From positions 124,001-188,000 of the forward strand of contig NZ_JAGQDF010000012.1 in NCBI RefSeq assembly GCF_018069875.1: 64,000 bases of DNA, given 5' to 3'. The DNA comes from Ideonella alba. GTDB lineage: Bacteria > Pseudomonadota > Gammaproteobacteria > Burkholderiales > Burkholderiaceae_C. Within the stretch, counting starts at the first letter, position 1, and every line of letters begins with the position of its first letter. Both the position numbers and the translations under genes were made by a program. The notes under the pieces are model-generated. The model saw nothing but the letters and a program-made list of their open reading frames with translations, did no database searches and had not been told where the DNA came from. Below are positions 1 to 64,000 of this stretch, one piece after another.

Positions 1-655
1 TGGCCCGCAGTTTCTCGAGCCGGGTGCGCGTGCTGTCCAGCGCATTGATGGCCTTGGTGTAGCAGGCCTCGCAGGGGTGGCCGGCGGCGCCGGGGGCGCG
101 CGCCGCGCCCGGCTTGTGCGTGCGGCGCCCGCCACTGGCCGCACCACCGTCGACCGCCGCGCAGGCCGACGGGACGCCAGGCTGCCCATCGGGCGCGCCG
201 CTGGGTTCGTTGCCGCTGTCATCCGGGTCGACCAGACCGGCCCGCTCCAGGGCCTTGCGCACCGCACGCGTGGCGTCGGCCGAGCGGCCCCAGCCGCTGT
301 CGCGCAGCATGCGGGCGAGTTCTTCCAGCTGCTCGCCGCCGTTGTCGGAAGCCCAGCCGAGGAGCTCGCTGGTCTTCTCGGCGATCGCGCCGGCGCGCTC
401 GAAACCTTCCTTGGCGCCCTTCTTGGCGGCATCCTCGATCTGCTCGTTGCGGCGGAACCTTTCGCCCTCCTGGCGAGCCTGGTCGAGCCCGGCCTGCTGA
501 CGACGCATCGGGTCGGCCGACCCGGGCTGGGTGCGCCATTCCTCCCACAGCCCACCGAAGTCGCCGCTCAGCGACTGTGCGGCGGCCGAGCCCAGCTGCA
601 TCACGCAGGCGGCCCCGACCAGGATGCGCACGCTGGCTATCAGCAGACGCTTCAT
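1..655 (-). CDS. Secreted hypothetical protein, 3' end outside the window
   Basis: The frame is open from an ATG at 655 to the left edge, giving 218 residues with no stop, so the C-terminus is missing. Residues 1-27 look like a Sec signal peptide (MKRLL start, hydrophobic core, SAAAQ cleavage region). A charged, probably helical stretch follows at about 45-110, rich in Arg, Glu and Ala. After it come a Gly/Pro/Ala-rich linker and a CxxC pair near residue 200. The start codon overlaps the stop of the upstream gene in an ATGA, so the two are probably translationally coupled. I do not recognise the family and propose no function. Confidence 0.6.
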   Translation of the reverse strand, partial: MKRLLIASVRILVGAACVMQLGSAAAQSLSGDFGGLWEEWRTQPGSADPMRRQQAGLDQARQEGERFRRNEQIEDAAKKGAKEGFERAGAIAEKTSELLGWASDNGGEQLEELARMLRDSGWGRSADATRAVRKALERAGLVDPDDSGNEPSGAPDGQPGVPSACAAVDGGAASGGRRTHKPGAARAPGAAGHPCEACYTKAINALDSTRTRLEKLRA

Positions 656-1164
656 GGCTTGCCTCCCTTCTGCAGCGACTCGGCGCTCACGGCGCGAAAC
701 GGCGGCGCCAGTTCGGGCACTGCCTCGGGCGCCACCCAGATCGACATTTGGTACCGCACCCCTGCGGGCGTGGCGCCGGGCTTTCCGCCGATGCGCAGCT
801 GCGTCTCGCCCTGGGCGCGGAAGGCGCTGCCCACCTGGCCCGAGGCCTGGGTGGTCACCACCCGCCGGGCGCGGTCACCACCCAGGGGCTTGAACAGCGT
901 CAGTGCAACGCCTGGCGTGGCCGGCCGCGTCACCAGATGCACCGCCACCGGCTGCATCACGCTCAGGCCGCCCAGCTCCAGCGTCTCGGGCTTGTCGGCC
1001 TTGACCTCGCCCTGCACCAGGTAGAGCTTGCCGCCCTTGAAGTCGATCGCCTTGGCCGGGTCGAGGTTGAAGACACCCTCGCCGGGCGCGGCCACCGGCT
1101 GCCCCTGGCCAAGCACCGTGGCGGCGAACAGGCAGCCCGCGGTGAACACACTCCATCGTCTCAT
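652..1164 (-). CDS. Secreted hypothetical protein
   Basis: This encodes 170 residues starting MRRWSV. An N-terminal signal peptide of about 20 residues ends near VLGQG. I chose this ATG rather than upstream in-frame starts because it opens a clean signal sequence, while the 66 upstream codons read as Arg-rich shadow. The mature part looks beta-rich, with many short Val/Leu-Gly strands, and has no cysteine pattern. It is the first of two ATGA-coupled genes transcribed toward the left edge. It is likely an exported or periplasmic protein, and I do not recognise the family. Confidence 0.6.
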   Translation of the reverse strand: MRRWSVFTAGCLFAATVLGQGQPVAAPGEGVFNLDPAKAIDFKGGKLYLVQGEVKADKPETLELGGLSVMQPVAVHLVTRPATPGVALTLFKPLGGDRARRVVTTQASGQVGSAFRAQGETQLRIGGKPGATPAGVRYQMSIWVAPEAVPELAPPFRAVSAESLQKGGKP

Positions 1165-1214
1165 CGCTCGGAACTCCGGGAATGGTGGACGGCGCAGGTG
1201 CCGTCCCGGGGGGA

Positions 1215-1760
1215 TCAGGGCACGCGGCGCAACTTCAGCAGCTTGGCCTGCATGCCGTTGACCAGGGGTTGGGGCACGCCGTTGATGGACACCATCACCA
1301 TCACGTTGCCGCCGCGAACGTAGTGCAGCGCCTGCTTGGCGCCCTCGCGCTCGCTCAGCCACAGGGCACCGTCGGCGTCGCCTGGCAGGGGCTTGGCGTC
1401 CTTCAGGTCGCGCAACTGCAGGGCCTTGATCCGCACGGCGGCGGTCTTGGGGTCGAACCAGCGCTGCGACACCAGCAGCGAGGCCGAGACCGCGCCATCA
1501 GTTGCGCTGCAGCTGAGGAACATCTCACCGTTGACCGGCTCGGTCATCGGCTTGGGGGCGCCGGCGAAGGTCATCAGCGGCACCAGCTCAATCTTCAGGC
1601 CGGTGGCAGCGCTGAGCTCCTCGGCGGTGTAGGGGCAGCGCTGCAGCTGGGTGTGCGCCACCGGCGCGGCGACGGCCCCTGCGGCGCCAGCCAGCACCAG
1701 TGTCAGTGCAAGGACCGGTCGTGCCGGCCGGCCGGGTCGGGAGAGTGGGGTCCAGGGCAT
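1215..1760 (-). CDS. Small secreted protein, paralogue of the gene at 1864-2349
   Basis: This encodes 181 residues with an Arg-rich N-terminus, a hydrophobic segment and an Ala-x-Ala type cleavage region (AGAVAAP). The mature protein begins with a CPYTAEEL motif. Further on come a second cysteine (FLSCS) and a C-terminal AKLLKLRRVP tail. The same CPY...E-L opening and K-LLKL-R-P ending occur in the next gene upstream, so the two are a tandem duplicate pair. The two conserved Cys probably form a disulfide in the periplasm. Function is unknown. Confidence 0.6.
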   Translation of the reverse strand: MPWTPLSRPGRPARPVLALTLVLAGAAGAVAAPVAHTQLQRCPYTAEELSAATGLKIELVPLMTFAGAPKPMTEPVNGEMFLSCSATDGAVSASLLVSQRWFDPKTAAVRIKALQLRDLKDAKPLPGDADGALWLSEREGAKQALHYVRGGNVMVMVSINGVPQPLVNGMQAKLLKLRRVP

Positions 1761-1863
1761 CGTGAACGGCTCTTCAGTCGGATCGCGATGGATGGTACGG
1801 TCAGCCAGCGCAGGGCACCACCCGTGCAGACAAGGGGGGCGGCCTGCGCCGGATCGGCCGTGC

Positions 1864-2349
1864 TCAGGGCAGCCGGGGCAGCTTCAGCAGCTTGGTGGCC
1901 AGCGCCTCGTGGTTCTCCTTGCCCTGGCCCAGCGCCCGCAGGAAGACCACGTAGCCACCACGCTTGTAGCTGATGTCGAGAAGGCCGTCATCGGCGGCAC
2001 CGCGCACGCGGGCGGCGCCGTCAGGGTCACCGGCGATGGCGTCGAAGCGCACCTTCGGGCCGCCGGCGGTCATCGTGCGCATCATGTCCTGGTTGGGGCC
2101 GGGCGCCAGCACCAGCACCCATAGGCTGAAGTCGGTGCCGGCTTTCATGGAGCCGCCTTGTGTCTTGTACTTGCACCCGGTGCCGCCGATGCCAGGCTCT
2201 TCCTGGCCGGCGGCAAAGCCGACGCCGATCACTTTGGCCAGATCTTCCGGCTTGTAAGGGCAGGCAGCAGGGGCGGCGTGCGCTGACAGCGCCAGGCCGC
2301 CCAGCAGGGCAGCGGTGGCCGACGCACGGACGGAACGAACCAGGCTCAT
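1864..2349 (-). CDS. Small secreted protein, paralogue of the gene at 1215-1760
   Basis: This encodes 161 residues starting MSLVRS, with a typical signal peptide ending at AHA-AP. The mature N-terminus is CPYKPEDLAKVIG, followed by a GTGCKYK segment with the second conserved Cys and a C-terminal TKLLKLPRLP. It shares its first and last motifs and its overall size with the neighbouring gene. The start is the ATG giving the clean signal peptide; an in-frame upstream extension of about 96 codons is low-complexity and rejected. It is exported, and its function is unknown. Confidence 0.6.
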   Translation of the reverse strand: MSLVRSVRASATAALLGGLALSAHAAPAACPYKPEDLAKVIGVGFAAGQEEPGIGGTGCKYKTQGGSMKAGTDFSLWVLVLAPGPNQDMMRTMTAGGPKVRFDAIAGDPDGAARVRGAADDGLLDISYKRGGYVVFLRALGQGKENHEALATKLLKLPRLP

Positions 2350-2399
2350 GACAGCTCCGGGGCGAGTGGATGTGGGCGTGATGGTAGCGCCCGCCGGGC

Positions 2400-3449
2400 T
2401 CAGGCCACGCGCCGCATCACCGCGCGCGAGGCGCCGGGCCGGGTGAAGCGAAACAGGTCCTTCGGGTCCTCGGCCTCGGGCACCAGGGCCACCGGCTGGC
2501 CCAGGCCGTGGGCCTCGGCCTGCTGCAGCAGGTAGCGCAGCGTCGAGTAGTCCTCCAGCGCGAAGCCCACCGAGTCGAAGACCGTGACCTGCTGCGGGCT
2601 CTCGCGGCCCACGGTCTGGCCGGCCAGCACGCGCCACAGGTCCACCACCGGGAAGTCGGCGGGCAGCTGCTGGATGTCGCCTTCGATGCGGGTCTGCGGC
2701 TCGTACTCGACGAACACGCGGGCGCCGCGCAGCACGTCGGCATGCAGCTCGGTCTTGCCGGGGCAGTCGCCGCCCACCGCGTTGAGGTGCATGCCCGGCT
2801 CGATCATCTCGGGCGTCAGGATGGTGGCGTAGGTCTTGTCGGCGGTGACGGTGGTGACGATGTCGGCGCCGCGCACCGCGTCGGCGGTGGAGCTGGCACG
2901 GCGCAGCCGCAGTCCCGGATAGACGGAAAGGTTGCGCAGCAACTTGTCGGTGGCGGCCGGGTCGACATCAAACACCGCGATCTCCTCGATGCCCAGGTGG
3001 GCATGGAAGGCCAGGGCCTGGAACTCGCTCTGCGCGCCGTTGCCGATCAGCGCCATGCGGCGCGCATCGGGCCGGGCCAGTGCGCGCGCCGCCATCAGCG
3101 AGGTGGCGCAGGTGCGCAGCGCGGTGGCCACGGTCAGCTCCGACAGCAGCACCGGGTAGCCGGTGGCCACGTCGGCCAGCACGCCAAAGGCCATCACCGT
3201 GGGCAGGCCCTGGCGGGTGTTGCCGGGGTGGCCGTTGACGTACTTGAAGGCGTAGTGGTGCGCATCGGCCACCGGCATCAGCTCGATCACGCCGATCTCG
3301 GAATGGCTGGCCACGCGGGCCGACTTGTCGAAGTCGTTCCAGCGGATGAAGTCCTCGCGCAGCGTGTCGGCCAGCTCGCCAATGAAGCGCTCCAGGCCGA
3401 CCGCCTGAACGAGGCGGGACATCGTGGGCACATCGATGAAGCGGGTCAT
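2400..3449 (-). CDS. ocd: Ornithine cyclodeaminase
   Basis: This encodes 349 residues, the usual length for the ornithine cyclodeaminase/mu-crystallin family. The family enzyme converts L-ornithine to L-proline and ammonia with bound NAD. The Rossmann motif GNGAQSEFQ is at residues 136-144, followed by an acidic DVD at 161-163 for the ribose. Lys69 (KYVNGHPGN) and Asp228 (VGGDCPG) match the catalytic pair known from Pseudomonas OCD, which supports ornithine over other family substrates. The start is the ATG at 3449, preceded by a GGAGACA ribosome binding site. It is divergent from an Lrp/AsnC regulator, the usual arrangement for amino-acid catabolic enzymes. Confidence 0.88.
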   Translation of the reverse strand: MTRFIDVPTMSRLVQAVGLERFIGELADTLREDFIRWNDFDKSARVASHSEIGVIELMPVADAHHYAFKYVNGHPGNTRQGLPTVMAFGVLADVATGYPVLLSELTVATALRTCATSLMAARALARPDARRMALIGNGAQSEFQALAFHAHLGIEEIAVFDVDPAATDKLLRNLSVYPGLRLRRASSTADAVRGADIVTTVTADKTYATILTPEMIEPGMHLNAVGGDCPGKTELHADVLRGARVFVEYEPQTRIEGDIQQLPADFPVVDLWRVLAGQTVGRESPQQVTVFDSVGFALEDYSTLRYLLQQAEAHGLGQPVALVPEAEDPKDLFRFTRPGASRAVMRRVA

Positions 3450-3542
3450 GTTGTCTCCTTGTCCGGTCCAGCCGGTCCCGCCATTGTTCCCGGGAGTGCT
3501 GCCAGATTGAAGAGAGCAACTTGTCAGGTTATGCTGTTTGCC

Positions 3543-3555
3543 TGGCAAATTGCCA
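3543..3555. promoter_or_regulatory. Candidate Lrp/AsnC operator
   Basis: TGGCAA-A-TTGCCA is a perfect 6-bp inverted repeat around one base. It lies between the divergent ornithine cyclodeaminase and Lrp genes, 24 bases upstream of the regulator start. Nearby TTGCC and TTGGCA half-sites could support cooperative binding, which is typical of Lrp octamers. Assignment to this regulator is inferred from position. Confidence 0.5.
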
Positions 3556-3579
3556 ACCCTACTTGGCACTCTGATCAAT

Positions 3580-4002
3580 ATGGACGATGTCGACCGCCAA
3601 CTGATCGCGCTGCTGCGCGCCGATGCCCGGATGCCGGTGGTGGCGCTGGCGCGGCGCCTGAAGGTGGCGCGCGCCACGGTGCAGAACCGCATCGCCAAGC
3701 TTGAGGCCAGCGGCACCATCGTGGGCTACACAGTGCGCCTGAAGCCCGAGGTCGAGGGCCAGCGCATCCGCGCACTCACCTCGATCGAGGTGGACGGCCA
3801 TGTGGGCGAGACGGTGCGCCGCACGCTGCGCGGCCACCCCCACGTGGTGGCCCTGCACACCACCAACGGGCGCTGGGACATGATTGCCGAGCTGGCCGCC
3901 GATTCGCTGGAGGCCTTCGACCAGGTGCTGGGCGAGATCCGCCAGATCGAGGGCATCGCCACCACCGAGACCAGCATCCTGCTGTCCACCCACAAGGCCT
4001 GA
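3580..4002 (+). CDS. Lrp/AsnC family transcriptional regulator
   Basis: This encodes 140 residues from the ATG MDDVDRQLIALL, the standard Lrp opening; an upstream in-frame start would add 14 non-conserved residues. A winged helix-turn-helix covers about residues 5-55 (VARATVQNRIAKLEASGTIVGY). The AsnC/RAM effector-binding domain covers about 65-138. The gene is divergent from ornithine cyclodeaminase across a 130-bp region with a palindromic site. It is probably a local activator or repressor that responds to ornithine, arginine or a related amino acid. Confidence 0.85.
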   Translation: MDDVDRQLIALLRADARMPVVALARRLKVARATVQNRIAKLEASGTIVGYTVRLKPEVEGQRIRALTSIEVDGHVGETVRRTLRGHPHVVALHTTNGRWDMIAELAADSLEAFDQVLGEIRQIEGIATTETSILLSTHKA

Positions 4003-4077
4003 GCGCCGGGGGAGATATCGCCGCCGTGGCACGAAAGCTGCGACGATGCCAGCCCTGATGCCTGCCCTGGAGCCCCG

Positions 4078-4572
4078 ATGGACCTGCCCGCCCACCAACT
4101 GTCGATGACGGTGCTGATGACGCCCGACACCGCCAACTTCGCCGGAAACGTGCACGGCGGCACCATCCTGAAGCTGCTCGACCAGGTGGCCTATGCCTGC
4201 GCCAGCCGCTATGCGGCGCGCTATGTGGTGACGCTGTCGGTCGACCAGGTGGTGTTCCGCGAGCCGGTGCATGTGGGCGAGCTGGTCACCTTCCTGGCCG
4301 CGGTCAACCACACCGGCACCAGCTCGATGGAGGTGGGCGTCAAGGTGATCGCGCAGGACATCCGCTCGCAGAGCCAGCGCCACGTCAACAGCTGCTTCTT
4401 CACGATGGTGGCGGTCGATGATGACCGCAAACCGGTGCCGGTGCCGCCGCTGCGCCCGTTCACGCCTGACGAGAAGCGGCGCCATGCCGCGGCCGTCGTG
4501 CGCAAGGAGCTGCGCCAGGAGTTCCAGCGCCGCACCGCCGCGCTGCGCCAGGATCCCCCTCTGGAAGCCTGA
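4078..4572 (+). CDS. Acyl-CoA thioesterase, hotdog fold (YciA/Acot7 type)
   Basis: This encodes 164 residues in a single hotdog domain. The hallmark GNVHGGTILKLLDQVAYACA at about residues 22-42 has the Asn and HGG found in YciA/BACH-type thioesterases, followed by the Asp of the LLDQ helix. The C-terminal 40 residues are charged and helical (DEKRRHAAAVVRKELRQEF), as in YciA relatives. It would hydrolyse medium- or long-chain acyl-CoA in the cytoplasm. Its stop overlaps the start of the next gene by one base (TGATG), so they form a coupled pair. Confidence 0.85.
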   Translation: MDLPAHQLSMTVLMTPDTANFAGNVHGGTILKLLDQVAYACASRYAARYVVTLSVDQVVFREPVHVGELVTFLAAVNHTGTSSMEVGVKVIAQDIRSQSQRHVNSCFFTMVAVDDDRKPVPVPPLRPFTPDEKRRHAAAVVRKELRQEFQRRTAALRQDPPLEA

Positions 4573-5432
4573 TGCTGCACCGCGCGCTGTCCGAGCACTT
4601 TCCGGGCGACTGGCGCTGCCAGGCGCTGAACATCAGCGGCCTGTGCGAGACCTGGCGCGCCGAAGGCCCCCAGGGCGCGCGACTGTTCATCAAGACGCTG
4701 CCGCAGGCCCGCGCCGCGGTGCTGGACGCCGAGGCCGACGGCCTGCGCGCGCTGGCCGCGGCGCGCGCGCTGCGCGTGCCTGCCGTGGCCGGCGTGTTCC
4801 TGCATGAAGGCACGGCGGTGCTGGCGCTGGAGTGGCTGGACCTGAAGCCGCTGGGCGATGCCGGCGGCGCGGCCTTCGGTGCTGCGCTGGCCGCGCTGCA
4901 CACCGCCGAGGCACCGGCGCGCTACGGCTGGTCGCGCGGCAACTGGCTGGGCGCCACGCCGCAGGACAACGCCTGGACCGCTGGCGACGGCCTGGCCGAC
5001 TGGCTGGGCTTCCTGGCCACGCGCCGGCTGCGCCCGCTGGCCCAGGGCCTGGACGCGGCGCTGGTGGATGCGGTCGAGCGGTTGATCGCGCGCCTGCCAG
5101 CGCTGTTCGACGACGGCCACGTGCCGCGCCCGTCGCTGATCCACGGCGACCTGTGGAGCGGCAACTGGGGCGCGCTGGCCGACGGCACGCCGGTGGTCTT
5201 CGACCCCGCGGTGTCGGTGTCCGACGCCGAGGCCGAGCTGGCGATGATGGAGCTGTTCGGTGCGCCGCCGCCTGCGTTCTGGCCGGCCTACCGCGCAGCG
5301 GCGCCGCTGCACGGCGGCTATGTGCGGCGGCGCCCGGTCTACCAGCTGGTGCACCTGCTGAACCACGCGCGCCTGTTCGGTGGCGGCTATGCGCGCCAGG
5401 CGCTGGCGGTGGCGCAGCGCCTGATTCAGTAA
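4572..5432 (+). CDS. Fructosamine kinase family protein
   Basis: This encodes 286 residues of the fructosamine-3-kinase/aminoglycoside-phosphotransferase-like fold. Lys41 (LFIKTL) fits the ATP-binding lysine. The catalytic loop is HGDLWSGN at 191-198, followed by DPA at 211-213 in place of the kinase DFG. The HGDLWxGN pattern is characteristic of fructosamine kinases, which phosphorylate glycated amines and proteins so that they break down. Translation is coupled to the thioesterase. Its 3' end overlaps the convergent nitrate reductase gene by 7 bp, so no terminator fits between them. Confidence 0.8.
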   Translation: MLHRALSEHFPGDWRCQALNISGLCETWRAEGPQGARLFIKTLPQARAAVLDAEADGLRALAAARALRVPAVAGVFLHEGTAVLALEWLDLKPLGDAGGAAFGAALAALHTAEAPARYGWSRGNWLGATPQDNAWTAGDGLADWLGFLATRRLRPLAQGLDAALVDAVERLIARLPALFDDGHVPRPSLIHGDLWSGNWGALADGTPVVFDPAVSVSDAEAELAMMELFGAPPPAFWPAYRAAAPLHGGYVRRRPVYQLVHLLNHARLFGGGYARQALAVAQRLIQ

Positions 5433-8400
5433 ACGTCGCGCAGGTAGCGGCGCTGACGCGTCAGCGTGGCCAGCCAGTCGGCGGCCGCGTCGGGCGTCAG
5501 GCCGCCGTGCTGCACCGCCACGTCGCGCAGCGCCTGGTCCACATCGCGCGCCATGCGGCTGGCGTCGCCGCACACGTACAGGTGGGCACCGTCCTGCAGC
5601 CAGGCCCACAGCTCGCCGCCCTGCTCGCGCATCCGGTGCTGCACATAGACCTTGTCGGCCTGGTCGCGCGAGAAGGCCAGGCTCAGGCGCTGCAGCGTGC
5701 CGTCGCGCTGCATCGCCTGCAGCTCGTCGCGGTAGTAGAAGTCGGTGGCGGCATGCTGCTCGCCGAAGAACAGCCAGTTCGCGCCCCGGGCGCCACGCGC
5801 GCGCCGCTCGTGCAGGAAGCCGCGGAAGGGCGCCACACCGGTGCCTGGGCCGATCATCACCACCGGGCGGTCTCCCTCCTCGGGCAGGCGAAAGCGCGGG
5901 TTGGCTTGCACGAACAGCGGCACCGGCTGGGCCGCGGTGCGGTCGGCCAGGAAGGTCGAGCACAGGCCACCGCGCAGCCGGTCGCCATGGCGGTAGCGCA
6001 CGGTCGACACCGTCAGGTGCACCTCGTCCGCATGGGCGCGCGGGCTGGAGGCGATCGAGTACAGCCGCGGCTGCAGCCGCGGCAGCAGATCGACCCATTC
6101 CTGGGCGCCCAGACGTGCCGGGTGTTCGCGCAGCAGGTCGGCCGGCTGGCGGCCCCATTGCCAGCGCTGCAGCGCGGCGGCTTGCGCGGGCTGGACCAGC
6201 GCCAGCAGCGCCACGCTGCCGCTGCGCTCGGCCACGCCGGCCAGCAGCTCGGGCGTCAGGCGGGTGATCTCCAGGTGCCGCAGCATCGCCTCGGCCAGCG
6301 GCAGCTCGCCCAGGCCGTCCAGGCGGACGGGCGCCGCAGCGCTGAGCTGCAGCAGTCCCAGCAACTCGGCCACCAGGGCCGGGCAGTTGGTGGGCCACAC
6401 GCCCAGCGCGTCGCCGGCCTCGTAGTGCAGGCCGGTGTCGGCCAGGTCGAAGACGAACTGGCGCACTTCCTTGCCGGCACCCGGGCCGCTGAGCAGGCGG
6501 TTGTGGCGCAGCGGCGCGGGCAGCGGATGGGCGCGCGTGCCGGGGACGGCTGCGGCCGGGGCCTCGGGCGCGTCGTCGTCGGCATCGAACAGTGCCAGCG
6601 CGGGCTGGCGCGCATCGGCGGGGCGGTGGGCCTGCAGGGCCTGTGCCACCGTGGTCAGCCAGCGCCGCATCGGCGCGGCGTGCTCAGGCGGACAGTCTAC
6701 GCGCGGCGCCAGGCGCGGCGCGCCCAGGGCCAGCAGGCGCGCTTCCAGCTGCCGGCCGAAACCGCAGAACTGCGCGTAGCGCGGATCGCCGAAGGCCAGC
6801 ACCGCGAACGGGCTGCTGGCCAGGTGCGCGGCCGACGGGTCCTGCAAGGCCTGCCAGAAGGCGCGCGCGCCGTCGGGCGGATCGCCGTCACCGAAGGTGC
6901 TGGCCAGCAGCAGCAGCGGCGTGCCGGCGGGCAGGTCGGTGGGCTGGCAGGCGTCCATGCCGCACAGGCGCACGCGCCAGCCGGCGCTGCGCAGGCGGCG
7001 CGCCACCTCGGTGGCGGCCTCCTCGGCGCGGCCGGTCTGCGAGGCCCACAGCACGGTCAGCGGCGGGCCATCGCCCTCGGGCTCGGGCAGGGTGCTGCGC
7101 GGGGCGGGTTCAGCGGTGGCGCGCTCGAACAGGCGCAGCGCCACCGCGCTGAGCTTGAACTCGGGCTGCAGCGACACCGGGTCCACCGCCGGGCTGGTCA
7201 GCGCATTGACCGCCAGGTCCTCGCCGTACAGGTCGTTCCAGTGGAAGGGCGCGAAGCACTGGCCGCGCTGCACCCGGTCACTCAGCCGCGCCGGCAGCAC
7301 CGCGCGACCGCGGCGCGAGCGCAGCTCGACGCGGTCGCGTGCGCGGATGTCCAGCGCCGCGGCGTCGTCCGGGTGGATCTCGATGAAGGGGCCCGGGTCC
7401 AGCTTGTTCAGCACCGCGACGCGGCCGGTCTTGGTCAGCGTGTGCCACTGGTGCTGCACGCGGCCGGTGTTGAGCAGCCAGCCGTACTCGGCGTCGGTGG
7501 CCTCGGCCGGCTCGCGGTGCGGGCAGGGGATGAAGCGGGCGCGGCCGCTGGGCGTGGGAAAGCGCAGCACGCCGCCCTGCCGGTCGCGCTGCGGGTGGCG
7601 TCGCTCGTGGCGCCCGGGCGGGCAGGGCCATTGCAGCGGGCCCTCGCGCAGCCGTGCATGGCTGGCGCCGCGCAGGTCGTAGCCGGTGGCCGGGTTGTGA
7701 AGGCGCGCCAGCTCGTCGAAGACCTCGGCCGCGCTGTTGAACGCAAAGCCCTGCGCATAACCCATGGCCTGGGCGACGCGGCAGATGATCAGCCAGTCGG
7801 GCAGGGCCTCGCCCGGCGCCGGTGTGGCCGCCGGCGCCAGGGTCAGGTTGCGCTCGGAGTTGACCATCACGCCATCGCCCTCGGCCCACAGTGCGCCGGG
7901 CAGCAGGATGTCGGCGTGGCGGCTGGTCTCGGTGTCCAGGAAGGCGTCCTGGCAGACCACCAGCTCGGCGCGCGCCAGGGCCGTGATCACCGTGCTGCGG
8001 TCGGCCACGCTGGCCACCGGGTTGGTGCAGATGATCCAGCAGGCGGCCACCTGGCCGGCGGCCATGCGCTCGAACAGCGCCACCGTGCCGTCGCCGGCCT
8101 GCGCGCGCAGCGTGCCGGGCGGCAGGCCCCAGACGTCCTCGGTGAAGCGGCGGTCGGCCTCGACCATCACGCTGCGCTGACCCGGCAGGCCCGGGCCCAT
8201 GTAGCCCATCTCGCGCCCGCCCATCGCGTTGGGCTGGCCGGTCAGTGACAGCGGCCCGGCACCGGCGTGGCCGATCGCGCCGGTGGCCAGGTGCAGGTTG
8301 CACAGCGCCTGCGTGTTGGCGGTGCCGTGGCTGCTCTGGTTCAGGCCCATGGTCCAGCAGCTCACCCAGCGCGTGCCGGCCTGGGCGATCCACTGTGCGG

Positions 8401-9232
8401 CGCGCTCCAGGTCTGCCACAGCCAGGCCGGTGAGCGCGGCCACGCGGGCCAGGTCATAGGGCGCAACCGCGGCGCTCACCGCGTCCCAGCCCTCGGTGTG
8501 CTGGGCGATGAAGCCGGGGTCGGTGTGGCCGTGCTGCTGCAGCCAGCGCAGCCAGCCGGCCAGCAGCGCGAGGTCGCTGCCGGGGCGGATGGGCAGGTGC
8601 AGGTGGGCCTTGTCGGCGGTGGCGCTGCGGCGCGGGTCCACCACGATCAGCTTCGCGCCGGCCTGCACCCGCTCCATCAGGCGCAGGAACAGGATCGGGT
8701 GGGTGTCGGCCATGTTCGAGCCGATCACCAGGAACAGCTCGGCCTGGTCGATGTCCTCGTAGCTGCCCGGCGGCGCGTCGGCGCCCAGTGAGGCCTTGTA
8801 GCCGGCGCCGGCGCTGGCCATGCACAGGCGCGAGTTGGACTCGATCTGGTGCGTGCCGATGTAGCCCTTGGCCAGCTTGTTGGCCAGGTACTGCGCCTCG
8901 ATCGACATCTGGCCCGAGACATACAGCGCCACCGCGTCGGGGCCGTCGCGGTCGATCAGCGCGCGCAGGCGCTGGCCGGTCTCGCGCAGCGCGCTGTCCA
9001 TGGGCACGCGCACCGGCTCGTGCGAGCGGTCGTGGCGCAGGTAGGCGCTGTCCATGCGGCCCGGCGCGGTGAGCGGTACGGCGCAGGTCTGGCCCTTGGT
9101 GCACAGCCGGCCGCGGTTGGCCGGGTGCTGCACGTCGCCACGCACGCGGATGATGCGCTGCTCGCTGTCGCGCTCCAGCACGATGCCGCAGCCCACGCCG
9201 CAGTAGGGGCAGACGCTGCGCACCTCGTCCAT
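5426..9232 (-). CDS. nasA: Assimilatory nitrate reductase fused to a CysJ-like flavoreductase
   Basis: This is a single 1268-residue protein. The N-terminal part (about 1-690) is a molybdopterin nitrate reductase of the NasA/NarB type. Its [4Fe-4S] cysteines are C8, C11, C15 and C44 (CPYCGVGC...LCTKG), followed by a molydopterin dinucleotide-binding domain. From about residue 720 a flavodoxin domain begins (TVLWASQTGRAEEAA), then a ferredoxin-reductase-like FAD/NADPH module with RLYSIASSP, GGLCSTFL and GPGTGVAPFRGF. The tail resembles the sulfite reductase flavoprotein and would carry NADPH electrons straight to the molybdenum centre, replacing a separate NasB. It ends the nirB-nirD-nasA series; the ATG at 9232 is 11 bases after nirD. 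The fusion is known from some proteobacteria. Confidence 0.92.
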   Translation of the reverse strand: MDEVRSVCPYCGVGCGIVLERDSEQRIIRVRGDVQHPANRGRLCTKGQTCAVPLTAPGRMDSAYLRHDRSHEPVRVPMDSALRETGQRLRALIDRDGPDAVALYVSGQMSIEAQYLANKLAKGYIGTHQIESNSRLCMASAGAGYKASLGADAPPGSYEDIDQAELFLVIGSNMADTHPILFLRLMERVQAGAKLIVVDPRRSATADKAHLHLPIRPGSDLALLAGWLRWLQQHGHTDPGFIAQHTEGWDAVSAAVAPYDLARVAALTGLAVADLERAAQWIAQAGTRWVSCWTMGLNQSSHGTANTQALCNLHLATGAIGHAGAGPLSLTGQPNAMGGREMGYMGPGLPGQRSVMVEADRRFTEDVWGLPPGTLRAQAGDGTVALFERMAAGQVAACWIICTNPVASVADRSTVITALARAELVVCQDAFLDTETSRHADILLPGALWAEGDGVMVNSERNLTLAPAATPAPGEALPDWLIICRVAQAMGYAQGFAFNSAAEVFDELARLHNPATGYDLRGASHARLREGPLQWPCPPGRHERRHPQRDRQGGVLRFPTPSGRARFIPCPHREPAEATDAEYGWLLNTGRVQHQWHTLTKTGRVAVLNKLDPGPFIEIHPDDAAALDIRARDRVELRSRRGRAVLPARLSDRVQRGQCFAPFHWNDLYGEDLAVNALTSPAVDPVSLQPEFKLSAVALRLFERATAEPAPRSTLPEPEGDGPPLTVLWASQTGRAEEAATEVARRLRSAGWRVRLCGMDACQPTDLPAGTPLLLLASTFGDGDPPDGARAFWQALQDPSAAHLASSPFAVLAFGDPRYAQFCGFGRQLEARLLALGAPRLAPRVDCPPEHAAPMRRWLTTVAQALQAHRPADARQPALALFDADDDAPEAPAAAVPGTRAHPLPAPLRHNRLLSGPGAGKEVRQFVFDLADTGLHYEAGDALGVWPTNCPALVAELLGLLQLSAAAPVRLDGLGELPLAEAMLRHLEITRLTPELLAGVAERSGSVALLALVQPAQAAALQRWQWGRQPADLLREHPARLGAQEWVDLLPRLQPRLYSIASSPRAHADEVHLTVSTVRYRHGDRLRGGLCSTFLADRTAAQPVPLFVQANPRFRLPEEGDRPVVMIGPGTGVAPFRGFLHERRARGARGANWLFFGEQHAATDFYYRDELQAMQRDGTLQRLSLAFSRDQADKVYVQHRMREQGGELWAWLQDGAHLYVCGDASRMARDVDQALRDVAVQHGGLTPDAAADWLATLTRQRRYLRDVY

Positions 9233-9243
9233 CGCGCGGCCTC

Positions 9244-9579
9244 TCAGGCGAGCAGCCAGACCGCGCCGTCGCGGGCCTGCACCTCGAAGGTCTGCAGCGT
9301 GGTGCCGGCGTCTTCCAGGCAGGCGCCGCTGCGCAGCGCGTAGTGCTGCTTGTAGACCGGCGAGGCCACCACCGGCTCGCCGCCCAGGTCGCCGACGATG
9401 CCGCGCGAGAGCACGTTGGCGCCGCTCTTCGGGTCGTGGTTGTCGAGCGCGAAGAGGCGGTCGTCGGTCAGGCGGAAGACAGCGATCTGGCGGCCGCCCA
9501 GCAGCGCGCAGACGCCGGTGTCGGGCAGGATGTCGTCCAGCGCGCAGATGCGCTGCCAGGCGGCGTGGGGCTGGTCCAT
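9244..9579 (-). CDS. nirD: Nitrite reductase (NADH) small subunit NirD
   Basis: This encodes 111 residues with a Rieske-like fold but without Rieske Cys/His ligands, as usual for NirD. Recognisable segments are the WQRICALDDI start, GGRQIAVFRL, LFALDNHDPKSGANVLSRG and the SPVYKQHYALR...CLED block. It is the partner of NirB in cytoplasmic nitrite reduction to ammonia. The start ATG at 9579 follows a GGAGCCCCCG ribosome binding site 10 bases after nirB. An in-frame upstream extension lies inside nirB and is rejected. Confidence 0.92.
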   Translation of the reverse strand: MDQPHAAWQRICALDDILPDTGVCALLGGRQIAVFRLTDDRLFALDNHDPKSGANVLSRGIVGDLGGEPVVASPVYKQHYALRSGACLEDAGTTLQTFEVQARDGAVWLLA

Positions 9580-9589
9580 CGGGGGCTCC

Positions 9590-12169
9590 TCAGACGGGGG
9601 TGGCTTCGGCGGCCGGCTGCGCCTGCAGCGCGCGCTTTTCCTCGGGCGTGGCCGGGCGCGGCTGGCCGCGTTCCTCGACAAACACCACGTTGGCGTCACC
9701 GGCCTCGCTGTTGACGAAGGTGCGCAGCTGCTGCAGCGTGGCCGGGGTCTGGAGCGCCACCTTCCACTCGCAGGCATAGGCGCCGATGACCTGGGCCATC
9801 GCGGCCTCCAGCTCCTCGCCAATGCCCAGCGAGTCCTGCATCACCACCGCCTTCAGGTAGTCCAGGCCGCCTTCCAGGTTGTCGCGCCAGGTGCTGGTGC
9901 GCTGCAGGCGGTCGGCGGTGCGGATGTAGAACATCAGGAAGCGGTCGATCGCGCGGATCAGGCCGGCCTCGTCCAGGTCGCTGGCCAGCAGCTCGGCATG
10001 GCGCGGCTTCATGCCGCCGTTGCCGCACACATACAGGTTCCAGCCCCGCTCGGTGGCGATCACGCCGACGTCCTTGCCCTGCGCCTCGGCGCATTCACGG
10101 GTGCAGCCCGAGACGCCGAACTTGATCTTGTGCGGCGCGCGCAGGCCCTTGTAGCGGTGCTCCAGCCGCAGCGCCATGCCCACCGAGTCCTGCACGCCGT
10201 AGCGGCACCAGGTGGAGCCGACGCAGCTCTTCACGGTGCGCAGCGCCTTGCCATAGGCATGGCCCGACTCGAAGCCGGCGTCGACCAGCTCGCGCCAGAT
10301 CTGCGGCAGCTCATGCGCCTGGGCGCCGAACAGGTCGATGCGCTGGCCGCCGGTGATCTTGGTGTAGAGCTTGTGGCGCTGCGCGATCTGGCCGATCGTG
10401 ATCAGCTGGGCCGGCGTGATCTCGCCGGCGGGCACGCGCGGCACCACCGAGTAGGTGCCGTCCTTCTGGATGTTGGCCAGGAAGCGGTCGTTGGTGTCCT
10501 GCAGCGGCAGGTGCTTCGGGGCCAGCACGAAGTCGTTCCAGCAGCTGGCCAGGATGCTGGCCACCGCCGGCTTGCAGATGTCGCAGCCATGGCCGCGGCC
10601 GTGCTTGGCAATCAGCTCGCCGAAGCTGCGGATGCCGCCCACGCGCACCAGGTGATGCAGTTCCTGGCGCGAGTGCGGAAAGTGCTCGCAGACATGGTTG
10701 GTCACCGCCACGCCCTGGCGCTTCAACTCGGCCTTCAGCACCTGCTGCACCAGCGGCACGCAGCCGCCGCAGGAGGTGCCGGCGCGGGTGCAGGCCTTGA
10801 GCGCGCCCAGCTCGTGCACGCCCTCGGCGATGGCGCCGCAGAGCTGGCCCTTGCTGACGTTGTTGCAGGAGCAGATCTGGGCCGTGTCGGGCAGCGCGTC
10901 CACGCCCAGGCCCACGGGGGCGCCGTCGCCGGCGGGCAGGATCAACTGCTCGGGCGCGGCCGGCAGCGCCAGGCCATTGAGCACGTACTGCAGCAGCGTG
11001 CCGTACTCGCTGGCATCTCCCACCAGCACCGCGCCCAGCAGGGTCTTGCCATCGGCGCTCAGCACCAGGCGCTTGTAGAGCTGCTTGGGCTCGTCGCTGA
11101 AGGCGATGCTGCGGCAGCCTGGCGTGCGGCCCTGGGCGTCGCCGATGCTGGCCACGTCCACGCCCATCAGCTTGAGCTTGGTCGACAGGTCGGCGCCGCG
11201 GAAGGCCGCCGTGGCCTCGCCGGCCACCTGCGCGGCCACCACGCGCGCCATCTCGTAGCCGGGGGCCACCAGGCCGAAGACCTGCTCGTTCCAGGCGGCG
11301 CACTCGCCGATCGCGAAGATCGCCGGGTCGCTGCTGCGGCACTGGTCATCGATCACCACGCCGCCGCGCGGGCCCACGGCCAGTGCGCACTGGCGCGCCA
11401 GCTCGTCGCGCGGGCGGATGCCGGCCGAGAAGACCAGCATGTCGGTCTCCAGGTGGGTGCCGTCGGCGAACACCAGGCGGTGGCGCGCCGTGGCGCCGTC
11501 GGTGATCTCCAGCGTCTGGCGGCTGGTGTGCACCTGCACGCCCAGGCCCTCGATGCGCCGGCGCAGCAGTGCGCCGCCGGCCTCGTCGATCTGAACCGCC
11601 ATCAGGCGCGGCGCGAACTCCACCACGTGGGTGCCCAGGCCCATGTCACGCAATGCCTTGGCGCACTCCAGCCCCAGCAGGCCGCCGCCAATGACCACGC
11701 CGCTGGACGACACCGCACCCGAGGCCTGCATCGCCTGCAGGTCCTCAATCGTGCGGTAGACATGGCAATGGTCGCGGTCGCGGCCCGGGATCGGTGGCAC
11801 GAAGGGCACCGAGCCGGTGGCCAGCACCAGCTGGTCGTAGTGCAGCTGATCGCCGTCGGCCAGGCGCAGCGTGCGCTCGCGCCGCTCGATGCTGGCCACC
11901 CGCGCGCCCAGGCGCAGCGTCAGGCCGGGGCGCTCGTAGAAGCCGGGCGTGACCAGGGACAGATCGTCGGCGCTGCGCCCGGCGAAGAACTCGCTCAGGT
12001 GCACGCGATCGTAGGCGGCGCGCGGCTCCTCCCCCAGCACCGTGACCTGCAGACCGGCGGCCGGCAGGTCGGGGATGCGCTGCAGCAGTTCCTCGACGAA
12101 GCGGTGGCCGACCATGCCGTTGCCGGCGACGACCACATGGGTGTGCGGTGCCATGGCGGGGTGTCTCAT
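9590..12169 (-). CDS. nirB: Nitrite reductase (NADH) large subunit NirB
   Basis: This encodes 859 residues and reduces nitrite to ammonium with NADH. Domain order is an FAD/NAD(P) oxidoreductase (GNGMVGHRFVEEL near the start, second dinucleotide fold GGGLLGLECAKAL), a BFD-type [2Fe-2S] domain (CSCNNVSKG...CTRAGTSCGGC), a ferredoxin-like half-domain, and the siroheme/[4Fe-4S] domain (SCVGSTWCRYG and SGCTRECAEAQGKDVG). The start at 12169 overlaps the ATPase stop (ATGA). An alternative ATG five codons inside (12154) would also give a normal N-terminus. It is co-transcribed with the nitrate importer. Confidence 0.93.
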   Translation of the reverse strand: MRHPAMAPHTHVVVAGNGMVGHRFVEELLQRIPDLPAAGLQVTVLGEEPRAAYDRVHLSEFFAGRSADDLSLVTPGFYERPGLTLRLGARVASIERRERTLRLADGDQLHYDQLVLATGSVPFVPPIPGRDRDHCHVYRTIEDLQAMQASGAVSSSGVVIGGGLLGLECAKALRDMGLGTHVVEFAPRLMAVQIDEAGGALLRRRIEGLGVQVHTSRQTLEITDGATARHRLVFADGTHLETDMLVFSAGIRPRDELARQCALAVGPRGGVVIDDQCRSSDPAIFAIGECAAWNEQVFGLVAPGYEMARVVAAQVAGEATAAFRGADLSTKLKLMGVDVASIGDAQGRTPGCRSIAFSDEPKQLYKRLVLSADGKTLLGAVLVGDASEYGTLLQYVLNGLALPAAPEQLILPAGDGAPVGLGVDALPDTAQICSCNNVSKGQLCGAIAEGVHELGALKACTRAGTSCGGCVPLVQQVLKAELKRQGVAVTNHVCEHFPHSRQELHHLVRVGGIRSFGELIAKHGRGHGCDICKPAVASILASCWNDFVLAPKHLPLQDTNDRFLANIQKDGTYSVVPRVPAGEITPAQLITIGQIAQRHKLYTKITGGQRIDLFGAQAHELPQIWRELVDAGFESGHAYGKALRTVKSCVGSTWCRYGVQDSVGMALRLEHRYKGLRAPHKIKFGVSGCTRECAEAQGKDVGVIATERGWNLYVCGNGGMKPRHAELLASDLDEAGLIRAIDRFLMFYIRTADRLQRTSTWRDNLEGGLDYLKAVVMQDSLGIGEELEAAMAQVIGAYACEWKVALQTPATLQQLRTFVNSEAGDANVVFVEERGQPRPATPEEKRALQAQPAAEATPV

Positions 12170-12969
12170 GCCGCCTTCTCCACATGGCCTTGCCGCGTGT
12201 AGAGGAAGTCGATCACCGCCTTGCGGTAGGCCTGGTACTGCGCGTCGTCGGCCAGCGCCACGCGGCTGCGCGGGCGCGGCAGCTCGACGTGCAGCACCTC
12301 GCCGATCGTGGCGGCCGGGCCGTTGGTCATCATCACGATCTTGTCGGACAGCAGCACCGCCTCGTCCACATCGTGCGTCACCATCACCACGGTGGCGCGG
12401 GTCTTGGCGACGATCTCCAGCAGCTCGTCCTGCAGCTTGGCGCGGGTGAGCGCGTCCAGCGCACCGAAGGGCTCGTCCATCAGCAGCACCTGCGGCTCCA
12501 TCGACAGCGCCCGGGCGATGCCCACGCGCTGCTTCATGCCGCCGGAGATCTCGCCGGGGCGCTTGCCCGCGGCGTGGCCCAGGCCCACCAGGGCCAGTGC
12601 GGCCTCGGTGCGGGCCTTCAGCTGCGCCTTGCTCTCGCGGCCGCCGAAGACGCGTTCCACCGCCAGGTGGATGTTCTCGAAGCAGGTCAGCCAGGGCAGT
12701 AGCGAGTGGTTCTGGAACACCACCGCACGCTCCGGCCCGGGGCCCTTGATCTCCTTGTCGGCGCACAGCAGCACGCCCTCGGTGGGCGCGGTCAGGCCGG
12801 CGATCAGGTTCAGCAGCGTGGACTTGCCGCAGCCCGAGTGGCCGATCAGCGCGACGAACTCGCCCTTCGCCACGCTCAGATCGATGTCGCGCAGTGCGGG
12901 GAACAGGCCCTGCTTGGTCTTGAAGGTCTGCGCGACGCCCTGGATCTCGATGTACTTGGCGGTGTTCAT
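12166..12969 (-). CDS. nrtD: Nitrate ABC transporter ATP-binding protein
   Basis: This encodes 267 residues. The Walker A is GHSGCGKST, the signature is ISGGMKQRVGIARAL, and the Walker B is VLLMDEPFGALD with the H-loop at THDVDEA. The NrtD/CmpD/TauB-like C-terminal extension (ELPRPRSR, RKAVIDFLYTR) supports nitrate/taurine-family import. It is flanked by ATGA overlaps with the permease and nirB, so translation of the whole set is coupled. No NrtC-like fused ATPase/sensor is present. Confidence 0.9.
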   Translation of the reverse strand: MNTAKYIEIQGVAQTFKTKQGLFPALRDIDLSVAKGEFVALIGHSGCGKSTLLNLIAGLTAPTEGVLLCADKEIKGPGPERAVVFQNHSLLPWLTCFENIHLAVERVFGGRESKAQLKARTEAALALVGLGHAAGKRPGEISGGMKQRVGIARALSMEPQVLLMDEPFGALDALTRAKLQDELLEIVAKTRATVVMVTHDVDEAVLLSDKIVMMTNGPAATIGEVLHVELPRPRSRVALADDAQYQAYRKAVIDFLYTRQGHVEKAA

Positions 12970-13886
12970 GCCTTGACCTCCTCGTAGGTGAACAGCGAGG
13001 CCAGGCGGATCAGCGCGGCCTCCAGCAACAGGCCGACACCTCCGATCACGAAGATCGCGATGATGATCGACGAGACGTTCAGGTTGTTCCACTCGTCCCA
13101 GACCCAGAAGCCGATGCCCACGCCGCCGGTCAGCATCTCGGCGGCCACGATCACCAGCCAGGCCGTGCCCACCGCCAGGCGCACGCCGGTCAGCAGGTAG
13201 GGCAGCACCGCGGGGAAGAGGATCTTGGTGAAGACCTTCCACTCGCTCAGGTTGAGCACGCGGGCGACGTTCAGGTAGTCCTGCGGCACGCGCTGCACGC
13301 CCACCGCGGTGTTGATGATCATCGGCCAGATCGAGCAGATGAAGATCGTCCAGATGGCGGCCGGGTTGGCGCCCTTGAAGACCAGCAGGCCGATCGGCAG
13401 CCAGGCCAGCGGCGAGACCGGGCGCAGCAGGCTGATCAGCGGGTTGAACATGCGCGAGAGAAACACCGAGCGGCCGATCGCGAAGCCCGCCGGGATGCCC
13501 ACCAGCGCCGCCAGGCCGAAGCCGATGCCCACGCGCTTGAGCGAGGACAGGATGTTCCAGCCGATGCCCTGGTCGTTCGGGCCGTTGCGGTAGAACGGGT
13601 CGGAGAAGACCTTCACCGCCTGCGCCCAGGTCTCGGCCGGCTTGGGGATGCCGCTGCCGGTGGTGGACGCAATGCCCTGCCACACCAGCACCAGCAGGCC
13701 CAGGCCGAAGATCGGCGGCAGCACCGCCATCCACAGGCCGCGCCAGTCGCGTGGCGGACGGCGCGGTGCGGGGGTGGGCGCGGGCGCGCTCTCCAGCGGG
13801 GCGGACTTGGCAGGCGCCGGCGCAGCGGCCGGCGGAACCGGGGCCGCGGCGGCCTCGATCGGCGAATGGAAGATGGCAGCGACCAT
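12966..13886 (-). CDS. nrtB: Nitrate ABC transporter permease
   Basis: This encodes 306 residues. The N-terminus (about 1-48) is an unusual Ala/Pro-rich cytoplasmic stretch. About six membrane segments follow, with a binding-protein-dependent permease EAA-type loop near ARVLNLSEWKVFTKILFPAVLP. The sequence AAEMLTGGVGIGFWVWDEWN is typical of NrtB/CmpB. It forms the channel for nitrate uptake with the ATPase and the Tat-exported binding protein. It overlaps the ATPase start by 4 bases. Confidence 0.9.
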   Translation of the reverse strand: MVAAIFHSPIEAAAAPVPPAAAPAPAKSAPLESAPAPTPAPRRPPRDWRGLWMAVLPPIFGLGLLVLVWQGIASTTGSGIPKPAETWAQAVKVFSDPFYRNGPNDQGIGWNILSSLKRVGIGFGLAALVGIPAGFAIGRSVFLSRMFNPLISLLRPVSPLAWLPIGLLVFKGANPAAIWTIFICSIWPMIINTAVGVQRVPQDYLNVARVLNLSEWKVFTKILFPAVLPYLLTGVRLAVGTAWLVIVAAEMLTGGVGIGFWVWDEWNNLNVSSIIIAIFVIGGVGLLLEAALIRLASLFTYEEVKA

Positions 13887-13905
13887 GGTGGCGTCCCTTT
13901 CGGCC

Positions 13906-15153
13906 TCAGGCCTTGATGGCGAAGGAGTCGGCGTACTTGGCCGGGTCCTTGCCGTCCCAGACCTTGCCGTCGATCAGCTTGCTGCTGCGCATCGGGTCCT
14001 TGGGCACGCTGATGCCCATGGCGCTGGCGACCGACTTGTACAGATCGACCTGGTTGACCTGTTTGGCCACGGCCAGGTAGTCGGGGTGGGTCTTCATCAG
14101 GCCCCAGCGCTTGTGCTGGGTCAGGAACCACATGCCGTCGGACAGGAAGGGGAAGTTCACCAGCCCGTCGTTGAAGAACTTCATGTGGTTGGGGTCGTCC
14201 CAGGTCTTGCCCAGGCCGTTCTGGTAGCGGCCCAGGATGCGCTGGTTGATCGCGTCGACGCCGGTGTTGATGTAGGCCTTCTGCGCCACCGTCTCGGCCA
14301 TCTTCATCTTGTTCTGCAGGCCGGCGTCGATCCACTTGCCGGCCTCGAGCACGGCCATCATCACGGCGCGCGTGGTGTTGGGGTACTTCCTGACGAACTC
14401 GGCGCTGGTGCCCAGCACCTTCTCCGGGTGGTCCTTCCAGAGGTCCTGGGTGGTGTTGGCGGTGATGCCGATGCCATCCATGATGGCGCGGTGGTTCCAG
14501 GGCTCGCCGACGCAGAAGCCGTCCATGTTGCCCACGCGCATATTGGCCACCATCTGCGGCGGCGGCACGGTGATCAGCTTGGCGCCGCTGAGCGGGTTGA
14601 TGCCGAAGCTGGCCAGCCAGTAGTGCATCCACATCGCGTGGGTGCCGGTGGGGAAGGTGCCGGCGAAGGTGTATTCGCGCGGGTTGGCGGCGATGTGCTT
14701 GGCCAGCGACGGGCCATCGACCGCGCCCTTGTCGGCCAGCGCCTTCGACAGCGTGAAGGCCTGGCCGTTGTTGTTCAGGTTCATCAGCACGGCCATGTCC
14801 TTCTTCGGACCGGCGGTGCCCAGGTGCACGCCGTAGACCAGGCCGTAGAGCACGTGGGCCATGTCCAGCTCGCCGCTGACCAGCTTGTCGCGCACGCCGG
14901 CCCAGCTGGCTTCCTTGCTGGGCACGATGGTCACGCCGTACTTCTTGTCGAAGCCCAGCACGCTGGCCATGACCACGCTGGCGCAGTCGGTCAGCGGGAT
15001 GAAGCCGATCTTCACTTCTTCCTTCTCGGGCTTGTCCGAGCCGGCGGCCCAGACGCCGCTGTGGCCCAGGCTGGAGAACACGGTGGCGGCGCCGACGGCG
15101 GCGCCCTTCTTCAGCACATCGCGGCGCGACGGATCGGGGGTGCGGGTGGTCAT
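13906..15153 (-). CDS. nrtA: Nitrate ABC transporter substrate-binding protein, Tat-exported
   Basis: This encodes 415 residues of the NrtA/CmpA family. The N-terminus carries a twin-arginine signal (SRRDVLKKGAAVGAA), so it is folded before export. The mature part contains IGFIPLTDCASVVMA, FPTGTHAMWMHYWLA and GFCVGEPWNHRAI, blocks typical of nitrate-binding proteins. The start ATG at 15153 has a CAGGAG ribosome binding site; an in-frame extension of 63 codons runs through the leader hairpin and is rejected. It is the first structural gene after the NasR-type regulator and its leader. Confidence 0.9.
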   Translation of the reverse strand: MTTRTPDPSRRDVLKKGAAVGAATVFSSLGHSGVWAAGSDKPEKEEVKIGFIPLTDCASVVMASVLGFDKKYGVTIVPSKEASWAGVRDKLVSGELDMAHVLYGLVYGVHLGTAGPKKDMAVLMNLNNNGQAFTLSKALADKGAVDGPSLAKHIAANPREYTFAGTFPTGTHAMWMHYWLASFGINPLSGAKLITVPPPQMVANMRVGNMDGFCVGEPWNHRAIMDGIGITANTTQDLWKDHPEKVLGTSAEFVRKYPNTTRAVMMAVLEAGKWIDAGLQNKMKMAETVAQKAYINTGVDAINQRILGRYQNGLGKTWDDPNHMKFFNDGLVNFPFLSDGMWFLTQHKRWGLMKTHPDYLAVAKQVNQVDLYKSVASAMGISVPKDPMRSSKLIDGKVWDGKDPAKYADSFAIKA

Positions 15154-15464
15154 GGGCAACTCCTGAGGCCAAAAGAAACGGGGTCGGAAAACGACAACGG
15201 CGCCCATCGCCAGGCCTGCGGGTGCAAGCCGGCAATGGACGCCGTTGTCCGTGTCCGGGAAGACTTCATCGCACCACAACCGCCATTGGCCGCGGTGCCT
15301 TGAGCTCTTCTCAGCAGAACCCGTGCCAGACCCAGGGTTCACCCGGGGTGGCGCGGCAAGTCATTGAATTTCCTGGGGAATGTCTGGCTGGGCGGGGTAG
15401 CGTCGGGGCCATCGGCCACGCACGAGGCTGGTGCGTCAGCGCCCGCAGGCACTGCGGCAGTGCA
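15154..15464 (-). promoter_or_regulatory. 311-bp leader of the nitrate operon, candidate NasR antitermination region
   Basis: This gene-free stretch separates the NIT-ANTAR regulator from the nitrate transporter. Read on the minus strand it begins with a perfect hairpin (GCACTG-CCG-CAGTGC, 15449-15463) directly after the regulator stop. Another inverted repeat (GAACCC/GGGTTC, 15317-15340) lies in the middle. The region ends with a terminator-like hairpin just before the ribosome binding site. In Klebsiella, NasR binds leader RNA hairpins to stop termination in response to nitrate. The same architecture is seen here, but I could not identify the two exact hexaloop hairpins expected for ANTAR binding. 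Confidence 0.55.
15185..15249 (-). terminator. Candidate regulated intrinsic terminator in the nitrate leader
   Basis: On the minus strand, GACAACGGCG (15249-15240) pairs perfectly with CGCCGTTGTC (15202-15193). The stem is extended inward by four more pairs after one mismatch (ATGG/CCAT). GTTTTCC follows directly, a short U-run in RNA. It sits about 40 bases upstream of the binding-protein start, where an ANTAR-controlled attenuator would be expected. Confidence 0.6.
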
Positions 15465-16736
15465 TCAACGGCCGGGCGGGGGCGGCAGCACCGCGGCCAT
15501 GGCCAGCACGGCCTCGGCCACGTCCACCAGGCGGCGGCTCTGGTTCATGGCCATTTGGCGCATGGTCTTGTGCGCCTCGTCCTCGCCCAGCTGGCGGTGC
15601 GCCATCAGCAGGCCCTTGGCGCGCTCGATGGTCTTGCGCTCGTTCAGGCTGGCGCGCACGGTGTCGAGCTCGTCGCCCATCGCCTGCAGGCGCCGCGCCT
15701 GGTCGCGCACCAGGGCCAGGACCGAGCCGTCCACCGGTGGGCCAACCGCCAGGCTGGCCGGCAGGACGGCGGCCCCGGTCGGCTCGTCGAAGAAGGCGCT
15801 GTCCGGCGCGCTGGGCCCGGCGGCGCGCAACTGGTCGCCCAGGCGTTCGAGCTCGGCCAGCTCCTGCTCGGTGGCGCGCAGGCGCTGGCCGCACAGCGCC
15901 TGCAGCTCGCTGGCCAGCGCGTCCTCGACCGATTTCATCGCGTCGAGCCGGGCGGTGCAGGCGTCGAACCAGACCTGGCTGAGGCCGGTGTCCAGCGGGC
16001 CGTCGGCGGGCGTGGTGCACAGCACGCGCCGCAGGCGCTCCAGCGGCAGCAGGTGGTCGGGGCGCTGCAACTGCTGCCAGGTGGTGGACAGTCCGGGGCC
16101 CGCGACATCGGCGAACACTTGCAGGCAGCGCTCCTGCGACTCGATCAGGTGCAGCAGGCGCTGCTGGCTGTCGGTCTCGGCGCGACCGGCGGCGAACAGG
16201 GCCGAGCCCGCCGCTCGCTCCTGACCGGCGAACTCCTTGCCCTGCAGGAAGTTGAAGAAGGCCACCAGGTGGCGCGAGATGTCCGGGTCCAGGGCGCTGT
16301 CCGCCGCCTCGAAGACCACCGCCAGCAGCGCGCTGATCACACGCACATAGGCCTCGGTGGCGCGCGGCGCCGACCAGTGGCGCGCCTGCACCTGCTCGCG
16401 CAGCGTGCCCAGCGCCGCCAGGCCTTGCATCGCGTAGGCGATGGCCGCGAACAGGCGGGCGCGGTGGCCGCTGGGCCCGGTGTCGGTGTCGAGCTGCTCG
16501 AAGGCGTAGAGCACCTCCTCCTGCAGGCCCTGGCTGCCGGCCACCTGGGCCAGGCGCTCATCGGCCCAGTGGCGCCCTTGCGAACCCAGGAACAGGTTGG
16601 ACAGGCCGCGCTCGCGCTGCAGTGCATGCACCAGGCGACCCACGGCGTTGACCAGGGCGCCGGTCAGCACCAGGCGGCGCAGGCTGGCGATCTCGCTGCG
16701 CTTGGCAGCCTTCAGGAAGGACAGGGCGGATTTCAT
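15465..16736 (-). CDS. nasR: Nitrate regulatory protein with NIT and ANTAR domains (NasR-like)
   Basis: This encodes 423 residues from the ATG MKSALSFLKAAKRSEI; an ATG eight codons upstream is possible. The all-helical nitrate/nitrite-sensing NIT domain covers about 30-290, with ALQRERGLSNLFLGS, a typical NIT opening. The C-terminal ANTAR RNA-binding domain is at about 350-415 (LNERKTIERAKGLLMAHRQLGEDEAHKTMRQMAM). Such proteins sense nitrate or nitrite and relieve termination in the leader RNA of nitrate assimilation operons. The gene is immediately upstream of, and in the same direction as, that operon and its leader hairpin. Confidence 0.88.
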   Translation of the reverse strand: MKSALSFLKAAKRSEIASLRRLVLTGALVNAVGRLVHALQRERGLSNLFLGSQGRHWADERLAQVAGSQGLQEEVLYAFEQLDTDTGPSGHRARLFAAIAYAMQGLAALGTLREQVQARHWSAPRATEAYVRVISALLAVVFEAADSALDPDISRHLVAFFNFLQGKEFAGQERAAGSALFAAGRAETDSQQRLLHLIESQERCLQVFADVAGPGLSTTWQQLQRPDHLLPLERLRRVLCTTPADGPLDTGLSQVWFDACTARLDAMKSVEDALASELQALCGQRLRATEQELAELERLGDQLRAAGPSAPDSAFFDEPTGAAVLPASLAVGPPVDGSVLALVRDQARRLQAMGDELDTVRASLNERKTIERAKGLLMAHRQLGEDEAHKTMRQMAMNQSRRLVDVAEAVLAMAAVLPPPPGR

Positions 16737-16776
16737 CGACCCACCCACTGGCAGCAACATCCGTGCCGTCGGCGAT

Positions 16777-17706
16777 TCAGGCGGGCTCGCGCTGCGACGG
16801 CGGCAGCACCGCCGCGGCCTGGGTGAACAGGCCGCGCAGCCAGGCGATGCCCTGGTCCTGGCGGCGGTACTTGTGCCACTGCACGGCCTGCTGCATCGGC
16901 GGGATCTCGATCGGGCAGGGCCTCACCACCAGCGGCCACACCGACAGGAACAGGCGCGCCAGGCGCTCGTGCATCGTCGCCACATGGTCGGTGCCGACCA
17001 GCAGCCCCGGCACCGTGGCAAAGCCGTAGCTGGACGCCACGATGCGCCGCGTCACGCCCAGCCGGGTGATGAACCAGTCCTCGTACGAGGCCGACGCGGC
17101 GTCCTGCGGATGCATCACCACATGGCCGGCGGCCAGGTAGCGCGCGCGGGTCAGTGCGCCGCGGGCCAGCGCGCCGTCCTGCCAGACCGCGCAGACGAAG
17201 CGCTCCTGGTAGAGCACCTCGCTGGGGTGCTCGGCCGACAGCAGGGCCTGCGGCAGCACCAGCAGATCGGCCTCGCCCCGCTCCAGGCTGCGGTGCGGCT
17301 GGGCGATCTGCGGCAGGAAGTCGATGCGCACCCTCGCGCCCTGGCCGGCGGCCAGCGCCATCACCTGGGGGCCGATCACCATCTGCGTGTAGTCCGAGGC
17401 GAAGACGCGGAACACCCGCTCACTGCGCGCGGGGTCGAAATCGGGCTGGGTGGCGATCGTGCTGTCCACCCGCACCAGCACGTCGCGCACCGGCTGCTGC
17501 AGCGCCTCGGCGCGCGGCGTGGGCTCCATGCGCCGACCCACCTGCACCAGCAGCTCGTCGTCGAAGTACTCGCGCAGCCGGGCCAGCGCGTCGCTGGTGG
17601 CCGAGGGGCTGAGGTTCAGCCGCGCGGCCGCGCGCGTCACGCTGCGCTCGGTGAGCAACGCGTCCAGCGCGACCAGCAGGTTCAGGTCCAGGCGGTTGAA
17701 TCGCAT
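16777..17706 (-). CDS. LysR-family regulator, NodD/FdeR-like
   Basis: This encodes 309 residues. The N-terminal HTH (LNLLVALDALLTERSVTRAAARLNLSPSATSDALARLREYFDD) has the MRFxxLDLNLL opening of the NodD/NahR/LinR branch, many of which bind flavonoids or other aromatics. The effector domain runs from about residue 95. It is divergent from the extradiol-cleavage operon, with a near-perfect palindrome between them. FdeR of Herbaspirillum, which activates naringenin degradation, has the same arrangement. Flavonoid sensing is inferred from subfamily and context. Confidence 0.82.
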   Translation of the reverse strand: MRFNRLDLNLLVALDALLTERSVTRAAARLNLSPSATSDALARLREYFDDELLVQVGRRMEPTPRAEALQQPVRDVLVRVDSTIATQPDFDPARSERVFRVFASDYTQMVIGPQVMALAAGQGARVRIDFLPQIAQPHRSLERGEADLLVLPQALLSAEHPSEVLYQERFVCAVWQDGALARGALTRARYLAAGHVVMHPQDAASASYEDWFITRLGVTRRIVASSYGFATVPGLLVGTDHVATMHERLARLFLSVWPLVVRPCPIEIPPMQQAVQWHKYRRQDQGIAWLRGLFTQAAAVLPPSQREPA

Positions 17707-17731
17707 CGATGGATCCGAGGGATAACCCTTG

Positions 17732-17754
17732 ATGATTCGGTTTCATCGAATCAT
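17732..17754. promoter_or_regulatory. Candidate LysR box
   Basis: ATGATTCG and CGAATCAT form a perfect 8-bp inverted repeat with a 7-base spacer. The site contains ATT-N11-AAT, the T-N11-A pattern of LysR regulators. It lies in the 102-bp gap between the divergent NodD-like regulator and the alpha/beta hydrolase, 54 bases upstream of the hydrolase start. Confidence 0.65.
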
Positions 17755-17808
17755 GACATGGATCGAATCCGCTTTTCCAAACGCGTCCGGGCCGCAAGAC
17801 TGCGCCCC

Positions 17809-18975
17809 ATGTTCAGGTACTTCCCCACCAACTACGTCTGGAACCTGTCGGTCGATCTAGCGATCGAGATGGGCGCGCGCATCGGCGAGATCGAGGCCAT
17901 GTGCGCCCCGCTGCAGGAGGCCGCCAAGGCCCCGGACGCCGCCGGCACGCAGGCCTTCCGCGAGACCTGGGTGCGCATGGCCGACCAGCTCTGCGGCCTG
18001 GCCGAAGAGGACGAGTCGCGCGGTCGCCGCTTCAGCGCCGGCGAGAAATACCGCCGCGCCGCCAGCTACCTGCTGACCGCCGAGCGCCTGCAGGCCCACC
18101 ACGCCCCGGGCCGCCTGGCGCTGTACCAGCGCGAGCTGGCGCTGTTCCAGAAGGGCTCGGCGCTGCTGGGCGATCCGGTGCAGCGCGTCGAGATCCCGTA
18201 TGAGGGCAAGACCTTGTCGGCGCTGTACCGGCCGGCCCAGGGCCTGCAGCCCGGCGAGCGCGCGCCGATCCTGGTGCAGCTCAACGGCCTGGACTCGACC
18301 AAGGAGATGAAGTACCTGGTCGGCCTGCCGGGCTGGCTGGCCCAGCGCGGGGTCTCGTCGCTGGTGGTGGACCAGCCGGGCACCGGCGAGGCGCTGCGCC
18401 TGCACGGCCTGACCGCGCGCTTCGACACCGAGCACTGGGCCAGCCGCGTCGTCGACTGGCTGGAGCAGCACCCGCAGGTGGATGCCGCGCGCATCGGCTG
18501 CGAGGGCGTCTCGCTGGGCGGCTACTACTGCCCGCGCGCGGTGGCGATGGAGCCGCGCTTCGCCTGCGGCGTGGCCTGGGGCGCCAACCACGACTGGCGT
18601 GACGTGCAGAAGCGCCGGCTGGAGAAGGAAGGCAACTTCCCGGTGCCGCACTACTGGGCCCATGTGTGCTGGGTCTGGGGAGCCAAGGACATCGAGGACT
18701 TCATGCGCATCGCCGAGGACGTGCACCTCGACGGCGTGGTCAAGCAGATCCGTGTGCCCTTCCTGGTCACGCACGGTGCCAACGACTCGCAGATCCCGCT
18801 GAAGTGGGCCGAGCGCACCTACGAGCAGCTGGTCAACAGCCCGAAGCGCGAGCTGAAGGTCTTCACCGAGCGCGAGGGCGGCAGCCAGCACGCCAGCTTC
18901 GACAACAGCATCAACGCCGGCCACTACATCGCCGATTGGGTGGCCGAGACCCTGGGCGGCCGCACCGCCGCCTGA
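17809..18975 (+). CDS. Alpha/beta hydrolase, FrsA/2,6-dihydroxypseudooxynicotine hydrolase-like
   Basis: This encodes 388 residues with a helical N-terminal region of about 140 residues followed by an alpha/beta hydrolase core. The nucleophile is Ser235 in EGVSLGGYY, the acid Asp326 (GANDSQIP) and the base His361 (GGSQHASF). The helical N-terminus plus GVSLGGYY core resembles DHPON hydrolase, which cleaves a C-C bond in a vinylogous acid; esterases of the FrsA group share the fold. As first gene of the ring-cleavage operon it may act on a ring-opened or beta-diketone product. I chose the ATG at 17809 because in-frame upstream sequence enters the regulator. The exact substrate is unknown. Confidence 0.75.
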   Translation: MFRYFPTNYVWNLSVDLAIEMGARIGEIEAMCAPLQEAAKAPDAAGTQAFRETWVRMADQLCGLAEEDESRGRRFSAGEKYRRAASYLLTAERLQAHHAPGRLALYQRELALFQKGSALLGDPVQRVEIPYEGKTLSALYRPAQGLQPGERAPILVQLNGLDSTKEMKYLVGLPGWLAQRGVSSLVVDQPGTGEALRLHGLTARFDTEHWASRVVDWLEQHPQVDAARIGCEGVSLGGYYCPRAVAMEPRFACGVAWGANHDWRDVQKRRLEKEGNFPVPHYWAHVCWVWGAKDIEDFMRIAEDVHLDGVVKQIRVPFLVTHGANDSQIPLKWAERTYEQLVNSPKRELKVFTEREGGSQHASFDNSINAGHYIADWVAETLGGRTAA

Positions 18976-18992
18976 GCACCAAGGACCCCACC

Positions 18993-19943
18993 ATGCAGAT
19001 CATCGGACCCGATGCGCTGGTCTTCGGCGTCGACGACGTCGCCGCCTGCGCGCAATTCCTCACCGACTACGGCCTGACGCCGGTTGGCCTCACCGAGGCC
19101 GGCGGCCGCTTCGAGGCCGAGGACGGCACCGCCGTGGTCATCGCCCGTGCCGACGACCCCGCGCTGCCACCGCCGATGGGCACCGCCAGCCTGCTGCGCA
19201 AGACCGTCTACGGCGTGAAGGACGCCGCCACGCTGGCGGCGATCGCCAATGAACTGGGCCGCGACCGCGAGGTGCGCCAGCTGCCCGACGGCTCGATCGA
19301 GGCCGCGGACGACATGGGCTTCGTGCTGGGCTTCCAGCTCACCGTGCGGCGCCCGCTGCAGGTGGCCGGCGAGGCCGCCAACGCACCCGGTCAGCCCGCG
19401 CGCGGCCTGAACGCGGTGGCGGTGGCCGAGGACATGCCGCACCGGCCGCTGACGCTGTCGCACGTCGTCTACTTCGTGCCCGACGAGCCGCGCGCCGCCG
19501 CGTTCTACACCCAGCGCCTGGGCTTTCGATGCACCGATCGGCTGGAGGGCGCCGGCCCCTTCCTGCGCCCGGCGGGCACCGACGACCACCACACGCTGTT
19601 CCTGATCCAGACGCCGCCGTTCATGAAGGGCGTCGAGCACTTCACCTTCCACATGAGCGGCCCCACCGCGGTGCTGCAGTCGGGCTACCGGCTGGTGGCC
19701 AAGGGCTACCAGTCGTTCTGGGGGCCGGGCCGCCACAAGATGGGCTCGAACTGGTTCTGGTACTTCAACAGCCCGCTGGCCACCCATGTCGAGTACGACG
19801 CCGACATGGACCGCCACGACGACGCCTGGACCGCCCGCAGCGTGCCGCTGAGCGCCGATGCCTCGCAGGCCTTCCTGTTCCAGCCGCGCGACAAGTGGTT
19901 CCCCGGCGGTGGCCCGCCCCCCGGGGCCGGCGGTCCCCGCTGA
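18993..19943 (+). CDS. Extradiol ring-cleavage dioxygenase, VOC family (FdeC-like)
   Basis: This encodes 316 residues built from two vicinal-oxygen-chelate modules. The C-terminal module holds the Fe(II) ligands expected for type I extradiol dioxygenases: His157 (LSHVVYF), His216 (VEHFTFH) and Glu267 (HVEYDAD). It would cleave a catecholic ring next to its hydroxyls. A neighbouring FAD monooxygenase and a FdeR-like regulator suggest a hydroxylated flavonoid A ring or similar phenol as substrate, as for FdeC of Herbaspirillum. It lies 17 bases after the hydrolase. The Gly/Pro-rich C-terminal tail (PGGGPPPGAGGP) is unusual. Confidence 0.82.
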   Translation: MQIIGPDALVFGVDDVAACAQFLTDYGLTPVGLTEAGGRFEAEDGTAVVIARADDPALPPPMGTASLLRKTVYGVKDAATLAAIANELGRDREVRQLPDGSIEAADDMGFVLGFQLTVRRPLQVAGEAANAPGQPARGLNAVAVAEDMPHRPLTLSHVVYFVPDEPRAAAFYTQRLGFRCTDRLEGAGPFLRPAGTDDHHTLFLIQTPPFMKGVEHFTFHMSGPTAVLQSGYRLVAKGYQSFWGPGRHKMGSNWFWYFNSPLATHVEYDADMDRHDDAWTARSVPLSADASQAFLFQPRDKWFPGGGPPPGAGGPR

Positions 19944-20010
19944 GCCGCTCGCTGTACGCACCACCCACCCCCAGGCGAGGACCACCTCGCCGGCCCCCAG
20001 GAGACATCCC

Positions 20011-21141
20011 ATGACCCTCGCAGCCCAACGCATCCTGATCATCGGCGGCGGCTTCTCCGGCATGTCCGCCGCGATCGAACTGCGCAAGCACGGCGCTGAC
20101 GTGGACCTGGTCGAGATCGACCCCGAATGGCGCAACTACGGCGCCGGCATCAGCCTGGGCGGCGCCACGCTGCGCGCCTTCCGCCAGCTCGGCGTGCTGG
20201 ACGCCTTTCTGCAGCAGGGCGCGGCCAGCGACGGCGTGCAGCTGCGCCTGCCGCACGGCCAGCCGATCGGCGAGCTGCCCACGCCGCGCATCGCCGGCCC
20301 CGACGTGCCCGGCGGCGGCGCGATCATGCGCCCGGTGCTGGCCCGCATCCTGGCCGACGCCACCCGCGCCAGCGGCGCCACCGTGCGCCTGGGCTGCACC
20401 TTCACGTCGATCGAGCAGGATGCCGAGGGCGTGGAGGTCCGCTTCACCGACGGCCAGCGTCAGCGCTACGACCTGGTGATCGGCAGCGACGGCCTGTATT
20501 CCAAGGTGCGCGGGGCCCTGCTGCCCGACGCCCCGCGGCCCGCCTACAGCGGCCAGGCCGTATGGCGCGCGGTGCTGCCGCGGCCCGACGAACTCAAGAC
20601 CATCACCATGTGGATGGGCGGCGCGGTCAAGCCCGGTGTCAACCCGGTCTCGGCCGATGAGCTCTACCTCTTCGTCACCGAGCGCCGCCCGACCAACGAC
20701 CATGTCGACCCGGCCACCTTCGCCGACACGCTGCGCGCACTGCTGGCCCCGTTTCCCGACCCGATGCTGCAGGCGCTGCGCGCCCAGATCAGCCCCGCCT
20801 CGCAGATCGTCTTTCGCCCGCTGGAGGGCATGCTGGTGCGCGGCGACTGGTACCGCGGCCGCGTGGTGCTGATCGGCGACACGGTGCACGCCACCACGCC
20901 GCACCTGGCCTCGGGCGCCTGCATCGGCATCGAGGATGCGATCGTGCTGGCCGATGAGCTGGCGCGCCACGCCAGCGTGGCCGAGTCGCTGGCCGCCTTC
21001 CAGGCCCGCCGCTATGAGCGCTGCCGCATGGTGGTCGACAACTCGGCCCGCCTGGGCCAGATCGAGATGGAGGGCGGCGACAAGGACGAGCACGCCCACA
21101 TCATGCGCACGTCGCTGATGGCGCTGGCGCAGCCGATCTGA
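20011..21141 (+). CDS. FAD-dependent aromatic monooxygenase (FdeE-like)
   Basis: This encodes 376 residues, a group A flavoprotein hydroxylase. The FAD Rossmann motif is GGGFSG at residues 12-17. The DG motif is GSDGLYSKVR in mid-protein, and the second FAD motif GRVVLIGDTVHATTPHLASG is at about 280-300. It would hydroxylate a phenolic ring with NAD(P)H and O2 to make the catechol for the adjacent extradiol dioxygenase. FdeE, the naringenin 8-hydroxylase, is the closest functional model by context. A GGAGACATCCC ribosome binding site precedes the ATG. Confidence 0.83.
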   Translation: MTLAAQRILIIGGGFSGMSAAIELRKHGADVDLVEIDPEWRNYGAGISLGGATLRAFRQLGVLDAFLQQGAASDGVQLRLPHGQPIGELPTPRIAGPDVPGGGAIMRPVLARILADATRASGATVRLGCTFTSIEQDAEGVEVRFTDGQRQRYDLVIGSDGLYSKVRGALLPDAPRPAYSGQAVWRAVLPRPDELKTITMWMGGAVKPGVNPVSADELYLFVTERRPTNDHVDPATFADTLRALLAPFPDPMLQALRAQISPASQIVFRPLEGMLVRGDWYRGRVVLIGDTVHATTPHLASGACIGIEDAIVLADELARHASVAESLAAFQARRYERCRMVVDNSARLGQIEMEGGDKDEHAHIMRTSLMALAQPI

Positions 21142-21158
21142 GACGGGAGCCGCCGACG

Positions 21159-21962
21159 ATGCGACCGCTGCAACGCCCCCGCCGCCTGGTGGATCTGTCG
21201 ATCTACCTGGAGAACGATGTGCTGTCCGATCCGCCGCCGCTGGCGCCGAAGATCACTTACCAGAAGCACCAGGACACGCTGCCCGAGTTCATGGCGATGA
21301 TCCCGGGCACCACGCCGGAGGACTATCCCGAGGGCGAGGCCGCTGCCGCCGAGTGGGTGACGCTGACCACCCACAACGGCACCCACCTGGACGCCCCCTG
21401 GCACTTCCATTCCACGCAGGACGCGAAGAACGGCGGCGCGCGCCCCAGCATCACGATCGACCAGGTGCCGCTGGAGTGGTGCTACCAGCCTGGCGTGAAG
21501 CTGGACTTCCGCCACTTTCCCGATGGCTATGTGGCCACCGCGGCCGACGTCGAGGCCGAGCTGGCACGCATCGGCTGGACGCTGCAGCCGCTGGACATCG
21601 TGCTGGTCAACACCCGCGCCGGCTCGCGCTACGGCCACCCCGACTACCTGGGCGCCGGCTGCGGCATGGGCTACGAGGCCACGATGTACCTGCTCGAGCG
21701 CGGCGTGCGACTGACCGGCACCGACGCCTGGAGCTGGGACGCGCCCTTCTCGTACACCGCGAAGAAGGTGGCCGAGACCGGCAACAAGGCGCTGATCTGG
21801 GAAGGCCACAAGGCCGGCCGCGACATCGGCTACTGCCACCTGGAAAAGCTGCACAACCTGGAGGCGCTGCCCGCGCACGGCTTCCTGGTCAGCTGCTTCC
21901 CGCACAAGATCCGTGGCGCCTCGGCCGGCTGGACCCGCGCCGTGGCCATTTTCGAGGACTGA
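21159..21962 (+). CDS. Cyclase-family metal-dependent hydrolase (kynurenine formamidase-like)
   Basis: This encodes 267 residues of the cyclase/KynB family. The metal-binding signature HNGTHLDAPWH is at residues 72-82, matching HxGTHxDxPxH. Known members hydrolyse formylkynurenine, isatin or related amides and lactones with Zn or Mn. In this operon it would fit opening of a lactone or hydrolysis of a ring-cleavage product. Kynurenine formamidase itself is unlikely because no kynurenine genes are nearby, and the protein is longer than KynB (about 210 residues). Confidence 0.8.
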   Translation: MRPLQRPRRLVDLSIYLENDVLSDPPPLAPKITYQKHQDTLPEFMAMIPGTTPEDYPEGEAAAAEWVTLTTHNGTHLDAPWHFHSTQDAKNGGARPSITIDQVPLEWCYQPGVKLDFRHFPDGYVATAADVEAELARIGWTLQPLDIVLVNTRAGSRYGHPDYLGAGCGMGYEATMYLLERGVRLTGTDAWSWDAPFSYTAKKVAETGNKALIWEGHKAGRDIGYCHLEKLHNLEALPAHGFLVSCFPHKIRGASAGWTRAVAIFED

Positions 21963-21966
21963 CGCC

Positions 21967-22950
21967 ATGCGACTGGCCACCCTGAACGACGGCAGCCTGG
22001 ATGGCCGCCTGATCATCGTTGCAAGCGACGGCGCCCGCGCCGCCCACGCCCCCGCCCCCTGGACCACGCTGATCGGCGCGCTGCAGCAGTGGGCCACCGC
22101 CGAGCCCGCGCTGCGCGCTGCGGCCGCCGCGCTGGACGCAGGCGAGGGCGGCTTCGCCTTCGATCCTGCGGCCTGCGCCGCGCCGCTGCCGCGCGCGCCG
22201 CAGTGGCTGGACGCCTCGGCCTTCCTGAACCACGGCCGGCTGATGGAGAGCGCCTTCGGCACGCCGCCGATCCCCGACTTCGACACCGTGCCGGTGATGT
22301 ACCAGGGCGCCAGCGACGATTTCCTGGGGCCGCATCAGGACGTGCCGCTGCCCTCCGAGGCCCACGGCATCGACTTCGAGGGCGAGTTCGGCGTCATCGT
22401 CGACGCCGTGCCCATGGGCGCCACGCCGGCCCAGGCCCTGGCCGCCGTGCGCCTGGTGGTGCAGCTCAACGACTGGAGCCTGCGCGCGCTGGGCCAGCAC
22501 GAGGTGCGCACCGGCTTCGGCTTCCTGCAGGCCAAGCCCAGCACCGCGTTCGCGCCGATCGCCGTCACCCCCGAAGCGCTGGGCCCGGCCTGGCAGGCCG
22601 GCCGGCTGAACCTGCGCCTGCACGTGCAGTGGAATGGCGAGCGCTTCGGCGAGCCCTCGGCCAGCGAGATGAACTTCGACTTCGGCCAGCTCATCGCCCA
22701 CGCGGCGCGCACGCGGCGGCTGAGCGCCGGCACCATCGTCGGCTCGGGCACGGTGTCCAACGCCGAGCGCGGCGCCGGCTCCGCCTGCATTGCCGAGCGC
22801 CGCATGATCGAGAAGCTGGCGCACGGCGAGATCCGCAGCGGCTTCATGCGCTTTGGCGACCGGGTGCGCCTGCAGGCCTGCCACGCCGATGGCCGCCCCG
22901 GCCCCTTCGGCGCGATCGACCAGCGCGTGGTGGCGGCGGGGGCGCCGTGA
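21967..22950 (+). CDS. Fumarylacetoacetate hydrolase family protein
   Basis: This encodes 327 residues. The FAH fold metal site is seen at DFEGEFG (Glu138, Glu140) and QLNDWSLR (Asp169), with the conserved C-terminal GTIVGSGTVSN block. Members hydrolyse acylpyruvates or fumarylacetoacetate, or decarboxylate and isomerise extradiol products. It is the probable step after ring cleavage by the VOC dioxygenase in the same operon. Its stop overlaps the next gene's GTG start (GTGA), showing tight coupling. Confidence 0.85.
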   Translation: MRLATLNDGSLDGRLIIVASDGARAAHAPAPWTTLIGALQQWATAEPALRAAAAALDAGEGGFAFDPAACAAPLPRAPQWLDASAFLNHGRLMESAFGTPPIPDFDTVPVMYQGASDDFLGPHQDVPLPSEAHGIDFEGEFGVIVDAVPMGATPAQALAAVRLVVQLNDWSLRALGQHEVRTGFGFLQAKPSTAFAPIAVTPEALGPAWQAGRLNLRLHVQWNGERFGEPSASEMNFDFGQLIAHAARTRRLSAGTIVGSGTVSNAERGAGSACIAERRMIEKLAHGEIRSGFMRFGDRVRLQACHADGRPGPFGAIDQRVVAAGAP

Positions 22951-23429
22951 CGCGGGTGCGCCTGCTGGGCGCCGGGCAGCACCTGGCGCTGTCCTCGGGC
23001 GCGAACCGGGCGCCGGTGGCACCGCCCGTGGCACCGCCGCTGCCGTCTGGCCTGGGCGATGATCCGCGCCAGCTGATGGAGCGCTTCGTCGACCTGTTCT
23101 ACCGCCGCCGCCAGGTGCGCGCGGCCTTCGAGTCCTGCGTGGTGCGCACCGGTTTCCGTGACCATGACCCGTCACGCCCCGGCGGCCGCCAGGCGGCCAT
23201 CGAGATGCTGGCGCGCAAGCTGGCCGAGCCCGACTTCTTCGTCGAGGTCGAGCGTGTCTTCCTGGACGGCGACCGCGCGGTGGTGCACACCTGGGTCGGC
23301 TCAGGGACGGATCGCCACCAGCGCCTGGACCTGTTCCGCATCGACGCCGGCCGCATCGTCGAACACTGGGGCTTTGACGAGACCGGCCGGTCCGTCTGTG
23401 CCCATTCCCTGCCTACGGAGACCGCTTGA
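22947..23429 (+). CDS. SnoaL-like/NTF2-fold protein
   Basis: This encodes 160 residues if translation starts at the GTG overlapping the FAH stop; no ATG exists before the conserved part. Residues about 45-155 form an NTF2-like domain (MERFVDLFYRRRQVRAAFESCV...VERVFLDGDRAVVHTWVGSG...DLFRIDAGRIVEHWG), with the D-F-R-x-GRIVEHW ending typical of SnoaL-like polyketide cyclase or isomerase relatives. The N-terminal 40 residues are Pro/Ala-rich. It sits between the aromatic enzymes and the deglycosidase pair. It could be an isomerase or a helper subunit; the role is unknown. Confidence 0.68.
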   Translation: MTRVRLLGAGQHLALSSGANRAPVAPPVAPPLPSGLGDDPRQLMERFVDLFYRRRQVRAAFESCVVRTGFRDHDPSRPGGRQAAIEMLARKLAEPDFFVEVERVFLDGDRAVVHTWVGSGTDRHQRLDLFRIDAGRIVEHWGFDETGRSVCAHSLPTETA

Positions 23430-24442
23430 TGCGTTCCAAGATCCAGCGAGGCATCAGCCTCTACAGCTTCCAGGAAGAGATGTTCCTGGGCCAGATGAGC
23501 GTGGAGGACGTGATCGCCTTCAGCGCCAGCATCGGCGCCCGCGCGGTGGAGATCCTGCCCGAGCAGAACATGCCCACCTTCCCGAACATCAGCGACGCGC
23601 AGATCGCCCAGTGGCACGAGATGCTGGCCCGCCACGGCGCGCACTTCTCGTGCTATGACATGTTCCTGGACACCAAGCGCCACAAGGACCGGCTGCTCAC
23701 CGACGACGAGCAGGTCGAGAGCATCCAGCGCGACCTGCGGCTGTGCCACCGCCTGGGCATCCGCAACATGCGCATTCTCATCTTCGTGCGCCCGGACATC
23801 CTGGAGCGCTGCGTGCCGCTGGCCGAGCAGCTCGACGTGCACATGGGCGTCGAGGTGCATGCGCCCTGGTACCTGGACCACGCCTGGATCCAGCGCACGA
23901 TCGAGGTGGCCGACCGCTTGAAGACCCGGCACCTGGGCATCCTGCCCGACATGGGCATCTTCATGAAGCACTACCCGCCGGTGATGCGCGCGCGCTATGA
24001 GCGCCAGGGCGCACGGCCCGAGGTGACGCAGTTCATCGTCGACAGCCACGAGCAGAAGATCATGTGCGAGTACACGATCTACGAGGTGGCGGTGAAGATG
24101 CAGGGCAACAAGGCCGAGGTGGCGATGGCCGAGAGCCTGCGCCACAACCCCTACGCGAACCCCAGGCGCATCGGCGACTTCGCGCCCTACTTCCGCCACA
24201 TCCAGGCCAAGTTCTACGAGATGACCGAGGACTGCCGCGACCCGTCACTGGACTACGAGGCGGTGATTCCCGAGCTGGTGAAGGCCGGCTGGGAGGGCAC
24301 GCTGTCGTCCGAGTACGAAGGCAACCGCTGGATCCAGGACGTGCAGCCGGTGGACAGCCGCGAGCAGGTGCGCCGCCAGCATGTGATGTTCGAGCGGCTG
24401 ATCGCCCAGGCCGAGCAGGCGCAGCCAGCAGGAGCCCAGTGA
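23429..24442 (+). CDS. C-glycoside deglycosidase alpha-subunit-like TIM barrel (pair 1)
   Basis: This encodes 337 residues of the xylose-isomerase-like TIM-barrel superfamily. Candidate metal ligands are Glu142 and His144 in VEVHAPW, Asp174 in ILPDMGIF, His257 in HIQAKFYEM and Glu295 in SSEYEGNRW. These motifs recur in two further genes of the window (30636, 32518). The partner DUF6379-like beta gene follows with a one-base overlap, as in the DgpC/DgpB and CarB/CarC-type enzymes that eliminate the aglycone from 3-oxo-C-glycosides. The ATG overlaps the stop of the SnoaL-like gene, so this pair belongs to the ring-cleavage operon. Activity and substrate are inferred. Confidence 0.8.
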   Translation: MRSKIQRGISLYSFQEEMFLGQMSVEDVIAFSASIGARAVEILPEQNMPTFPNISDAQIAQWHEMLARHGAHFSCYDMFLDTKRHKDRLLTDDEQVESIQRDLRLCHRLGIRNMRILIFVRPDILERCVPLAEQLDVHMGVEVHAPWYLDHAWIQRTIEVADRLKTRHLGILPDMGIFMKHYPPVMRARYERQGARPEVTQFIVDSHEQKIMCEYTIYEVAVKMQGNKAEVAMAESLRHNPYANPRRIGDFAPYFRHIQAKFYEMTEDCRDPSLDYEAVIPELVKAGWEGTLSSEYEGNRWIQDVQPVDSREQVRRQHVMFERLIAQAEQAQPAGAQ

Positions 24443-24831
24443 TGTTTGACAAGTACATCATCGACCCAGCGTCGGTGGCCAACACCGGACCGGCCGACGC
24501 GCCCACCGGGTTCTCGTTCACCAGCAAGCTGGGCTACTACCGCGGCCTGGGCCTGTCGATGGTGGAGGACCTGAAGGTCTCGATCGACGGCCAGGCGCTG
24601 CCGCGCGAGGCCATCACTTTCAATGAAGGCCCGGGCCCGCTGACCCTGGACCAGATGGAGACCGCGCTGGAGCGCCGCTGGGCCTTCGGCGCCCCCGCCA
24701 CCATCAGCGTGGCGCTGCCGGGCGGCTTTCCCCGGGGCGAGCACACGCTGGCGCTGCAGCAGCGCCTGCGCATCTCCTACATGCCCTTTCCCAGCGTCAA
24801 CCACGACGAGAAGCGCATCCGCTTCGGCTGA
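24442..24831 (+). CDS. C-glycoside deglycosidase beta-subunit-like protein, DUF6379 (pair 1)
   Basis: This encodes 129 residues, predicted all-beta, with no signal peptide. The signature segment is GYYRGLGLSMVEDLKVSIDG near residue 35, followed by PREAI and W-FG motifs and the YMPFP ending. Similar small proteins are the beta subunits of C-glycoside deglycosidases (DUF6379/CGDB), which pair with the TIM-barrel alpha subunit to shape the active site. It is the last gene of the operon that starts at 17809. The convergent LacI gene ends only 16 bases away, so no strong terminator is present. Confidence 0.8.
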   Translation: MFDKYIIDPASVANTGPADAPTGFSFTSKLGYYRGLGLSMVEDLKVSIDGQALPREAITFNEGPGPLTLDQMETALERRWAFGAPATISVALPGGFPRGEHTLALQQRLRISYMPFPSVNHDEKRIRFG

Positions 24832-24847
24832 TCGGGGCTGCAGGCCT

Positions 24848-25840
24848 TCAAGCCGAATCGCGCACGACCAGTTGATGACCCAGCGTGCGGGAGGCCGGGC
24901 GCTGGCCGCTCAGCCGCGCCAGCAGGATCTCGGCGGCGGTGGCGCCCAGCTCGCGCATCGGCTGCGACACCGTGGTCAGCGCCGGCTCGAACACGGCGGA
25001 CAGCGGCAGGTCGTCAAAGCCCACCACCGCGATGTCCTCGGGCACGCGCCGACCGGCGCGTCGGAAGGCCTTGATCGCGCCAATCGCCAGTGTGTCCGAC
25101 ACCGCAAAGACCGCGGTCGGCGGCTCCAGCAGCGCCAGCAGTCCACCGGCGGCCTGCGCGCCGGCGTCGTAGTCCAGGCTGGCGGCCAGCCGCACCAGTT
25201 GCGCATCCGGCTTCAGACCGGCACGCTCGATGGCCATCTCGTAGCCCTCATGGCGCAGCTGCGCCCAGCGGTAGGTTTCGTCGGCGGTGATCAGCCCGAT
25301 GCGGCGGTGACCGCGGTTGAGCAGGAACTGCACCGCGTCGATCGCCGCCTGGCGGTGGTCGATGCTGACGTAGGGCGGACCGGCCTTGGGCAGGTACTCC
25401 GAGCAGTTGACCCAGGGCAGGTTGCGCAGCTCGCCCAGCAGCGTGCCGTCGTCATTGAGGTGGGCCAGGTTGATCACGCCGTCGGCCAGGCGGTTGTAGA
25501 TCGCATCCAGCGCGGTGGTGTGCGGGGCCTCGTCGCCGGCGGCGTCGGTCAGCAGCAGCTTGTAGCCCGCCGGCCGGATCACCGACTCCACGCCCTGCAC
25601 GATCTGCGCATAGAACGGATTGGCGAAGTCGGGCACCAGCACCATCAGCAGGTGGCTTTGCGCCATGGCCAGGCTGCGACCGGCGGCATTGCCGCGGTAG
25701 CCGGTGGCTGCGATCGCACGCTCCACGCGCTTGCGCGTCTCGGGGTTCACCGGCTTGCTGTTGTTCATCACCCGCGAGACGGTGGCGATGGACACCCCCG
25801 CCAGGCGGGCGACCTCGTCGATGGAGGGCAGGTTCTTCAT
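24848..25840 (-). CDS. LacI-family transcriptional regulator
   Basis: This encodes 330 residues from the ATG MKNLPSIDEVARLAGVS; upstream in-frame ATGs run through its own operator and were rejected. The HTH and hinge helix are at about 5-60 (ARLAGVSIATVSRVMNNSKPVNPETRKRVERA). A periplasmic-binding-protein-like sugar domain follows, with VVGFDD, SQPM and AVSDTLAIGAIKAF blocks. It is divergent from the TonB receptor and long sugar-processing operon. Two near-identical palindromes in the intergenic region fit operators for it, one close to each gene. The effector may be a sugar released from the C-glycoside, which is an inference. Confidence 0.88.
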   Translation of the reverse strand: MKNLPSIDEVARLAGVSIATVSRVMNNSKPVNPETRKRVERAIAATGYRGNAAGRSLAMAQSHLLMVLVPDFANPFYAQIVQGVESVIRPAGYKLLLTDAAGDEAPHTTALDAIYNRLADGVINLAHLNDDGTLLGELRNLPWVNCSEYLPKAGPPYVSIDHRQAAIDAVQFLLNRGHRRIGLITADETYRWAQLRHEGYEMAIERAGLKPDAQLVRLAASLDYDAGAQAAGGLLALLEPPTAVFAVSDTLAIGAIKAFRRAGRRVPEDIAVVGFDDLPLSAVFEPALTTVSQPMRELGATAAEILLARLSGQRPASRTLGHQLVVRDSA

Positions 25841-25863
25841 GGGGCGTGCCGCGCGCAGCGGCT

Positions 25864-25877
25864 GGAAAGTGCTTTCC
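25864..25877. promoter_or_regulatory. Candidate LacI operator, autoregulatory copy
   Basis: GGAAAG-TG-CTTTCC is a perfect 6-bp inverted repeat, 23 bases upstream of the LacI-family start. It shares the GGAAAG-N2-CTT-CC pattern with the site at 25976-25989 and has the CpG-like centre and symmetry typical of LacI-family operators. It probably mediates autoregulation. Confidence 0.68.
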
Positions 25878-25975
25878 CATTCTGCCTGATATGGTGACTT
25901 GCTGTCCAAACGTCTCGCCGGTCACTCAGGAAATCTACCTATGATAAAAGTAGAAACCCTAGTGTGGGAAAGCGA

Positions 25976-25989
25976 GGAAAGCGCTTACC
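25976..25989. promoter_or_regulatory. Candidate LacI operator controlling the TonB/sugar operon
   Basis: GGAAAGCGCTTACC matches the 25864 site at 12 of 14 positions and is a palindrome apart from one base pair. It lies 93 bases upstream of the TonB receptor start, with another GGGAAAGCG half-site just before it. The 98-bp spacing of the two operators would allow looping by a tetrameric or paired LacI protein. Confidence 0.65.
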
Positions 25990-26082
25990 TTTCGTTCCGC
26001 TGATTGATCCCCGCCCACGGTCGATGCACGGCGCGCCCGACACCGGCAATCGACCGCCACGACACCCCTAGGAGACAAACCG

Positions 26083-28302
26083 ATGTCGCAGCAGCAACTC
26101 ACTCCCCTGAGCCAGGTGCTCCTGGCCGCCGGCCTGGTGGCCGCCAGCCTGCCTGGCTGGGCCCAGGACGCCAACACCACCGACCGCAAGGCCGGCGTGA
26201 TCCAGGAAGTGGTGGTCACCGCCCAGAAGACCGCCCAGCCGGCGTCGAAGACGCCGGTGGCCCTGTCGGTGGTCAGTGCCGACGACCTGAAGGACGCCGG
26301 CATCACCGACGCCCGCGGCCTGGCCGAGGTCACGCCCAACCTGCAGATGGGGCAGGAGAGCGGCAAGCTGCAGATCGCCATCCGCGGCGTGGTCAGCCTG
26401 GACATGACCGAGAAGGGCGACCCCTCGGCGGCCTTCAACGTCGACGGCGCCTATGTCGCCCGTTTCGAAGCCCAGATGGGCGCCTTCCTCGACCTGGACC
26501 GCATCGAGGTGCTGCGTGGTCCGCAAGGCACGCTGTACGGTCGCAACGCCACCGCCGGCGCGATCAACCTGATCACTGCCAAGCCCGCCAAGCTCTTCGG
26601 TGCGCGCATCGAGGGTGAGATCGGCAACTACGGGGCGCGCCGCATCGAGGGCATGATCAATGTGCCGATCAACGATGTGCTGTCGCTGCGCGCCGCTGCC
26701 AGCAAGACCCAGCGCGACACCTACTTGAACCCCGGCCCCAACACCGATATTCCGCTGGAAAGCAAGAGCGACTACGCCGGCCGCGTACATCTGCTGGCCA
26801 AGATCTCGGCCGACAGCTCGCTGCTGCTGACCGCCGAAACCAGCCATCAGGGCGGCAATGGCGCCACGCCGGTGCCGATGGGCAACTTCTTCACCGGCAC
26901 CTACATCGACCGCCTGCCCTTCTCGCCGCCCGACACCGGCAACAACATCCAGAACCCGGTCTACATCGACCGCGGTTCGGCCGCCCAGCGCACCACCGGC
27001 CTGCGCTTCCAGGCCACGGATGCCCACCGCGACAACGACGCCCACGCGCTGCGCGCCGAATACAAGCGCAGCCTGGGTTTTGCAGAGCTGACCTACCAGT
27101 TGGCCTACATGAAGAGCCAGGTCGACGAGGTCCAGAACGGCGTCTACTTCGGCTTCCCGTTCCGCGGCGAGGTGCCGGGCACCGCCGAATCCACCTCGCA
27201 TGAGCTGCGCCTGAATTCGCAGGGCAGCGGCCCGCTGCGTTGGGTGGCCGGCGCCTACCTGTTCGACGAGAAGGTGCACCGCGACACCATCTACCGCACC
27301 TTCATCACCGCGCCCTTCGGCAGCTTCACGGTGACCGTGCCCTTCAACGTGGACGTGCGCAACAAGTCTAAGGCGGTGTTCGGTCAGGCCACCTACGCGC
27401 TGCAGCCCGAGACCCGACTGACCATGGGTCTGCGCTACACCAAGGACGACAAGACCGGCTCCGACACCCTGGCCGGCACGCCCGCCACGCCGCCAGCCAC
27501 CTCCAGCCCCGCGGCCTATTCCACCGGCGTGGCCTTCAGCAACACCAGCTGGAAGCTGGGTGTGGACCACGACCTGACGCCCGGCACCATGGTCTTCGGC
27601 TCGGTGGCCACCGGCTACAAGGCCGGCGGTTTCAACGACCAGGTCACCGCCGGCACCTACAAGCCCGAGAACCTGACCGCGGTGGAGCTGGGCGTGAAGA
27701 GCAAGCTGATGCAGGACCGCCTGCAGCTGACCGCCAGCCTCTTCCACTACGACTACAAGGACATGCAGCTGAACTCGGTGGTCTGCCGCACCAACGATCC
27801 GTCGACCTGCGGCTCGGTGACCACCAACGCGGCCAGCTCCAAGATCAACGGCGCCGAGATCGAGTCCCGCTGGCTGGTCAGCGACAACGGCCAGCTGCGT
27901 GCTTCGGTGGCGCTGACCGACGCCAAGTTCGGCACCTACAAGCCCAACGCCACCGATGACTGGAGCGGTCAGCGTCTGGACCGCGCGCCGCGCAGCGTGG
28001 TCAGCCTGGGCTACAGCCACCGCTTCAACCTGGAGTCCGGCGCCGACATCACCGCCACCGTGGGGACCCGACTGAACTCGGGCTACACGATCAGCGATCC
28101 GGCCGCCGGCGTGCGCTACGGCCAGCCCTCGTTCCGCAAGAGCGACGCCAGCCTCGGCTGGACCAGCCCCGACCAGAAGACCCAGGTCCAGCTCTTCGTG
28201 AAGAACATCGAGGACAAGATCACGATCGAGAGCCGCGTGCCGGGCAGCTTCTTCATCGGCGACCCGCGCACCTACGGCGTCCGCGCCAGCTACAGCTTCT
28301 GA
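26083..28302 (+). CDS. TonB-dependent outer-membrane receptor
   Basis: This encodes 739 residues. The signal peptide ends near GWAQDA. The TonB box EVVVTA is at residues 42-47. The plug follows, with the family motifs DRIEVLRGPQGTLYGRNATAGAINLIT, and then a 22-strand-type barrel ending in aromatic SYSF. It belongs to the FecA/IroN-like group common in sphingomonads and Burkholderiales for import of plant glycosides and aromatics rather than siderophores. It heads the operon controlled by the LacI regulator and has an AGGAGACAAACCG ribosome binding site. Glycoside uptake is inferred from its neighbours. Confidence 0.9.
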   Translation: MSQQQLTPLSQVLLAAGLVAASLPGWAQDANTTDRKAGVIQEVVVTAQKTAQPASKTPVALSVVSADDLKDAGITDARGLAEVTPNLQMGQESGKLQIAIRGVVSLDMTEKGDPSAAFNVDGAYVARFEAQMGAFLDLDRIEVLRGPQGTLYGRNATAGAINLITAKPAKLFGARIEGEIGNYGARRIEGMINVPINDVLSLRAAASKTQRDTYLNPGPNTDIPLESKSDYAGRVHLLAKISADSSLLLTAETSHQGGNGATPVPMGNFFTGTYIDRLPFSPPDTGNNIQNPVYIDRGSAAQRTTGLRFQATDAHRDNDAHALRAEYKRSLGFAELTYQLAYMKSQVDEVQNGVYFGFPFRGEVPGTAESTSHELRLNSQGSGPLRWVAGAYLFDEKVHRDTIYRTFITAPFGSFTVTVPFNVDVRNKSKAVFGQATYALQPETRLTMGLRYTKDDKTGSDTLAGTPATPPATSSPAAYSTGVAFSNTSWKLGVDHDLTPGTMVFGSVATGYKAGGFNDQVTAGTYKPENLTAVELGVKSKLMQDRLQLTASLFHYDYKDMQLNSVVCRTNDPSTCGSVTTNAASSKINGAEIESRWLVSDNGQLRASVALTDAKFGTYKPNATDDWSGQRLDRAPRSVVSLGYSHRFNLESGADITATVGTRLNSGYTISDPAAGVRYGQPSFRKSDASLGWTSPDQKTQVQLFVKNIEDKITIESRVPGSFFIGDPRTYGVRASYSF

Positions 28303-28312
28303 TGCGTGACCA

Positions 28313-28342
28313 GGCCCCGGCAACCCGCCGGGGCCGCCTTTT
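28313..28342 (+). terminator. Intrinsic terminator or attenuator after the TonB receptor gene
   Basis: GGCCCCGGC and GCCGGGGCC form a perfect 9-bp stem with a 5-base loop (28313-28335), followed by GCC and TTTT. It lies 10 bases after the receptor stop and 17 bases before the next start codon, so it could reduce read-through and set a higher receptor-to-enzyme ratio. Confidence 0.75.
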
Positions 28343-28358
28343 CCCCAAGGCCTTTTCC

Positions 28359-29417
28359 ATGAGCACCACCCTCCAAGGACCGGCGATCTTCCTGGCGCAG
28401 TTCGCCGGTGACCAGGCGCCGTTCAACTCCTGGCCCGCGATCACGCAGTGGGCCGCCTCGCTGGGCTACCGCGGCGTCCAGGTGCCCACCTGGGACGCGC
28501 GTCTGTTCGACCTGGACCGCGCCGCCGAATCCAAGACCTGGTGCGACGAGTTCGCCGGCATCGCGCGCGAGAACGGCGTGGCGATCACCGAGCTGTCCAC
28601 CCACCTGCAGGGCCAGCTGGTGGCGGTGCACCCGGCTTACGACGAGGCCTTCGACGCCTTCGCCCCCGAGGCCCTGCGCGGCAAGCCCGCCGAGCGCCAG
28701 CGCTGGGCGGTGGACCAGGTGCTGAAGGTGGCCAAGGCTTCGCAGCACCTGGGCCTGAACGCCAGCATCAGCTTCCCCGGCGCGCTGGCCTGGCCCTTCC
28801 TGTACCCGTGGCCGCAGCGGCCGGCCGGCCTGGTGGAGGCCGCCTTTGACGAGCTGGCCAAGCGCTGGATCCCGATCCTCGACGCCTACGACGAGGCGGG
28901 CGTGGACATCGCGTTCGAGCTGCACCCCGGCGAGGACCTGCACGACGGTGTCACCTTCGACATGCTGCTCGAGCGCGTGGGCGGCCACCGTCGCCTGAAC
29001 ATCGCCTACGACCCCAGCCACTTCGTGCTGCAGCAACTGGACTACCTGCAGTTCATCGACCTGTACCACGACCGCATCAAGGTCTTCCACGTCAAGGACG
29101 CCGAGTTCCGCCCCACCGGCCGCCAGGGCGTCTACGGCGGCTTCCAGTCCTGGCAGGACCGGGCCGGGCGCTTCCGCTCGCTGGGCGACGGCCAGGTGGA
29201 CTTCAAGGCGGTGTTCTCGAAGATGGCCCAGTACGACTTCAAGGGCTGGGCGGTGCTGGAGTGGGAGTGCTGCCTGAAGCACCCGGAGCAGGGGGCCGCC
29301 GAAGGCGCGCCCTTCATCCGCGACCACATCATCCGCGTCACCGAGAAGGCCTTCGACGACTTCGCCGGCGGCGCCGCGGATCCCGCTCAACTGCGCCGCA
29401 TGCTCGGGCTGAACTGA
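28359..29417 (+). CDS. Sugar phosphate isomerase/epimerase family TIM barrel
   Basis: This encodes 352 residues of the xylose-isomerase-like superfamily. The metal-site pattern includes AFELHPGE (Glu), IAYDPSHF (Asp, His), KVFHVKDAEF (His) and AVLEWECC (Glu). The protein is longer than IolE, with an insert containing YGGFQSWQDRAGRFRSLGDG, a block common in AP-endonuclease-2-type sugar isomerases near Gfo/Idh genes. It is the first enzyme after the receptor and 1 base from a Gfo/Idh/MocA gene. It may isomerise or hydrate a keto-sugar; the substrate is unknown. Confidence 0.78.
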   Translation: MSTTLQGPAIFLAQFAGDQAPFNSWPAITQWAASLGYRGVQVPTWDARLFDLDRAAESKTWCDEFAGIARENGVAITELSTHLQGQLVAVHPAYDEAFDAFAPEALRGKPAERQRWAVDQVLKVAKASQHLGLNASISFPGALAWPFLYPWPQRPAGLVEAAFDELAKRWIPILDAYDEAGVDIAFELHPGEDLHDGVTFDMLLERVGGHRRLNIAYDPSHFVLQQLDYLQFIDLYHDRIKVFHVKDAEFRPTGRQGVYGGFQSWQDRAGRFRSLGDGQVDFKAVFSKMAQYDFKGWAVLEWECCLKHPEQGAAEGAPFIRDHIIRVTEKAFDDFAGGAADPAQLRRMLGLN

Positions 29418-29418
29418 C

Positions 29419-30606
29419 ATGGTGGCTGCCAGCAAGAACACGGCAGGCCGCAAGCCGGCCAGGATCCGCCTGGGCATGGTGGGCGGTGGGCAGGGCGCCT
29501 TCATTGGCGCGGTGCACCGCATCGCGGCGCGTCTGGACGACCAGTACGAACTGGTGGCCGGCGCGCTGTCGGCCTCGCCCGACAAGGCCCTGGCCTCGGG
29601 ACGCGAACTGGGCCTGGCCGACGACCGCGTCTACGACAACTACGAGGCCATGGCGCGCGCCGAGGCCGCGCGCGACGACGGCATCGAGGCGGTGGCCATC
29701 GTCACCCCCAACCACCTGCACGCGCCGATCGCCACCGCCTTCCTGAAGGCCGGCATCCACGTCATCTGCGACAAGCCGGTGACTGTGCACAGCGCCGACG
29801 CCAGGAAGCTGGCCGCGCTGGCCAGAAAGCAGGGCCTGATCTTTGCGGTCACCCACAACTACAGCGGCTACCCGATGGTGCGCCTGGCGCGCCAGATGGT
29901 GAAGGACGGCCGGCTGGGCGACGTCCGCGTGGTCCAGGCCGAGTACCCGCAGGACTGGCTGACCGAGCCGCTGGAAACCACCGGCCAGAAGCAGGCCGCC
30001 TGGCGCACCGACCCGGTCCAGGCCGGCGGCGGCGCGATCGGCGACATCGGATCGCACGCCTGGCACCTGGCCGACTACGTCAGCGGCCTGGCGCTGGCCG
30101 AGCTGTGCGCCGAGCTCAGCAGCTTCGTGCCCGGCCGTGCGGTGGATGACAATGCCCAGGTGCTGCTGCGCTACGCCAACGGCGCGCGCGGCGCGATCTG
30201 GGCCAGCCAGGTGGCGCCGGGCCACCTGAACGGTCTGCGCCTGCGGGTCTACGGCAGCCGGGGCGGCCTGGAGTGGTCGCAGGAGCAGCCCAACCAGCTG
30301 CGCTTCACGCCCTTCGGACAGCCCACGCAGTTGCTGGAGCGTGGCGGGGCCGGTTTCGGCGAGGCCGGCGCCCGGGTCAATCGCATTCCGGGCGGCCACC
30401 CGGAGGGCTACCTGGAAGCCTTTGCCACGATCTACAGCGAAGTCGCCCAGCACCTGCGCGCAGCGCGCGGCGGCAAGGCCGGCAAGCCCGACAAGGCCAG
30501 CCACTTCCCGACCATCGACGACGGCCTGCGCGGCGTGCAGTTCATCGAAGCGGTGCAGCGCTCCTCGCGGCAAGGCGGCCGCTGGGTCAAGCTGCCGACG
30601 CCGTGA
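29419..30606 (+). CDS. Gfo/Idh/MocA family oxidoreductase
   Basis: This encodes 395 residues. The NAD(P)-binding motif GMVGGGQGAFIG is at 19-30 and the hallmark CDKPVT at 117-122, with Lys119 the conserved active-site residue. GDIGSHAWHLADY carries the catalytic His. Members oxidise or reduce sugar hydroxyls. DgpA, the puerarin C3 oxidase/dehydrogenase that feeds the C-deglycosidase, belongs to this family. This gene directly precedes deglycosidase alpha gene 2, so C3 oxidation of the sugar, or the reverse reduction of a keto-sugar, is a reasonable inference. Confidence 0.82.
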   Translation: MVAASKNTAGRKPARIRLGMVGGGQGAFIGAVHRIAARLDDQYELVAGALSASPDKALASGRELGLADDRVYDNYEAMARAEAARDDGIEAVAIVTPNHLHAPIATAFLKAGIHVICDKPVTVHSADARKLAALARKQGLIFAVTHNYSGYPMVRLARQMVKDGRLGDVRVVQAEYPQDWLTEPLETTGQKQAAWRTDPVQAGGGAIGDIGSHAWHLADYVSGLALAELCAELSSFVPGRAVDDNAQVLLRYANGARGAIWASQVAPGHLNGLRLRVYGSRGGLEWSQEQPNQLRFTPFGQPTQLLERGGAGFGEAGARVNRIPGGHPEGYLEAFATIYSEVAQHLRAARGGKAGKPDKASHFPTIDDGLRGVQFIEAVQRSSRQGGRWVKLPTP

Positions 30607-30635
30607 CGCCTCCCACCCCTCCAACGAGCACCACT

Positions 30636-31646
30636 ATGAGCCACCAGATCCGGCGTGGGGTCAGCCTCTACAGCTTCCAGAACGACACCTTCCTGCGCCA
30701 CATGACGCTGGAGGACTGCGTGCGCACCTGCGCCGAGATCGGCGCGCTGGGCATCGAGGTCGTGGGTGAACAGAGCTTCACCGGCTGGCCCGAGGTCGGC
30801 ATGCCCACCGCCGAGATCGCCCACTGGCACGCGCTGATGGAGCGCTACGGCACCACCCCGGTCTGCCACGACTTCATGCTGGACTACAAACGCGTCAAGG
30901 GCCAGGTCATGCCCTTTGCCGAGCAGGTGGCCAGCGTGAAGAAGGACATCGACTTCGGCGCCGCGCTGGGCATGCGCTACATCCGCTCGCTGGTGTCGGT
31001 CGCCCCCGAGGTGCTGGTGGCCTGCGCCGGCTATGCCGAGGACAAGGGCATCACCATCCTGCTGGAGGTGCACGCGCCGCTGCACTTCGACCACCCCTGG
31101 ATCGTCCGCCACGCCGAGGCCTACGAGAAGTCCGGCTCCCGGGCCCTGGGCTTCCTGCCCGACATGGGCATGTTCGTGCACCGCTTCCCGCGGGTCTGGA
31201 AGGAGCGCTTCGTCCGCAACGGTGTGCCCCGGCACATCGCAGATTACATCGAGCAGGCCTACCAGGACCGCGTGCTCAGCGAGTACGTGCTGCTGGATGT
31301 GCAGCAGATGGGCGGCACCGGCCCGGCGATCGCGATGGCCGAGACCCTGCGCCACAACGCCGCCTTCGAGCCGAAACGGATGCTCGACTTCATGCACCGC
31401 ATCCACAACATCCACGGCAAGTTCTACGAGATGACCGAGGACGACGTGGAGTACTCCATCCCCTACGACGAGATCGTCGCGGTGCTGAAGCAGGGCGGCT
31501 ACCAGGGCTACATCTGCTCCGAGTACGAAGGCAACCGCTGGATCGAGGACGCCCACCCGGTGCGATCGGTCGAGCAGGTGAAGCGCCAGCACCGCATGCT
31601 GTGCCGGCTGCTGGACGAGCCGATCCCTGCGGCGCTGCAGGCCTGA
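30636..31646 (+). CDS. C-glycoside deglycosidase alpha-subunit-like TIM barrel (pair 2)
   Basis: This encodes 336 residues and is a clear paralogue of the 23429 gene: RRGVSLYSFQ start, Glu144 and His146 in LLEVHAPLHFDHPW, Asp176 in LPDMGMF, His260 in NIHGKFYEM, Glu296 in CSEYEGNRW. The shared GKFYEMTED and SEYEGNRWI blocks tie the two together. The DUF6379-like beta gene follows 19 bases downstream. The characterised family cleaves the C-C glycosidic bond of 3-oxo-C-glycosides by a metal-assisted elimination. The second copy may act on another linkage position (for example C6 versus C8) or another aglycone; that is inference. Confidence 0.8.
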   Translation: MSHQIRRGVSLYSFQNDTFLRHMTLEDCVRTCAEIGALGIEVVGEQSFTGWPEVGMPTAEIAHWHALMERYGTTPVCHDFMLDYKRVKGQVMPFAEQVASVKKDIDFGAALGMRYIRSLVSVAPEVLVACAGYAEDKGITILLEVHAPLHFDHPWIVRHAEAYEKSGSRALGFLPDMGMFVHRFPRVWKERFVRNGVPRHIADYIEQAYQDRVLSEYVLLDVQQMGGTGPAIAMAETLRHNAAFEPKRMLDFMHRIHNIHGKFYEMTEDDVEYSIPYDEIVAVLKQGGYQGYICSEYEGNRWIEDAHPVRSVEQVKRQHRMLCRLLDEPIPAALQA

Positions 31647-31665
31647 ACGCCAAGGAGAACACCCC

Positions 31666-32058
31666 ATGATGGATCAGCACATGCTCTGCGACGACGGCTT
31701 CGAGAACGTCGTCGAGGGCGGGCACACCACCGGCTTCGCGCTGCTGGCGCGCCTGCCCTACTACCGCGGCCTGGGCCTGTCGATGGTCGAGGACATTGCC
31801 GTCTCGATCGACGGCCAGGCCGTGCCGCGCGAGGCCGTGCGCCTGGCGCTGCGCGGCCGCAGCTGGAGCCTCGACGAGATGGAGCGCTGCTTCGACGAGA
31901 AATGGAACTTCGGCGAAAAGGCCCGCGTCCTCGTGGCGCGCCCGGGCGGCCTGGTGCCCGGCGCGCACCAGGTGGATCTGGCGATCCGCTACCGCGTCTC
32001 CTACCTGCCCTTCGTGCCGACCACCCGCACCGGCCGACCCCTCACCTTGGCGGTCTGA
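31666..32058 (+). CDS. C-glycoside deglycosidase beta-subunit-like protein, DUF6379 (pair 2)
   Basis: This encodes 130 residues. It shares the PYYRGLGLSMVED core, VSIDGQAVPREAV and the RVSYLPF ending with the 24442 protein, while the N-terminus and the loop after PREAV differ. It is the likely partner of the TIM barrel at 30636. The start follows an AAGGAGAACACCCC ribosome binding site. MM at the start leaves two possible initiation codons. Confidence 0.8.
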   Translation: MMDQHMLCDDGFENVVEGGHTTGFALLARLPYYRGLGLSMVEDIAVSIDGQAVPREAVRLALRGRSWSLDEMERCFDEKWNFGEKARVLVARPGGLVPGAHQVDLAIRYRVSYLPFVPTTRTGRPLTLAV

Positions 32059-32083
32059 CCCGCCACCACACGAACACACTGCC

Positions 32084-32482
32084 ATGGCCCGCTTCTTCAA
32101 GAACGCCTTCAGCGACTACCTGATCACCCCCGAGGACTCGCGCATCACGCCCGATGGCCTGGTGCTGGACCTGCGCCTGCCCTGGTACCGCTCACTGCCG
32201 CTGTCGGTGGTGATGCCCACCCAGCTGGTGGTCGACGGCCAGACCGTGCCGCTGGACGGCGCCACCGTCGAATATGAGGGCCGGCGCTACACGCTGGCCG
32301 AGCTGCCCGAGCAGACCGGCGTGTCCTGGTTCATCCAGGACTCGGTGCTGCTGCATGTGCCCACGCCCCAGCCGCTGGCCAGCGGCCCGCACCATGTGGT
32401 CGTCACGCTGAACCTGTACCCGCCCTACATCCCGATGCTGACCCATGTGACCCGCGGTGACGCACACGTTCAGGCCGCCTGA
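32084..32482 (+). CDS. Divergent deglycosidase beta-subunit-like protein (pair 3)
   Basis: This encodes 132 residues starting MARFFKNAFSDYLI. The fold pattern of the other two beta proteins can be followed: LPWYRSLPLSVVMPTQLVVDGQTVPLDGA replaces PYYRGLGLSMVED...VSIDGQ.VPREA, and YPPYIPM replaces YLPF. The GLGLSMVED signature itself is lost. It lies between beta 2 and alpha 3, so its partner is probably the 32518 TIM barrel with beta-alpha order. Altered substrate range or a regulatory role is possible. Confidence 0.7.
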   Translation: MARFFKNAFSDYLITPEDSRITPDGLVLDLRLPWYRSLPLSVVMPTQLVVDGQTVPLDGATVEYEGRRYTLAELPEQTGVSWFIQDSVLLHVPTPQPLASGPHHVVVTLNLYPPYIPMLTHVTRGDAHVQAA

Positions 32483-32517
32483 GGGCGCGCCACCTCCACC
32501 GCACAGACGCATTGACC

Positions 32518-33549
32518 ATGAACGCACCCCAGACCACCGCCGCGCCCAAGGGCTTCCAGCTCGGCTCCACGCTGTACAGCTTCACCAACGAGTGGCATGA
32601 GCGCCGCTACGGCTTCGAGGACCTGATCGCCGAAGTGGCCAAGCGCCAGCTCGGCCCGGGCCTGGAGATCATCGGCTTCTCCAGCATCCGCGGCTTCCCG
32701 AACGTCAGCGACGACTTTGCCGCCCGCTTCAAGGACCTGATGGCGAAGTACGGCCTGACGCCCAGCTGCCTGAGCATCAACGCCGACATGGCGATCCGCC
32801 GCGGCACGATGATGAGCATCGACGAGGCCGTGGCCTACCACGCGCCGCAGATCGAGGCCGCCGCCAAGATGGGCTTCCCGACCATCCGCTGCCAGTTCGC
32901 CGCGCCGGTGGAGGTGATCATCCGCCTGCTGCCGCTGCTGGAGAAGCACGGCATCAAGATCGGCCCGGAAGTGCACGCGCCGCTGAACCCCAGCTCGCCG
33001 CCGGTGATGGCCTGGCGCGAGGCCTATGCCAAGGCCAATTCGCCGCTGCTGGGCTTCGTGCCCGACTTCGGCTGCTGCGCCAGCCGGCTGCCCGCCACCT
33101 ACATCGCCAACCTGCGCCGCCAGGAGCTGCCGGAAGACCTGATCCAGCTGGCGCTGGAGGTGTGGCAATTGCCCAAGGACGCCGGCTGGAAGCGCCAGGA
33201 GTTTGCCCGCCGCGTGGAGCCGCTGAACGCCGACCCGGCCGATGTCAGCGCGCTGGCGGTGATGTTCAACATCCTCAGCCCCGGCACCGCCGAGATGTGG
33301 AAGGAGATCATGCCGCAGGTGGTGCACGTGCACGGCAAGTTCTACGACTTCGACGACAACGGCGACGAGGCCTCGATCGACTACAACAGCATCCTGCCGG
33401 TGTTCCACGACGGCGGCTTCACCGGCTTCATGTCCAGCGAGTGGGAGGGCCACCTCTACATGCGCAACGTCGATGCCTTCGAGATGGTGGCCAAGCACCA
33501 GGCCCAGGCACGGCGCGTGATCGCCCGCCACACCGGAGCGGCGGCGTGA
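32518..33549 (+). CDS. Divergent C-glycoside deglycosidase alpha-subunit-like TIM barrel (pair 3)
   Basis: This encodes 343 residues. It keeps the family metal site: Glu151 and His153 in PEVHAPLN, Asp183 in VPDFGCC, His272 in VHVHGKFYDF and Glu308 in SSEWEGHLY. It is clearly more distant from copies 1 and 2 (SEWEGHLY for SEYEGNRW, longer N-terminus). It follows the divergent beta gene by 35 bases. A third specificity or a step acting on the elimination product is possible. Confidence 0.75.
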   Translation: MNAPQTTAAPKGFQLGSTLYSFTNEWHERRYGFEDLIAEVAKRQLGPGLEIIGFSSIRGFPNVSDDFAARFKDLMAKYGLTPSCLSINADMAIRRGTMMSIDEAVAYHAPQIEAAAKMGFPTIRCQFAAPVEVIIRLLPLLEKHGIKIGPEVHAPLNPSSPPVMAWREAYAKANSPLLGFVPDFGCCASRLPATYIANLRRQELPEDLIQLALEVWQLPKDAGWKRQEFARRVEPLNADPADVSALAVMFNILSPGTAEMWKEIMPQVVHVHGKFYDFDDNGDEASIDYNSILPVFHDGGFTGFMSSEWEGHLYMRNVDAFEMVAKHQAQARRVIARHTGAAA

Positions 33550-34514
33550 GCCCCATTGGTGCCCCGCTGTCAGGGCGGCGTCTTCGATACGCGTACATGG
33601 ACCACTGGCGCGTCGACACGCCCCAGGGTCCGCTGTCGCAGTACAGCTCGGTGGAGCGCTTTGATGCCTTCCTGAAGCAGATCGCCGGTGTGGGCTACGA
33701 GGCCATCGAGACCTTCGACTTCCACCTGCCGGTGCTGCGCGACCTGTTCGGCTCGCTCGAGGCCGCGCGCGCCCACATGCAAAGCCGCGGCATCGACCGC
33801 GTGCTGAGCCTGTTCCATGCGGTGATGTACGACGCGCGCCAGAGCACGCCGCACGTGCGCGCCACGCACGACCGCATGGCGGGCTATGCCGAGTACATCA
33901 TGAAGAGCAGCGCCGGCCTGGGCGTGCAGAACTTCATCGTCATGCCGGTCGGCCTGTACTTCGACGTGGAGCCGGTCACCGACGACAAGATCCGCGCCTG
34001 CGCCGAACTCTGGAACCGCATCGGCCAGATGACGCTGGAGGGCTACGGCGTCAAGACCTGCTGCCACCACGAGTTCTTCTGCGGCATCCGCAGCGCCGAG
34101 CAGCTGCGCAAGTTCTACGACTGGACCGACCCGCGCTATGTCTTCCTGTGCCTGGACACGGCGCAGCACGTGATCGCTGGCGTCGACCCGGTCCAGCTGT
34201 TCATCGAGCGCCGCGAGCGCGTGGCTGCCTTCCACCTGAAGGACACCCACCACGTCGATCTGAACGGCGACTACCGCCGCAAGCCCGACGCCGAGGTGAT
34301 GGCGCCCACCACCGACCGCTGGTTCTACGAGATGGGCACCGAGGGCGGCCTGGTCGACTTCCCGGCGCTGTATGGCGCGATGAAGGACACCGCCTGGGCC
34401 GGCTGGGTGGGCGTGGAGCACGACAAGGCCGACGTCGGCGGCGGCAACTACCCCGAGAGCACGGCCATAGCGGCCTGGTACCTGCGCAACGTGCTGAGGC
34501 CGATTCATGACTAA
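33546..34514 (+). CDS. Sugar phosphate isomerase/epimerase family TIM barrel
   Basis: This encodes 322 residues from a GTG that overlaps the stop of the preceding gene; an ATG at 33597 (MDHWRVD) is an alternative start. Metal-site segments are CCHHEFF, CLDTAQH, AAFHLKDTHHVD and VGVEHDKADVG (Glu, Asp, His, Glu). The arrangement resembles IolE/AP-endonuclease-2-type sugar isomerases. It overlaps the next isomerase gene by 8 bases. The substrate is unknown; a keto-sugar from deglycosylation is a guess from context. Confidence 0.72.
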   Translation: MSPIGAPLSGRRLRYAYMDHWRVDTPQGPLSQYSSVERFDAFLKQIAGVGYEAIETFDFHLPVLRDLFGSLEAARAHMQSRGIDRVLSLFHAVMYDARQSTPHVRATHDRMAGYAEYIMKSSAGLGVQNFIVMPVGLYFDVEPVTDDKIRACAELWNRIGQMTLEGYGVKTCCHHEFFCGIRSAEQLRKFYDWTDPRYVFLCLDTAQHVIAGVDPVQLFIERRERVAAFHLKDTHHVDLNGDYRRKPDAEVMAPTTDRWFYEMGTEGGLVDFPALYGAMKDTAWAGWVGVEHDKADVGGGNYPESTAIAAWYLRNVLRPIHD

Positions 34515-35466
34515 GTGGGGCTACGCAATCAACCAGTGGAAAGCCGGCTTCACCGGCTTCGCCCGACTGGAACAGCACGAACGGGCGCTGAAGGTGACCT
34601 CCGCCTGCGGCTTCGACGCCATCGAGCTCAGCGCCGGCACCGGCCGCTGGGACCCGATGGGCCGGCCCGAGAACATCCTCATCAACTTCGGCTCGGTCGA
34701 CCATTTCAAGCTGAAGCTGCGCGACTGGGGCATCCGCCGCGTCGCCAGCCTGTTCCTCGACCCGCTGCAGATGAGCTTCGAGGAGCTGCACCACGGCCTG
34801 GACTGCAGCGATCCCGATCACCAGGCGCTGTTGCTGCAGCAGGCCGAGGTGTTCGCCCGCTTCTTGGCCGAGGTCGATGGCGAGGTGCTGGTGGTCCGCG
34901 CACTGCCGCCCTATGGCCGCCATGGTGGACTGAGCGCCGAACGGCAAGCGGCCGCCGCGGCCTGCTGGAACGCGGTGGGGGCAATGACTGCCGCGCTGGG
35001 CGTGAAGACCGTGCTGCACCTGGACGCGCTGTCGGCGCTGCGCGGTATGGACGAGGTCGAAGCCTGGCTGCAGCAGCTGGACCCGGCCACCGTGGGCCTG
35101 GCGCTGGACACCGCCGAACTGACCATCGCCGGGCACGACGTGACGGCCTGGTACCGGCGCTTCCAGGCGCGTGTGTGGCACATCCATCTGAAGGATGCGC
35201 TGGCGGTCGACACCGACGGCGAGTACCGCGCCCCCAACGCCGAACGCGCGCTGATGCTGGCTGGCGGCCAGCGCGCCATTCCCCGCTGGTTTGGCGAACT
35301 GGGTAGCGGCCTGGTGGACTGGACCGCCTTCATGACGGCGCTGCGCGAGACCGGCTACGCCGGCTGGCTGATTGTCGAAAGCGACAAGGGCCCCGCGCCC
35401 CAGGCCGCGGCCATGATGCAGAACGCCTGGACGGTGCGGCATGTGCTGCAGCCGCTGCTGGCCTGA
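34507..35466 (+). CDS. Sugar phosphate isomerase/epimerase family TIM barrel
   Basis: This encodes 319 residues. Family segments are GYAINQWK at the start, VLHLDALSAL, LALDTAELTIAGHD, WHIHLKDA and WLIVESDKG. Some metal positions differ from the canonical set: the first ligand Glu appears as Asp in LHLDAL. It begins inside the end of the preceding isomerase gene (8-base overlap), showing translational coupling. It is probably an isomerase or epimerase for a hexose derivative in the same pathway. Confidence 0.72.
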   Translation: MTKWGYAINQWKAGFTGFARLEQHERALKVTSACGFDAIELSAGTGRWDPMGRPENILINFGSVDHFKLKLRDWGIRRVASLFLDPLQMSFEELHHGLDCSDPDHQALLLQQAEVFARFLAEVDGEVLVVRALPPYGRHGGLSAERQAAAAACWNAVGAMTAALGVKTVLHLDALSALRGMDEVEAWLQQLDPATVGLALDTAELTIAGHDVTAWYRRFQARVWHIHLKDALAVDTDGEYRAPNAERALMLAGGQRAIPRWFGELGSGLVDWTAFMTALRETGYAGWLIVESDKGPAPQAAAMMQNAWTVRHVLQPLLA

Positions 35467-35490
35467 CACCTTCACGAACGAGAACACCCC

Positions 35491-36273
35491 ATGCAACTCT
35501 GCGCGGTCATTGAAGACCTGTACATGTTCAACGAGGCCGGTGACATCCCGGCGCGCATCCGCGCCGCCGCCGCGGCCGGCCTGACGAAGGTCGAGTTCCA
35601 CATGTGGAACCAGGTCGATCTCGACGCGGTCGCGGCTGCGCTGCAGGAGACCGGCGTCCAGCTGAAGAGCATCACCGTGGGCCCGCGGGTGGGCTGCGTG
35701 GACCGCAGCAAGACCGACTTCATCGTGGAGGCGCTGGAGCGCACCATCGTCGCCTGCCGACGCCTGGGCGCCACCGACATGGTGATTGCCGGTGGCCCGG
35801 CGCTGAAGGACGCGTCGGCCGCCGAGCAGCATGATGCGATGGTGCACAACCTGAAGCACCTGGCCCCGGTCGCCGCCGCGGCCGGCATGCGCCTGCTGCT
35901 CGAGCCGCTGAACACCCGCGTCGACCACCCGGGCTTCTTCATGGCCTCGGCCATCGAGGGCCTGGACATCGTCGAAGCCGTGAACCACCCAGCGGTGCGC
36001 CTGCTCTACGACGCCTACCACGCCGAGGTGATGGGCGAGGACCACCGCCAGATCCTGCAGCGCGCCCACCTGATCGGCTACGTGCAGGTGGCCGACACCA
36101 ACGGCCGCCATGAACCTGGCACCGGCACCATCGCCTGGGCCACCTGGCTGGCCGACCTGAAGGCCGCCGGCTACACCGGTGACATCGGCCTGGAGTACCG
36201 CCCGAGCAACGGCACCCTGGCCTCGCTGCAGCGCACGCGCGAGGTCTTCGGCATCGCGGGGGCCGCGGCGTGA
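35491..36273 (+). CDS. Hydroxypyruvate isomerase-like (Hyi) TIM barrel, copy 1
   Basis: This encodes 260 residues, the size of Hyi and related 3-oxo-sugar epimerases. Metal and substrate residues fit LLLEPLN (Glu), LLYDAYH (Asp, His), VQVADTNGRHEPG (Gln and His) and IGLEYRP (Glu). The R-x-EPGTG block is a Hyi hallmark. It overlaps the next gene, a paralogue, by 4 bases (GTGA). Hyi-type proteins often act on small hydroxy-carbonyl compounds, here perhaps on keto-sugar fragments. Confidence 0.78.
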   Translation: MQLCAVIEDLYMFNEAGDIPARIRAAAAAGLTKVEFHMWNQVDLDAVAAALQETGVQLKSITVGPRVGCVDRSKTDFIVEALERTIVACRRLGATDMVIAGGPALKDASAAEQHDAMVHNLKHLAPVAAAAGMRLLLEPLNTRVDHPGFFMASAIEGLDIVEAVNHPAVRLLYDAYHAEVMGEDHRQILQRAHLIGYVQVADTNGRHEPGTGTIAWATWLADLKAAGYTGDIGLEYRPSNGTLASLQRTREVFGIAGAAA

Positions 36274-37061
36274 AGCTGATCCCCTGCATCGAGATGCTCT
36301 ACAAGGCCGAGCATCCCGACTTCCTCGACCGCTTCCGCGCGGCCCAGGCCGACGGCTTCGACGCCGTGGACACCTGGCTCTGGCGCGACAAGCCGATCGA
36401 TGCCATGGTCGATGTGGTGGCCGAGACCGGCGTGCAGGTGTTCAGCCTGTGCGCCGACCCGCGCGCCAGCCTGGTCCAACCGGCCGAGCACGCCACCGTG
36501 CTGGGCGCGGTGCGCGATGCAGTGCCGGTGGCCCGGCGCGTGAATAGCCAACTGAAGGGTGCCGGTCCGGCCGCCCGCATCATCCTGGCTTCGGGCTTCT
36601 CGGTGCCTGGCCTGGCCGAGGCCGAGCAGCGCGCCAACATCGTCGGCGTGCTGCGCGAGGCCGCCCGCATCGCCGCCGATGGCGGCGTTGAGCTGCTGCT
36701 GGAGCCGGTGCACATGGTCATCGGCGGGAACCTGATGGCGGTGCACAGCGTGCGCCAGGGCCTGGACATCGTCGAGGCGGTGGACCACCCGGCGCTGCGC
36801 CTGCTGGCCGACGTCTACCACGGCGCTGTCAGTGGCGAGACCTTCGCCCAGGCCTTCGCCGACCGCACCGAACTCATCAGCCATGTGCAGGTGGCTGACT
36901 TCGAAGGCCGCCACGAACCCGGCACCGGCCAGCTGGACTGGTCGGGTCTGCTGCCCCTGCTGCGCCAGCGCGGCTACACCGGCGCCATCGGCCTGGAGTA
37001 CCTGCCCACGCTGCCGATCGATCAATCACTGGCGCTGACGCGCCGCCACCTGGGCCTGTAA
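36270..37061 (+). CDS. Hydroxypyruvate isomerase-like (Hyi) TIM barrel, copy 2
   Basis: This encodes 263 residues and is paralogous to the gene before it. Matching segments are LLLEPVH, LLADVYH, VQVADFEGRHEPGTG and IGLEYLP, so the metal set is conserved. It starts GTG at 36270 (overlapping TGA of copy 1). Two adjacent Hyi-like enzymes suggest two successive steps or a heteromer. The specific reaction is not assignable from sequence. Confidence 0.76.
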   Translation: MKLIPCIEMLYKAEHPDFLDRFRAAQADGFDAVDTWLWRDKPIDAMVDVVAETGVQVFSLCADPRASLVQPAEHATVLGAVRDAVPVARRVNSQLKGAGPAARIILASGFSVPGLAEAEQRANIVGVLREAARIAADGGVELLLEPVHMVIGGNLMAVHSVRQGLDIVEAVDHPALRLLADVYHGAVSGETFAQAFADRTELISHVQVADFEGRHEPGTGQLDWSGLLPLLRQRGYTGAIGLEYLPTLPIDQSLALTRRHLGL

Positions 37062-37083
37062 GCCCGCCAAGGAACACCCACGC

Positions 37084-37860
37084 ATGAACACGCCCCTGCC
37101 TGCCACCGCCGATCTGGCGGCCCACATCGCGGCTCTTGAGGCCCGCGTCGCCCGCGCCGAAGCGCGCGGCGAGGTGGAGAACCTGTTCTCCAACTACATG
37201 CACCTGCACAACGGCTACGAGGACGCCCGGATCATCGACATGTGGGTCAAGCCCGGCACGCCGGGCATGCGCGCCCAGTACTCGAACAAGGGCATCTACA
37301 CCAGCTGGGAGACGATCACCGAATACCACCGCGGCCGCCCCTCGCCGGTGGGCAAGCTGCTGCTGCACTACAGCACCACGCCGTCGATCCAGGTGGCGGC
37401 CGATGGCCGCAGCGCGCGCGGCATCTGGATCGTCGGTGGGGTGGAATCGGGCCTGACCGACCCCGCCCAGGCCGCCAACGCGCCTGAGTTCCTGTACGAG
37501 AAGGACCTGGTCAACGGCCAGAAGGTCTGGGCCCACTGGGTGGCGATGAAGTACGAGATGCATGCGCTGCTGCAGGACGGCGTCTGGAAGATCTGGCGCT
37601 TCCGCTGCTTCGAGGTCTTCCGCGCGCCCTATGGCCGCAACTGGATCGACTTTGCCGCCTGCACCGAGGCCGTGCCCGACTTCCAGCGCTTCCACGAGAA
37701 CCTGGCCTACTTCGGCCACGACGGCAAGCCGGTGTGGTTGCCCGACACCGACCGGCCCGCCGAGGACTTCTACCAGGCCTACAGCACCCAGACCGCGCAG
37801 GCCGTGGTGCCGCGTCCGCCCGCGCCCTACGACACCGACCCCGAGACCCCCGCCGCCTGA
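37084..37860 (+). CDS. SnoaL-like/NTF2-fold protein, second copy
   Basis: This encodes 258 residues. After a short helical, coiled-coil-like N-terminus (LAAHIAALEARVARAEARGEVENLFSNYMHLHN) comes an NTF2-like region with LLHYSTTPSIQVAADGRSARGIWIVGG and KVWAHWVAMKYEMHALLQDGVWKIWRFR. It is larger than the 22947 protein and not an obvious close paralogue. It lies 13 bases before the GMC oxidoreductase, so it might be its partner or act on the same glycoside. Similar proteins occur in aromatic polyketide and flavonoid clusters, but their function is unclear. Confidence 0.68.
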   Translation: MNTPLPATADLAAHIAALEARVARAEARGEVENLFSNYMHLHNGYEDARIIDMWVKPGTPGMRAQYSNKGIYTSWETITEYHRGRPSPVGKLLLHYSTTPSIQVAADGRSARGIWIVGGVESGLTDPAQAANAPEFLYEKDLVNGQKVWAHWVAMKYEMHALLQDGVWKIWRFRCFEVFRAPYGRNWIDFAACTEAVPDFQRFHENLAYFGHDGKPVWLPDTDRPAEDFYQAYSTQTAQAVVPRPPAPYDTDPETPAA

Positions 37861-37873
37861 ACGGCTGTTGCCC

Positions 37874-39550
37874 ATGACCCAAGAACACTTCGACGCGATC
37901 GTCGTCGGCTCCGGCGCCACCGGCGGCATCGCCGCCAAGGAACTCACCGAGGCCGGTCTGAACGTGCTGGTGCTGGAAGCCGGCGGCCCGCTGCCCGAGG
38001 CCCAGTTCGAAGCCGCCGCCAAGGCCCAGTTCGCCGCCATCGGCTCCTGGGCCCGCATCAAGGCTGGCCTGAGCGGCCAGCACAAGCAGGCGCTGACCTC
38101 GTTCTACTCGCCCGAGAAGGCCTTCCTGTTCGTCAACGACAACGAGCACCCTTACGAGTCGCCGCAGGACTTCTACCTGTGGCTGCGCGGCAAGCAGGTG
38201 GGCGGCCGCTTCCTGTCCTGGGGGCGGGTGGCGCTGCGCATGTCGGACTACATCTTCAAGTTCAAGAGCCATGAAGGGCAGGGCTTCGACTGGCCGATCA
38301 GCTACGCCGACCTGGCGCCCTACTACGAGCGGGTCGAGCGCACGCTGGGCGTGGTGGGCAACGACGACGGCATCGACTACTGCCCGTCGGGCAGCTATGC
38401 CAAGGCCGCCGGCCTGAGCCGCGCCGAGCAGCAGTTCAAGCAGCGCGTCGAGGCCCGCTGGGGCGACGCCAAGGTCATGGCCTGGCGCTATGTGCGCAAG
38501 GAAGCCACGCCGGTCGATGCCAACGGCCACCGCACCACCGTGCCTCTGGCCGCCGCGGCCGCCACCGGGCGACTGACGCTGCGCGCCCACTCGCCGGTCG
38601 AGCGCGTCAACACCGACGCACGCACCGGCCGCGCCACCGGCGTCACCTACATCGACAAGGCCACCGGCACACGCCACGAGGCGCGTGCCAACGTGGTGAT
38701 GCTGTGCGCCTCCACCATCGAGAGCATCCGCCTGCTGCTCAACTCCGGCGGCGGCCAGCACCCGCACGGCCTGGGCAATGCGTCAGGCCTGGTGGGGCGC
38801 TACTTCATGGACCAGATGCTGACGCTGGGCTTCGGCACCGTGCCGGGCTTCAAGGGCGGTGAACTGGTCGACGGCACCTCGCCGGCCGACAACCACGGCG
38901 GCATCTACATCCCGCGCTTCCGGCAACTGCGCCGGCCGGGCGAGCTGGGCTATGCCGGCGGCTTCAATCTGCAGGGCATCGTCGGCCGGCCGATGCTGCC
39001 GCCGGAGATGGACTCGGTCTTCGGCCTCACCGGCCACGGCGAGATCCTGCCGCACGCCGAGAACCAGGTGCGCCTGGCCGCCCGCCGCGACCGCCTGGGC
39101 GTGCCCATCCCCTCGGTCAGCGTGCGCCTGCGCGACAACGACCTGAAGCTGCTGCGCGACCAGGTCGACACGCAGAAGGCGATGATGCAGGAGGCCGGCC
39201 TGTCGCCCGACTTCCTGATCAGCCCGCTGGGCATCAGCTCGGACGGCCCGTTCATGCCGAACAACAAGTGGTACGAGCGGCTGATGTTCCGCCTGGCCTA
39301 CAAGCGCAGCGTGGCGGTGGGCGGTGCGATCCACGAGTGCGGCGGCGCCCGCATGGGCAGCGATCCGGCCAGTTCGGTGCTCAACGCGCACAACCAGGTC
39401 TGGGGTGCGCCCAATGTGTTCGTCACCGACAGCAGCTGCTTCGTGACCAACGGCACCTGCGGACCGACGCTGACCACGATGGCGCTGACCGCGCGCGCCT
39501 GCGCCTACATTGCCAGCGAGTACGGCCACTCGGCCGAGCTGCGCGCCTGA
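37874..39550 (+). CDS. GMC-family FAD oxidoreductase, candidate glycoside 3-oxidase
   Basis: This encodes 558 residues. The FAD Rossmann motif VVGSGATGG is at 10-18 with Glu in VLEAGG. The C-terminal active-site pair is His487 (AIHECGGARMG) and Asn526 (TNGTCGPTLTTM), the usual His-Asn pair of pyranose oxidase-like GMC enzymes. LRGKQVGGRFLSWG matches the flavin-attachment or clamp region. CarA-type C-glycoside 3-oxidases belong to this family and make the 3-oxo sugar needed by the deglycosidase. No signal peptide is visible, so it is cytoplasmic. The role as C3 oxidase is inferred from the three deglycosidase-like pairs in the operon. Confidence 0.84.
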   Translation: MTQEHFDAIVVGSGATGGIAAKELTEAGLNVLVLEAGGPLPEAQFEAAAKAQFAAIGSWARIKAGLSGQHKQALTSFYSPEKAFLFVNDNEHPYESPQDFYLWLRGKQVGGRFLSWGRVALRMSDYIFKFKSHEGQGFDWPISYADLAPYYERVERTLGVVGNDDGIDYCPSGSYAKAAGLSRAEQQFKQRVEARWGDAKVMAWRYVRKEATPVDANGHRTTVPLAAAAATGRLTLRAHSPVERVNTDARTGRATGVTYIDKATGTRHEARANVVMLCASTIESIRLLLNSGGGQHPHGLGNASGLVGRYFMDQMLTLGFGTVPGFKGGELVDGTSPADNHGGIYIPRFRQLRRPGELGYAGGFNLQGIVGRPMLPPEMDSVFGLTGHGEILPHAENQVRLAARRDRLGVPIPSVSVRLRDNDLKLLRDQVDTQKAMMQEAGLSPDFLISPLGISSDGPFMPNNKWYERLMFRLAYKRSVAVGGAIHECGGARMGSDPASSVLNAHNQVWGAPNVFVTDSSCFVTNGTCGPTLTTMALTARACAYIASEYGHSAELRA

Positions 39551-39572
39551 GACCCACACCATGGAGACAGCC

Positions 39573-40763
39573 ATGAACACGCCACGCCGCGCCGGCATCG
39601 CCCAAGGGCTGGTGATCATCCTGATCGGCCTGCTGCCGATGATGGCGATCGTCACGCTGATGCCCATCGTCCCCGCACTGGTGAAGAACTTCCAGCATGT
39701 GCAGGGCATCCAGACGCTGGCGCCGCTGGTGCTGTCGGCGCCGGGCCTGTGCGTGGCGCTGTTCTCGCCCTTCGCCGGCACGCTGACCGACCGCATCGGC
39801 CGACGCCGGCTGCTGCTGATCTTCACCACGCTCTATGGCCTGGGCGGCGTTCTGCCCTACTTCGTCACCAGCTTCGAGGCGCTGTTCGCCGGCCGGCTGC
39901 TGCTGGGCGTGGGCGAGGCCTTCATCCTCACCGTGGGCAACGCGCTGCTGGGCGACTACTTCGAGAAGGAAGAGCGCGCCAAGTGGCTGATGTGGCAGAG
40001 CCTGACCGGCCCGGCCGCTGGCGTCTTCCTGGTCACCACCAGTGGCCGCCTGTCGATGCTGGAATGGAACCTGCCCTTCCTGATCTACGGCCTGGCGCTG
40101 CTGCTGGCGGTCTTCGCCTTCTTCACCGCCTACGAGCCCGACCGCAGCGGCCAACAGGCGGTGAACGAGCCGGGCACGGCGACAATGATGGCCTTCCCCA
40201 GCGGGCTGATGGTGCGCATCGCGGCGTCCACGTTCGCGCTGTCGGCGCTGTATTTCGTCTACACACTGCAGTTCTCGCTGGCGCTCGACGAGATGGGCGT
40301 CAAGAAGGGGAGCGAGCTGGGCAACTACACGGCGGTGGCCAGCATCGGCGTGCCGGTCGGGGCGCTGCTGTTCAAGCTGGTCTCCAAGCGCAGCAACGCG
40401 GCGCAGTTCACCGTGGTCTTCTCGCTGCTGGGGCTGGGCATGGTGGGCATCGGTCTGAACCTGGGCCTGGAGCCGGCGATCGCCTGCGCCTTCGTGCAGC
40501 AGCTGGGCGCCGGCATGGTGATTCCGGTGCTGATCAGCTGGAGCCTGCGCGAGCTGCCCGAGCGCTTCCGCGGCCGCGGCATGGGCTGGTGGTGCAGCGC
40601 CTTCTTCCTGGGCCAGTTCGTCTCGCCCTTTTTCGTGACCTTCGTGCGCGGCTGGGCCGGCAGCCTGCTCAACACCTTCGTGGTCTGCGGCCTGATCTGC
40701 ATCGTCATCGCGCTGAGCCAGGGCTTGAGCCACCGGCGCGCGATGCTGGTGCCGGCGCGCTGA
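39573..40763 (+). CDS. MFS transporter
   Basis: This encodes 396 residues with about 12 membrane segments. The loop 2-3 motif is GTLTDRIGRRRLLL and the second half has FRGRGMGWWCSAFFLGQF. I start at 39573 because GGAGACAGCC precedes it at normal spacing; an ATG four codons upstream is possible. It sits right after the GMC oxidoreductase. Likely cargo is a glycoside, sugar or aglycone crossing the inner membrane after TonB-dependent uptake. Confidence 0.82.
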   Translation: MNTPRRAGIAQGLVIILIGLLPMMAIVTLMPIVPALVKNFQHVQGIQTLAPLVLSAPGLCVALFSPFAGTLTDRIGRRRLLLIFTTLYGLGGVLPYFVTSFEALFAGRLLLGVGEAFILTVGNALLGDYFEKEERAKWLMWQSLTGPAAGVFLVTTSGRLSMLEWNLPFLIYGLALLLAVFAFFTAYEPDRSGQQAVNEPGTATMMAFPSGLMVRIAASTFALSALYFVYTLQFSLALDEMGVKKGSELGNYTAVASIGVPVGALLFKLVSKRSNAAQFTVVFSLLGLGMVGIGLNLGLEPAIACAFVQQLGAGMVIPVLISWSLRELPERFRGRGMGWWCSAFFLGQFVSPFFVTFVRGWAGSLLNTFVVCGLICIVIALSQGLSHRRAMLVPAR

Positions 40764-40834
40764 GCGGGCGTCCCTGCTGAATGTCCCTGGCCTCCCGGCT
40801 GCGGCCGGGGGCTGGCCACGCCTTTGCCTGATCC

Positions 40835-42295
40835 ATGAGCCTGCCCACCCTGTCCAGCACTGCGCCACCCCTGGTGGGTCGGCGCCGCACCTGGGCCTTC
40901 GCCATCGTCGCCATCGCCTTCGTGATGGATCTGCTGGACGTCACCATCGTCAACGTGGCGCTGCCGGCCATCGGCCGGTCGCTGCAGGCCGGGCATGCGC
41001 AGGTGGCCTGGATCGTCGCCGGCTATGCGCTGGCCTTTGCCGTGCTGCTGGTGATCGGCGGCCGGCTGGGCGACCTGTACGGCCACCGCACGATGTTCCT
41101 GTGCGGCGTGGGCAGCTTCACGCTGGCCTCGGCGGCCTGTGGCCTGGCGGGTTCGGCTGATGCGCTGGTGCTGGCGCGGCTGGCGCAGGGCGCCTGCGCC
41201 GCCATCATGGTGCCGCAGGTGCTGACGCTGATGCAGGCGATGTACGCGCCGCACGAACGCATGCGCGCCTTCACCATCTTCGGTCTGCTGGGCGGCGTGT
41301 CGTCGGCGCTGGGGCCGGTGGTCGGGGGACTGATGGTGGACGCCAACCTGGCGGGCCTGGGCTGGCGGCTGGTGTTCCTGATCAACCTGCCGGTGGGGCT
41401 GCTGGCCATCGCGGGCGCGCTGCGCCTGCTGCCGCAGGACCCGCCACAGCCCGGCACCGTGCTGGACCTGGGCGGCACGCTGTGGTGCCTGGCGGCGGCG
41501 GTGGCCTGGGCGGTGCCGCTGGTGCAGGGGCCCGAGCAGGGCTGGACGCTGCCGCTGTTCGCGCTGCTGGCCTGTGCGCCCGGCTTCACGCTCGGCCTGT
41601 GGCAGCACTGTCGCCGGCTGGAGGCCCGCGGCGGGCAGCCGATCGTGCAACCCTCGCTGCTGGAGGACCGTGGCTACCGGCTCGGGCTGGGGCTGTCGCT
41701 GCTGTGCACCGGGGTGCTGCCGGCCTACCTGTTCGTGATGACCCTGGCCTGGCAGCTGGGCGCTGGTCTCAGCGCCACGCAGATGTCACTGTTGTCGATG
41801 CCGATTGCGCTGGGTGTGATGCTCAGCGTCAGCACGCTGGGCCGCATCGCCTTCCAGCGCCTGGGCGGCCGTTGCATCGGCCTGGGCCTGGGCATCCAGG
41901 CGCTGGGCATCGCCCTGATGGCGGTGATCAGCGCCGGCGGGCTGGGCGAGCCGGTGCAACAGGTGCTGGCGCCGCCGGGCCTGCTGGCGCAGGGCCTGCT
42001 GGGCCTGGGCGTGGGTTTCATCGGGCCGCCGCTGACCGCGGTCACGCTGCAGTCGGTGCCGCGTGCGCAGGCCGGTGGGGCCTCGGGGGCGGTCAACGCG
42101 GGCCGGCAGTTCGCGGCGGTGCTGGCGATCGCGCTGGTGGCGGCGCTGCTGCCCAGCGGACCCGGCCAGGCCTTCACGCCGCGCACGCTGCTGCAGGCGC
42201 TGCCGGTGCTGATGGGCTTGCTGCTGTTGAGCATGGGCCTGGCCTGGCGGCTGCCCGCCGTGCCGCCAACCCCCGTGCCCGCAGCGGCGCACTGA
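40835..42295 (+). CDS. MFS transporter, DHA2 (14-TM) type
   Basis: This encodes 486 residues with about 14 membrane segments. The N-terminal motif FVMDLLDVTIVNVALPAIGRSL (motif D1 of DHA2 drug/H+ antiporters) and GGRLGDLYGHRTMF (motif A) are clear. Members usually export toxic compounds, so it may remove phenolic aglycones or intermediates. It is 71 bases after the first MFS gene and 20 bases before a Gfo/Idh gene, in the same direction. Confidence 0.84.
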   Translation: MSLPTLSSTAPPLVGRRRTWAFAIVAIAFVMDLLDVTIVNVALPAIGRSLQAGHAQVAWIVAGYALAFAVLLVIGGRLGDLYGHRTMFLCGVGSFTLASAACGLAGSADALVLARLAQGACAAIMVPQVLTLMQAMYAPHERMRAFTIFGLLGGVSSALGPVVGGLMVDANLAGLGWRLVFLINLPVGLLAIAGALRLLPQDPPQPGTVLDLGGTLWCLAAAVAWAVPLVQGPEQGWTLPLFALLACAPGFTLGLWQHCRRLEARGGQPIVQPSLLEDRGYRLGLGLSLLCTGVLPAYLFVMTLAWQLGAGLSATQMSLLSMPIALGVMLSVSTLGRIAFQRLGGRCIGLGLGIQALGIALMAVISAGGLGEPVQQVLAPPGLLAQGLLGLGVGFIGPPLTAVTLQSVPRAQAGGASGAVNAGRQFAAVLAIALVAALLPSGPGQAFTPRTLLQALPVLMGLLLLSMGLAWRLPAVPPTPVPAAAH

Positions 42296-42315
42296 CGACT
42301 CAGGAGGAACCACCG

Positions 42316-43326
42316 ATGTCACAACACCCCCCCATACGCTGGGCCGTGGTCGGCAGCGGCGGCATCGCGCGCCGCACCGTGGGTGACCTGCGCCTGTGCG
42401 ACGGGGCGCAGGTGGTGGCGATCTGCTCGCGCTCGCGCGAACGCGCCGAGGCCTTCGCGCAGGCGCATGGCCTGCCGCTGGCCTTCGATGACTTCGCCCG
42501 GCTGTGCGCCAGCGACCAGGTCGATGCGCTCTACATCGGCACCCCGCACGCCACCCACTTCGCACTGGCCAGCCAGGCGCTGCGCGCCGGCAAGCATGTG
42601 CTGTGCGAGAAGCCACTGACCATGACCGCCGACGAGACCCGCGAGCTGGGCCGCCTGGCGCAGGCGCACGGCGCCTTCCTGATGGAAGCGATGTGGATGA
42701 AGTTCAGCCCGGCCATGCGCAAGGCGGCCGAGCTGGTCGCCGCCGGCGCTATCGGCGAGCCGCGGCTGCTGCAGGCCGGCCTGGGCTACCCGGTGCCGCC
42801 CGATGGCCCGGCGCGCTTCTGGGACCCGGCGCTGGGGGGCGGCGCGCTGTATGACATGGGTGTCTACACGATCACGCTGGCGCAGATGTACCTGGGCGAG
42901 CTGGCCGAGATTTCGGTCACCGGCACGATGCGGCCTGACGGCGTGGACCTGGAGGAGGCCATCACGCTGCGCTACGCCGGTGGCGCGCTGGCCCAGCTGA
43001 GCACCTCCATCACGTCGCTGATCCCGCCGCGCGGCTGGCTCAGCGGCCGTCGGGGTGCGATCGACTTCCTGGAGCCGCTGTTCTCACCAGCGGGCTTCAA
43101 GCTGATCACGGGCCAGCCGCCAGCGCCGCCCCAGGTGGAGCAGCTGGACTTCCCGCGCGAGGGCGCCGGCTATGTGCCCATGTTCCGCGCCGTCAATGCC
43201 GCCATCCTGGCGGGTGCCACCGGGCATCCGCTGCACCCGGTCGAGGCCAGCGCCGAGGTGTTGTCCATCATGCAGGCCATCCAGGCCCAGCTGGCCAGCG
43301 AACGCGATGCGCGCCAGTCGCGCTGA
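42316..43326 (+). CDS. Gfo/Idh/MocA family oxidoreductase, second copy
   Basis: This encodes 336 residues. The nucleotide-binding motif is VVGSGGIARRTV near residue 11 and the signature CEKPLTM at about 100. GGGALYDMGVYTI carries the substrate-side region typical of the trans-1,2-dihydrobenzenediol/D-xylose dehydrogenase subgroup. It is preceded by CAGGAGGAACCACCG, a strong ribosome binding site, and followed by xylA. It could be an aldose or keto-sugar dehydrogenase linking the released sugar to the isomerase. Confidence 0.82.
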   Translation: MSQHPPIRWAVVGSGGIARRTVGDLRLCDGAQVVAICSRSRERAEAFAQAHGLPLAFDDFARLCASDQVDALYIGTPHATHFALASQALRAGKHVLCEKPLTMTADETRELGRLAQAHGAFLMEAMWMKFSPAMRKAAELVAAGAIGEPRLLQAGLGYPVPPDGPARFWDPALGGGALYDMGVYTITLAQMYLGELAEISVTGTMRPDGVDLEEAITLRYAGGALAQLSTSITSLIPPRGWLSGRRGAIDFLEPLFSPAGFKLITGQPPAPPQVEQLDFPREGAGYVPMFRAVNAAILAGATGHPLHPVEASAEVLSIMQAIQAQLASERDARQSR

Positions 43327-43368
43327 GCTGCCGCACCCCTCTGCGAGGCGCCCCCAGGGCGAGATGCC

Positions 43369-44682
43369 ATGTCCACTGTCTTTTCGGAACTGCCGACGGT
43401 CCGCTACGAAGGTCCGTCCTCCACCAACCCCTTCGCCTTCCGTTGGTACGACGCCCAGCGCGTGGTGCTGGGCAAGACCCTGGCCGAACACCTGCGCCCC
43501 GCGGTCTGCTACTGGCACAGCTTCTGCTGGGGCGGGCAGGACCCGTTCGCGCTGGGCGGCCCGCTGTTCGACCGCCCCTGGTTCAGCGGCGCGCCGCTGG
43601 CCGCGGCGCAGCTGAAGCTGGACAACGCCTTCGACTTCTTCCGCCGTCTGGGTCTGCCCTTCTGGTGCTTCCATGACCGCGATGTGGCCCCGGAAGGCGC
43701 CACGCTGCGCGAATCGAATGCCCTGCTCGATGCGGTGCTGGAGCGCGCCGCGCGCCAGATGCAGGACAGCGGCGTGCGCCTGCTGTGGGGCACGGCCAAC
43801 CTGTTCTCGCACCCGCGCTACATGAGCGGTGCCGCCACCAACCCCGATCCCGAGGTCTTCGCCTACGCCGCCGCACAGGTCAAGCATGCGATCGAGTGGA
43901 CGCACCGCCTGGGCGGCGCCAACTATGTGCTGTGGGGCGGCCGTGAGGGCTACGAGAGCCTGCTCAACACGGACCTGAAGCGCGAGCTGGACCAGTACGG
44001 CCGCTTCCTGGCCGCGGTGGTGGAACACAAGCACCGGATCGGCTTCACCGGCACCATCCTGATCGAGCCCAAGCCGCAGGAGCCCACCAAGCACCAGTAC
44101 GACTACGACAGTGCCACGGTGGACGGCTTCCTGCGCCGCTACGGCCTGCAGGGCGAGGTCAAGCTCAACCTGGAGGTCAACCACGCCACGCTGGCCGGCC
44201 ACAGCTTCGAGCACGAGGTGGCCACCGCCGCCGCGCTGGGCCTGCTGGGCTCGATCGACGCCAACCGCGGCGACGAGCAGCTGGGCTGGGACACCGACCA
44301 GTTCCCCAACAACCATGTGCAGCTGGTGCCGGCGATGCTGGAGATCATCCGCCACGGCGGCCTGGGGCAGGGCGGCATGAACTTCGACGCCAAGGTGCGT
44401 CGCCAGAGCATCGACCCCGAAGACCTGCTGATCGGCCACATCGGCGGCATCGACACGCTGGCGCGCGCCTTCCTGTGCGCGGCCGAGCTGCATGCGTCGG
44501 GCGAGCTGGAACGGGCGGTGGAGCAGCGCTACGCCGGCTGGCAGGGCGAGCTGGGCCAGGCCATCCTGGGCGGCGCCAGCCTGGAGACGCTGGCCCAGCG
44601 TGTTCAGGCGCAGGACCTGTCGCCGCTGCCGCGCTCGGGCCGCCAGGAGCGGCTGGAGAACCTGGTCAACCGCTTCGTCTGA
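43369..44682 (+). CDS. xylA: Xylose isomerase
   Basis: This encodes 437 residues, a class II xylose isomerase. Family signatures are [25 protein letters not shown] (His and Asp of the active site), [33 protein letters not shown] and [15 protein letters not shown] with the metal-binding Glu, His and Asp residues. It converts D-xylose to D-xylulose and also D-glucose to D-fructose. No xylulokinase is adjacent. Its place at the end of the island suggests use on a pentose or glucose released from plant glycosides. Confidence 0.92.
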
Positions 44683-44695
44683 GCCGGGGGTGGTG

Positions 44696-45913
44696 ATGCG
44701 ACTGCGTGTGTCTGCGCGCCTGCTCGCGCTGGGGTGGCTGCTGGGTGCGTCGGCCCTGTCGGCGCAGCCCGCGCCGGAACCGCTGCGCCCCGAGGTGGCC
44801 AAGCCGCTGCAGGCGGCACAGGAGGCCATCCGCGCCGGCCAGGGGGCCCAGGCGCTGGCGCACGTGCGCGTGGCCGAGGCCGTGGCCCAGCCCAACGCGC
44901 AGGAGCGCTACCTGATCCTGCGCCTGCGCGCGCCGGCCGCCGCACTGGCGGGCGAGCACAGCCAGGCGTTGGCGGACTTCGAGGCGGTGCTGGCCAGCGA
45001 CCGCCTGCCGGCAACCGAGCGCCCGGCGCTCTGGCAGGCGCTGCTGCAGACCGCGCAGCGCGCCAACGACCCCGCCGCCGTGGTGCGCGTGGTCCGTGCC
45101 CAGCAGGCCGAAGGCGCGCGCGAGCCGCGCCTGTGGCTGGCCCTGGCCCAGGCCCAGACCACGCTGAAGAACGATGCCGGCGTGGTTCAGGCGCTGCAGG
45201 GCCTGGTGGCCGACGATGAGGCCGCCGGCCGGCCCAGCGCCGAGGCACCGCTGAAGCTGCTGGCCGCCACCCAGCTGCGCCAGGGCGATGAGGCGGCCTA
45301 CGTGGCCACGCTGGAACGGCTGCTGCGCCACCACCCGCAGCCCGCCTACTGGGCCGACCGGCTGGCGCGCCTGCGCGCCGCGCCGGGCTTTCCGCCACGG
45401 CTGCTGCTTGACAGCTGGCGCCTGGCGCGCCAGGCCAGTGCGCTGCTGGAAGCAGACGACGTGGCCGAGCTGCTGCGACTGGCGGTGCAGGCCGGCCTGC
45501 CGGCCGAGGCGCTGGCGGTGCTGGACGAGGCGCTGAGCCGCGGTCTGCTGAGCGCCAGTTCGGCCGAGGCTGCGCGCCGCCCGGCGCTGCAGCGGGCGCT
45601 GGCACAGGACCAGGCCGGGCTGGCTGGCAGCGAGGCCGACGCACGCCGGGCCCCCGACGGCCAGGCGCTGCTCAACCTCGGTCAGGCGATGGTCTCGATG
45701 GGCCAGACCGAGCCCGGCCTGCAGCGCATGGCCGAGGCCCTGGCCCGCGGCGGCCTGCGCCAACCCGACGAGGCGCGGCTGCGCCTGGCGGTGGCGCGCT
45801 GGCAGGCCGGCCAGGCCGAGGCCGCGCGCAGCGAGTGGCGCGCGCTGGCCGCCGGCCCCGCCGGTCCGGTGGCCGACCTGGCGCGGCTGTGGGGGCTGCT
45901 GGCCGCGCGCTGA
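44696..45913 (+). CDS. Secreted TPR-like repeat protein
   Basis: This encodes 405 residues with a signal peptide ending at ALSAQ-PAP. The rest is Ala/Leu/Glu-rich helical repeats (LLNLGQAMVSMGQTEPGLQRMAEALARGG, RLAVARWQAGQAEAARSEWRAL), typical of tetratricopeptide or Sel1-like arrays of 34-residue units. It is probably a periplasmic scaffold. It starts 13 bases after xylA but is unrelated in function. The function is unknown; similar proteins occur beside TonB-ExbBD genes in Burkholderiales. Confidence 0.68.
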   Translation: MRLRVSARLLALGWLLGASALSAQPAPEPLRPEVAKPLQAAQEAIRAGQGAQALAHVRVAEAVAQPNAQERYLILRLRAPAAALAGEHSQALADFEAVLASDRLPATERPALWQALLQTAQRANDPAAVVRVVRAQQAEGAREPRLWLALAQAQTTLKNDAGVVQALQGLVADDEAAGRPSAEAPLKLLAATQLRQGDEAAYVATLERLLRHHPQPAYWADRLARLRAAPGFPPRLLLDSWRLARQASALLEADDVAELLRLAVQAGLPAEALAVLDEALSRGLLSASSAEAARRPALQRALAQDQAGLAGSEADARRAPDGQALLNLGQAMVSMGQTEPGLQRMAEALARGGLRQPDEARLRLAVARWQAGQAEAARSEWRALAAGPAGPVADLARLWGLLAAR

Positions 45914-45929
45914 GGCCAGGGTGGCGCGC

Positions 45930-46712
45930 TCAGAGGATGTTGCGCAGCACCTGCACCACGTCCGAGATGCGCGGCACGGCGGCCTCGACCAGTTCCTCGC
46001 GTGAGCGCGGCGACATCGTCGTCGTCAGGCCAATCGCGCCGACGCACTGGCCGCGCGCGTTCTTCACCGGCATCGCCAGGCCGCGCAGGCCCGGCGTCAG
46101 CTGCTGCTCGGTGACCCAGTAGCCCAGCGCGCGGGCGGTCTGCACATCGGCCAGGAAGCGCTGCGGGTCGGTGGTGGTGCGGGGCGTGAAGGCGCTGAAC
46201 GCGTGGGCGGCGATCCAGTGGGCCAGCCGGGCCTCGCTGAAGGTGGACAGGATGGCCACGCCCGGTGTCACCACGTGCGCCGGCACCCGCGCGCCGACCG
46301 GGAAGCCGATCGTCATCATCTGGTTCGACAGGCTGCGCGCCACATAGACCACCTCGTGCTCGTCGAGCACGCTGAAGTTGATGTTGTCGCCCAGCTCCTG
46401 GGACAGGCGCTGCACGAAGGGCTGCACCAGCCGCGGGATGCGCGCCGCCCCCAGGTAGCTCTGGCCCAGCCGCAGCACGCGCGGCGCCAGCCAGAAATGC
46501 TTGCCGTCGGTGTCGGCGTAGCCGAAGTGCACCAGGCTCAGCAGGTAGCGGCGCGCCGCGGTGCGGGTCATCGCGGCCAGGTCGGCGGCCTCCGAGGCGG
46601 TCAGGCGCGGGTGGTCTTCGTCGAAGGCCTCGATGACGCGCAGGCCCTTGCCCAGGCCTTCAATGATGTCGGCCTGGCGGATCGCGGCCGGGCGGTGCGG
46701 GCGGGTCGGCAT
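45930..46712 (-). CDS. IclR-family regulator, PcaR/PobR-like
   Basis: This encodes 260 residues. An N-terminal winged HTH covers about 12-75 (LGKGLRVIEAFDEDHPRLTASEAADLAAMTRTAARRYLLSLVHFGY). The effector domain follows, with DNINFSVLDEHEVVYVARS and GLRGLAMPVKNARGQCVGAIGL. The KGL.VIEAF...TR.AARRYLLTL pattern matches the Pca-regulon branch controlling protocatechuate and 4-hydroxybenzoate catabolism. It is divergent from a porin gene, with a palindrome in between. It is convergent with the TPR gene (16-bp gap). Confidence 0.85.
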   Translation of the reverse strand: MPTRPHRPAAIRQADIIEGLGKGLRVIEAFDEDHPRLTASEAADLAAMTRTAARRYLLSLVHFGYADTDGKHFWLAPRVLRLGQSYLGAARIPRLVQPFVQRLSQELGDNINFSVLDEHEVVYVARSLSNQMMTIGFPVGARVPAHVVTPGVAILSTFSEARLAHWIAAHAFSAFTPRTTTDPQRFLADVQTARALGYWVTEQQLTPGLRGLAMPVKNARGQCVGAIGLTTTMSPRSREELVEAAVPRISDVVQVLRNIL

Positions 46713-46758
46713 GGCAGGGTCGGGGGATTCCCGCGAAGCGAACGAAGATCGCGCGTGG

Positions 46759-46775
46759 TGCGCGATTATCGCGCA
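46759..46775. promoter_or_regulatory. Candidate IclR-family operator
   Basis: TGCGCGA-TTA-TCGCGCA is a perfect 7-bp inverted repeat with a 3-base centre, 46 bases upstream of the IclR start. A further TCGCGC half-site at 46749 makes three near-identical arms in tandem, a pattern known for Pca-type IclR regulators. It is located between the regulator and the porin gene. Confidence 0.6.
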
Positions 46776-46972
46776 AACCCGGCGGCGCGCTCTTGTGGCG
46801 CCCAGGCCGCATGCCTATCGTGCGGCCCGCTGGCATCGCCCAGGGGCGACCGGCACACACCCTGACCGACACCCATTCCCCGGCCCAGAAGCGGCGTCGG
46901 CCGGGGAGGGCGGAGCCTTGCCGGCTCAGCCTCCGCAGGCGCCGTCCACCTGACACCGAAGAAAGCCCCTCC

Positions 46973-48052
46973 ATGAAGCACAAGCCCCTCGTCCTGGCCG
47001 CCGCGCTGGCCGCCACCGCTGGCCTGGCCCAGGCCCAGTCCAGCGTCACGCTGTTCGGTCTGGTCGATGCCAACGTCACCCGCTACCGTGCGGGCAGCCA
47101 GTCCGGCAGCCCGTCGGACATCGCGCTGAACGATGGCACGACCAACGGCCTGAACGGCTCGCGCTGGGGCCTGCGCGTCAGCGAGGATCTGGGCGGCGGC
47201 CTCAAGGTCGGCGTGCTGCTGGAAGGTGGCCTGTCGCTGGCCAACGGCACCGCGCTGCAGGGCGGGCGCAGCTTCGGCCGCCAGTCCTACCTGTCGCTGG
47301 GCGGCTCGGTGGGCGAACTGCGTGTGGGCCGCCAGTACATCCTGTCCGACGGCGTGCTGGGCCAGAGCAACCCCTACGGCAACGCGCTGACGCTGAATCC
47401 CGGCACCGGGGTCACCAACGTTGGCAAGGCGCTGCCCTTCTTCCTGAACGCACCGCGGGTGGATGGCGCGCTGACCTACATCAGCCCCACGCTGGCCGGT
47501 TTCCAGTTCTCGGCCCAGATCACCGATGCCACGGCCACCTACGACCGCTTCCACGGCCTGAAGCTGCAGTATGCCGACGGCCCGCTGTACGCCGCGCTGA
47601 CGCACGAGTGGAACACCTCGCGCAAGACCGACGACAGCGTCAACCAGTCGACCACCTTGGCGATGAACTACAACGTTGGCGCCTTCAAGCTGCTGGGCGG
47701 CCTGCAACGCAACCGCGATCTGGCACTGGGCTCGGGCAATGGTGCCTTCACCGGCGCCAACCTGTCGGTCACCGGCAGCGCCGGCACTTTCGTCGCCGAT
47801 CGCTCGGACGGCTGGACGCTGGGCGCTGAAGTGCCGATGGGCCCGTGGCTGTTCGGCGGGAACTACACCGTCGTCAAGTACGCGGCGGCCGGCGGCGCCA
47901 GCCAGAACCTGGGCAAGTTCGCGCTGGGCGCGCGCTACGGGCTGTCGAAGAGCAGCTTCCTGTACACCTCGGCGTCGACCGCCACCGGCGACCTGAAGGA
48001 CCACATCGCCCAGCGCTCGGCCATGCAGCTGGGCATGCGCACGGCGTTCTGA
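46973..48052 (+). CDS. General porin, OmpC/Omp32-like
   Basis: This encodes 359 residues. The signal peptide ends AQA-QSSVTLFGLVDANV, the classic Burkholderiales porin opening. GSRWGLRVSEDLGGGLKVGVLLEGGL and GRSFGRQSYLSLGGSVGELRVGRQY are family blocks, and the C-terminal Phe (MRTAF) is the barrel-assembly signal. It forms a trimeric outer-membrane channel. The divergent IclR regulator suggests uptake of aromatic acids. An in-frame extension of 60 codons upstream is rejected because the signal peptide begins here. Confidence 0.88.
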   Translation: MKHKPLVLAAALAATAGLAQAQSSVTLFGLVDANVTRYRAGSQSGSPSDIALNDGTTNGLNGSRWGLRVSEDLGGGLKVGVLLEGGLSLANGTALQGGRSFGRQSYLSLGGSVGELRVGRQYILSDGVLGQSNPYGNALTLNPGTGVTNVGKALPFFLNAPRVDGALTYISPTLAGFQFSAQITDATATYDRFHGLKLQYADGPLYAALTHEWNTSRKTDDSVNQSTTLAMNYNVGAFKLLGGLQRNRDLALGSGNGAFTGANLSVTGSAGTFVADRSDGWTLGAEVPMGPWLFGGNYTVVKYAAAGGASQNLGKFALGARYGLSKSSFLYTSASTATGDLKDHIAQRSAMQLGMRTAF

Positions 48053-48140
48053 GCGGGCCACGGCATGGGCGACGAACGGGCCCGGCAGCGCACCCGCGGC
48101 GGCTGCCGGCGGCCGCATCCAGGCGTATGCTCGCGCCTTG

Positions 48141-48842
48141 ATGAACCAGACAGTACATCCCGCCCCGAAGCCGGCCCGCAAGCGCGGCCGCCCCGCTGCC
48201 GTGCCTGCCGACGCCGCCGACAGCGGGCGCACCAACGACCCCGAGCGCACGATGGCCGACATCCTGGAGGTGGCGACCGCCGAGTTCGCCGCCAAGGGCC
48301 TGGCCGGTGCCCGCATCGACGAGATCGCCGCGCTGACGCGCACCAGCAAGCGGATGATCTACTACTACTTCGAGAGCAAGGAAGGGCTGTACGTCCATGT
48401 GCTGGAAGCCGCGTATGCGCGCATCCGCCGCATCGAGTCGGAGCTGCACCTGGAGAACCTCGAGCCCGAGCGGGCGCTGCGCACGCTGGTCGCGTTCACC
48501 TACGACTACCAGCTGGCCAACCCCGATTTCATCCGCCTGGTGATGAACGAGAACATGCACCGCGGCGAGTACCTGGCGCGCTCCACCACGATCCGCCGGC
48601 TCAACGTGCCGGCGATCGCGGCGGTCGAGGAGGTCTACCGCCGCGGCGTGGCCAGCGGTGCCTTCCGGCCCGATGTCGATCCGGTGGACCTGCACATGTC
48701 GATCTCGGCGCTGTGCTTCTTCAACGTCTCGAACCGCCACACCTTCTCGCTGATCTTCGGTCGCGAGCTGGACTCGCCGGCGGCTGTCGCGGCGCGGCGC
48801 GAGAGCATTGTCGAGATGATCGTGCGGCACGTGCGCCGCTGA
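48141..48842 (+). CDS. TetR-family transcriptional regulator
   Basis: This encodes 233 residues. The Arg/Lys/Pro-rich N-terminus (about 1-40) resembles an AT-hook-like or flexible arm. The HTH covers about 42-90 (ADILEVATAEFAAKGLAGARIDEIAALTRTSKRMIYYYFESKEGLY). A TetR C-terminal domain follows. It is immediately upstream of a TRAP transporter operon in the same direction, with a TetR-like palindrome in the gap, so it probably controls that operon. A TTG codon lies directly before the ATG. Confidence 0.86.
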   Translation: MNQTVHPAPKPARKRGRPAAVPADAADSGRTNDPERTMADILEVATAEFAAKGLAGARIDEIAALTRTSKRMIYYYFESKEGLYVHVLEAAYARIRRIESELHLENLEPERALRTLVAFTYDYQLANPDFIRLVMNENMHRGEYLARSTTIRRLNVPAIAAVEEVYRRGVASGAFRPDVDPVDLHMSISALCFFNVSNRHTFSLIFGRELDSPAAVAARRESIVEMIVRHVRR

Positions 48843-48886
48843 GGCGCGGTCGAACCCGGTGGATCAGGGTTTGACCCAATAAAAAA

Positions 48887-48900
48887 ACTAACCAGTTCGT
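48887..48900. promoter_or_regulatory. Candidate TetR-family operator in the TRAP promoter region
   Basis: ACTAACCAGTTCGT is an imperfect palindrome matching AC-N-AAC-NN-GTT-N-GT, a common TetR-family operator shape. It lies in an AT-rich patch, unusual for this window, with a TTGACC -35-like hexamer at 48871-48876 just upstream. The TRAP small-subunit start is 58 bases downstream. Confidence 0.55.
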
Positions 48901-48958
48901 ACATTATTCGGTCCGCGCAGCCTGTGGGCCGGCGCGGCCCCTCGAAGGAGACACAGAC

Positions 48959-49519
48959 ATGGACAACTTGCTCGGTCGCTACTGCCGCCTGCTGGAGTGG
49001 CTGCTGGTGGCGCTGCTGGCGCTGATGGTGGTGCTGGTGTTCGGGAACGTGGTGGCGCGCTACGTCTTCAACAGCGGCATCACCGAGTCCGAGGAGCTCT
49101 CGCGCTGGCTGTTCGTCTGGCTGACCTTCCTGGGCGCCATCGTCGGCCTGCGCGAGCGCGCCCACCTGGGCTCGGACATGCTGGTCAGCCGCCTGGGACC
49201 GCAGGGCAAGCGCGTCTGCCTGGCGCTGGGCCAGGGCCTGATGATCTTCGCCACCTGGCTGCTGCTCAAGGGCTCATGGGAACAGGTGCAGATCAACCTG
49301 GAGGTCGAGGCCCCGGTGACCGGCGCGTCGGTGGGCCTCTTCTACGCCGCGGGGGTCGTCTTTGCCGTCTCCACCGGGGTCATGCTGCTGCTCGACCTGT
49401 GGCGCACGCTCAGCGGCCAGCTGCGCGAGCAGGACCTGGTGATGGTCCAGGAGAGCGAGGACCTGGCGCAGATCGAGGACCTGCACCTCGACCGCTCGCA
49501 AACCTTCAAGAAGCATTGA
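48959..49519 (+). CDS. TRAP transporter small permease (DctQ family), system 1
   Basis: This encodes 186 residues with four membrane segments. DctQ landmarks are NVVARYVFNSGITESEELSRWLFVWLTFLGA and LRERAHLGSDM. It has a charged cytoplasmic tail (VQESEDLAQIEDLHLDRSQ). It works with the large permease and the periplasmic binding protein encoded next, taking up organic acids with Na+ or H+. GAAGGAGACACAGAC precedes the start. Confidence 0.9.
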   Translation: MDNLLGRYCRLLEWLLVALLALMVVLVFGNVVARYVFNSGITESEELSRWLFVWLTFLGAIVGLRERAHLGSDMLVSRLGPQGKRVCLALGQGLMIFATWLLLKGSWEQVQINLEVEAPVTGASVGLFYAAGVVFAVSTGVMLLLDLWRTLSGQLREQDLVMVQESEDLAQIEDLHLDRSQTFKKH

Positions 49520-49540
49520 TCCACCCCAGGAGCGTTTGTC

Positions 49541-50821
49541 ATGACCGTCTTCATCTTCCTGGGATCACTGCTGGCCGTGATGGCCCTGGGCGTGCCCATC
49601 GCCTACGCGCTGCTGCTGTCGGGCGTGGCCCTGATGCTGCACCTCGACATGTTCGACGCGCAGATCCTGGCGCAGAACACCGTCAACGGCGCCGACAGCT
49701 TCCCGCTGCTGGCCGTGCCCTTCTTCATGCTGGCCGGCGAGATCATGAACGTCGGCGGCCTGTCGCGCCGCATCGTCCATCTGGCGCTGACACTGGTGGG
49801 CCACCTGCGCGGCGGCCTGGGCTTCGTGGCCATCGTCGCCGCCTGCCTGCTGGCGGCGCTGTCGGGCTCGGCGGTCGCCGACACCGCCGCGCTGGCCTCG
49901 CTGCTGCTGCCGATGATGGTGGCCGCGGGCCACGACAAGGCGCGCGCCGGCGGCCTGATCGCCTCGGCCGGCATCATCGCGCCGGTGATCCCGCCGTCGA
50001 TCGGCTTCGTCGTCTTCGGCGTGGCCGGTGGCGTGTCGATCTCCAAGCTGTTCCTCGCCGGCATCGTGCCGGGCCTGCTGATGGGCCTGGCGATCGCTGC
50101 GGCGTGGTGGTGGGTGGCCAAGCGCGAGAACATCACGCCGCCGCCCAAGGCCACGCTAGCCCAGCGCCTGCACGCGCTGAAGGAATCGACCTGGGCCCTG
50201 GTGCTGCCGGTGATCGTGGTGGTCGGCCTGAAGATGGGCGTGTTCACGCCCACCGAGGCGGCGGTGGTGGCGGCGGTCTACGCGCTGCTGGTGTCCACCC
50301 TGGTCTACCGCGAACTGAAGTGGAAGCAGCTGCACGAGGTCTTCGTGGCCGCGGCCAAGACCACCTCGGTGATCATGCTGCTGGTGGCCGCCGCCATGGT
50401 CAGCGCCTGGCTGATCACCGTGGCCGACATCCCCAGCAAGATGATCGCGCTGCTCGAGCCCTTCATGGGCAACCAGACCCTGCTGCTGATCGCCATCATG
50501 GTGCTGGTGATGGCGGTGGGCACGGCGATGGACATGACGCCCACGATCCTGATCATGACCCCGGTGCTGATGCCGGTGATCAAGGCCGCGGGCATCGACC
50601 CGGTCTACTTCGGCGTGCTGTTCATCATCAACAACGCGATCGGCCTGATCACGCCGCCCGTGGGCACCGTGCTCAACGTGGTGGCCGGCGTCGGCAAGAT
50701 GAAGATGGATGACGTCACCCGCGGCGTGCTGCCCTTCATGCTGGCGCAGTTCGCGGTGATGTTCCTGATGGTGCTGGTGCCCGAACTGGTCACCTTGCCG
50801 GCCCGCTGGTTCAGCCACTGA
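49541..50821 (+). CDS. TRAP transporter large permease (DctM family), system 1
   Basis: This encodes 426 residues with about 12 membrane segments. DctM signatures are FPLLAVPFFMLAGEIMNVGGLSRRIV, GSAVADTAALASLLLPMMVAAGH, SAGIIAPVIPPSIGFVVFGVAGGVSI and NNAIGLITPPVGTVLNVVAGVGK. It is the transport channel, 21 bases downstream of its DctQ partner and followed by the binding protein. By context (shikimate dehydrogenase and dehydroshikimate dehydratase downstream) the substrate may be quinate or shikimate. Confidence 0.92.
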   Translation: MTVFIFLGSLLAVMALGVPIAYALLLSGVALMLHLDMFDAQILAQNTVNGADSFPLLAVPFFMLAGEIMNVGGLSRRIVHLALTLVGHLRGGLGFVAIVAACLLAALSGSAVADTAALASLLLPMMVAAGHDKARAGGLIASAGIIAPVIPPSIGFVVFGVAGGVSISKLFLAGIVPGLLMGLAIAAAWWWVAKRENITPPPKATLAQRLHALKESTWALVLPVIVVVGLKMGVFTPTEAAVVAAVYALLVSTLVYRELKWKQLHEVFVAAAKTTSVIMLLVAAAMVSAWLITVADIPSKMIALLEPFMGNQTLLLIAIMVLVMAVGTAMDMTPTILIMTPVLMPVIKAAGIDPVYFGVLFIINNAIGLITPPVGTVLNVVAGVGKMKMDDVTRGVLPFMLAQFAVMFLMVLVPELVTLPARWFSH

Positions 50822-50860
50822 CGCCCCCGTTCCCCCCCCAACAACACCCGGAGACCTGCC

Positions 50861-51868
50861 ATGACCCGACTGACCCGCCGCGCGCTCGGCCTTGCCCTGG
50901 CCGCCGCCAGCCTGTGCACCGCGCTGCTGCCCGCCCAGGCGCAGGAGCGCACCTTCAAGCTGGCGCTGCAGAACCCCAAGGGCCACCCGCTGGAGATCGG
51001 CGCCAGCAAGTTCGCCGAGCTGGTGGCTGCCAGGAGTGGTGGCCGCTTCAAGGTCAGTGTCTTCCCCGGCGGCACGCTGGGCGGCGACGCGCCCAACGTG
51101 TCGGCGCTGCAGGGCGGCACGATCGACTTCGTGCAGCTCAACTCGGGCATCCTGGCCTCGCAAATCAAGGACTTCGAGGTCTTCGACTTCCCCTTCATGT
51201 TCGCCAACGCCAAGGAGGCCGACGCGGTGGTCGACGGCCCCTTCGGCCAGAAGCTGCATGCGCGCCTGCTGGACAAGGGCATCGTTGGCCTGGCCTTCGT
51301 CGAGCTGGGCTTTCGCAACATCACCAACAGCCGCAAGGCGATCAGCACGGTCGATGACATCGCCGGCCTGAAGCTGCGCGTCATTCCCAACGCGATCAAC
51401 ATCGACTGGGTCAAGGCGCTGGGCGCCAACCCCACGCCGATGGCCTTCCCCGAGGTCTACGCCGGCCTGGAGCAGAAGGCGATCGACGGCCAGGAGAACC
51501 CGCTGTCGGTCATCCTGGCCAACAAGTTCTACGAGGTGCAGAAGTACCTGACGGTCACCAACCACCAGTACAACCCGCAGTCGCTGATCATGAGCCGCAA
51601 GGTCTGGGACAGCCTGACCGACGCCGACCGCAAGCTGATCAAGGACGCCGCCGTCGAGGCCTCGGCGTTCCAGCGCAAGGTCAACCGCGACAAGTCGGCC
51701 GACGATCTGGACGAACTCAAGCGCGCCGGCATGACGGTCAGCGAACTCTCGCCGGCCGAGCAGGCCAAGCTGCGCGACAAGCTCAAGCCGGTGGTCGAGA
51801 AGCACGGCGCGGCCATCGCCGCCACCGTGGCCGAACTGCAGGCCGAGCTGGCCAAGCTGCGCAAGTAA
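50861..51868 (+). CDS. TRAP transporter substrate-binding protein (DctP family), system 1
   Basis: This encodes 335 residues. The signal peptide ends at PAQAQ-ERTF. DctP features include KFAELVAARSGGRFKVSVFPGGTLGG and the GLKLRVIPN segment, with the conserved Arg that binds the substrate carboxylate. AFPEVYAGLEQKAIDGQENPL is the usual helix pair after it. It delivers a carboxylate ligand to the DctQM permease. Ligand assignment to quinate or shikimate is contextual. Confidence 0.9.
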   Translation: MTRLTRRALGLALAAASLCTALLPAQAQERTFKLALQNPKGHPLEIGASKFAELVAARSGGRFKVSVFPGGTLGGDAPNVSALQGGTIDFVQLNSGILASQIKDFEVFDFPFMFANAKEADAVVDGPFGQKLHARLLDKGIVGLAFVELGFRNITNSRKAISTVDDIAGLKLRVIPNAINIDWVKALGANPTPMAFPEVYAGLEQKAIDGQENPLSVILANKFYEVQKYLTVTNHQYNPQSLIMSRKVWDSLTDADRKLIKDAAVEASAFQRKVNRDKSADDLDELKRAGMTVSELSPAEQAKLRDKLKPVVEKHGAAIAATVAELQAELAKLRK

Positions 51869-51901
51869 GCCGTCCGCGCCAGGACGCAAGGAGTCACCAC
51901 G

Positions 51902-52801
51902 ATGAACGCCACGGTCTCGGACCCGGCGCTGACGCTGCTCACCCCGGCCACGCCGCAAGGCCTGCTGGGCCTGATCGGCAGCGGCATCGGCCAGTCGCTG
52001 ACCCCGGCCCTGCACCAGCAGGAGGCGGGGCACCACGGGCTGCGCCTGCACTACCAGCTGATCGACCTCGACCGCTTTGGCGGCAGCGCCGCCGATCTGC
52101 CCTGGCTGCTCAGCGCCGTGCGGGCGATCGGCTTTGGCGGCCTGAACATCACCTACCCCTGCAAGCAGGCGGTGATTCCGCACCTGGACGAGCTGTCCGA
52201 CGAGGCGCGCGAGATGGGCGCGGTCAACACCGTGGTGATCCGCGACGGCCGCCTGATCGGCCACAACACCGACGGCTCGGGCTGGGCCCGGGGTTTTCGC
52301 CGCGCGCTGCCCCAGGCCGACCTGGGCGCCGTGGCGCTGCTGGGCGCCGGTGGCGCCGGTGCGGCCATCGCCCATGCGGTGCTGCGGCTGGGGGCGGACG
52401 AGCTGCGCATCGTTGACGCCGACCCGGCCCGCGCCGCCGCGCTGGCGGCCGAGCTGGGCCCGCGCGCCCGCGCGGCCGCCGACGCGGCCCAGGCGCTGCA
52501 GGGGGCCACGGGCCTGATCCACGCCACGCCCACCGGCATGGCCAAGCTGCCCGGTCTGCCACTGGACGCGGGCCTGCTGCATGCCGGCCTGTGGGTCTCG
52601 GAGGTGGTGTATTTCCCGCTTGAGACCGCGCTGCTGCGCGAAGCGCGCGCCCGCGGCTGCGCCGTGTCCGACGGCGGCGGCATGGCGGTGGGCCAGGCAC
52701 TGGGTGCCTTCGAGCTGTTCACCGGACTGACCGCCGATGCCGACCGCGTGGAACACCATTTCCGCCAGTTGGTCGCGCTGCGCCAGCGCGGCGAATGCTG
52801 A
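51902..52801 (+). CDS. Shikimate/quinate dehydrogenase family protein
   Basis: This encodes 299 residues. The shikimate site is seen at SGIGQSLTPALH (Ser32, Thr34), LNITYPCK (Asn82, catalytic Lys88) and GHNTDGSGW (catalytic Asp124). The NAD(P) motif GAGGAGAA is at about 138-145. It interconverts shikimate or quinate with their 3-dehydro forms. Its place after a TRAP system and before dehydroshikimate-dehydratase-like genes suggests a catabolic enzyme (YdiB/QuiA-like role) rather than biosynthetic AroE. Confidence 0.87.
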   Translation: MNATVSDPALTLLTPATPQGLLGLIGSGIGQSLTPALHQQEAGHHGLRLHYQLIDLDRFGGSAADLPWLLSAVRAIGFGGLNITYPCKQAVIPHLDELSDEAREMGAVNTVVIRDGRLIGHNTDGSGWARGFRRALPQADLGAVALLGAGGAGAAIAHAVLRLGADELRIVDADPARAAALAAELGPRARAAADAAQALQGATGLIHATPTGMAKLPGLPLDAGLLHAGLWVSEVVYFPLETALLREARARGCAVSDGGGMAVGQALGAFELFTGLTADADRVEHHFRQLVALRQRGEC

Positions 52802-52820
52802 TGCCGCTGCCGAGGTGACC

Positions 52821-53702
52821 ATGCCAACCACCGCCACCCCCGACCGCGAGGCCCTGGGCGAGCTGCCCAACCCGATGGGCCTGCTGGGCGTCGAGTTCAT
52901 CGAGTACAGCACCGCGCGCCCGCAGACGCTGGGCCACAGCCTGGAGCGCCTGGGCTTTCGCCCGGTGGCCCGCCACCGCTCGCGCGAGGTGCTGCTGTAC
53001 CGCCAGGGCGACATGAACATCGTCGTCAATGCGCACCGTCCGCCCGAGGCGCCGCCCCTGCCCGATCGCGCCCGCATCGCCGCGGTGGCGCTGCGTGTGC
53101 GCGACGCCGCCAGCGCCTACCGGCGGGCGCTGGAGCGCGGCGCCTGGGCGGTGCCCACGCAGGTGGAGGTGATGGAGCTGAACATCCCGGCGATCCATGG
53201 TGTCGGCGACAGCCGCCTGTACTTCGTCGACCGGGTGGGCGAGTTCTCGATCTATGACGTGGACTTCGTGCCCATCCACGGCGTCGACCCACGGCCCCCG
53301 GCGCTGGGCGACATGAAGCTGTTCGGCGTGGTCCAGTACATCGGCTTCGAGCGCCTGGCCGACTGGTCGGCCTTCTACGCCGAGCTGCTGGGCTTTGCCG
53401 AGCTGCCGCCCGAGGCCCAATTCGGCGTGCTGACCCAGGGCCGCATCCTGGCCAGTCCCTGCGGCACGCTGCACTGGCAGCTGATCGAGCCGGCGATCGA
53501 TGCGGTCGACGTCGACACCGAGGAAATGCTCGAGCGCATCGCCTTCGCCACGCCCGATGTGCTGGCCACCGTGGCCGCGCTGAAGGCGCGCGGCGTGGAG
53601 TTCGTCGAATCCAGCGGCGGTGTACGCACCGATCGTGCCGGCGCGGTGACCCGCCCGTCGGACACCGGCCCGAGCTTCGAGTTCGTGCGCGACCCGCGCT
53701 GA
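52821..53702 (+). CDS. HPPD-like VOC protein lacking two metal ligands (QuiC C-terminal half)
   Basis: This encodes 293 residues with the two-module fold of 4-hydroxyphenylpyruvate dioxygenase. Where HPPD has its iron ligands, this protein has Gln172 (VVQYIGF) for the first His, Arg239 (LERIAFAT) for the second His, and keeps Glu287 (SFEFVR). Iron-dependent dioxygenase activity is therefore unlikely. In QuiC-type 3-dehydroshikimate dehydratases an HPPD-like domain is fused after a TIM barrel; here the TIM barrel is the next gene, 12 bases downstream. It is probably a non-catalytic partner or a sensor. Confidence 0.75.
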   Translation: MPTTATPDREALGELPNPMGLLGVEFIEYSTARPQTLGHSLERLGFRPVARHRSREVLLYRQGDMNIVVNAHRPPEAPPLPDRARIAAVALRVRDAASAYRRALERGAWAVPTQVEVMELNIPAIHGVGDSRLYFVDRVGEFSIYDVDFVPIHGVDPRPPALGDMKLFGVVQYIGFERLADWSAFYAELLGFAELPPEAQFGVLTQGRILASPCGTLHWQLIEPAIDAVDVDTEEMLERIAFATPDVLATVAALKARGVEFVESSGGVRTDRAGAVTRPSDTGPSFEFVRDPR

Positions 53703-53714
53703 CGAAAGGCCGCG

Positions 53715-54629
53715 ATGAAGACCCTGCTGCGCCAGGCCGCCGACGCCCGCATCGCCGACTTCGGCATGGACACGATCACGCTGGCCGGCCCGCTGGAGGC
53801 CAAGCTGGCGGCGATGAAGGCGGCCGGCTTCACCCAGGTGATGCTGTCCGCGCGCGACATCGTCGGCCACCCGCAGGGCGTGGACGCGGCGGTGGCCGCG
53901 GTGCGGGCCTCGGGCCTGCGCGTCACCGGCTTCCAGGTGCTGCGCGACTTCGAGGGGCTGTCCGGCCACCTGCACGGCTACAAGGTCGACATCGCCCAGC
54001 AGATGGTGCTGATGGCGCGCGCGCTGGGTGCGCGCGTGCTGCTGGCCTGCAGCTCCACCTCGCGCCACGCGTCGGACGACGCCGACCACATCGCACGCGA
54101 CCTGCGCCAGCTGGCGATGCTGGCGCTGCCGCATGGCCTGCGCGTGGCCTTCGAGGCGCTGTCCTGGGGCCGTCACCTGAGCGAGGTGCACCAGGCCTGG
54201 GAGGCGGTGGCGCGCGCCGACATGCCCAACCTGGGCATCGGCATCGACTCGTACCACCTCCTGGCCACGGCCACCGCCCTGGACCTCCTGGAGGAGATCG
54301 ACCCGGCGAAGATCTTCCTGGTGCAGCTGTCCGATTTCCTGTGGCAGGAAACCCGCACGCCCGAGGAACGGCTGGAGACCGCGCGCCACTTCCGCGTCTT
54401 CCCGGGCGAGGGCGTGCACTCCGAGGTGCTGGGGGAACTGGTGCGCCGCCTGGGGGCGATGGGCTACCGCGGCGACTACAGCTTCGAGGTCTTCAACGAC
54501 GACTACCAGCAGCTGCCGCTGCCCTTTGTCGCCGAGCGGGCCCGCGCCAGCGCACGCTGGCTGGCCGAGGACGTGCTGCGCCGTGCGGTGCCGCTGCCCG
54601 GCGCGCTGCGCTGGGGCGCGCGCGCCTGA
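53715..54629 (+). CDS. 3-dehydroshikimate dehydratase-like TIM barrel (QuiC N-terminal half)
   Basis: This encodes 304 residues of the sugar phosphate isomerase/epimerase fold. The metal set is Glu147 (FEALSWGRH), Asp178 (GIDSYHL), Gln204 (LVQLSDF) and Glu258 (FEVFNDDY), which agrees in order and residue type with the QuiC1 dehydratase site (Glu, Asp, Gln, Glu). The reaction would be 3-dehydroshikimate to protocatechuate. A shikimate dehydrogenase two genes upstream and an HPPD-like gene just before it support this. The convergent LysR gene ends one base later. Confidence 0.82.
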   Translation: MKTLLRQAADARIADFGMDTITLAGPLEAKLAAMKAAGFTQVMLSARDIVGHPQGVDAAVAAVRASGLRVTGFQVLRDFEGLSGHLHGYKVDIAQQMVLMARALGARVLLACSSTSRHASDDADHIARDLRQLAMLALPHGLRVAFEALSWGRHLSEVHQAWEAVARADMPNLGIGIDSYHLLATATALDLLEEIDPAKIFLVQLSDFLWQETRTPEERLETARHFRVFPGEGVHSEVLGELVRRLGAMGYRGDYSFEVFNDDYQQLPLPFVAERARASARWLAEDVLRRAVPLPGALRWGARA

Positions 54630-54630
54630 C

Positions 54631-55530
54631 TCAGGCCGCGCCCACCTGCGCCGCCGCGCGGTGCAGGTGGTTGATGAACTGCTGCACCGCCGGCTTGACG
54701 GCCACGCTGCTCAGCGCGATGGCGCCCAGCGTCAGCGGCAGCGGGCCTTCGCGCAGCTTCAGCACCTGCATGAACGGTGCGGCCGCGGGGTGGTGGGCGA
54801 TCGGCAGCGGCATCAGCCCCACGCAATCGCCATGGCTGATCAGCGACAGCAGGCCCAGCGTGGAGTTGACCACCGCCGCCGGCGCCGGCGGCTGCAGGCC
54901 GTGGCGCTCGAACAGCAGCTTGGCGTAGCCCGACTGGCCGCTCAGGCTGGTGTAGACCCAGCGCGAGTCCTGCAGCTCGCGCAGTGAGCGGGCGCGCGCC
55001 TTGGGGTTGCCGCGGCCCACCACCACCGCCATCTCGATGGGCATCAGCGGCTCGACCTGGCACTCGCCGGGTGGCAGGTCGTCGGGGATCGGGCCCACCA
55101 CCAGGTCCACCTGGCGCTGGCGCAGCAGCTCGAGCTGGCCGATGTAGAGCTCCTCGCGCAGCTGCAGCATCATCGCCGGGAAGGCGCGGCTGTAGGTGCG
55201 TACCGCCTCAGGGATCAGCAGCAGCAGCGCCAGCGGCACCGCACCCACGGCCAGCTGGCCGACCATGCGGCCACCCATCTGGCCGATCTGCTGCACCGCC
55301 TCGTCCAGCTCCCACACCGCGGCCTTGGCCCGCGCATGCAGGATGCGCCCCTGCGCGGTGGGCGTGACGCCGGTGGTGCTGCGCTCCAGCAGCGGCGCGC
55401 CCAGCTCGCGCTCGAGCTCGCGCACCTGCTTGGTCAGTGCCGGCTGCGTCAGGCCCAGCCGGCGCGCGGCGGCGCGCAGGCTGCCCTCGTCAACCGCGGC
55501 CACCAGGGCCTGCAGGGCGCTGAGCTTCAT
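54631..55530 (-). CDS. LysR-family transcriptional regulator
   Basis: This encodes 299 residues. The HTH covers about 1-60 (LQALVAAVDEGSLRAAARRLGLTQPALTKQVRELERELGAPLLER), and the inducer domain follows with the VDLVVGP and ISHGDCVGLMPLPIA blocks typical of the family (GbpR/CbbR-like branch). It is divergent from a TRAP operon that includes a tannase and a gallate dioxygenase, so it probably senses gallate or a related acid. A perfect palindrome lies between it and the TRAP gene. Confidence 0.87.
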   Translation of the reverse strand: MKLSALQALVAAVDEGSLRAAARRLGLTQPALTKQVRELERELGAPLLERSTTGVTPTAQGRILHARAKAAVWELDEAVQQIGQMGGRMVGQLAVGAVPLALLLLIPEAVRTYSRAFPAMMLQLREELYIGQLELLRQRQVDLVVGPIPDDLPPGECQVEPLMPIEMAVVVGRGNPKARARSLRELQDSRWVYTSLSGQSGYAKLLFERHGLQPPAPAAVVNSTLGLLSLISHGDCVGLMPLPIAHHPAAAPFMQVLKLREGPLPLTLGAIALSSVAVKPAVQQFINHLHRAAAQVGAA

Positions 55531-55538
55531 GGCCGGAT

Positions 55539-55555
55539 GATAACCAATCGTTATC
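55539..55555. promoter_or_regulatory. Candidate LysR box before the gallate/tannin operon
   Basis: GATAAC-CAATC-GTTATC is a perfect 6-bp inverted repeat with a 5-base spacer. It reads GAT-N11-ATC, the T-N11-A form. It is 8 bases from the start of the divergent LysR gene and 110 bases from the TRAP binding-protein start, fitting autoregulation plus activation. Confidence 0.66.
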
Positions 55556-55665
55556 GCGCCAAGCCCGGCGGCATCTTCCGGTGCCTGGGGGCGGATTCCT
55601 AGACTGCGGCCGCGATTTGCGCTGGATCAACACCAGATGTTTTCACCCAGACCGGAGACAAGCCC

Positions 55666-56697
55666 TTGAAGACCGTCCACCGCCTGCTCGTGCTGGCCAC
55701 CGCCGCCGTGCTGTCCACACCCTCCTTGGCGCAGGACGCCGTGGTGCTGAAGGTGCACCACTTCCTGCCGGCCGGTTCCTACGCCCAGCAGCAGTTCATC
55801 CAGCCCTGGTGCGACAAGATCGCCAAGGACTCGGCCGGCAAGCTGAAGTGCCAGATCTACCCGTCGATGCAACTGGGCGGCACCCCGGCGCAGCTGGTCG
55901 ATCAGGTCAAGGACGGCGTGGCCGACGTGGTCTGGACGCTGTCGGGCTACACCGCCGGCCGCTTCCCGCTGATGGAGGTCTTCGAGCTGCCTTTCATGAT
56001 GCAAAGCCCCGAGGCCACCAGCAAGGCGCTGTGGGAGTACGCGAACACCTACGCGGCGGCCGAGTTCAAGGACGTCAAGCCGATCGCCTTCCATGTGCAC
56101 GGCGACGGCGTGTTCCACATGCGCGACAAGCCGATCCGCAGCATGGCCGACCTCAAGGGCCTGAAGGTGCGCGCCCCCACCCGCCAGACCAACCGCTTCC
56201 TGGCCGCGCTGGGCGCCACGCCGGTGGCGATGCCGGTGCCGCAGGTCAGCGAGGCGCTGTCCAAGGGCGTGATCGACGGCGCGGTGGTGCCCTACGAGGT
56301 GGTGCCGTCGGTGAAGATCCAGGAGATCGTCAAGTTCCACTCCGAGACCGACCCGGCCGAGCCCGCGCTCTACACCGCGACCTTCCTGTTCGTGATGAAC
56401 AAGGACCGGTACGCCAGCCTGTCGCCCGATCTGAAGAAGGTGATCGACGCCAACAGCGGCCTGGCGCTGTCGGGCCAGATCGGCAAGGTCTTCCTGGCGG
56501 CCGATGCCGAGGGCAAGAAGCTCACCGCCAAGAACACCACCAACGTGATCCCGGCCTCGGAACTGGCGGCCTGGAAGAAGGCCGGGCAGCCGGTGGTGGA
56601 CGGCTGGATCGCCGACGTCAACGCCAAGGGCGCGAACGGCAAGCAGCTCCATGACGCTGCGCGCGCGCTGATCGCCAAGTACCAGGCTGGCCAGTGA
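55666..56697 (+). CDS. TRAP transporter substrate-binding protein (DctP family), system 2
   Basis: This encodes 343 residues starting at a TTG codon; no ATG or GTG gives a better signal peptide. The signal peptide ends at SLAQ-DAVVLK. DctP motifs include KVHHFLPAGS, WCDKIAKDSAGKLKCQIYPSMQLGG, LKGLKVRAPTRQTNRFLAALGATP with the conserved Arg, and FLFVMNKDRY. It is the first gene of an operon with two TRAP permease subunits, a tannase and a gallate dioxygenase. An aromatic or hydroxy acid ligand is likely. Confidence 0.88.
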   Translation: MKTVHRLLVLATAAVLSTPSLAQDAVVLKVHHFLPAGSYAQQQFIQPWCDKIAKDSAGKLKCQIYPSMQLGGTPAQLVDQVKDGVADVVWTLSGYTAGRFPLMEVFELPFMMQSPEATSKALWEYANTYAAAEFKDVKPIAFHVHGDGVFHMRDKPIRSMADLKGLKVRAPTRQTNRFLAALGATPVAMPVPQVSEALSKGVIDGAVVPYEVVPSVKIQEIVKFHSETDPAEPALYTATFLFVMNKDRYASLSPDLKKVIDANSGLALSGQIGKVFLAADAEGKKLTAKNTTNVIPASELAAWKKAGQPVVDGWIADVNAKGANGKQLHDAARALIAKYQAGQ

Positions 56698-56760
56698 GCC
56701 GGCACTGATCCCCTGATGTGATGGCGCCCGCCGGGAGGCGGTGCGCCTGGGAGACCTCTG

Positions 56761-57318
56761 ATGAACGAACCTCTTCCAGGGGCCCGTGTCGCGGGCACCC
56801 TGCCTGGCTTCGGCCCGCTGGGCTACCGGCTGCTGGCCCTGTCCAAGGCGCTGGCCATGGCGGGCGGCCTGGTCTTCGTGGTGCTGGTGGCGATGAGCAT
56901 CGTCAGCATCGTCGGCCGCAAACTGGCCGCGGCGCCGGTGCCGGGCGATGTGGAGCTGCTGCAGATGAGCGCCGCCTTCGCCTGCGCCTGCTTCTTCGCC
57001 TACTGCCACCTGATCGGCGGCGATGTGAAGGTCGACTTCTTCACCGCCAAGGCCTCGGCCCGCACCATCCATGCGCTGGACGCGCTGGGCTCGCTGCTGT
57101 TCGGCCTGATGGGCGCCGCGCTGGCCTGGCGCGGCACCGCGGGCATGCTGGCGATGAAGGACTCGGGCGAGACCAGCATCATCCTGGGCTGGCCGATCTG
57201 GCTGGCGCAGGCGCTGATGATCCCCGGCTTCGTGCTGATGGCGCTGGCCGGGTTGTACATGGTGGGCGCGCACCTGCGCAGCCCGGCGGTGGGCGCGGTG
57301 CAGGAGGTGACGCCATGA
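56761..57318 (+). CDS. TRAP transporter small permease (DctQ family), system 2
   Basis: This encodes 185 residues with four membrane segments (LSKALAMAGGLVFVVLVAMSIVSIVGRK as first). It has the QMSAAFACACFFAYCHLIGGDVKVDFF block, a DctQ feature with extra cysteines. It overlaps the large permease by 4 bases (ATGA). Confidence 0.87.
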   Translation: MNEPLPGARVAGTLPGFGPLGYRLLALSKALAMAGGLVFVVLVAMSIVSIVGRKLAAAPVPGDVELLQMSAAFACACFFAYCHLIGGDVKVDFFTAKASARTIHALDALGSLLFGLMGAALAWRGTAGMLAMKDSGETSIILGWPIWLAQALMIPGFVLMALAGLYMVGAHLRSPAVGAVQEVTP

Positions 57319-58643
57319 GCGGCATCGCCACCGGGCTGTGGATCTTCGCGCTGCTGATGGGCCTGCTGGCCCTGCGGGTGCCGATCGGCGTGGCGATGTT
57401 CACGATGGGCTCGCTGGGTTATGCCTGGCTGAGCGGCAGCCTCACCCCGCTGCTGAGCGTGTGGAAGAACGTGGGTTATGCGCGGCTGTCGAACTACGAC
57501 CTGATCGTCATCCCGATGTTCCTGCTGATGGGCCAGTTCGCCACCCACGGCGGCCTGAGCGCGGCGCTGTTCCGCTTCGTCGCCGCCTTCATGGGGCATC
57601 TGAAGGGGGGCATCGCGATGGCCTCGATCGGCGCCTGCGCGGGCTTCGGCGCGATCTGCGGCTCCTCGCTGGCCACCGCGGCCACGATGGGCCAGGTGGC
57701 GCTGCCCGAGCTGCGCCGCTACGGCTACTCGGGGGCGCTGGCCACCGGCGCGCTGGCGGCCGGCGGCACGCTGGGCATCATGATTCCGCCGTCGGTGCCG
57801 CTGGTGATCTACGCCATCCTGACGCAGGAATCCATCGGCAAGCTGTTCATGGCGGCGGTGCTGCCGGGCCTGATCGCGATGGTCGGCTACATGGTCGTCG
57901 TGAAGATCATCGTCACGCTGCGCCCCGAGGCCGGCCCCGCCGGCCCGCGCGTGCCCTGGCCCGAGCGGCTCAAGGCGCTGGCCCAGGTGCTGCCGGTGCT
58001 GGGCGTGTTCGCGGTGGTGATCATCGGCATCTACGGCGGCTGGGCCAACCCGACCGAAGCGGCGGCGATCGGCGCCGCGGCCTGCGGCGTCCTGGCCGTG
58101 GCCACCGGCGGCATGCGCCTGAAGGGCCTGGTGGACAGCGCGCTGGGCACCGCCCAGGCCACGGCGATGATCTTCCTGGTGCTGCTGGGCGCCGACATGC
58201 TCAACACCGCGCTGGCGCTGAGCCAGATGCCGGTGGAGCTGGCCGCCTGGGTCAAGGACAGCGGCCTGCACCCGATGGTGGTGATGGTGGCGATCCTGGT
58301 GATCTACATCGGGCTGGGCTGCGTGATGGACTCGCTGGCGATGATCCTGCTGACCATCCCGATCTTCTACCCGATGGTCATGGGCCTGGAGTTCCACGGC
58401 CTGGGCGCCACCGACAAGAGCATCTGGTTCGGCATCCTGGCGCTGATGGTGGTGGAGATCGGCCTGGTGCATCCGCCGGTGGGCATGAACGTCTTCATCA
58501 TCAACCGGCTGGCCAGGGACGTGCCGCTGGTCGAGACCTTCAAGGGCGTGATGCCCTTCCTGGCCTCGGACCTGCTGCGCATCGTGCTGCTGCTGAGCTT
58601 TCCGGCGATCTCGCTGGTGCTGGTGAACACCCTGGGCGGCTGA
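57315..58643 (+). CDS. TRAP transporter large permease (DctM family), system 2
   Basis: This encodes 442 residues with about 12 membrane segments. Family motifs are MFLLMGQFATHGGLSAALF, GSSLATAATMGQVALPELRRYGYS, AAGGTLGIMIPPSVPLVIYAILT and EIGLVHPPVGMNVFIINRLA. It is coupled to DctQ by an ATGA overlap and followed 19 bases later by the tannase. I rejected a longer in-frame reading that runs through the DctQ gene. Confidence 0.9.
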   Translation: MSGIATGLWIFALLMGLLALRVPIGVAMFTMGSLGYAWLSGSLTPLLSVWKNVGYARLSNYDLIVIPMFLLMGQFATHGGLSAALFRFVAAFMGHLKGGIAMASIGACAGFGAICGSSLATAATMGQVALPELRRYGYSGALATGALAAGGTLGIMIPPSVPLVIYAILTQESIGKLFMAAVLPGLIAMVGYMVVVKIIVTLRPEAGPAGPRVPWPERLKALAQVLPVLGVFAVVIIGIYGGWANPTEAAAIGAAACGVLAVATGGMRLKGLVDSALGTAQATAMIFLVLLGADMLNTALALSQMPVELAAWVKDSGLHPMVVMVAILVIYIGLGCVMDSLAMILLTIPIFYPMVMGLEFHGLGATDKSIWFGILALMVVEIGLVHPPVGMNVFIINRLARDVPLVETFKGVMPFLASDLLRIVLLLSFPAISLVLVNTLGG

Positions 58644-58662
58644 GGCCGCGAGGAGACCTGCC

Positions 58663-60399
58663 ATGTCGCTGTTCGCGCTGCGGTTCCATTCCTGGCTGCG
58701 CTGTGGCGTGGTCGCGGCCCTGGTGCTGGCGGGTGCCGTTCCCGCCCGGGCCGACACCGCGCCCACCGGTCTGGCCCCGCTGCCGGCGCTGCCGCCGGTC
58801 ATGGCCTGCGCAGACCTGGCCGCGCTGCGGCTGGACGGCGTGACCGACGGCGCCGTCGAGATCAGCGCCGCCACCGTGGTGGTGGCTGGCGCAGCGCCGT
58901 ACTGCGAGGTGCGCGGCCGCATCGCGCCGGCCATCGGCTTTGTGCTGCGCCTGCCCACCCAGGGCTGGACGCAGCGCTATGTGCAGACCGGCTGCGGCGG
59001 CCTGTGCGGCTCGGCCCGCATCGACCCCGGCCAGGGCGCCGACTGCGTCCCGGTGCGCGATGGCAATGTGGCCATCGCCACCACCGACATGGGCCACCAG
59101 GGCAGCGGCACGCCGGCCGGCGCCTGGGCAGCAGGCCAGCCGCAGGCGCAGATCGATTTTGCCTATCGCGGCGTGCACGCCACCGCGCAGCTCGCCCAGG
59201 CGCTGGTGGCGCGCTTCTACGGCCAGCCGGCGCGCCACCGCTACTTCATCGGCTGCTCCGATGGCGGGCGCGAGGCGCTGATGGAGGCGCAGCGCTACCC
59301 GCAGGACTTTGATGGCATCGTGGCCGGCGCGCCGGCGCTCAACATGGTGGTGCAGAACAGCTTCCACCACGCCTGGAACGTGCGCGCCAACCGCGACGCC
59401 AGCGGCCGCTACCGCCTGCTGGCCGGCCAGCTGCCGATGCTGCACGCCGCGGTGCTGGACGCCTGCGATGGGCTGGACGGCCTGGTCGATGGCCTGATCG
59501 AGGACCCGCGGCGCTGCCCCTTCGAGCCCCGCCGCCTGCTCTGCCGTGACGGCCAGGACCCGGCCCATTGCCTGAGCCCCGAAGCGGTGGCCGCGGTGCA
59601 GGCGCTGCACGATGGCGCGCGTGATGACCAGGGCCGCTACCTGGAAGTCCCCGGCGCCCATCCCTGGGGCTCGGAGCGGCTGTGGACACTGTTCGTCCCG
59701 CCCACGCCGCAGGCCGCGTTCAACTTCAGCGAGCAGATCGCCGCCGCGCCCTTCGTGCGCTACCTGGCCCACTTCAACCAGGCGCTGCCCGCCTGGACGG
59801 TGGACGAGCTGCGCTTCACCGCCGAGGCCTTCTGGCAGACGGTGCAGACCTCCGTCTACCTGTCGGCGATGGACCCCGACCTGAGCCGCTTCCAGGCGCG
59901 CGGCGGCAAGCTGCTGCTGTGGCATGGCTGGAGCGACGAGCACATCGCGGCCACCAACACCATTGCCTACGCACAGGCGCTGCGGCAACAGATGGGCGCG
60001 GCCGCCGCCGATGCCTTCACCCGGCTGTATCTGCTGCCCGGCGTGGGCCATTGCGGCGGTGGCGACGGCCCGGACCAGGTGGACCTGCTGACGCCGGTGA
60101 TGGTCTGGGTAGAGACCGGGCTGGCGCCCCAGGCCCTGATGACCGCTCAGGTGGCCAGCGGCGTGACCACGCGCACCCGTCCGGTGTATCCGTACCCGCT
60201 GGTGGCGCGTTTCCAGGGCGGCGATCCCACGCTGGCAGCGAACTTCGCGCCGGTCGACCCGGGCCCGGAAGAGCCCACCCCCGATTGGCTGGGCGCGCCG
60301 CTGTTCGCCAGCGGATACCAGGCGCAGTGCCAGGCCCGCGACGGTCGCCTGGTCTGCGACCCGCCCGGCCTGCCCTTCGGCACACCCGCGCCACGCTGA
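58663..60399 (+). CDS. Tannase/feruloyl esterase family hydrolase
   Basis: This encodes 578 residues with a signal peptide ending near PARAD-TAP. The family CS-D-HC motif is intact: Cys198-Ser199 (GCSDGG), Asp425 (GWSDEH) and His463-Cys464 (GHCGGG). The Cys pair joins the triad by a disulfide, as in fungal tannase and feruloyl esterase B. A lid region of about 200 residues separates Ser and Asp. It would hydrolyse galloyl, feruloyl or caffeoyl esters in the periplasm or outside. A gallate dioxygenase immediately downstream favours galloyl esters. Confidence 0.88.
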   Translation: MSLFALRFHSWLRCGVVAALVLAGAVPARADTAPTGLAPLPALPPVMACADLAALRLDGVTDGAVEISAATVVVAGAAPYCEVRGRIAPAIGFVLRLPTQGWTQRYVQTGCGGLCGSARIDPGQGADCVPVRDGNVAIATTDMGHQGSGTPAGAWAAGQPQAQIDFAYRGVHATAQLAQALVARFYGQPARHRYFIGCSDGGREALMEAQRYPQDFDGIVAGAPALNMVVQNSFHHAWNVRANRDASGRYRLLAGQLPMLHAAVLDACDGLDGLVDGLIEDPRRCPFEPRRLLCRDGQDPAHCLSPEAVAAVQALHDGARDDQGRYLEVPGAHPWGSERLWTLFVPPTPQAAFNFSEQIAAAPFVRYLAHFNQALPAWTVDELRFTAEAFWQTVQTSVYLSAMDPDLSRFQARGGKLLLWHGWSDEHIAATNTIAYAQALRQQMGAAAADAFTRLYLLPGVGHCGGGDGPDQVDLLTPVMVWVETGLAPQALMTAQVASGVTTRTRPVYPYPLVARFQGGDPTLAANFAPVDPGPEEPTPDWLGAPLFASGYQAQCQARDGRLVCDPPGLPFGTPAPR

Positions 60400-60430
60400 A
60401 CTTCACCCCTCATTGCACAGGACACCCCCC

Positions 60431-61711
60431 ATGGCTCGCATCATTGGCGGCATCGGCGCCTCGCACTCTCCCACCATCGGCTACGCCAAGGACACCGGCA
60501 AGCAGCAGGACCCGGCCTGGAAGCCGATCTTTGACGGCTTTGACGCGATCCGCGGCTGGGTGAAGGCGCAGCAGATCGACGTGATCTTCGTGATCTACAA
60601 CGACCACATCACCTCGTTCTTCTTCGACCACTACTCGGCCTTTGCGCTGGGCATCGATGACCGCTATGTGGCGGCCGACGAGGGCGGCGGCCCGCGCGAG
60701 GTGGCGCCGGCGATCGGCCACCTGGGGCTGGCGCGGCACATCGCGATGTCGCTGGTGGCCGACGAGTTCGACATGTCCTTCTTCCAGGGCAAGCCGGTCG
60801 ACCACGGGCTGCTGTCACCGCTGTCGATGCTGGCCGACGCGCAGGGCCCCTGGCCCGGCCAGGTGGTGCCGCTGCAGGTGGGTGTGCTGCAGCTGCCCAT
60901 CCCCAGCGCCCGGCGCATGTGGAAGCTGGGCCAGACGCTTCGCCAGGCCGTGGAGAGCTACCCCGAGGACCTGCGCGTGGCGGTGATGGCCACTGGCGGC
61001 CTGTCGCACCAGGTGCATGGCGAGCGCGCGGGCTTCCTCAACGAGGCCTGGGACAGCGAGTTCCTGGACCTGCTGGAGCACTCGCCCGACACACTGGTGA
61101 ACATGCGCATCGCCGAGTACGCCGCCAAGGGCGGCATGGAGGGCGCCGAGGTCATCATGTGGCTGATCATGCGCGGCGCGCTGTCCGAGCAGGTGCGCCT
61201 GGTGCACAAGCAGACCTACGCCCCGTCGGTGACCAACATCTGCACCCTGGTCTTCGAGGACCTGGGCGCTGAGCCCGACCCCGCGGCGGTGGCCGCCTAC
61301 CGCGCCCACATCGGCCATGAACTGGACGGCGCCGGTGCCTTGCCCGGCACCTACCCCTTCACCCACGAGCGCAGCCACGCCAACCTGCGCCTCAACAGCT
61401 TCCTGCACGAGCTGGTGAAGCCGGCGCACCGCGCGCGCTTCCTCAGCGACTTCGACGCCCTGGCCGCCGAGCACGGCCTGAGCGCCGAGGAGCAGGCGCT
61501 GATCCGCGAGCGCCGCTGGATCGAGATGGTCCGCCGCGGCGTCAGCTTCTTCGTGCTGGAGAAGATGGCCGCGGTGCTGGGCGTGCCCAACCCCGCGGTC
61601 TACGCGGCCTTCCGTGGCGAAACGCTGGAGCAGTTCCTGGCCACCCGCAAGGTGCCGATGACCTATTCGGTGGCGGGCGGTGACAAGGTGCGGGCGATGG
61701 CGAAGCGATGA
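60431..61711 (+). CDS. Gallate dioxygenase (LigB-LigA fused extradiol dioxygenase)
   Basis: This encodes 426 residues, the length of GalA/DesB. The LigB-type catalytic part (about 1-280) holds His12 (ASHSPTIG) and His59 (YNDHITSF), with a Glu ligand in the GGMEGAEVIMW segment and the acid-base His193 in GLSHQ. A LigA-like helical domain follows (about 300-410, VRRGVSFFVLEKMAAVLGVPNPAVYAAFRGETLEQFLATRKVP). It cleaves gallate to 4-oxalomesaconate. It lies 31 bases after the tannase. A single-chain protocatechuate 4,5-dioxygenase is a less likely alternative. Confidence 0.88.
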   Translation: MARIIGGIGASHSPTIGYAKDTGKQQDPAWKPIFDGFDAIRGWVKAQQIDVIFVIYNDHITSFFFDHYSAFALGIDDRYVAADEGGGPREVAPAIGHLGLARHIAMSLVADEFDMSFFQGKPVDHGLLSPLSMLADAQGPWPGQVVPLQVGVLQLPIPSARRMWKLGQTLRQAVESYPEDLRVAVMATGGLSHQVHGERAGFLNEAWDSEFLDLLEHSPDTLVNMRIAEYAAKGGMEGAEVIMWLIMRGALSEQVRLVHKQTYAPSVTNICTLVFEDLGAEPDPAAVAAYRAHIGHELDGAGALPGTYPFTHERSHANLRLNSFLHELVKPAHRARFLSDFDALAAEHGLSAEEQALIRERRWIEMVRRGVSFFVLEKMAAVLGVPNPAVYAAFRGETLEQFLATRKVPMTYSVAGGDKVRAMAKR

Positions 61712-61716
61712 AGGAC

Positions 61717-61750
61717 AGGGCTCTGCCCTAGTCGGACGCTGGTCTGACTA
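61717..61750. repeat. Two small inverted repeats after the gallate dioxygenase gene
   Basis: AGGGC-TCT-GCCCT (61717-61729) is a perfect 5-bp hairpin. Beginning at its end, TAGTCgGAC and GTCtGACTA form a second stem with one mismatch (61729-61750). They precede the long palindrome at 61791 and may add to termination of the operon. No T-run follows. Confidence 0.5.
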
Positions 61751-61790
61751 CTTCGGTGTGGCGCGGCGGGCGAGGGGGAGTTCGCTTGTC

Positions 61791-61821
61791 CTCATGCCAG
61801 GGCCTCTGGCCCTGGCATGAG
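61791..61821. terminator. 31-bp perfect palindrome between convergent genes, candidate bidirectional terminator
   Basis: A 14-bp perfect stem (CTCATGCCAGGGCC and its complement) with a TCT loop lies between the gallate dioxygenase gene and the convergent aminotransferase gene. The position suits a shared terminator for both. Neither side has a real T-run, so it may act as an RNA-stabilising or Rho-assisted element. Confidence 0.6.
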
Positions 61822-61896
61822 AGAGACCCCTTTCGCCCACCTCGCCTCAACCACCTCCGCGGGCAATGGCTGCCATGGGCAGGAAGCCGCCGGGGG

Positions 61897-63261
61897 TCAC
61901 TCCACCTCGTTGAAGGTCTCGCCCAATGCGTTGACCAGGCTGTCGATCTGCGCCGGCGTGCTGATGAAGGGCGGGGCGAGCTGGATGGTGTCGCCGCCGT
62001 AGCGCACGTAGAAGCCCCTCTTCATCATGCGCATCGCCACCTGGTAGGGGCGCTTGGCGGGCTCGCCGGGCGCGCTGGCCACGGTGATGCCGGCGGCCAG
62101 CCCGAAGTTGCGGATGTCGGCCACGTGCTTTGCGCCCTTGAGGCTGTGCACCGTGCGCTCGAAGTGCGGCGCCAAAGCGCGCACGCGGCCGGGGCCGTCC
62201 TCGCGGGCCAGCAGGTCCATCGCGGCCACGCCGGCGGCGCAGGCCACCGGGTGGGCCGAGTAGGTGTAGCCGTGCGGGAACTCCAGCATGTAGTCGGGGC
62301 CGCCCGCCTGCATGAAGGTGTCGTAGATCTCGGTCTTGGCGATCACCGCGCCCAGCGGCTGCACGCCATTGGTCACCTGCTTGGCGATGTTGATGATGTC
62401 GGGCGTGACACCGAAGGCCTCGGCGCCGGTCCAGGCGCCGGCGCGGCCGAAGCCGGTGATGACCTCGTCGAAGATCAGCAGGATGTTGTGGGCGGTGCAG
62501 ATCTCGCGCAGGCGCTGCAGGTAGCCCTGCGGCGGGATGATCACGCCGGCCGAACCGGCAAAGGGCTCGACGATCACCGCGGCGATGTTGCTGGCGTCGT
62601 GCAGCGCGATCAGGTTCAGCAGCTCATCGGCCAGCGCCACGCCGTGCGGGCCCTCGGCCGGCGGCTGGCCGGCGAAGAAGCTGCCGGCGGGCGGCTGGGT
62701 GTGGGGCAGGTGGTCGGCCTCGACGCCCTGGCCAAAGGTCTTGCGGTTGGCCACCAGGCCGCCCACCGAGATGCCGCCGAAGTTCACGCCGTGGTAGCCC
62801 TTGATGCGGCCGATCAGCCGCGTCTTGCTGGCCTGGCCCTTGGCACGCCAGTAGGCGCGCGCCATCTTCAGCGAGGTGTCGGCCGACTCCGAGCCCGAGC
62901 CGGTGAAGAACACCCGGTTCAGGCCGGCGGGCATGCGCTCGACGATGCGGTTGGCCAGCTCGAAAGACAGCGGATGCCCGAACTGGAACGCGGGCGAGTA
63001 GTCCAGCGTGCTCACCTGGCGCGCCACGGCCTCGGCGATCTCGCGCCGCGCATGGCCCAGGCCGCAGCACCACAGGCCCGAGAGGCCGTCGAACAGCTTC
63101 GTGCCGTCGGCCATCGTGTAGTGCACGCCCTCGGCCGAGGTGATCAGGCGCGGATTCGCCTTGAAGTCGCGGTTGCCGGTGAAGGGCATCCAGTGCGCGT
63201 CCATCCAGCCGGCGTCGGTGGAGGCGGGGTGGGTGGTGGTCCAGATCTCGGGGGCGTTCAT
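61897..63261 (-). CDS. Omega-amino acid:pyruvate aminotransferase (class III)
   Basis: This encodes 454 residues, PLP-dependent fold type I class III. The PLP lysine is Lys294 in NIAKQVTNG, with LLIFDEVITGFGR upstream and the FFTGSGSESADTSLKMARAYW phosphate-binding segment. The HWMPFTGNRDFKANPRL start and GYTYSAHPVACAAG segment match beta-alanine/omega-amino acid:pyruvate transaminases. It would transfer amino groups from beta-alanine or amines to pyruvate. It is divergent from a LysR gene and convergent with the gallate operon, so it is probably a separate function. Confidence 0.9.
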   Translation of the reverse strand: MNAPEIWTTTHPASTDAGWMDAHWMPFTGNRDFKANPRLITSAEGVHYTMADGTKLFDGLSGLWCCGLGHARREIAEAVARQVSTLDYSPAFQFGHPLSFELANRIVERMPAGLNRVFFTGSGSESADTSLKMARAYWRAKGQASKTRLIGRIKGYHGVNFGGISVGGLVANRKTFGQGVEADHLPHTQPPAGSFFAGQPPAEGPHGVALADELLNLIALHDASNIAAVIVEPFAGSAGVIIPPQGYLQRLREICTAHNILLIFDEVITGFGRAGAWTGAEAFGVTPDIINIAKQVTNGVQPLGAVIAKTEIYDTFMQAGGPDYMLEFPHGYTYSAHPVACAAGVAAMDLLAREDGPGRVRALAPHFERTVHSLKGAKHVADIRNFGLAAGITVASAPGEPAKRPYQVAMRMMKRGFYVRYGGDTIQLAPPFISTPAQIDSLVNALGETFNEVE

Positions 63262-63308
63262 CGGCGGCTCTCCTGGGGGCGCAAGAGCGTGGATGGTGCC
63301 TCAGAACT

Positions 63309-63327
63309 CGCTTGAATAGAATGAGCG
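63309..63327. promoter_or_regulatory. Candidate LysR box between the aminotransferase and LysR genes
   Basis: CGCT-N11-AGCG is a short inverted repeat of the T-N11-A type in the 91-bp gap between the divergent genes. The arms are only 4 bp, so the call rests on position and spacing. Confidence 0.42.
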
Positions 63328-63352
63328 TCTCTGCGCAGTCACTTGACGATCC

Positions 63353-64000
63353 ATGCAACTGAACGAGGCCCCGCTGCCCGGCCAGATCGGTGACGCCGAC
63401 CTGCGCCTGCTGCGCGTGTTCAAGGCGGTGGCCGATTGCGGCGGCCTGGCGGCGGCCGAGCGCGAGCTGGGCATTGCGCTGTCCACCATCAGCCGCCACC
63501 TGAAGGACCTGGAGCAGCGCCTGGGCCTGACGCTGGCCCGCCGCGGCCGCGCCGGCTTTGCGCTCACCCCCGAGGGCGAGCAGCTGCACGCCGCCGCCAC
63601 CCAGCTGCTGGGCGCCACCGATGCCTTCCGTGGCCAGCTGCACGAGATCCACCGCCGCCTGGCCGGCGACCTGCACCTGGCGGTGTTCGAGAAGACCGCC
63701 AGCAACCCCGACGCGCGCATCGCCGAGGCGGTGGCGGCCTTCCAGGCGCGCGCGCCACAGGCCACGCTGCACATGCACGTGGGCACGATCGCGATGATCG
63801 AGCGCGGCGTGATCGACGGCAGCTTCCAACTGGGCATCGTGCCCGAACACCGCCGCTCGGAGAGCCTGGACTACACGCCGCTGTTCGGCGAGACCATGTA
63901 CCTCTACGCGGGCCGCGGTCACCCGTGGTTCGCCCCGCAGCGCAAGCCACCATCGTGGGACGCGCTGCGCCGCGAGGCGCTGGTGGGCCTGGGCTACCAG
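63353..64000 (+). CDS. LysR-family transcriptional regulator, 3' end outside the window
   Basis: The frame is open from the ATG at 63353 to the right edge, 216 residues. The HTH covers about 15-75 (LRLLRVFKAVADCGGLAAAERELGIALSTISRHLKDLEQRLGL) and is followed by the first half of the inducer domain (GDLHLAVFEKTASNPDARI, FQLGIVPEH). The C-terminal part is missing. It is divergent from the omega-aminotransferase gene, which it probably regulates. Confidence 0.82.
   Translation, partial: MQLNEAPLPGQIGDADLRLLRVFKAVADCGGLAAAERELGIALSTISRHLKDLEQRLGLTLARRGRAGFALTPEGEQLHAAATQLLGATDAFRGQLHEIHRRLAGDLHLAVFEKTASNPDARIAEAVAAFQARAPQATLHMHVGTIAMIERGVIDGSFQLGIVPEHRRSESLDYTPLFGETMYLYAGRGHPWFAPQRKPPSWDALRREALVGLGYQ

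Follow-up and report, generated by a model that had tools for sequence, protein, structure and literature searches.

Genes and features of the locus

The analysed window is a stretch of 64,000 nucleotides from Ideonella alba (contig NZ_JAGQDF010000012.1, positions 124,001 to 188,000). It contains three TIM-barrel alpha genes (starting at 23429, 30636 and 32518), each with one small beta neighbour, as a preliminary description had it; all six reading frames lie at the positions claimed there and their starts are plausible. On the combined basis of sequence, tree and residues the three pairs are most likely C-glycoside deglycosidases (CGDs), and the C-deglycosylation reading of the preliminary description is supported to that extent. 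The genes of the pairs are as follows.

23429-24442, plus strand: predicted CGD alpha1, with Gln where AgCGD2 has His269; best match the Deinococcus aerius CGD (50%)
24442-24831, plus strand: predicted CGD beta1 (PF19906, 120.2 bits)
30636-31646, plus strand: predicted CGD alpha2, metal and catalytic residues kept (8qvc_A, E 3e-107, 52%)
31666-32058, plus strand: predicted CGD beta2 (PF19906, 134 bits; best PDB match 8qvc_B)
32084-32482, plus strand: predicted CGD beta3, AgCGD2 type (PF19906, 65.8 bits)
32518-33549, plus strand: predicted CGD alpha3, AgCGD2 type, metal and catalytic residues kept (7dnm_A, E 2.2e-69, 39%)

Family membership, pairing, residues and gene order are established by the sequence. 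Pair 1 combines an unusual Gln metal ligand with a position at the end of a putative ring-cleavage operon. Two different regulators had been claimed for the locus and both are present, the first being a LysR-type protein divergent from this aglycone operon (17809-22950).

16777-17706, minus strand: LysR-type regulator (PF00126/PF03466)
17732-17754, no strand: candidate LysR-type binding site ATGATTCG-N7-CGAATCAT, a perfect 8+8 inverted repeat in the gap between the LysR gene and the operon
17809-18975, plus strand: alpha/beta hydrolase, likely C-C hydrolase of a ring-cleavage product (best PDB match 2jbw, E 4e-24)
18993-19943, plus strand: VOC/extradiol-dioxygenase-like protein, IfcB/FdeC kind (PF00903)
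20011-21141, plus strand: FAD monooxygenase, IfcA/FdeE kind (PF01494; subfamily PRK06847 above its cut-off)
21159-21962, plus strand: cyclase-family protein (PF04199)
21967-22950, plus strand: fumarylacetoacetate hydrolase family protein (PF01557)
22956-23429, plus strand: SnoaL/NTF2-like protein (PF12680, 28.5 bits, cut-off 27)

The inverted repeat may function as a LysR-type site. With up to three mismatches allowed, its pattern, written after the site had been seen, matches once in the window (0.05 expected); an exact match occurs in one of 114 loci, L108, which is the locus of the same genome. The structure matched by the hydrolase, 2jbw, is a 2,6-dihydroxy-pseudo-oxynicotine hydrolase, and the scores of the VOC protein against the HpaD and biphenyl-diol dioxygenase models stay below the respective cut-offs. 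The hydrolase, VOC protein and FAD monooxygenase are of the kinds found in the ifc and fde clusters, a likeness at the level of gene kinds, which suggests that the operon resembles these flavonoid ring-cleavage genes. The same three kinds occur in the same order in Diaphorobacter, where the FAD monooxygenase matches a plasmid gene at 73% and the cyclase is matched at 89% (locus L006). The cyclase is also associated with the beta family CGDB in Sphingomonadaceae (16 genomes, all assumed to lie within the sample, membership being established for those with a listed match and seven having none).

The second regulator belongs to the LacI family and stands before genes for uptake and sugar handling.

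24848-25840, minus strand: LacI-family regulator (PF00356/PF13377)
25864-25877, no strand: candidate LacI operator 1 (GGAAAGTGCTTTCC)
25976-25989, no strand: candidate LacI operator 2 (GGAAAGCGCTTACC)
26083-28302, plus strand: TonB-dependent receptor (PF00593/PF07715)
28359-29417, plus strand: predicted 2-hydroxy-3-keto-glucal hydratase, AtHYD homologue (8ro4_A, E 1.9e-172, residues 4-351)
29419-30606, plus strand: Gfo/Idh/MocA oxidoreductase, likely a 3-keto-glucose reductase (PF01408; 3v5n, E 6.5e-156)
33597-37061, plus strand: four sugar-isomerase-like TIM barrels, at 33597, 34507, 35491 and 36270 (PF01261)
37084-37860, plus strand: SnoaL_4 protein (PF13577)
37874-39550, plus strand: GMC oxidoreductase, candidate for C3 oxidation of glycosides as oxidase or dehydrogenase (PF05199/PF00732)
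39573-42295, plus strand: two MFS transporters, at 39573 and 40835 (PF07690)
42346-43326, plus strand: second Gfo/Idh/MocA oxidoreductase

The operator pattern was likewise written after the sites had been seen, and the two sites may act as LacI operators. The similarity of the hydratase to AtHYD is full-length. Among solved structures the GMC protein comes nearest to FAD dehydrogenases of glucose and fructose (6a2u, a glucose dehydrogenase, at E 2.4e-27); its C-terminus matches pyranose oxidases, and the best stretch of the matches to 7dve and 7qf8 is C-terminal only.

Subunits of the three pairs

For five of the six subunits the best PDB match is a structure named as a CGD; the exception is beta1, which was compared with Pfam only. 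Alpha1 and alpha2 resemble the D. aerius CGD and alpha3 resembles AgCGD2; the folds of alpha1 and beta3 agree with CGD identity. In a tree of 73 alphas, taken from an alignment of 118 by removing near-duplicates by hand, the alphas group with known CGDs. Recent tandem duplication of the alphas is ruled out by their mutual identity of 25-41% and their separate clades.

The metal ligands Glu147, Asp179, His269, Lys271 and Glu305 (AgCGD2 numbers) are all present in alpha2 and alpha3, and the catalytic residues His149 and Glu307 in all three alphas. Alanine exchange of such ligands strongly lowered the activity of PuCGD and MiCGD (PMC8563793). Alpha1 keeps four of the five ligands and has Gln at position 269, as in the Microbacterium testaceum CGD structure. 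The EVHAP, PD-G, KFY and SE(Y/W)EG motifs noted previously are found in all three alphas; the longer H-GKFY, also described as common to all, holds for alpha2 and alpha3, but alpha1 reads HIQAKFY, with Gln in place of the His. The aglycone and sugar contacts of AgCGD2 are partly kept: Asn248 in alpha3 only, Ser124 in alpha2 only and Arg123 in none.

It is conceivable, and in our view rather unlikely, that only pairs 2 and 3 are working CGDs and that the chemistry of pair 1 was lost or changed through this exchange of a metal ligand. Alpha1 forms a long lone branch in the tree, and Gln is confined among the A1-like alphas to alpha1 and its I. aquatica copy, the remainder having His. However, Gln is also found in the M. 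testaceum protein (8qrz, a named CGD), in seven actinobacterial alphas and in two of the three fusions, so it recurs in genes that have been kept, and the frame, other ligands and beta partner of alpha1 are all intact. Alpha1 offers a natural Gln variant of the predicted metal site.

The three small proteins all score above the curated cut-off of the beta family (PF19906, CGDB; 27.6 bits) in the profile search that the preliminary description had proposed. Tyr39 (PuCGE numbering) is kept in all three, as it is in 120 of the 121 aligned betas. This residue bears on a reading that we consider quite unlikely, in which the pairs would act as beta-eliminases on 3-keto-glycosides in general, with O-glycosides as their real substrates and C-C cleavage as a side activity at most. 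PuCGE acts on the 3-keto forms of O- and C-glucosides alike, so a C-C bond is only the probable target here; plants are richer in O-glycosides (PMC10628242, partial text), and the hydratase and Gfo genes are members of a general glucoside pathway. The beta subunit alone is no argument for C-glycosides, since the O-glycoside activity of PuCGE needs it too, falling without it to about 1.4% of full activity (partial text of the source). Against this, the O-specific eliminase AtOGE lacks a beta subunit, and the Phe variant of the conserved Tyr39 in PuCGE lost more than 99% of C-glycoside activity versus a 2.4-fold change on an O-glycoside (both from partial texts). That the barrels work as ordinary sugar isomerases next to small proteins of no relation to them can hardly be credited: the Pfam label of the barrels is AP_endonuc_2/xylose isomerase-like only, and for alpha3 the AP_endonuc_2 score of 26.9 bits is below the family cut-off, but the tree, the fold gap and the CGDB matches lead us to reject this reading.

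Distribution in other genomes

CGDB is rare. Counting the I. alba genome each time, it occurs in one of 399 genomes of the order (I. alba itself), two of 150 of the family and, with one hit that falls below the cut-off, four of 398 from the phylum; three matches in one locus are therefore not expected by chance. The whole genome (99.83% complete) contains three matches, every one inside the locus, and a genome-wide search for a fourth found none. Only 540 bases of the I. livida contig lie past the LacI gene, so it does not cover the position of pair 1.

The loci compared are the best 80 of 269 relatives, in which loci distant from alpha2 are under-represented. Among relatives, 108 of 111 alphas have a beta no more than 148 nt away, and in all 28 comparisons own pairing scored above swapped pairing; these counts leave aside alpha matches no longer than about 800 nt and the loci L001-L003, L007-L014, L029 and L068. 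Of the five betas counted as unpaired, two (L087 15854 and L098 6852) turned out to belong to fusions with an alpha, and there are three natural beta-alpha fusions. Pairing and fusions lend indirect support to a predicted alpha-beta complex whose active site would lie at the interface. The Arthrobacter sp. StoSoilB13 plasmid (L098) has five alpha parts and as many beta parts, of which two of each kind are fused and one alpha is short (a frame of about 262 aa), and Geodermatophilus obscurus (L087) has three CGDs, one fused; these loci rule out that three CGDs are unique to I. alba. Three CGDB copies were also found within 60 kb in genome G1019 and scattered in G938.

Neighbours were counted in the 59 of the 80 loci with at least 19,900 nt, at identity thresholds set by the analyst. 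Hydratase and Gfo genes accompany the CGD in 36 of these; at least two of the five aglycone genes adjoin it in 10, and the other 49 have fewer than two within about 10 kb.

Proposed pathway

The genes around the pairs suggest a whole pathway that uses both sugar and aglycone. The reactions, substrates, import route and division of labour among the pairs given here are those that we infer from the genes. A glycoside would be imported by the TonB receptor and MFS proteins, and either a Gfo/Idh enzyme or the GMC oxidoreductase (37874) would oxidise C3 of its sugar to a ketone. One of the three alpha-beta heteromers would then split the bond by metal-assisted beta-elimination, with the alpha His as the base that deprotonates C2 and the beta Tyr stabilising the ionised aglycone phenol, to give the aglycone and 2-hydroxy-3-keto-glucal. 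The latter could be converted to 3-keto-glucose by the AtHYD-like hydratase (28359) and then to glucose by the Gfo/Idh enzyme (29419), and the aglycone would pass to the LysR-linked operon for A-ring hydroxylation, extradiol cleavage and hydrolysis.

We therefore hypothesise, with good though not full confidence, that the locus serves the catabolism of C-glycosyl (iso)flavonoids and similar polyphenols from plants, and probably of O-glycosides too, by three CGDs that would cleave the very stable carbon-carbon bonds to the sugar. The pairs belong to three distinct lineages, and the likeliest difference between them is one of specificity, by linkage (C6, C8 or O) or aglycone; three lineages in one cell form a natural set for this question. 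Much less likely is the joint proposal that the locus is a self-contained route from C-glycosyl flavonoids to glucose and central metabolites and that pair 1 is a specialised CGD for a sugar beyond the reach of the other two, such as a sugar on an A ring that is already hydroxylated, or the second one of 6,8-di-C-glycosyl flavones.

Little is known of the full breakdown of C-glycosyl flavonoids by aerobic soil and water bacteria. In aerobic soil bacteria puerarin has been followed as far as the aglycone (PMC12724307, partial text), and breakdown has been described from the free isoflavone onward (PMC11069340, partial text). The present locus appears to join both halves, in a route that is testable gene by gene.

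Comparison with known systems

AgCGD2 from Arthrobacter globiformis (PDB 7dnm/7dnn; PMC8563793) is the best structure match of alpha3 and beta3 and has the same metal set and base; its identity to alpha3 is 39%, and alpha3 shares its operon with a second CGD type. The D. aerius CGD (PDB 8qvc/8umc), the best match of alpha1 and alpha2, also has a beta partner, but alpha1 has Gln for its His ligand, and the D. aerius activity is known from the PDB title; a literature search found no citation for PDB 8qvc, 8qrz, 8umc, 8un2, 9m3a or 9m3b. PuCGD/PuCGE, which is DgpBC (PDB 7bvr, 7exz), has the heteromer, metal site and beta Tyr39 in common with the present pairs, at an alpha identity of 25-31%; its source is an anaerobic gut bacterium, where oxidation is carried out by DgpA (Gfo/Idh).

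The psg3ox cluster of Pseudarthrobacter siccitolerans likewise contains a GMC 3-oxidase and CGD pairs, two in number, and the partial text of PMC10646112 does not mention aglycone genes. Homologues of PurABC (FAD oxidase and CGD) are reported from database searches of Pseudomonadota, Bacteroidota and Deinococcota, with no sets including aglycone genes described in the partial text (PMC12724307). Catenibacillus genomes have three, four or six dgpBC sets, interpreted as a broad C-glycoside range, and flavonoid aglycones are degraded too, but this is a strict anaerobe with DgpA elsewhere in the genome and reductive aglycone breakdown (PMC11170127, partial text).

The hydratase and Gfo steps are shared with the Agrobacterium tumefaciens GlycDH-AtOGE-AtHYD-Gfo pathway, in which the eliminase AtOGE is unrelated in sequence to the present CGDs (PMC10628242, partial text). 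The Variovorax ifc and Herbaspirillum fde clusters contain an FAD monooxygenase, a glyoxalase/VOC protein and a DHPON-like hydrolase, as here; the partial text of PMC11069340 makes no mention of a CGD, and states that IfcA does not act on isoflavone glycosides. A literature search with little reach into subscription journals found no paper on a CGD combined with ifc/fde genes. Published work already covers CGDs, a cluster of two pairs and genomes that hold several pairs, and what is new in the I. alba locus is the combination of parts, above all the linkage of CGDs to genes of flavonoid ring cleavage.

CGD pairs and the beta subunit family

The preliminary description had placed three TIM-barrel proteins and three small DUF6379-like beta proteins in this locus, in pairs resembling C-glycoside deglycosidases (CGDs). 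All six open reading frames lie where it put them:

23429, alpha1; 24442, beta1
30636, alpha2; 31666, beta2
32518, alpha3; 32084, beta3

The small proteins belong to the beta-subunit family of these enzymes, all three matching CGDB (PF19906) in a profile search with 120.2, 134 and 65.8 bits (cut-off 27.6 bits). No further CGDB copy was found in the whole source genome. The family is rare around the source organism: counting its own genome, CGDB occurs in 2 of 150 genomes of the taxonomic family and 1 of 399 of the order; the phylum gives 4 of 398, including one below the cut-off.

The nearest named locus, in Ideonella aquatica 4Y11, contains the same three pairs. The comparison begins within the FAH gene, with DNA identity of 96.8% over 22213-24832 and 93.1% over 24848-41643. 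Pelomonas sp. KK5, whose genome has two CGDB copies, lacks a counterpart of the remaining window pair, alpha1-beta1.

Across the loci examined, a beta lies within 148 nt of the alpha for 108 of 111 alphas, on the same strand in 107 of these 108. Alpha and beta distances are correlated (r = 0.95), a value reached by none of 1000 within-locus shuffles, and in multi-pair loci matching each alpha with its own beta gave a closer fit than exchanging partners, in 28 of 28 comparisons. These statistics show joint inheritance of alpha and beta, with shared descent contributing too. Three natural fusions, each with both CGD subunits encoded in one frame, point in the same direction.

Natural beta-alpha fusion frames
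Geodermatophilus obscurus locus (L087), 13952-17140
Arthrobacter sp. StoSoilB13 plasmid locus (L098), 6846-8141
Arthrobacter sp. StoSoilB13 plasmid locus (L098), 8167-9645

The inner operon has the order alpha2-beta2-beta3-alpha3. Among the pairs examined, alpha-beta order accounts for 83 and beta-alpha order for 25. In relatives, alpha2-like pairs mostly show the former order and alpha3-like pairs often the latter, with exceptions.

In 59 loci flanked by about 10 kb each way, drawn from the best 80 of 269 relatives, CGDs were counted; 43 loci have one, 14 two and two three. Alpha2-like and alpha3-like types are both present in all 16 loci with at least two CGDs, which include Proteobacteria, Actinomycetota and Bacteroidota. 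Within about 20 kb, the Arthrobacter plasmid locus carries five CGD alpha parts and as many beta parts, one alpha being almost identical to AgCGD2.

Active-site residues

In AgCGD2 the metal ligands are Glu147, Asp179, His269, Lys271 and Glu305, and the base is His149, assisted by Glu307 (PMC8563793). The metal site proposed earlier for all three alphas is complete in alpha2 and alpha3, where alignment shows all seven residues; it needs one correction in alpha1, which keeps six and has Gln at position 269. Other TIM-barrel isomerases use Gln as a metal ligand. Gln269 recurs in the M. testaceum CGD, in seven actinobacterial alphas and in two of the three fusion frames, and is therefore no proof that alpha1 has lost its function. 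The AgCGD2 substrate-contact residues are less conserved across the three alphas than the metal and catalytic set: Tyr17 is present in all three, Asn248 solely in alpha3, Ser124 solely in alpha2 and Arg123 in none. In the PuCGE beta subunit, replacing Tyr39 by Phe removes more than 99% of the activity on C-glycosides, whereas activity on the O-glycoside changes 2.4-fold (PMC10628242). All three window betas retain this tyrosine; of the betas aligned, 120 of 121 have it.

Proposed sugar arm

The published scheme runs in four steps from oxidation through elimination and hydration to reduction (PMC10628242). The gene product at 28359 is a match to AtHYD, the 2-hydroxy-3-keto-glucal hydratase (8ro4; E 1.9e-172), the enzyme acting on the product released by CGDs, and the adjacent gene encodes a member of the Gfo/Idh family (3v5n, E 6.5e-156). 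Of the 59 loci from the best 80 of 269 relatives, 36 contain both kinds of neighbour. The GMC protein at 37874 is a candidate for the oxidation step, although the solved structures closest to it are glucose and fructose dehydrogenases; GMC relatives at 30% identity or more occur in 29 of the same 59 loci.

Four further sugar-isomerase-like TIM barrels lie in a row at 33597-37061. Two resemble hydroxypyruvate/2-oxo-tetronate isomerase models, below the cut-off, and relatives of some adjoin CGDs in other loci. A xylose isomerase gene (43369-44682; TIGR02630, 641.6 bits, above the cut-off) lies immediately downstream of the locus.

Proposed aglycone arm

The operon upstream of alpha1 (17809-22950, + strand) encodes an alpha/beta hydrolase (nearest structure 2jbw, E 4e-24), a VOC protein, an FAD monooxygenase, a cyclase-family protein and an FAH protein. 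The first three correspond in kind to products of the flavonoid genes ifc of Variovorax and fde of Herbaspirillum (PMC11069340). IfcA is described as inactive on isoflavone glycosides (PMC11069340), so prior sugar removal would make sense. A Diaphorobacter plasmid has the five genes in the same order (66-89% identity), interspersed with genes of the Rieske, MFS and cupin kinds; no CGD was found in that stretch.

At least two of the five genes stand beside CGDs in 10 of the 59 loci from the best 80 of 269 relatives, including two metagenome loci (L080, L081) ordered VOC-FAD monooxygenase-alpha-beta. The other 49 have fewer than two, which counts against a tight link. In Sphingomonadaceae the cyclase (at least 64% identity) is found in 9 of 16 CGDB genomes, compared with 17 other genomes in the sample of 199 (Fisher p 1.8e-5, provided that all 16 were within the sample). 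In seven of these nine, a single contig carries cyclase and CGDB within 70 kb of each other, and in four of them within 20 kb; in the remaining two they are far apart in one and on different contigs in the other.

Elsewhere, the source genome has a second alpha/beta hydrolase-VOC-FAD monooxygenase set (positions 6785-10436 of locus L110; 83%, 67% and 59% identity), with no CGD found in its 19 kb. A plant-aromatic gene set neighbours the locus at 49541-61711.

Genes of the plant-aromatic set
49541 and 50861, TRAP transporter genes
51902, shikimate dehydrogenase
52821 and 53715, separate genes that each match one half of QuiC and score below its cut-off
60431, gallate dioxygenase, above the cut-off

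At 5426-9232 (- strand), a 1268-aa frame combines a molybdopterin nitrate/formate-type reductase part with a CysJ-like flavoprotein part.

Possible regulation

The aglycone operon and a LysR gene point away from each other, and the gap separating them holds a perfect inverted repeat. Two LacI-type palindromes (25864, 25976) lie between the LacI gene and a TonB-receptor gene. This pattern, drawn up with one site already known, has three matches in the window (0.31 expected), the third at 9040. LysR and LacI may regulate the locus through these candidate sites.

Comparison with known systems

The reading of the three pairs as a C-deglycosylation system is supported, with the correction in alpha1, and can be extended: the locus likely encodes a whole pathway. 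The kind itself is known, since the literature already has CGD pairs, a 3-oxidase cluster holding two of them (PMC10646112), genomes in which dgpBC is present in three to six sets (PMC11170127), and Pseudomonadota carrying PurABC homologues (PMC12724307). The present combination was not found in the literature searched, a collection made up largely of open-access papers. What is new is that three distinct CGDs share one 25-kb stretch with genes for a hydratase, for Gfo/Idh and GMC proteins, and with a putative operon for flavonoid ring cleavage.
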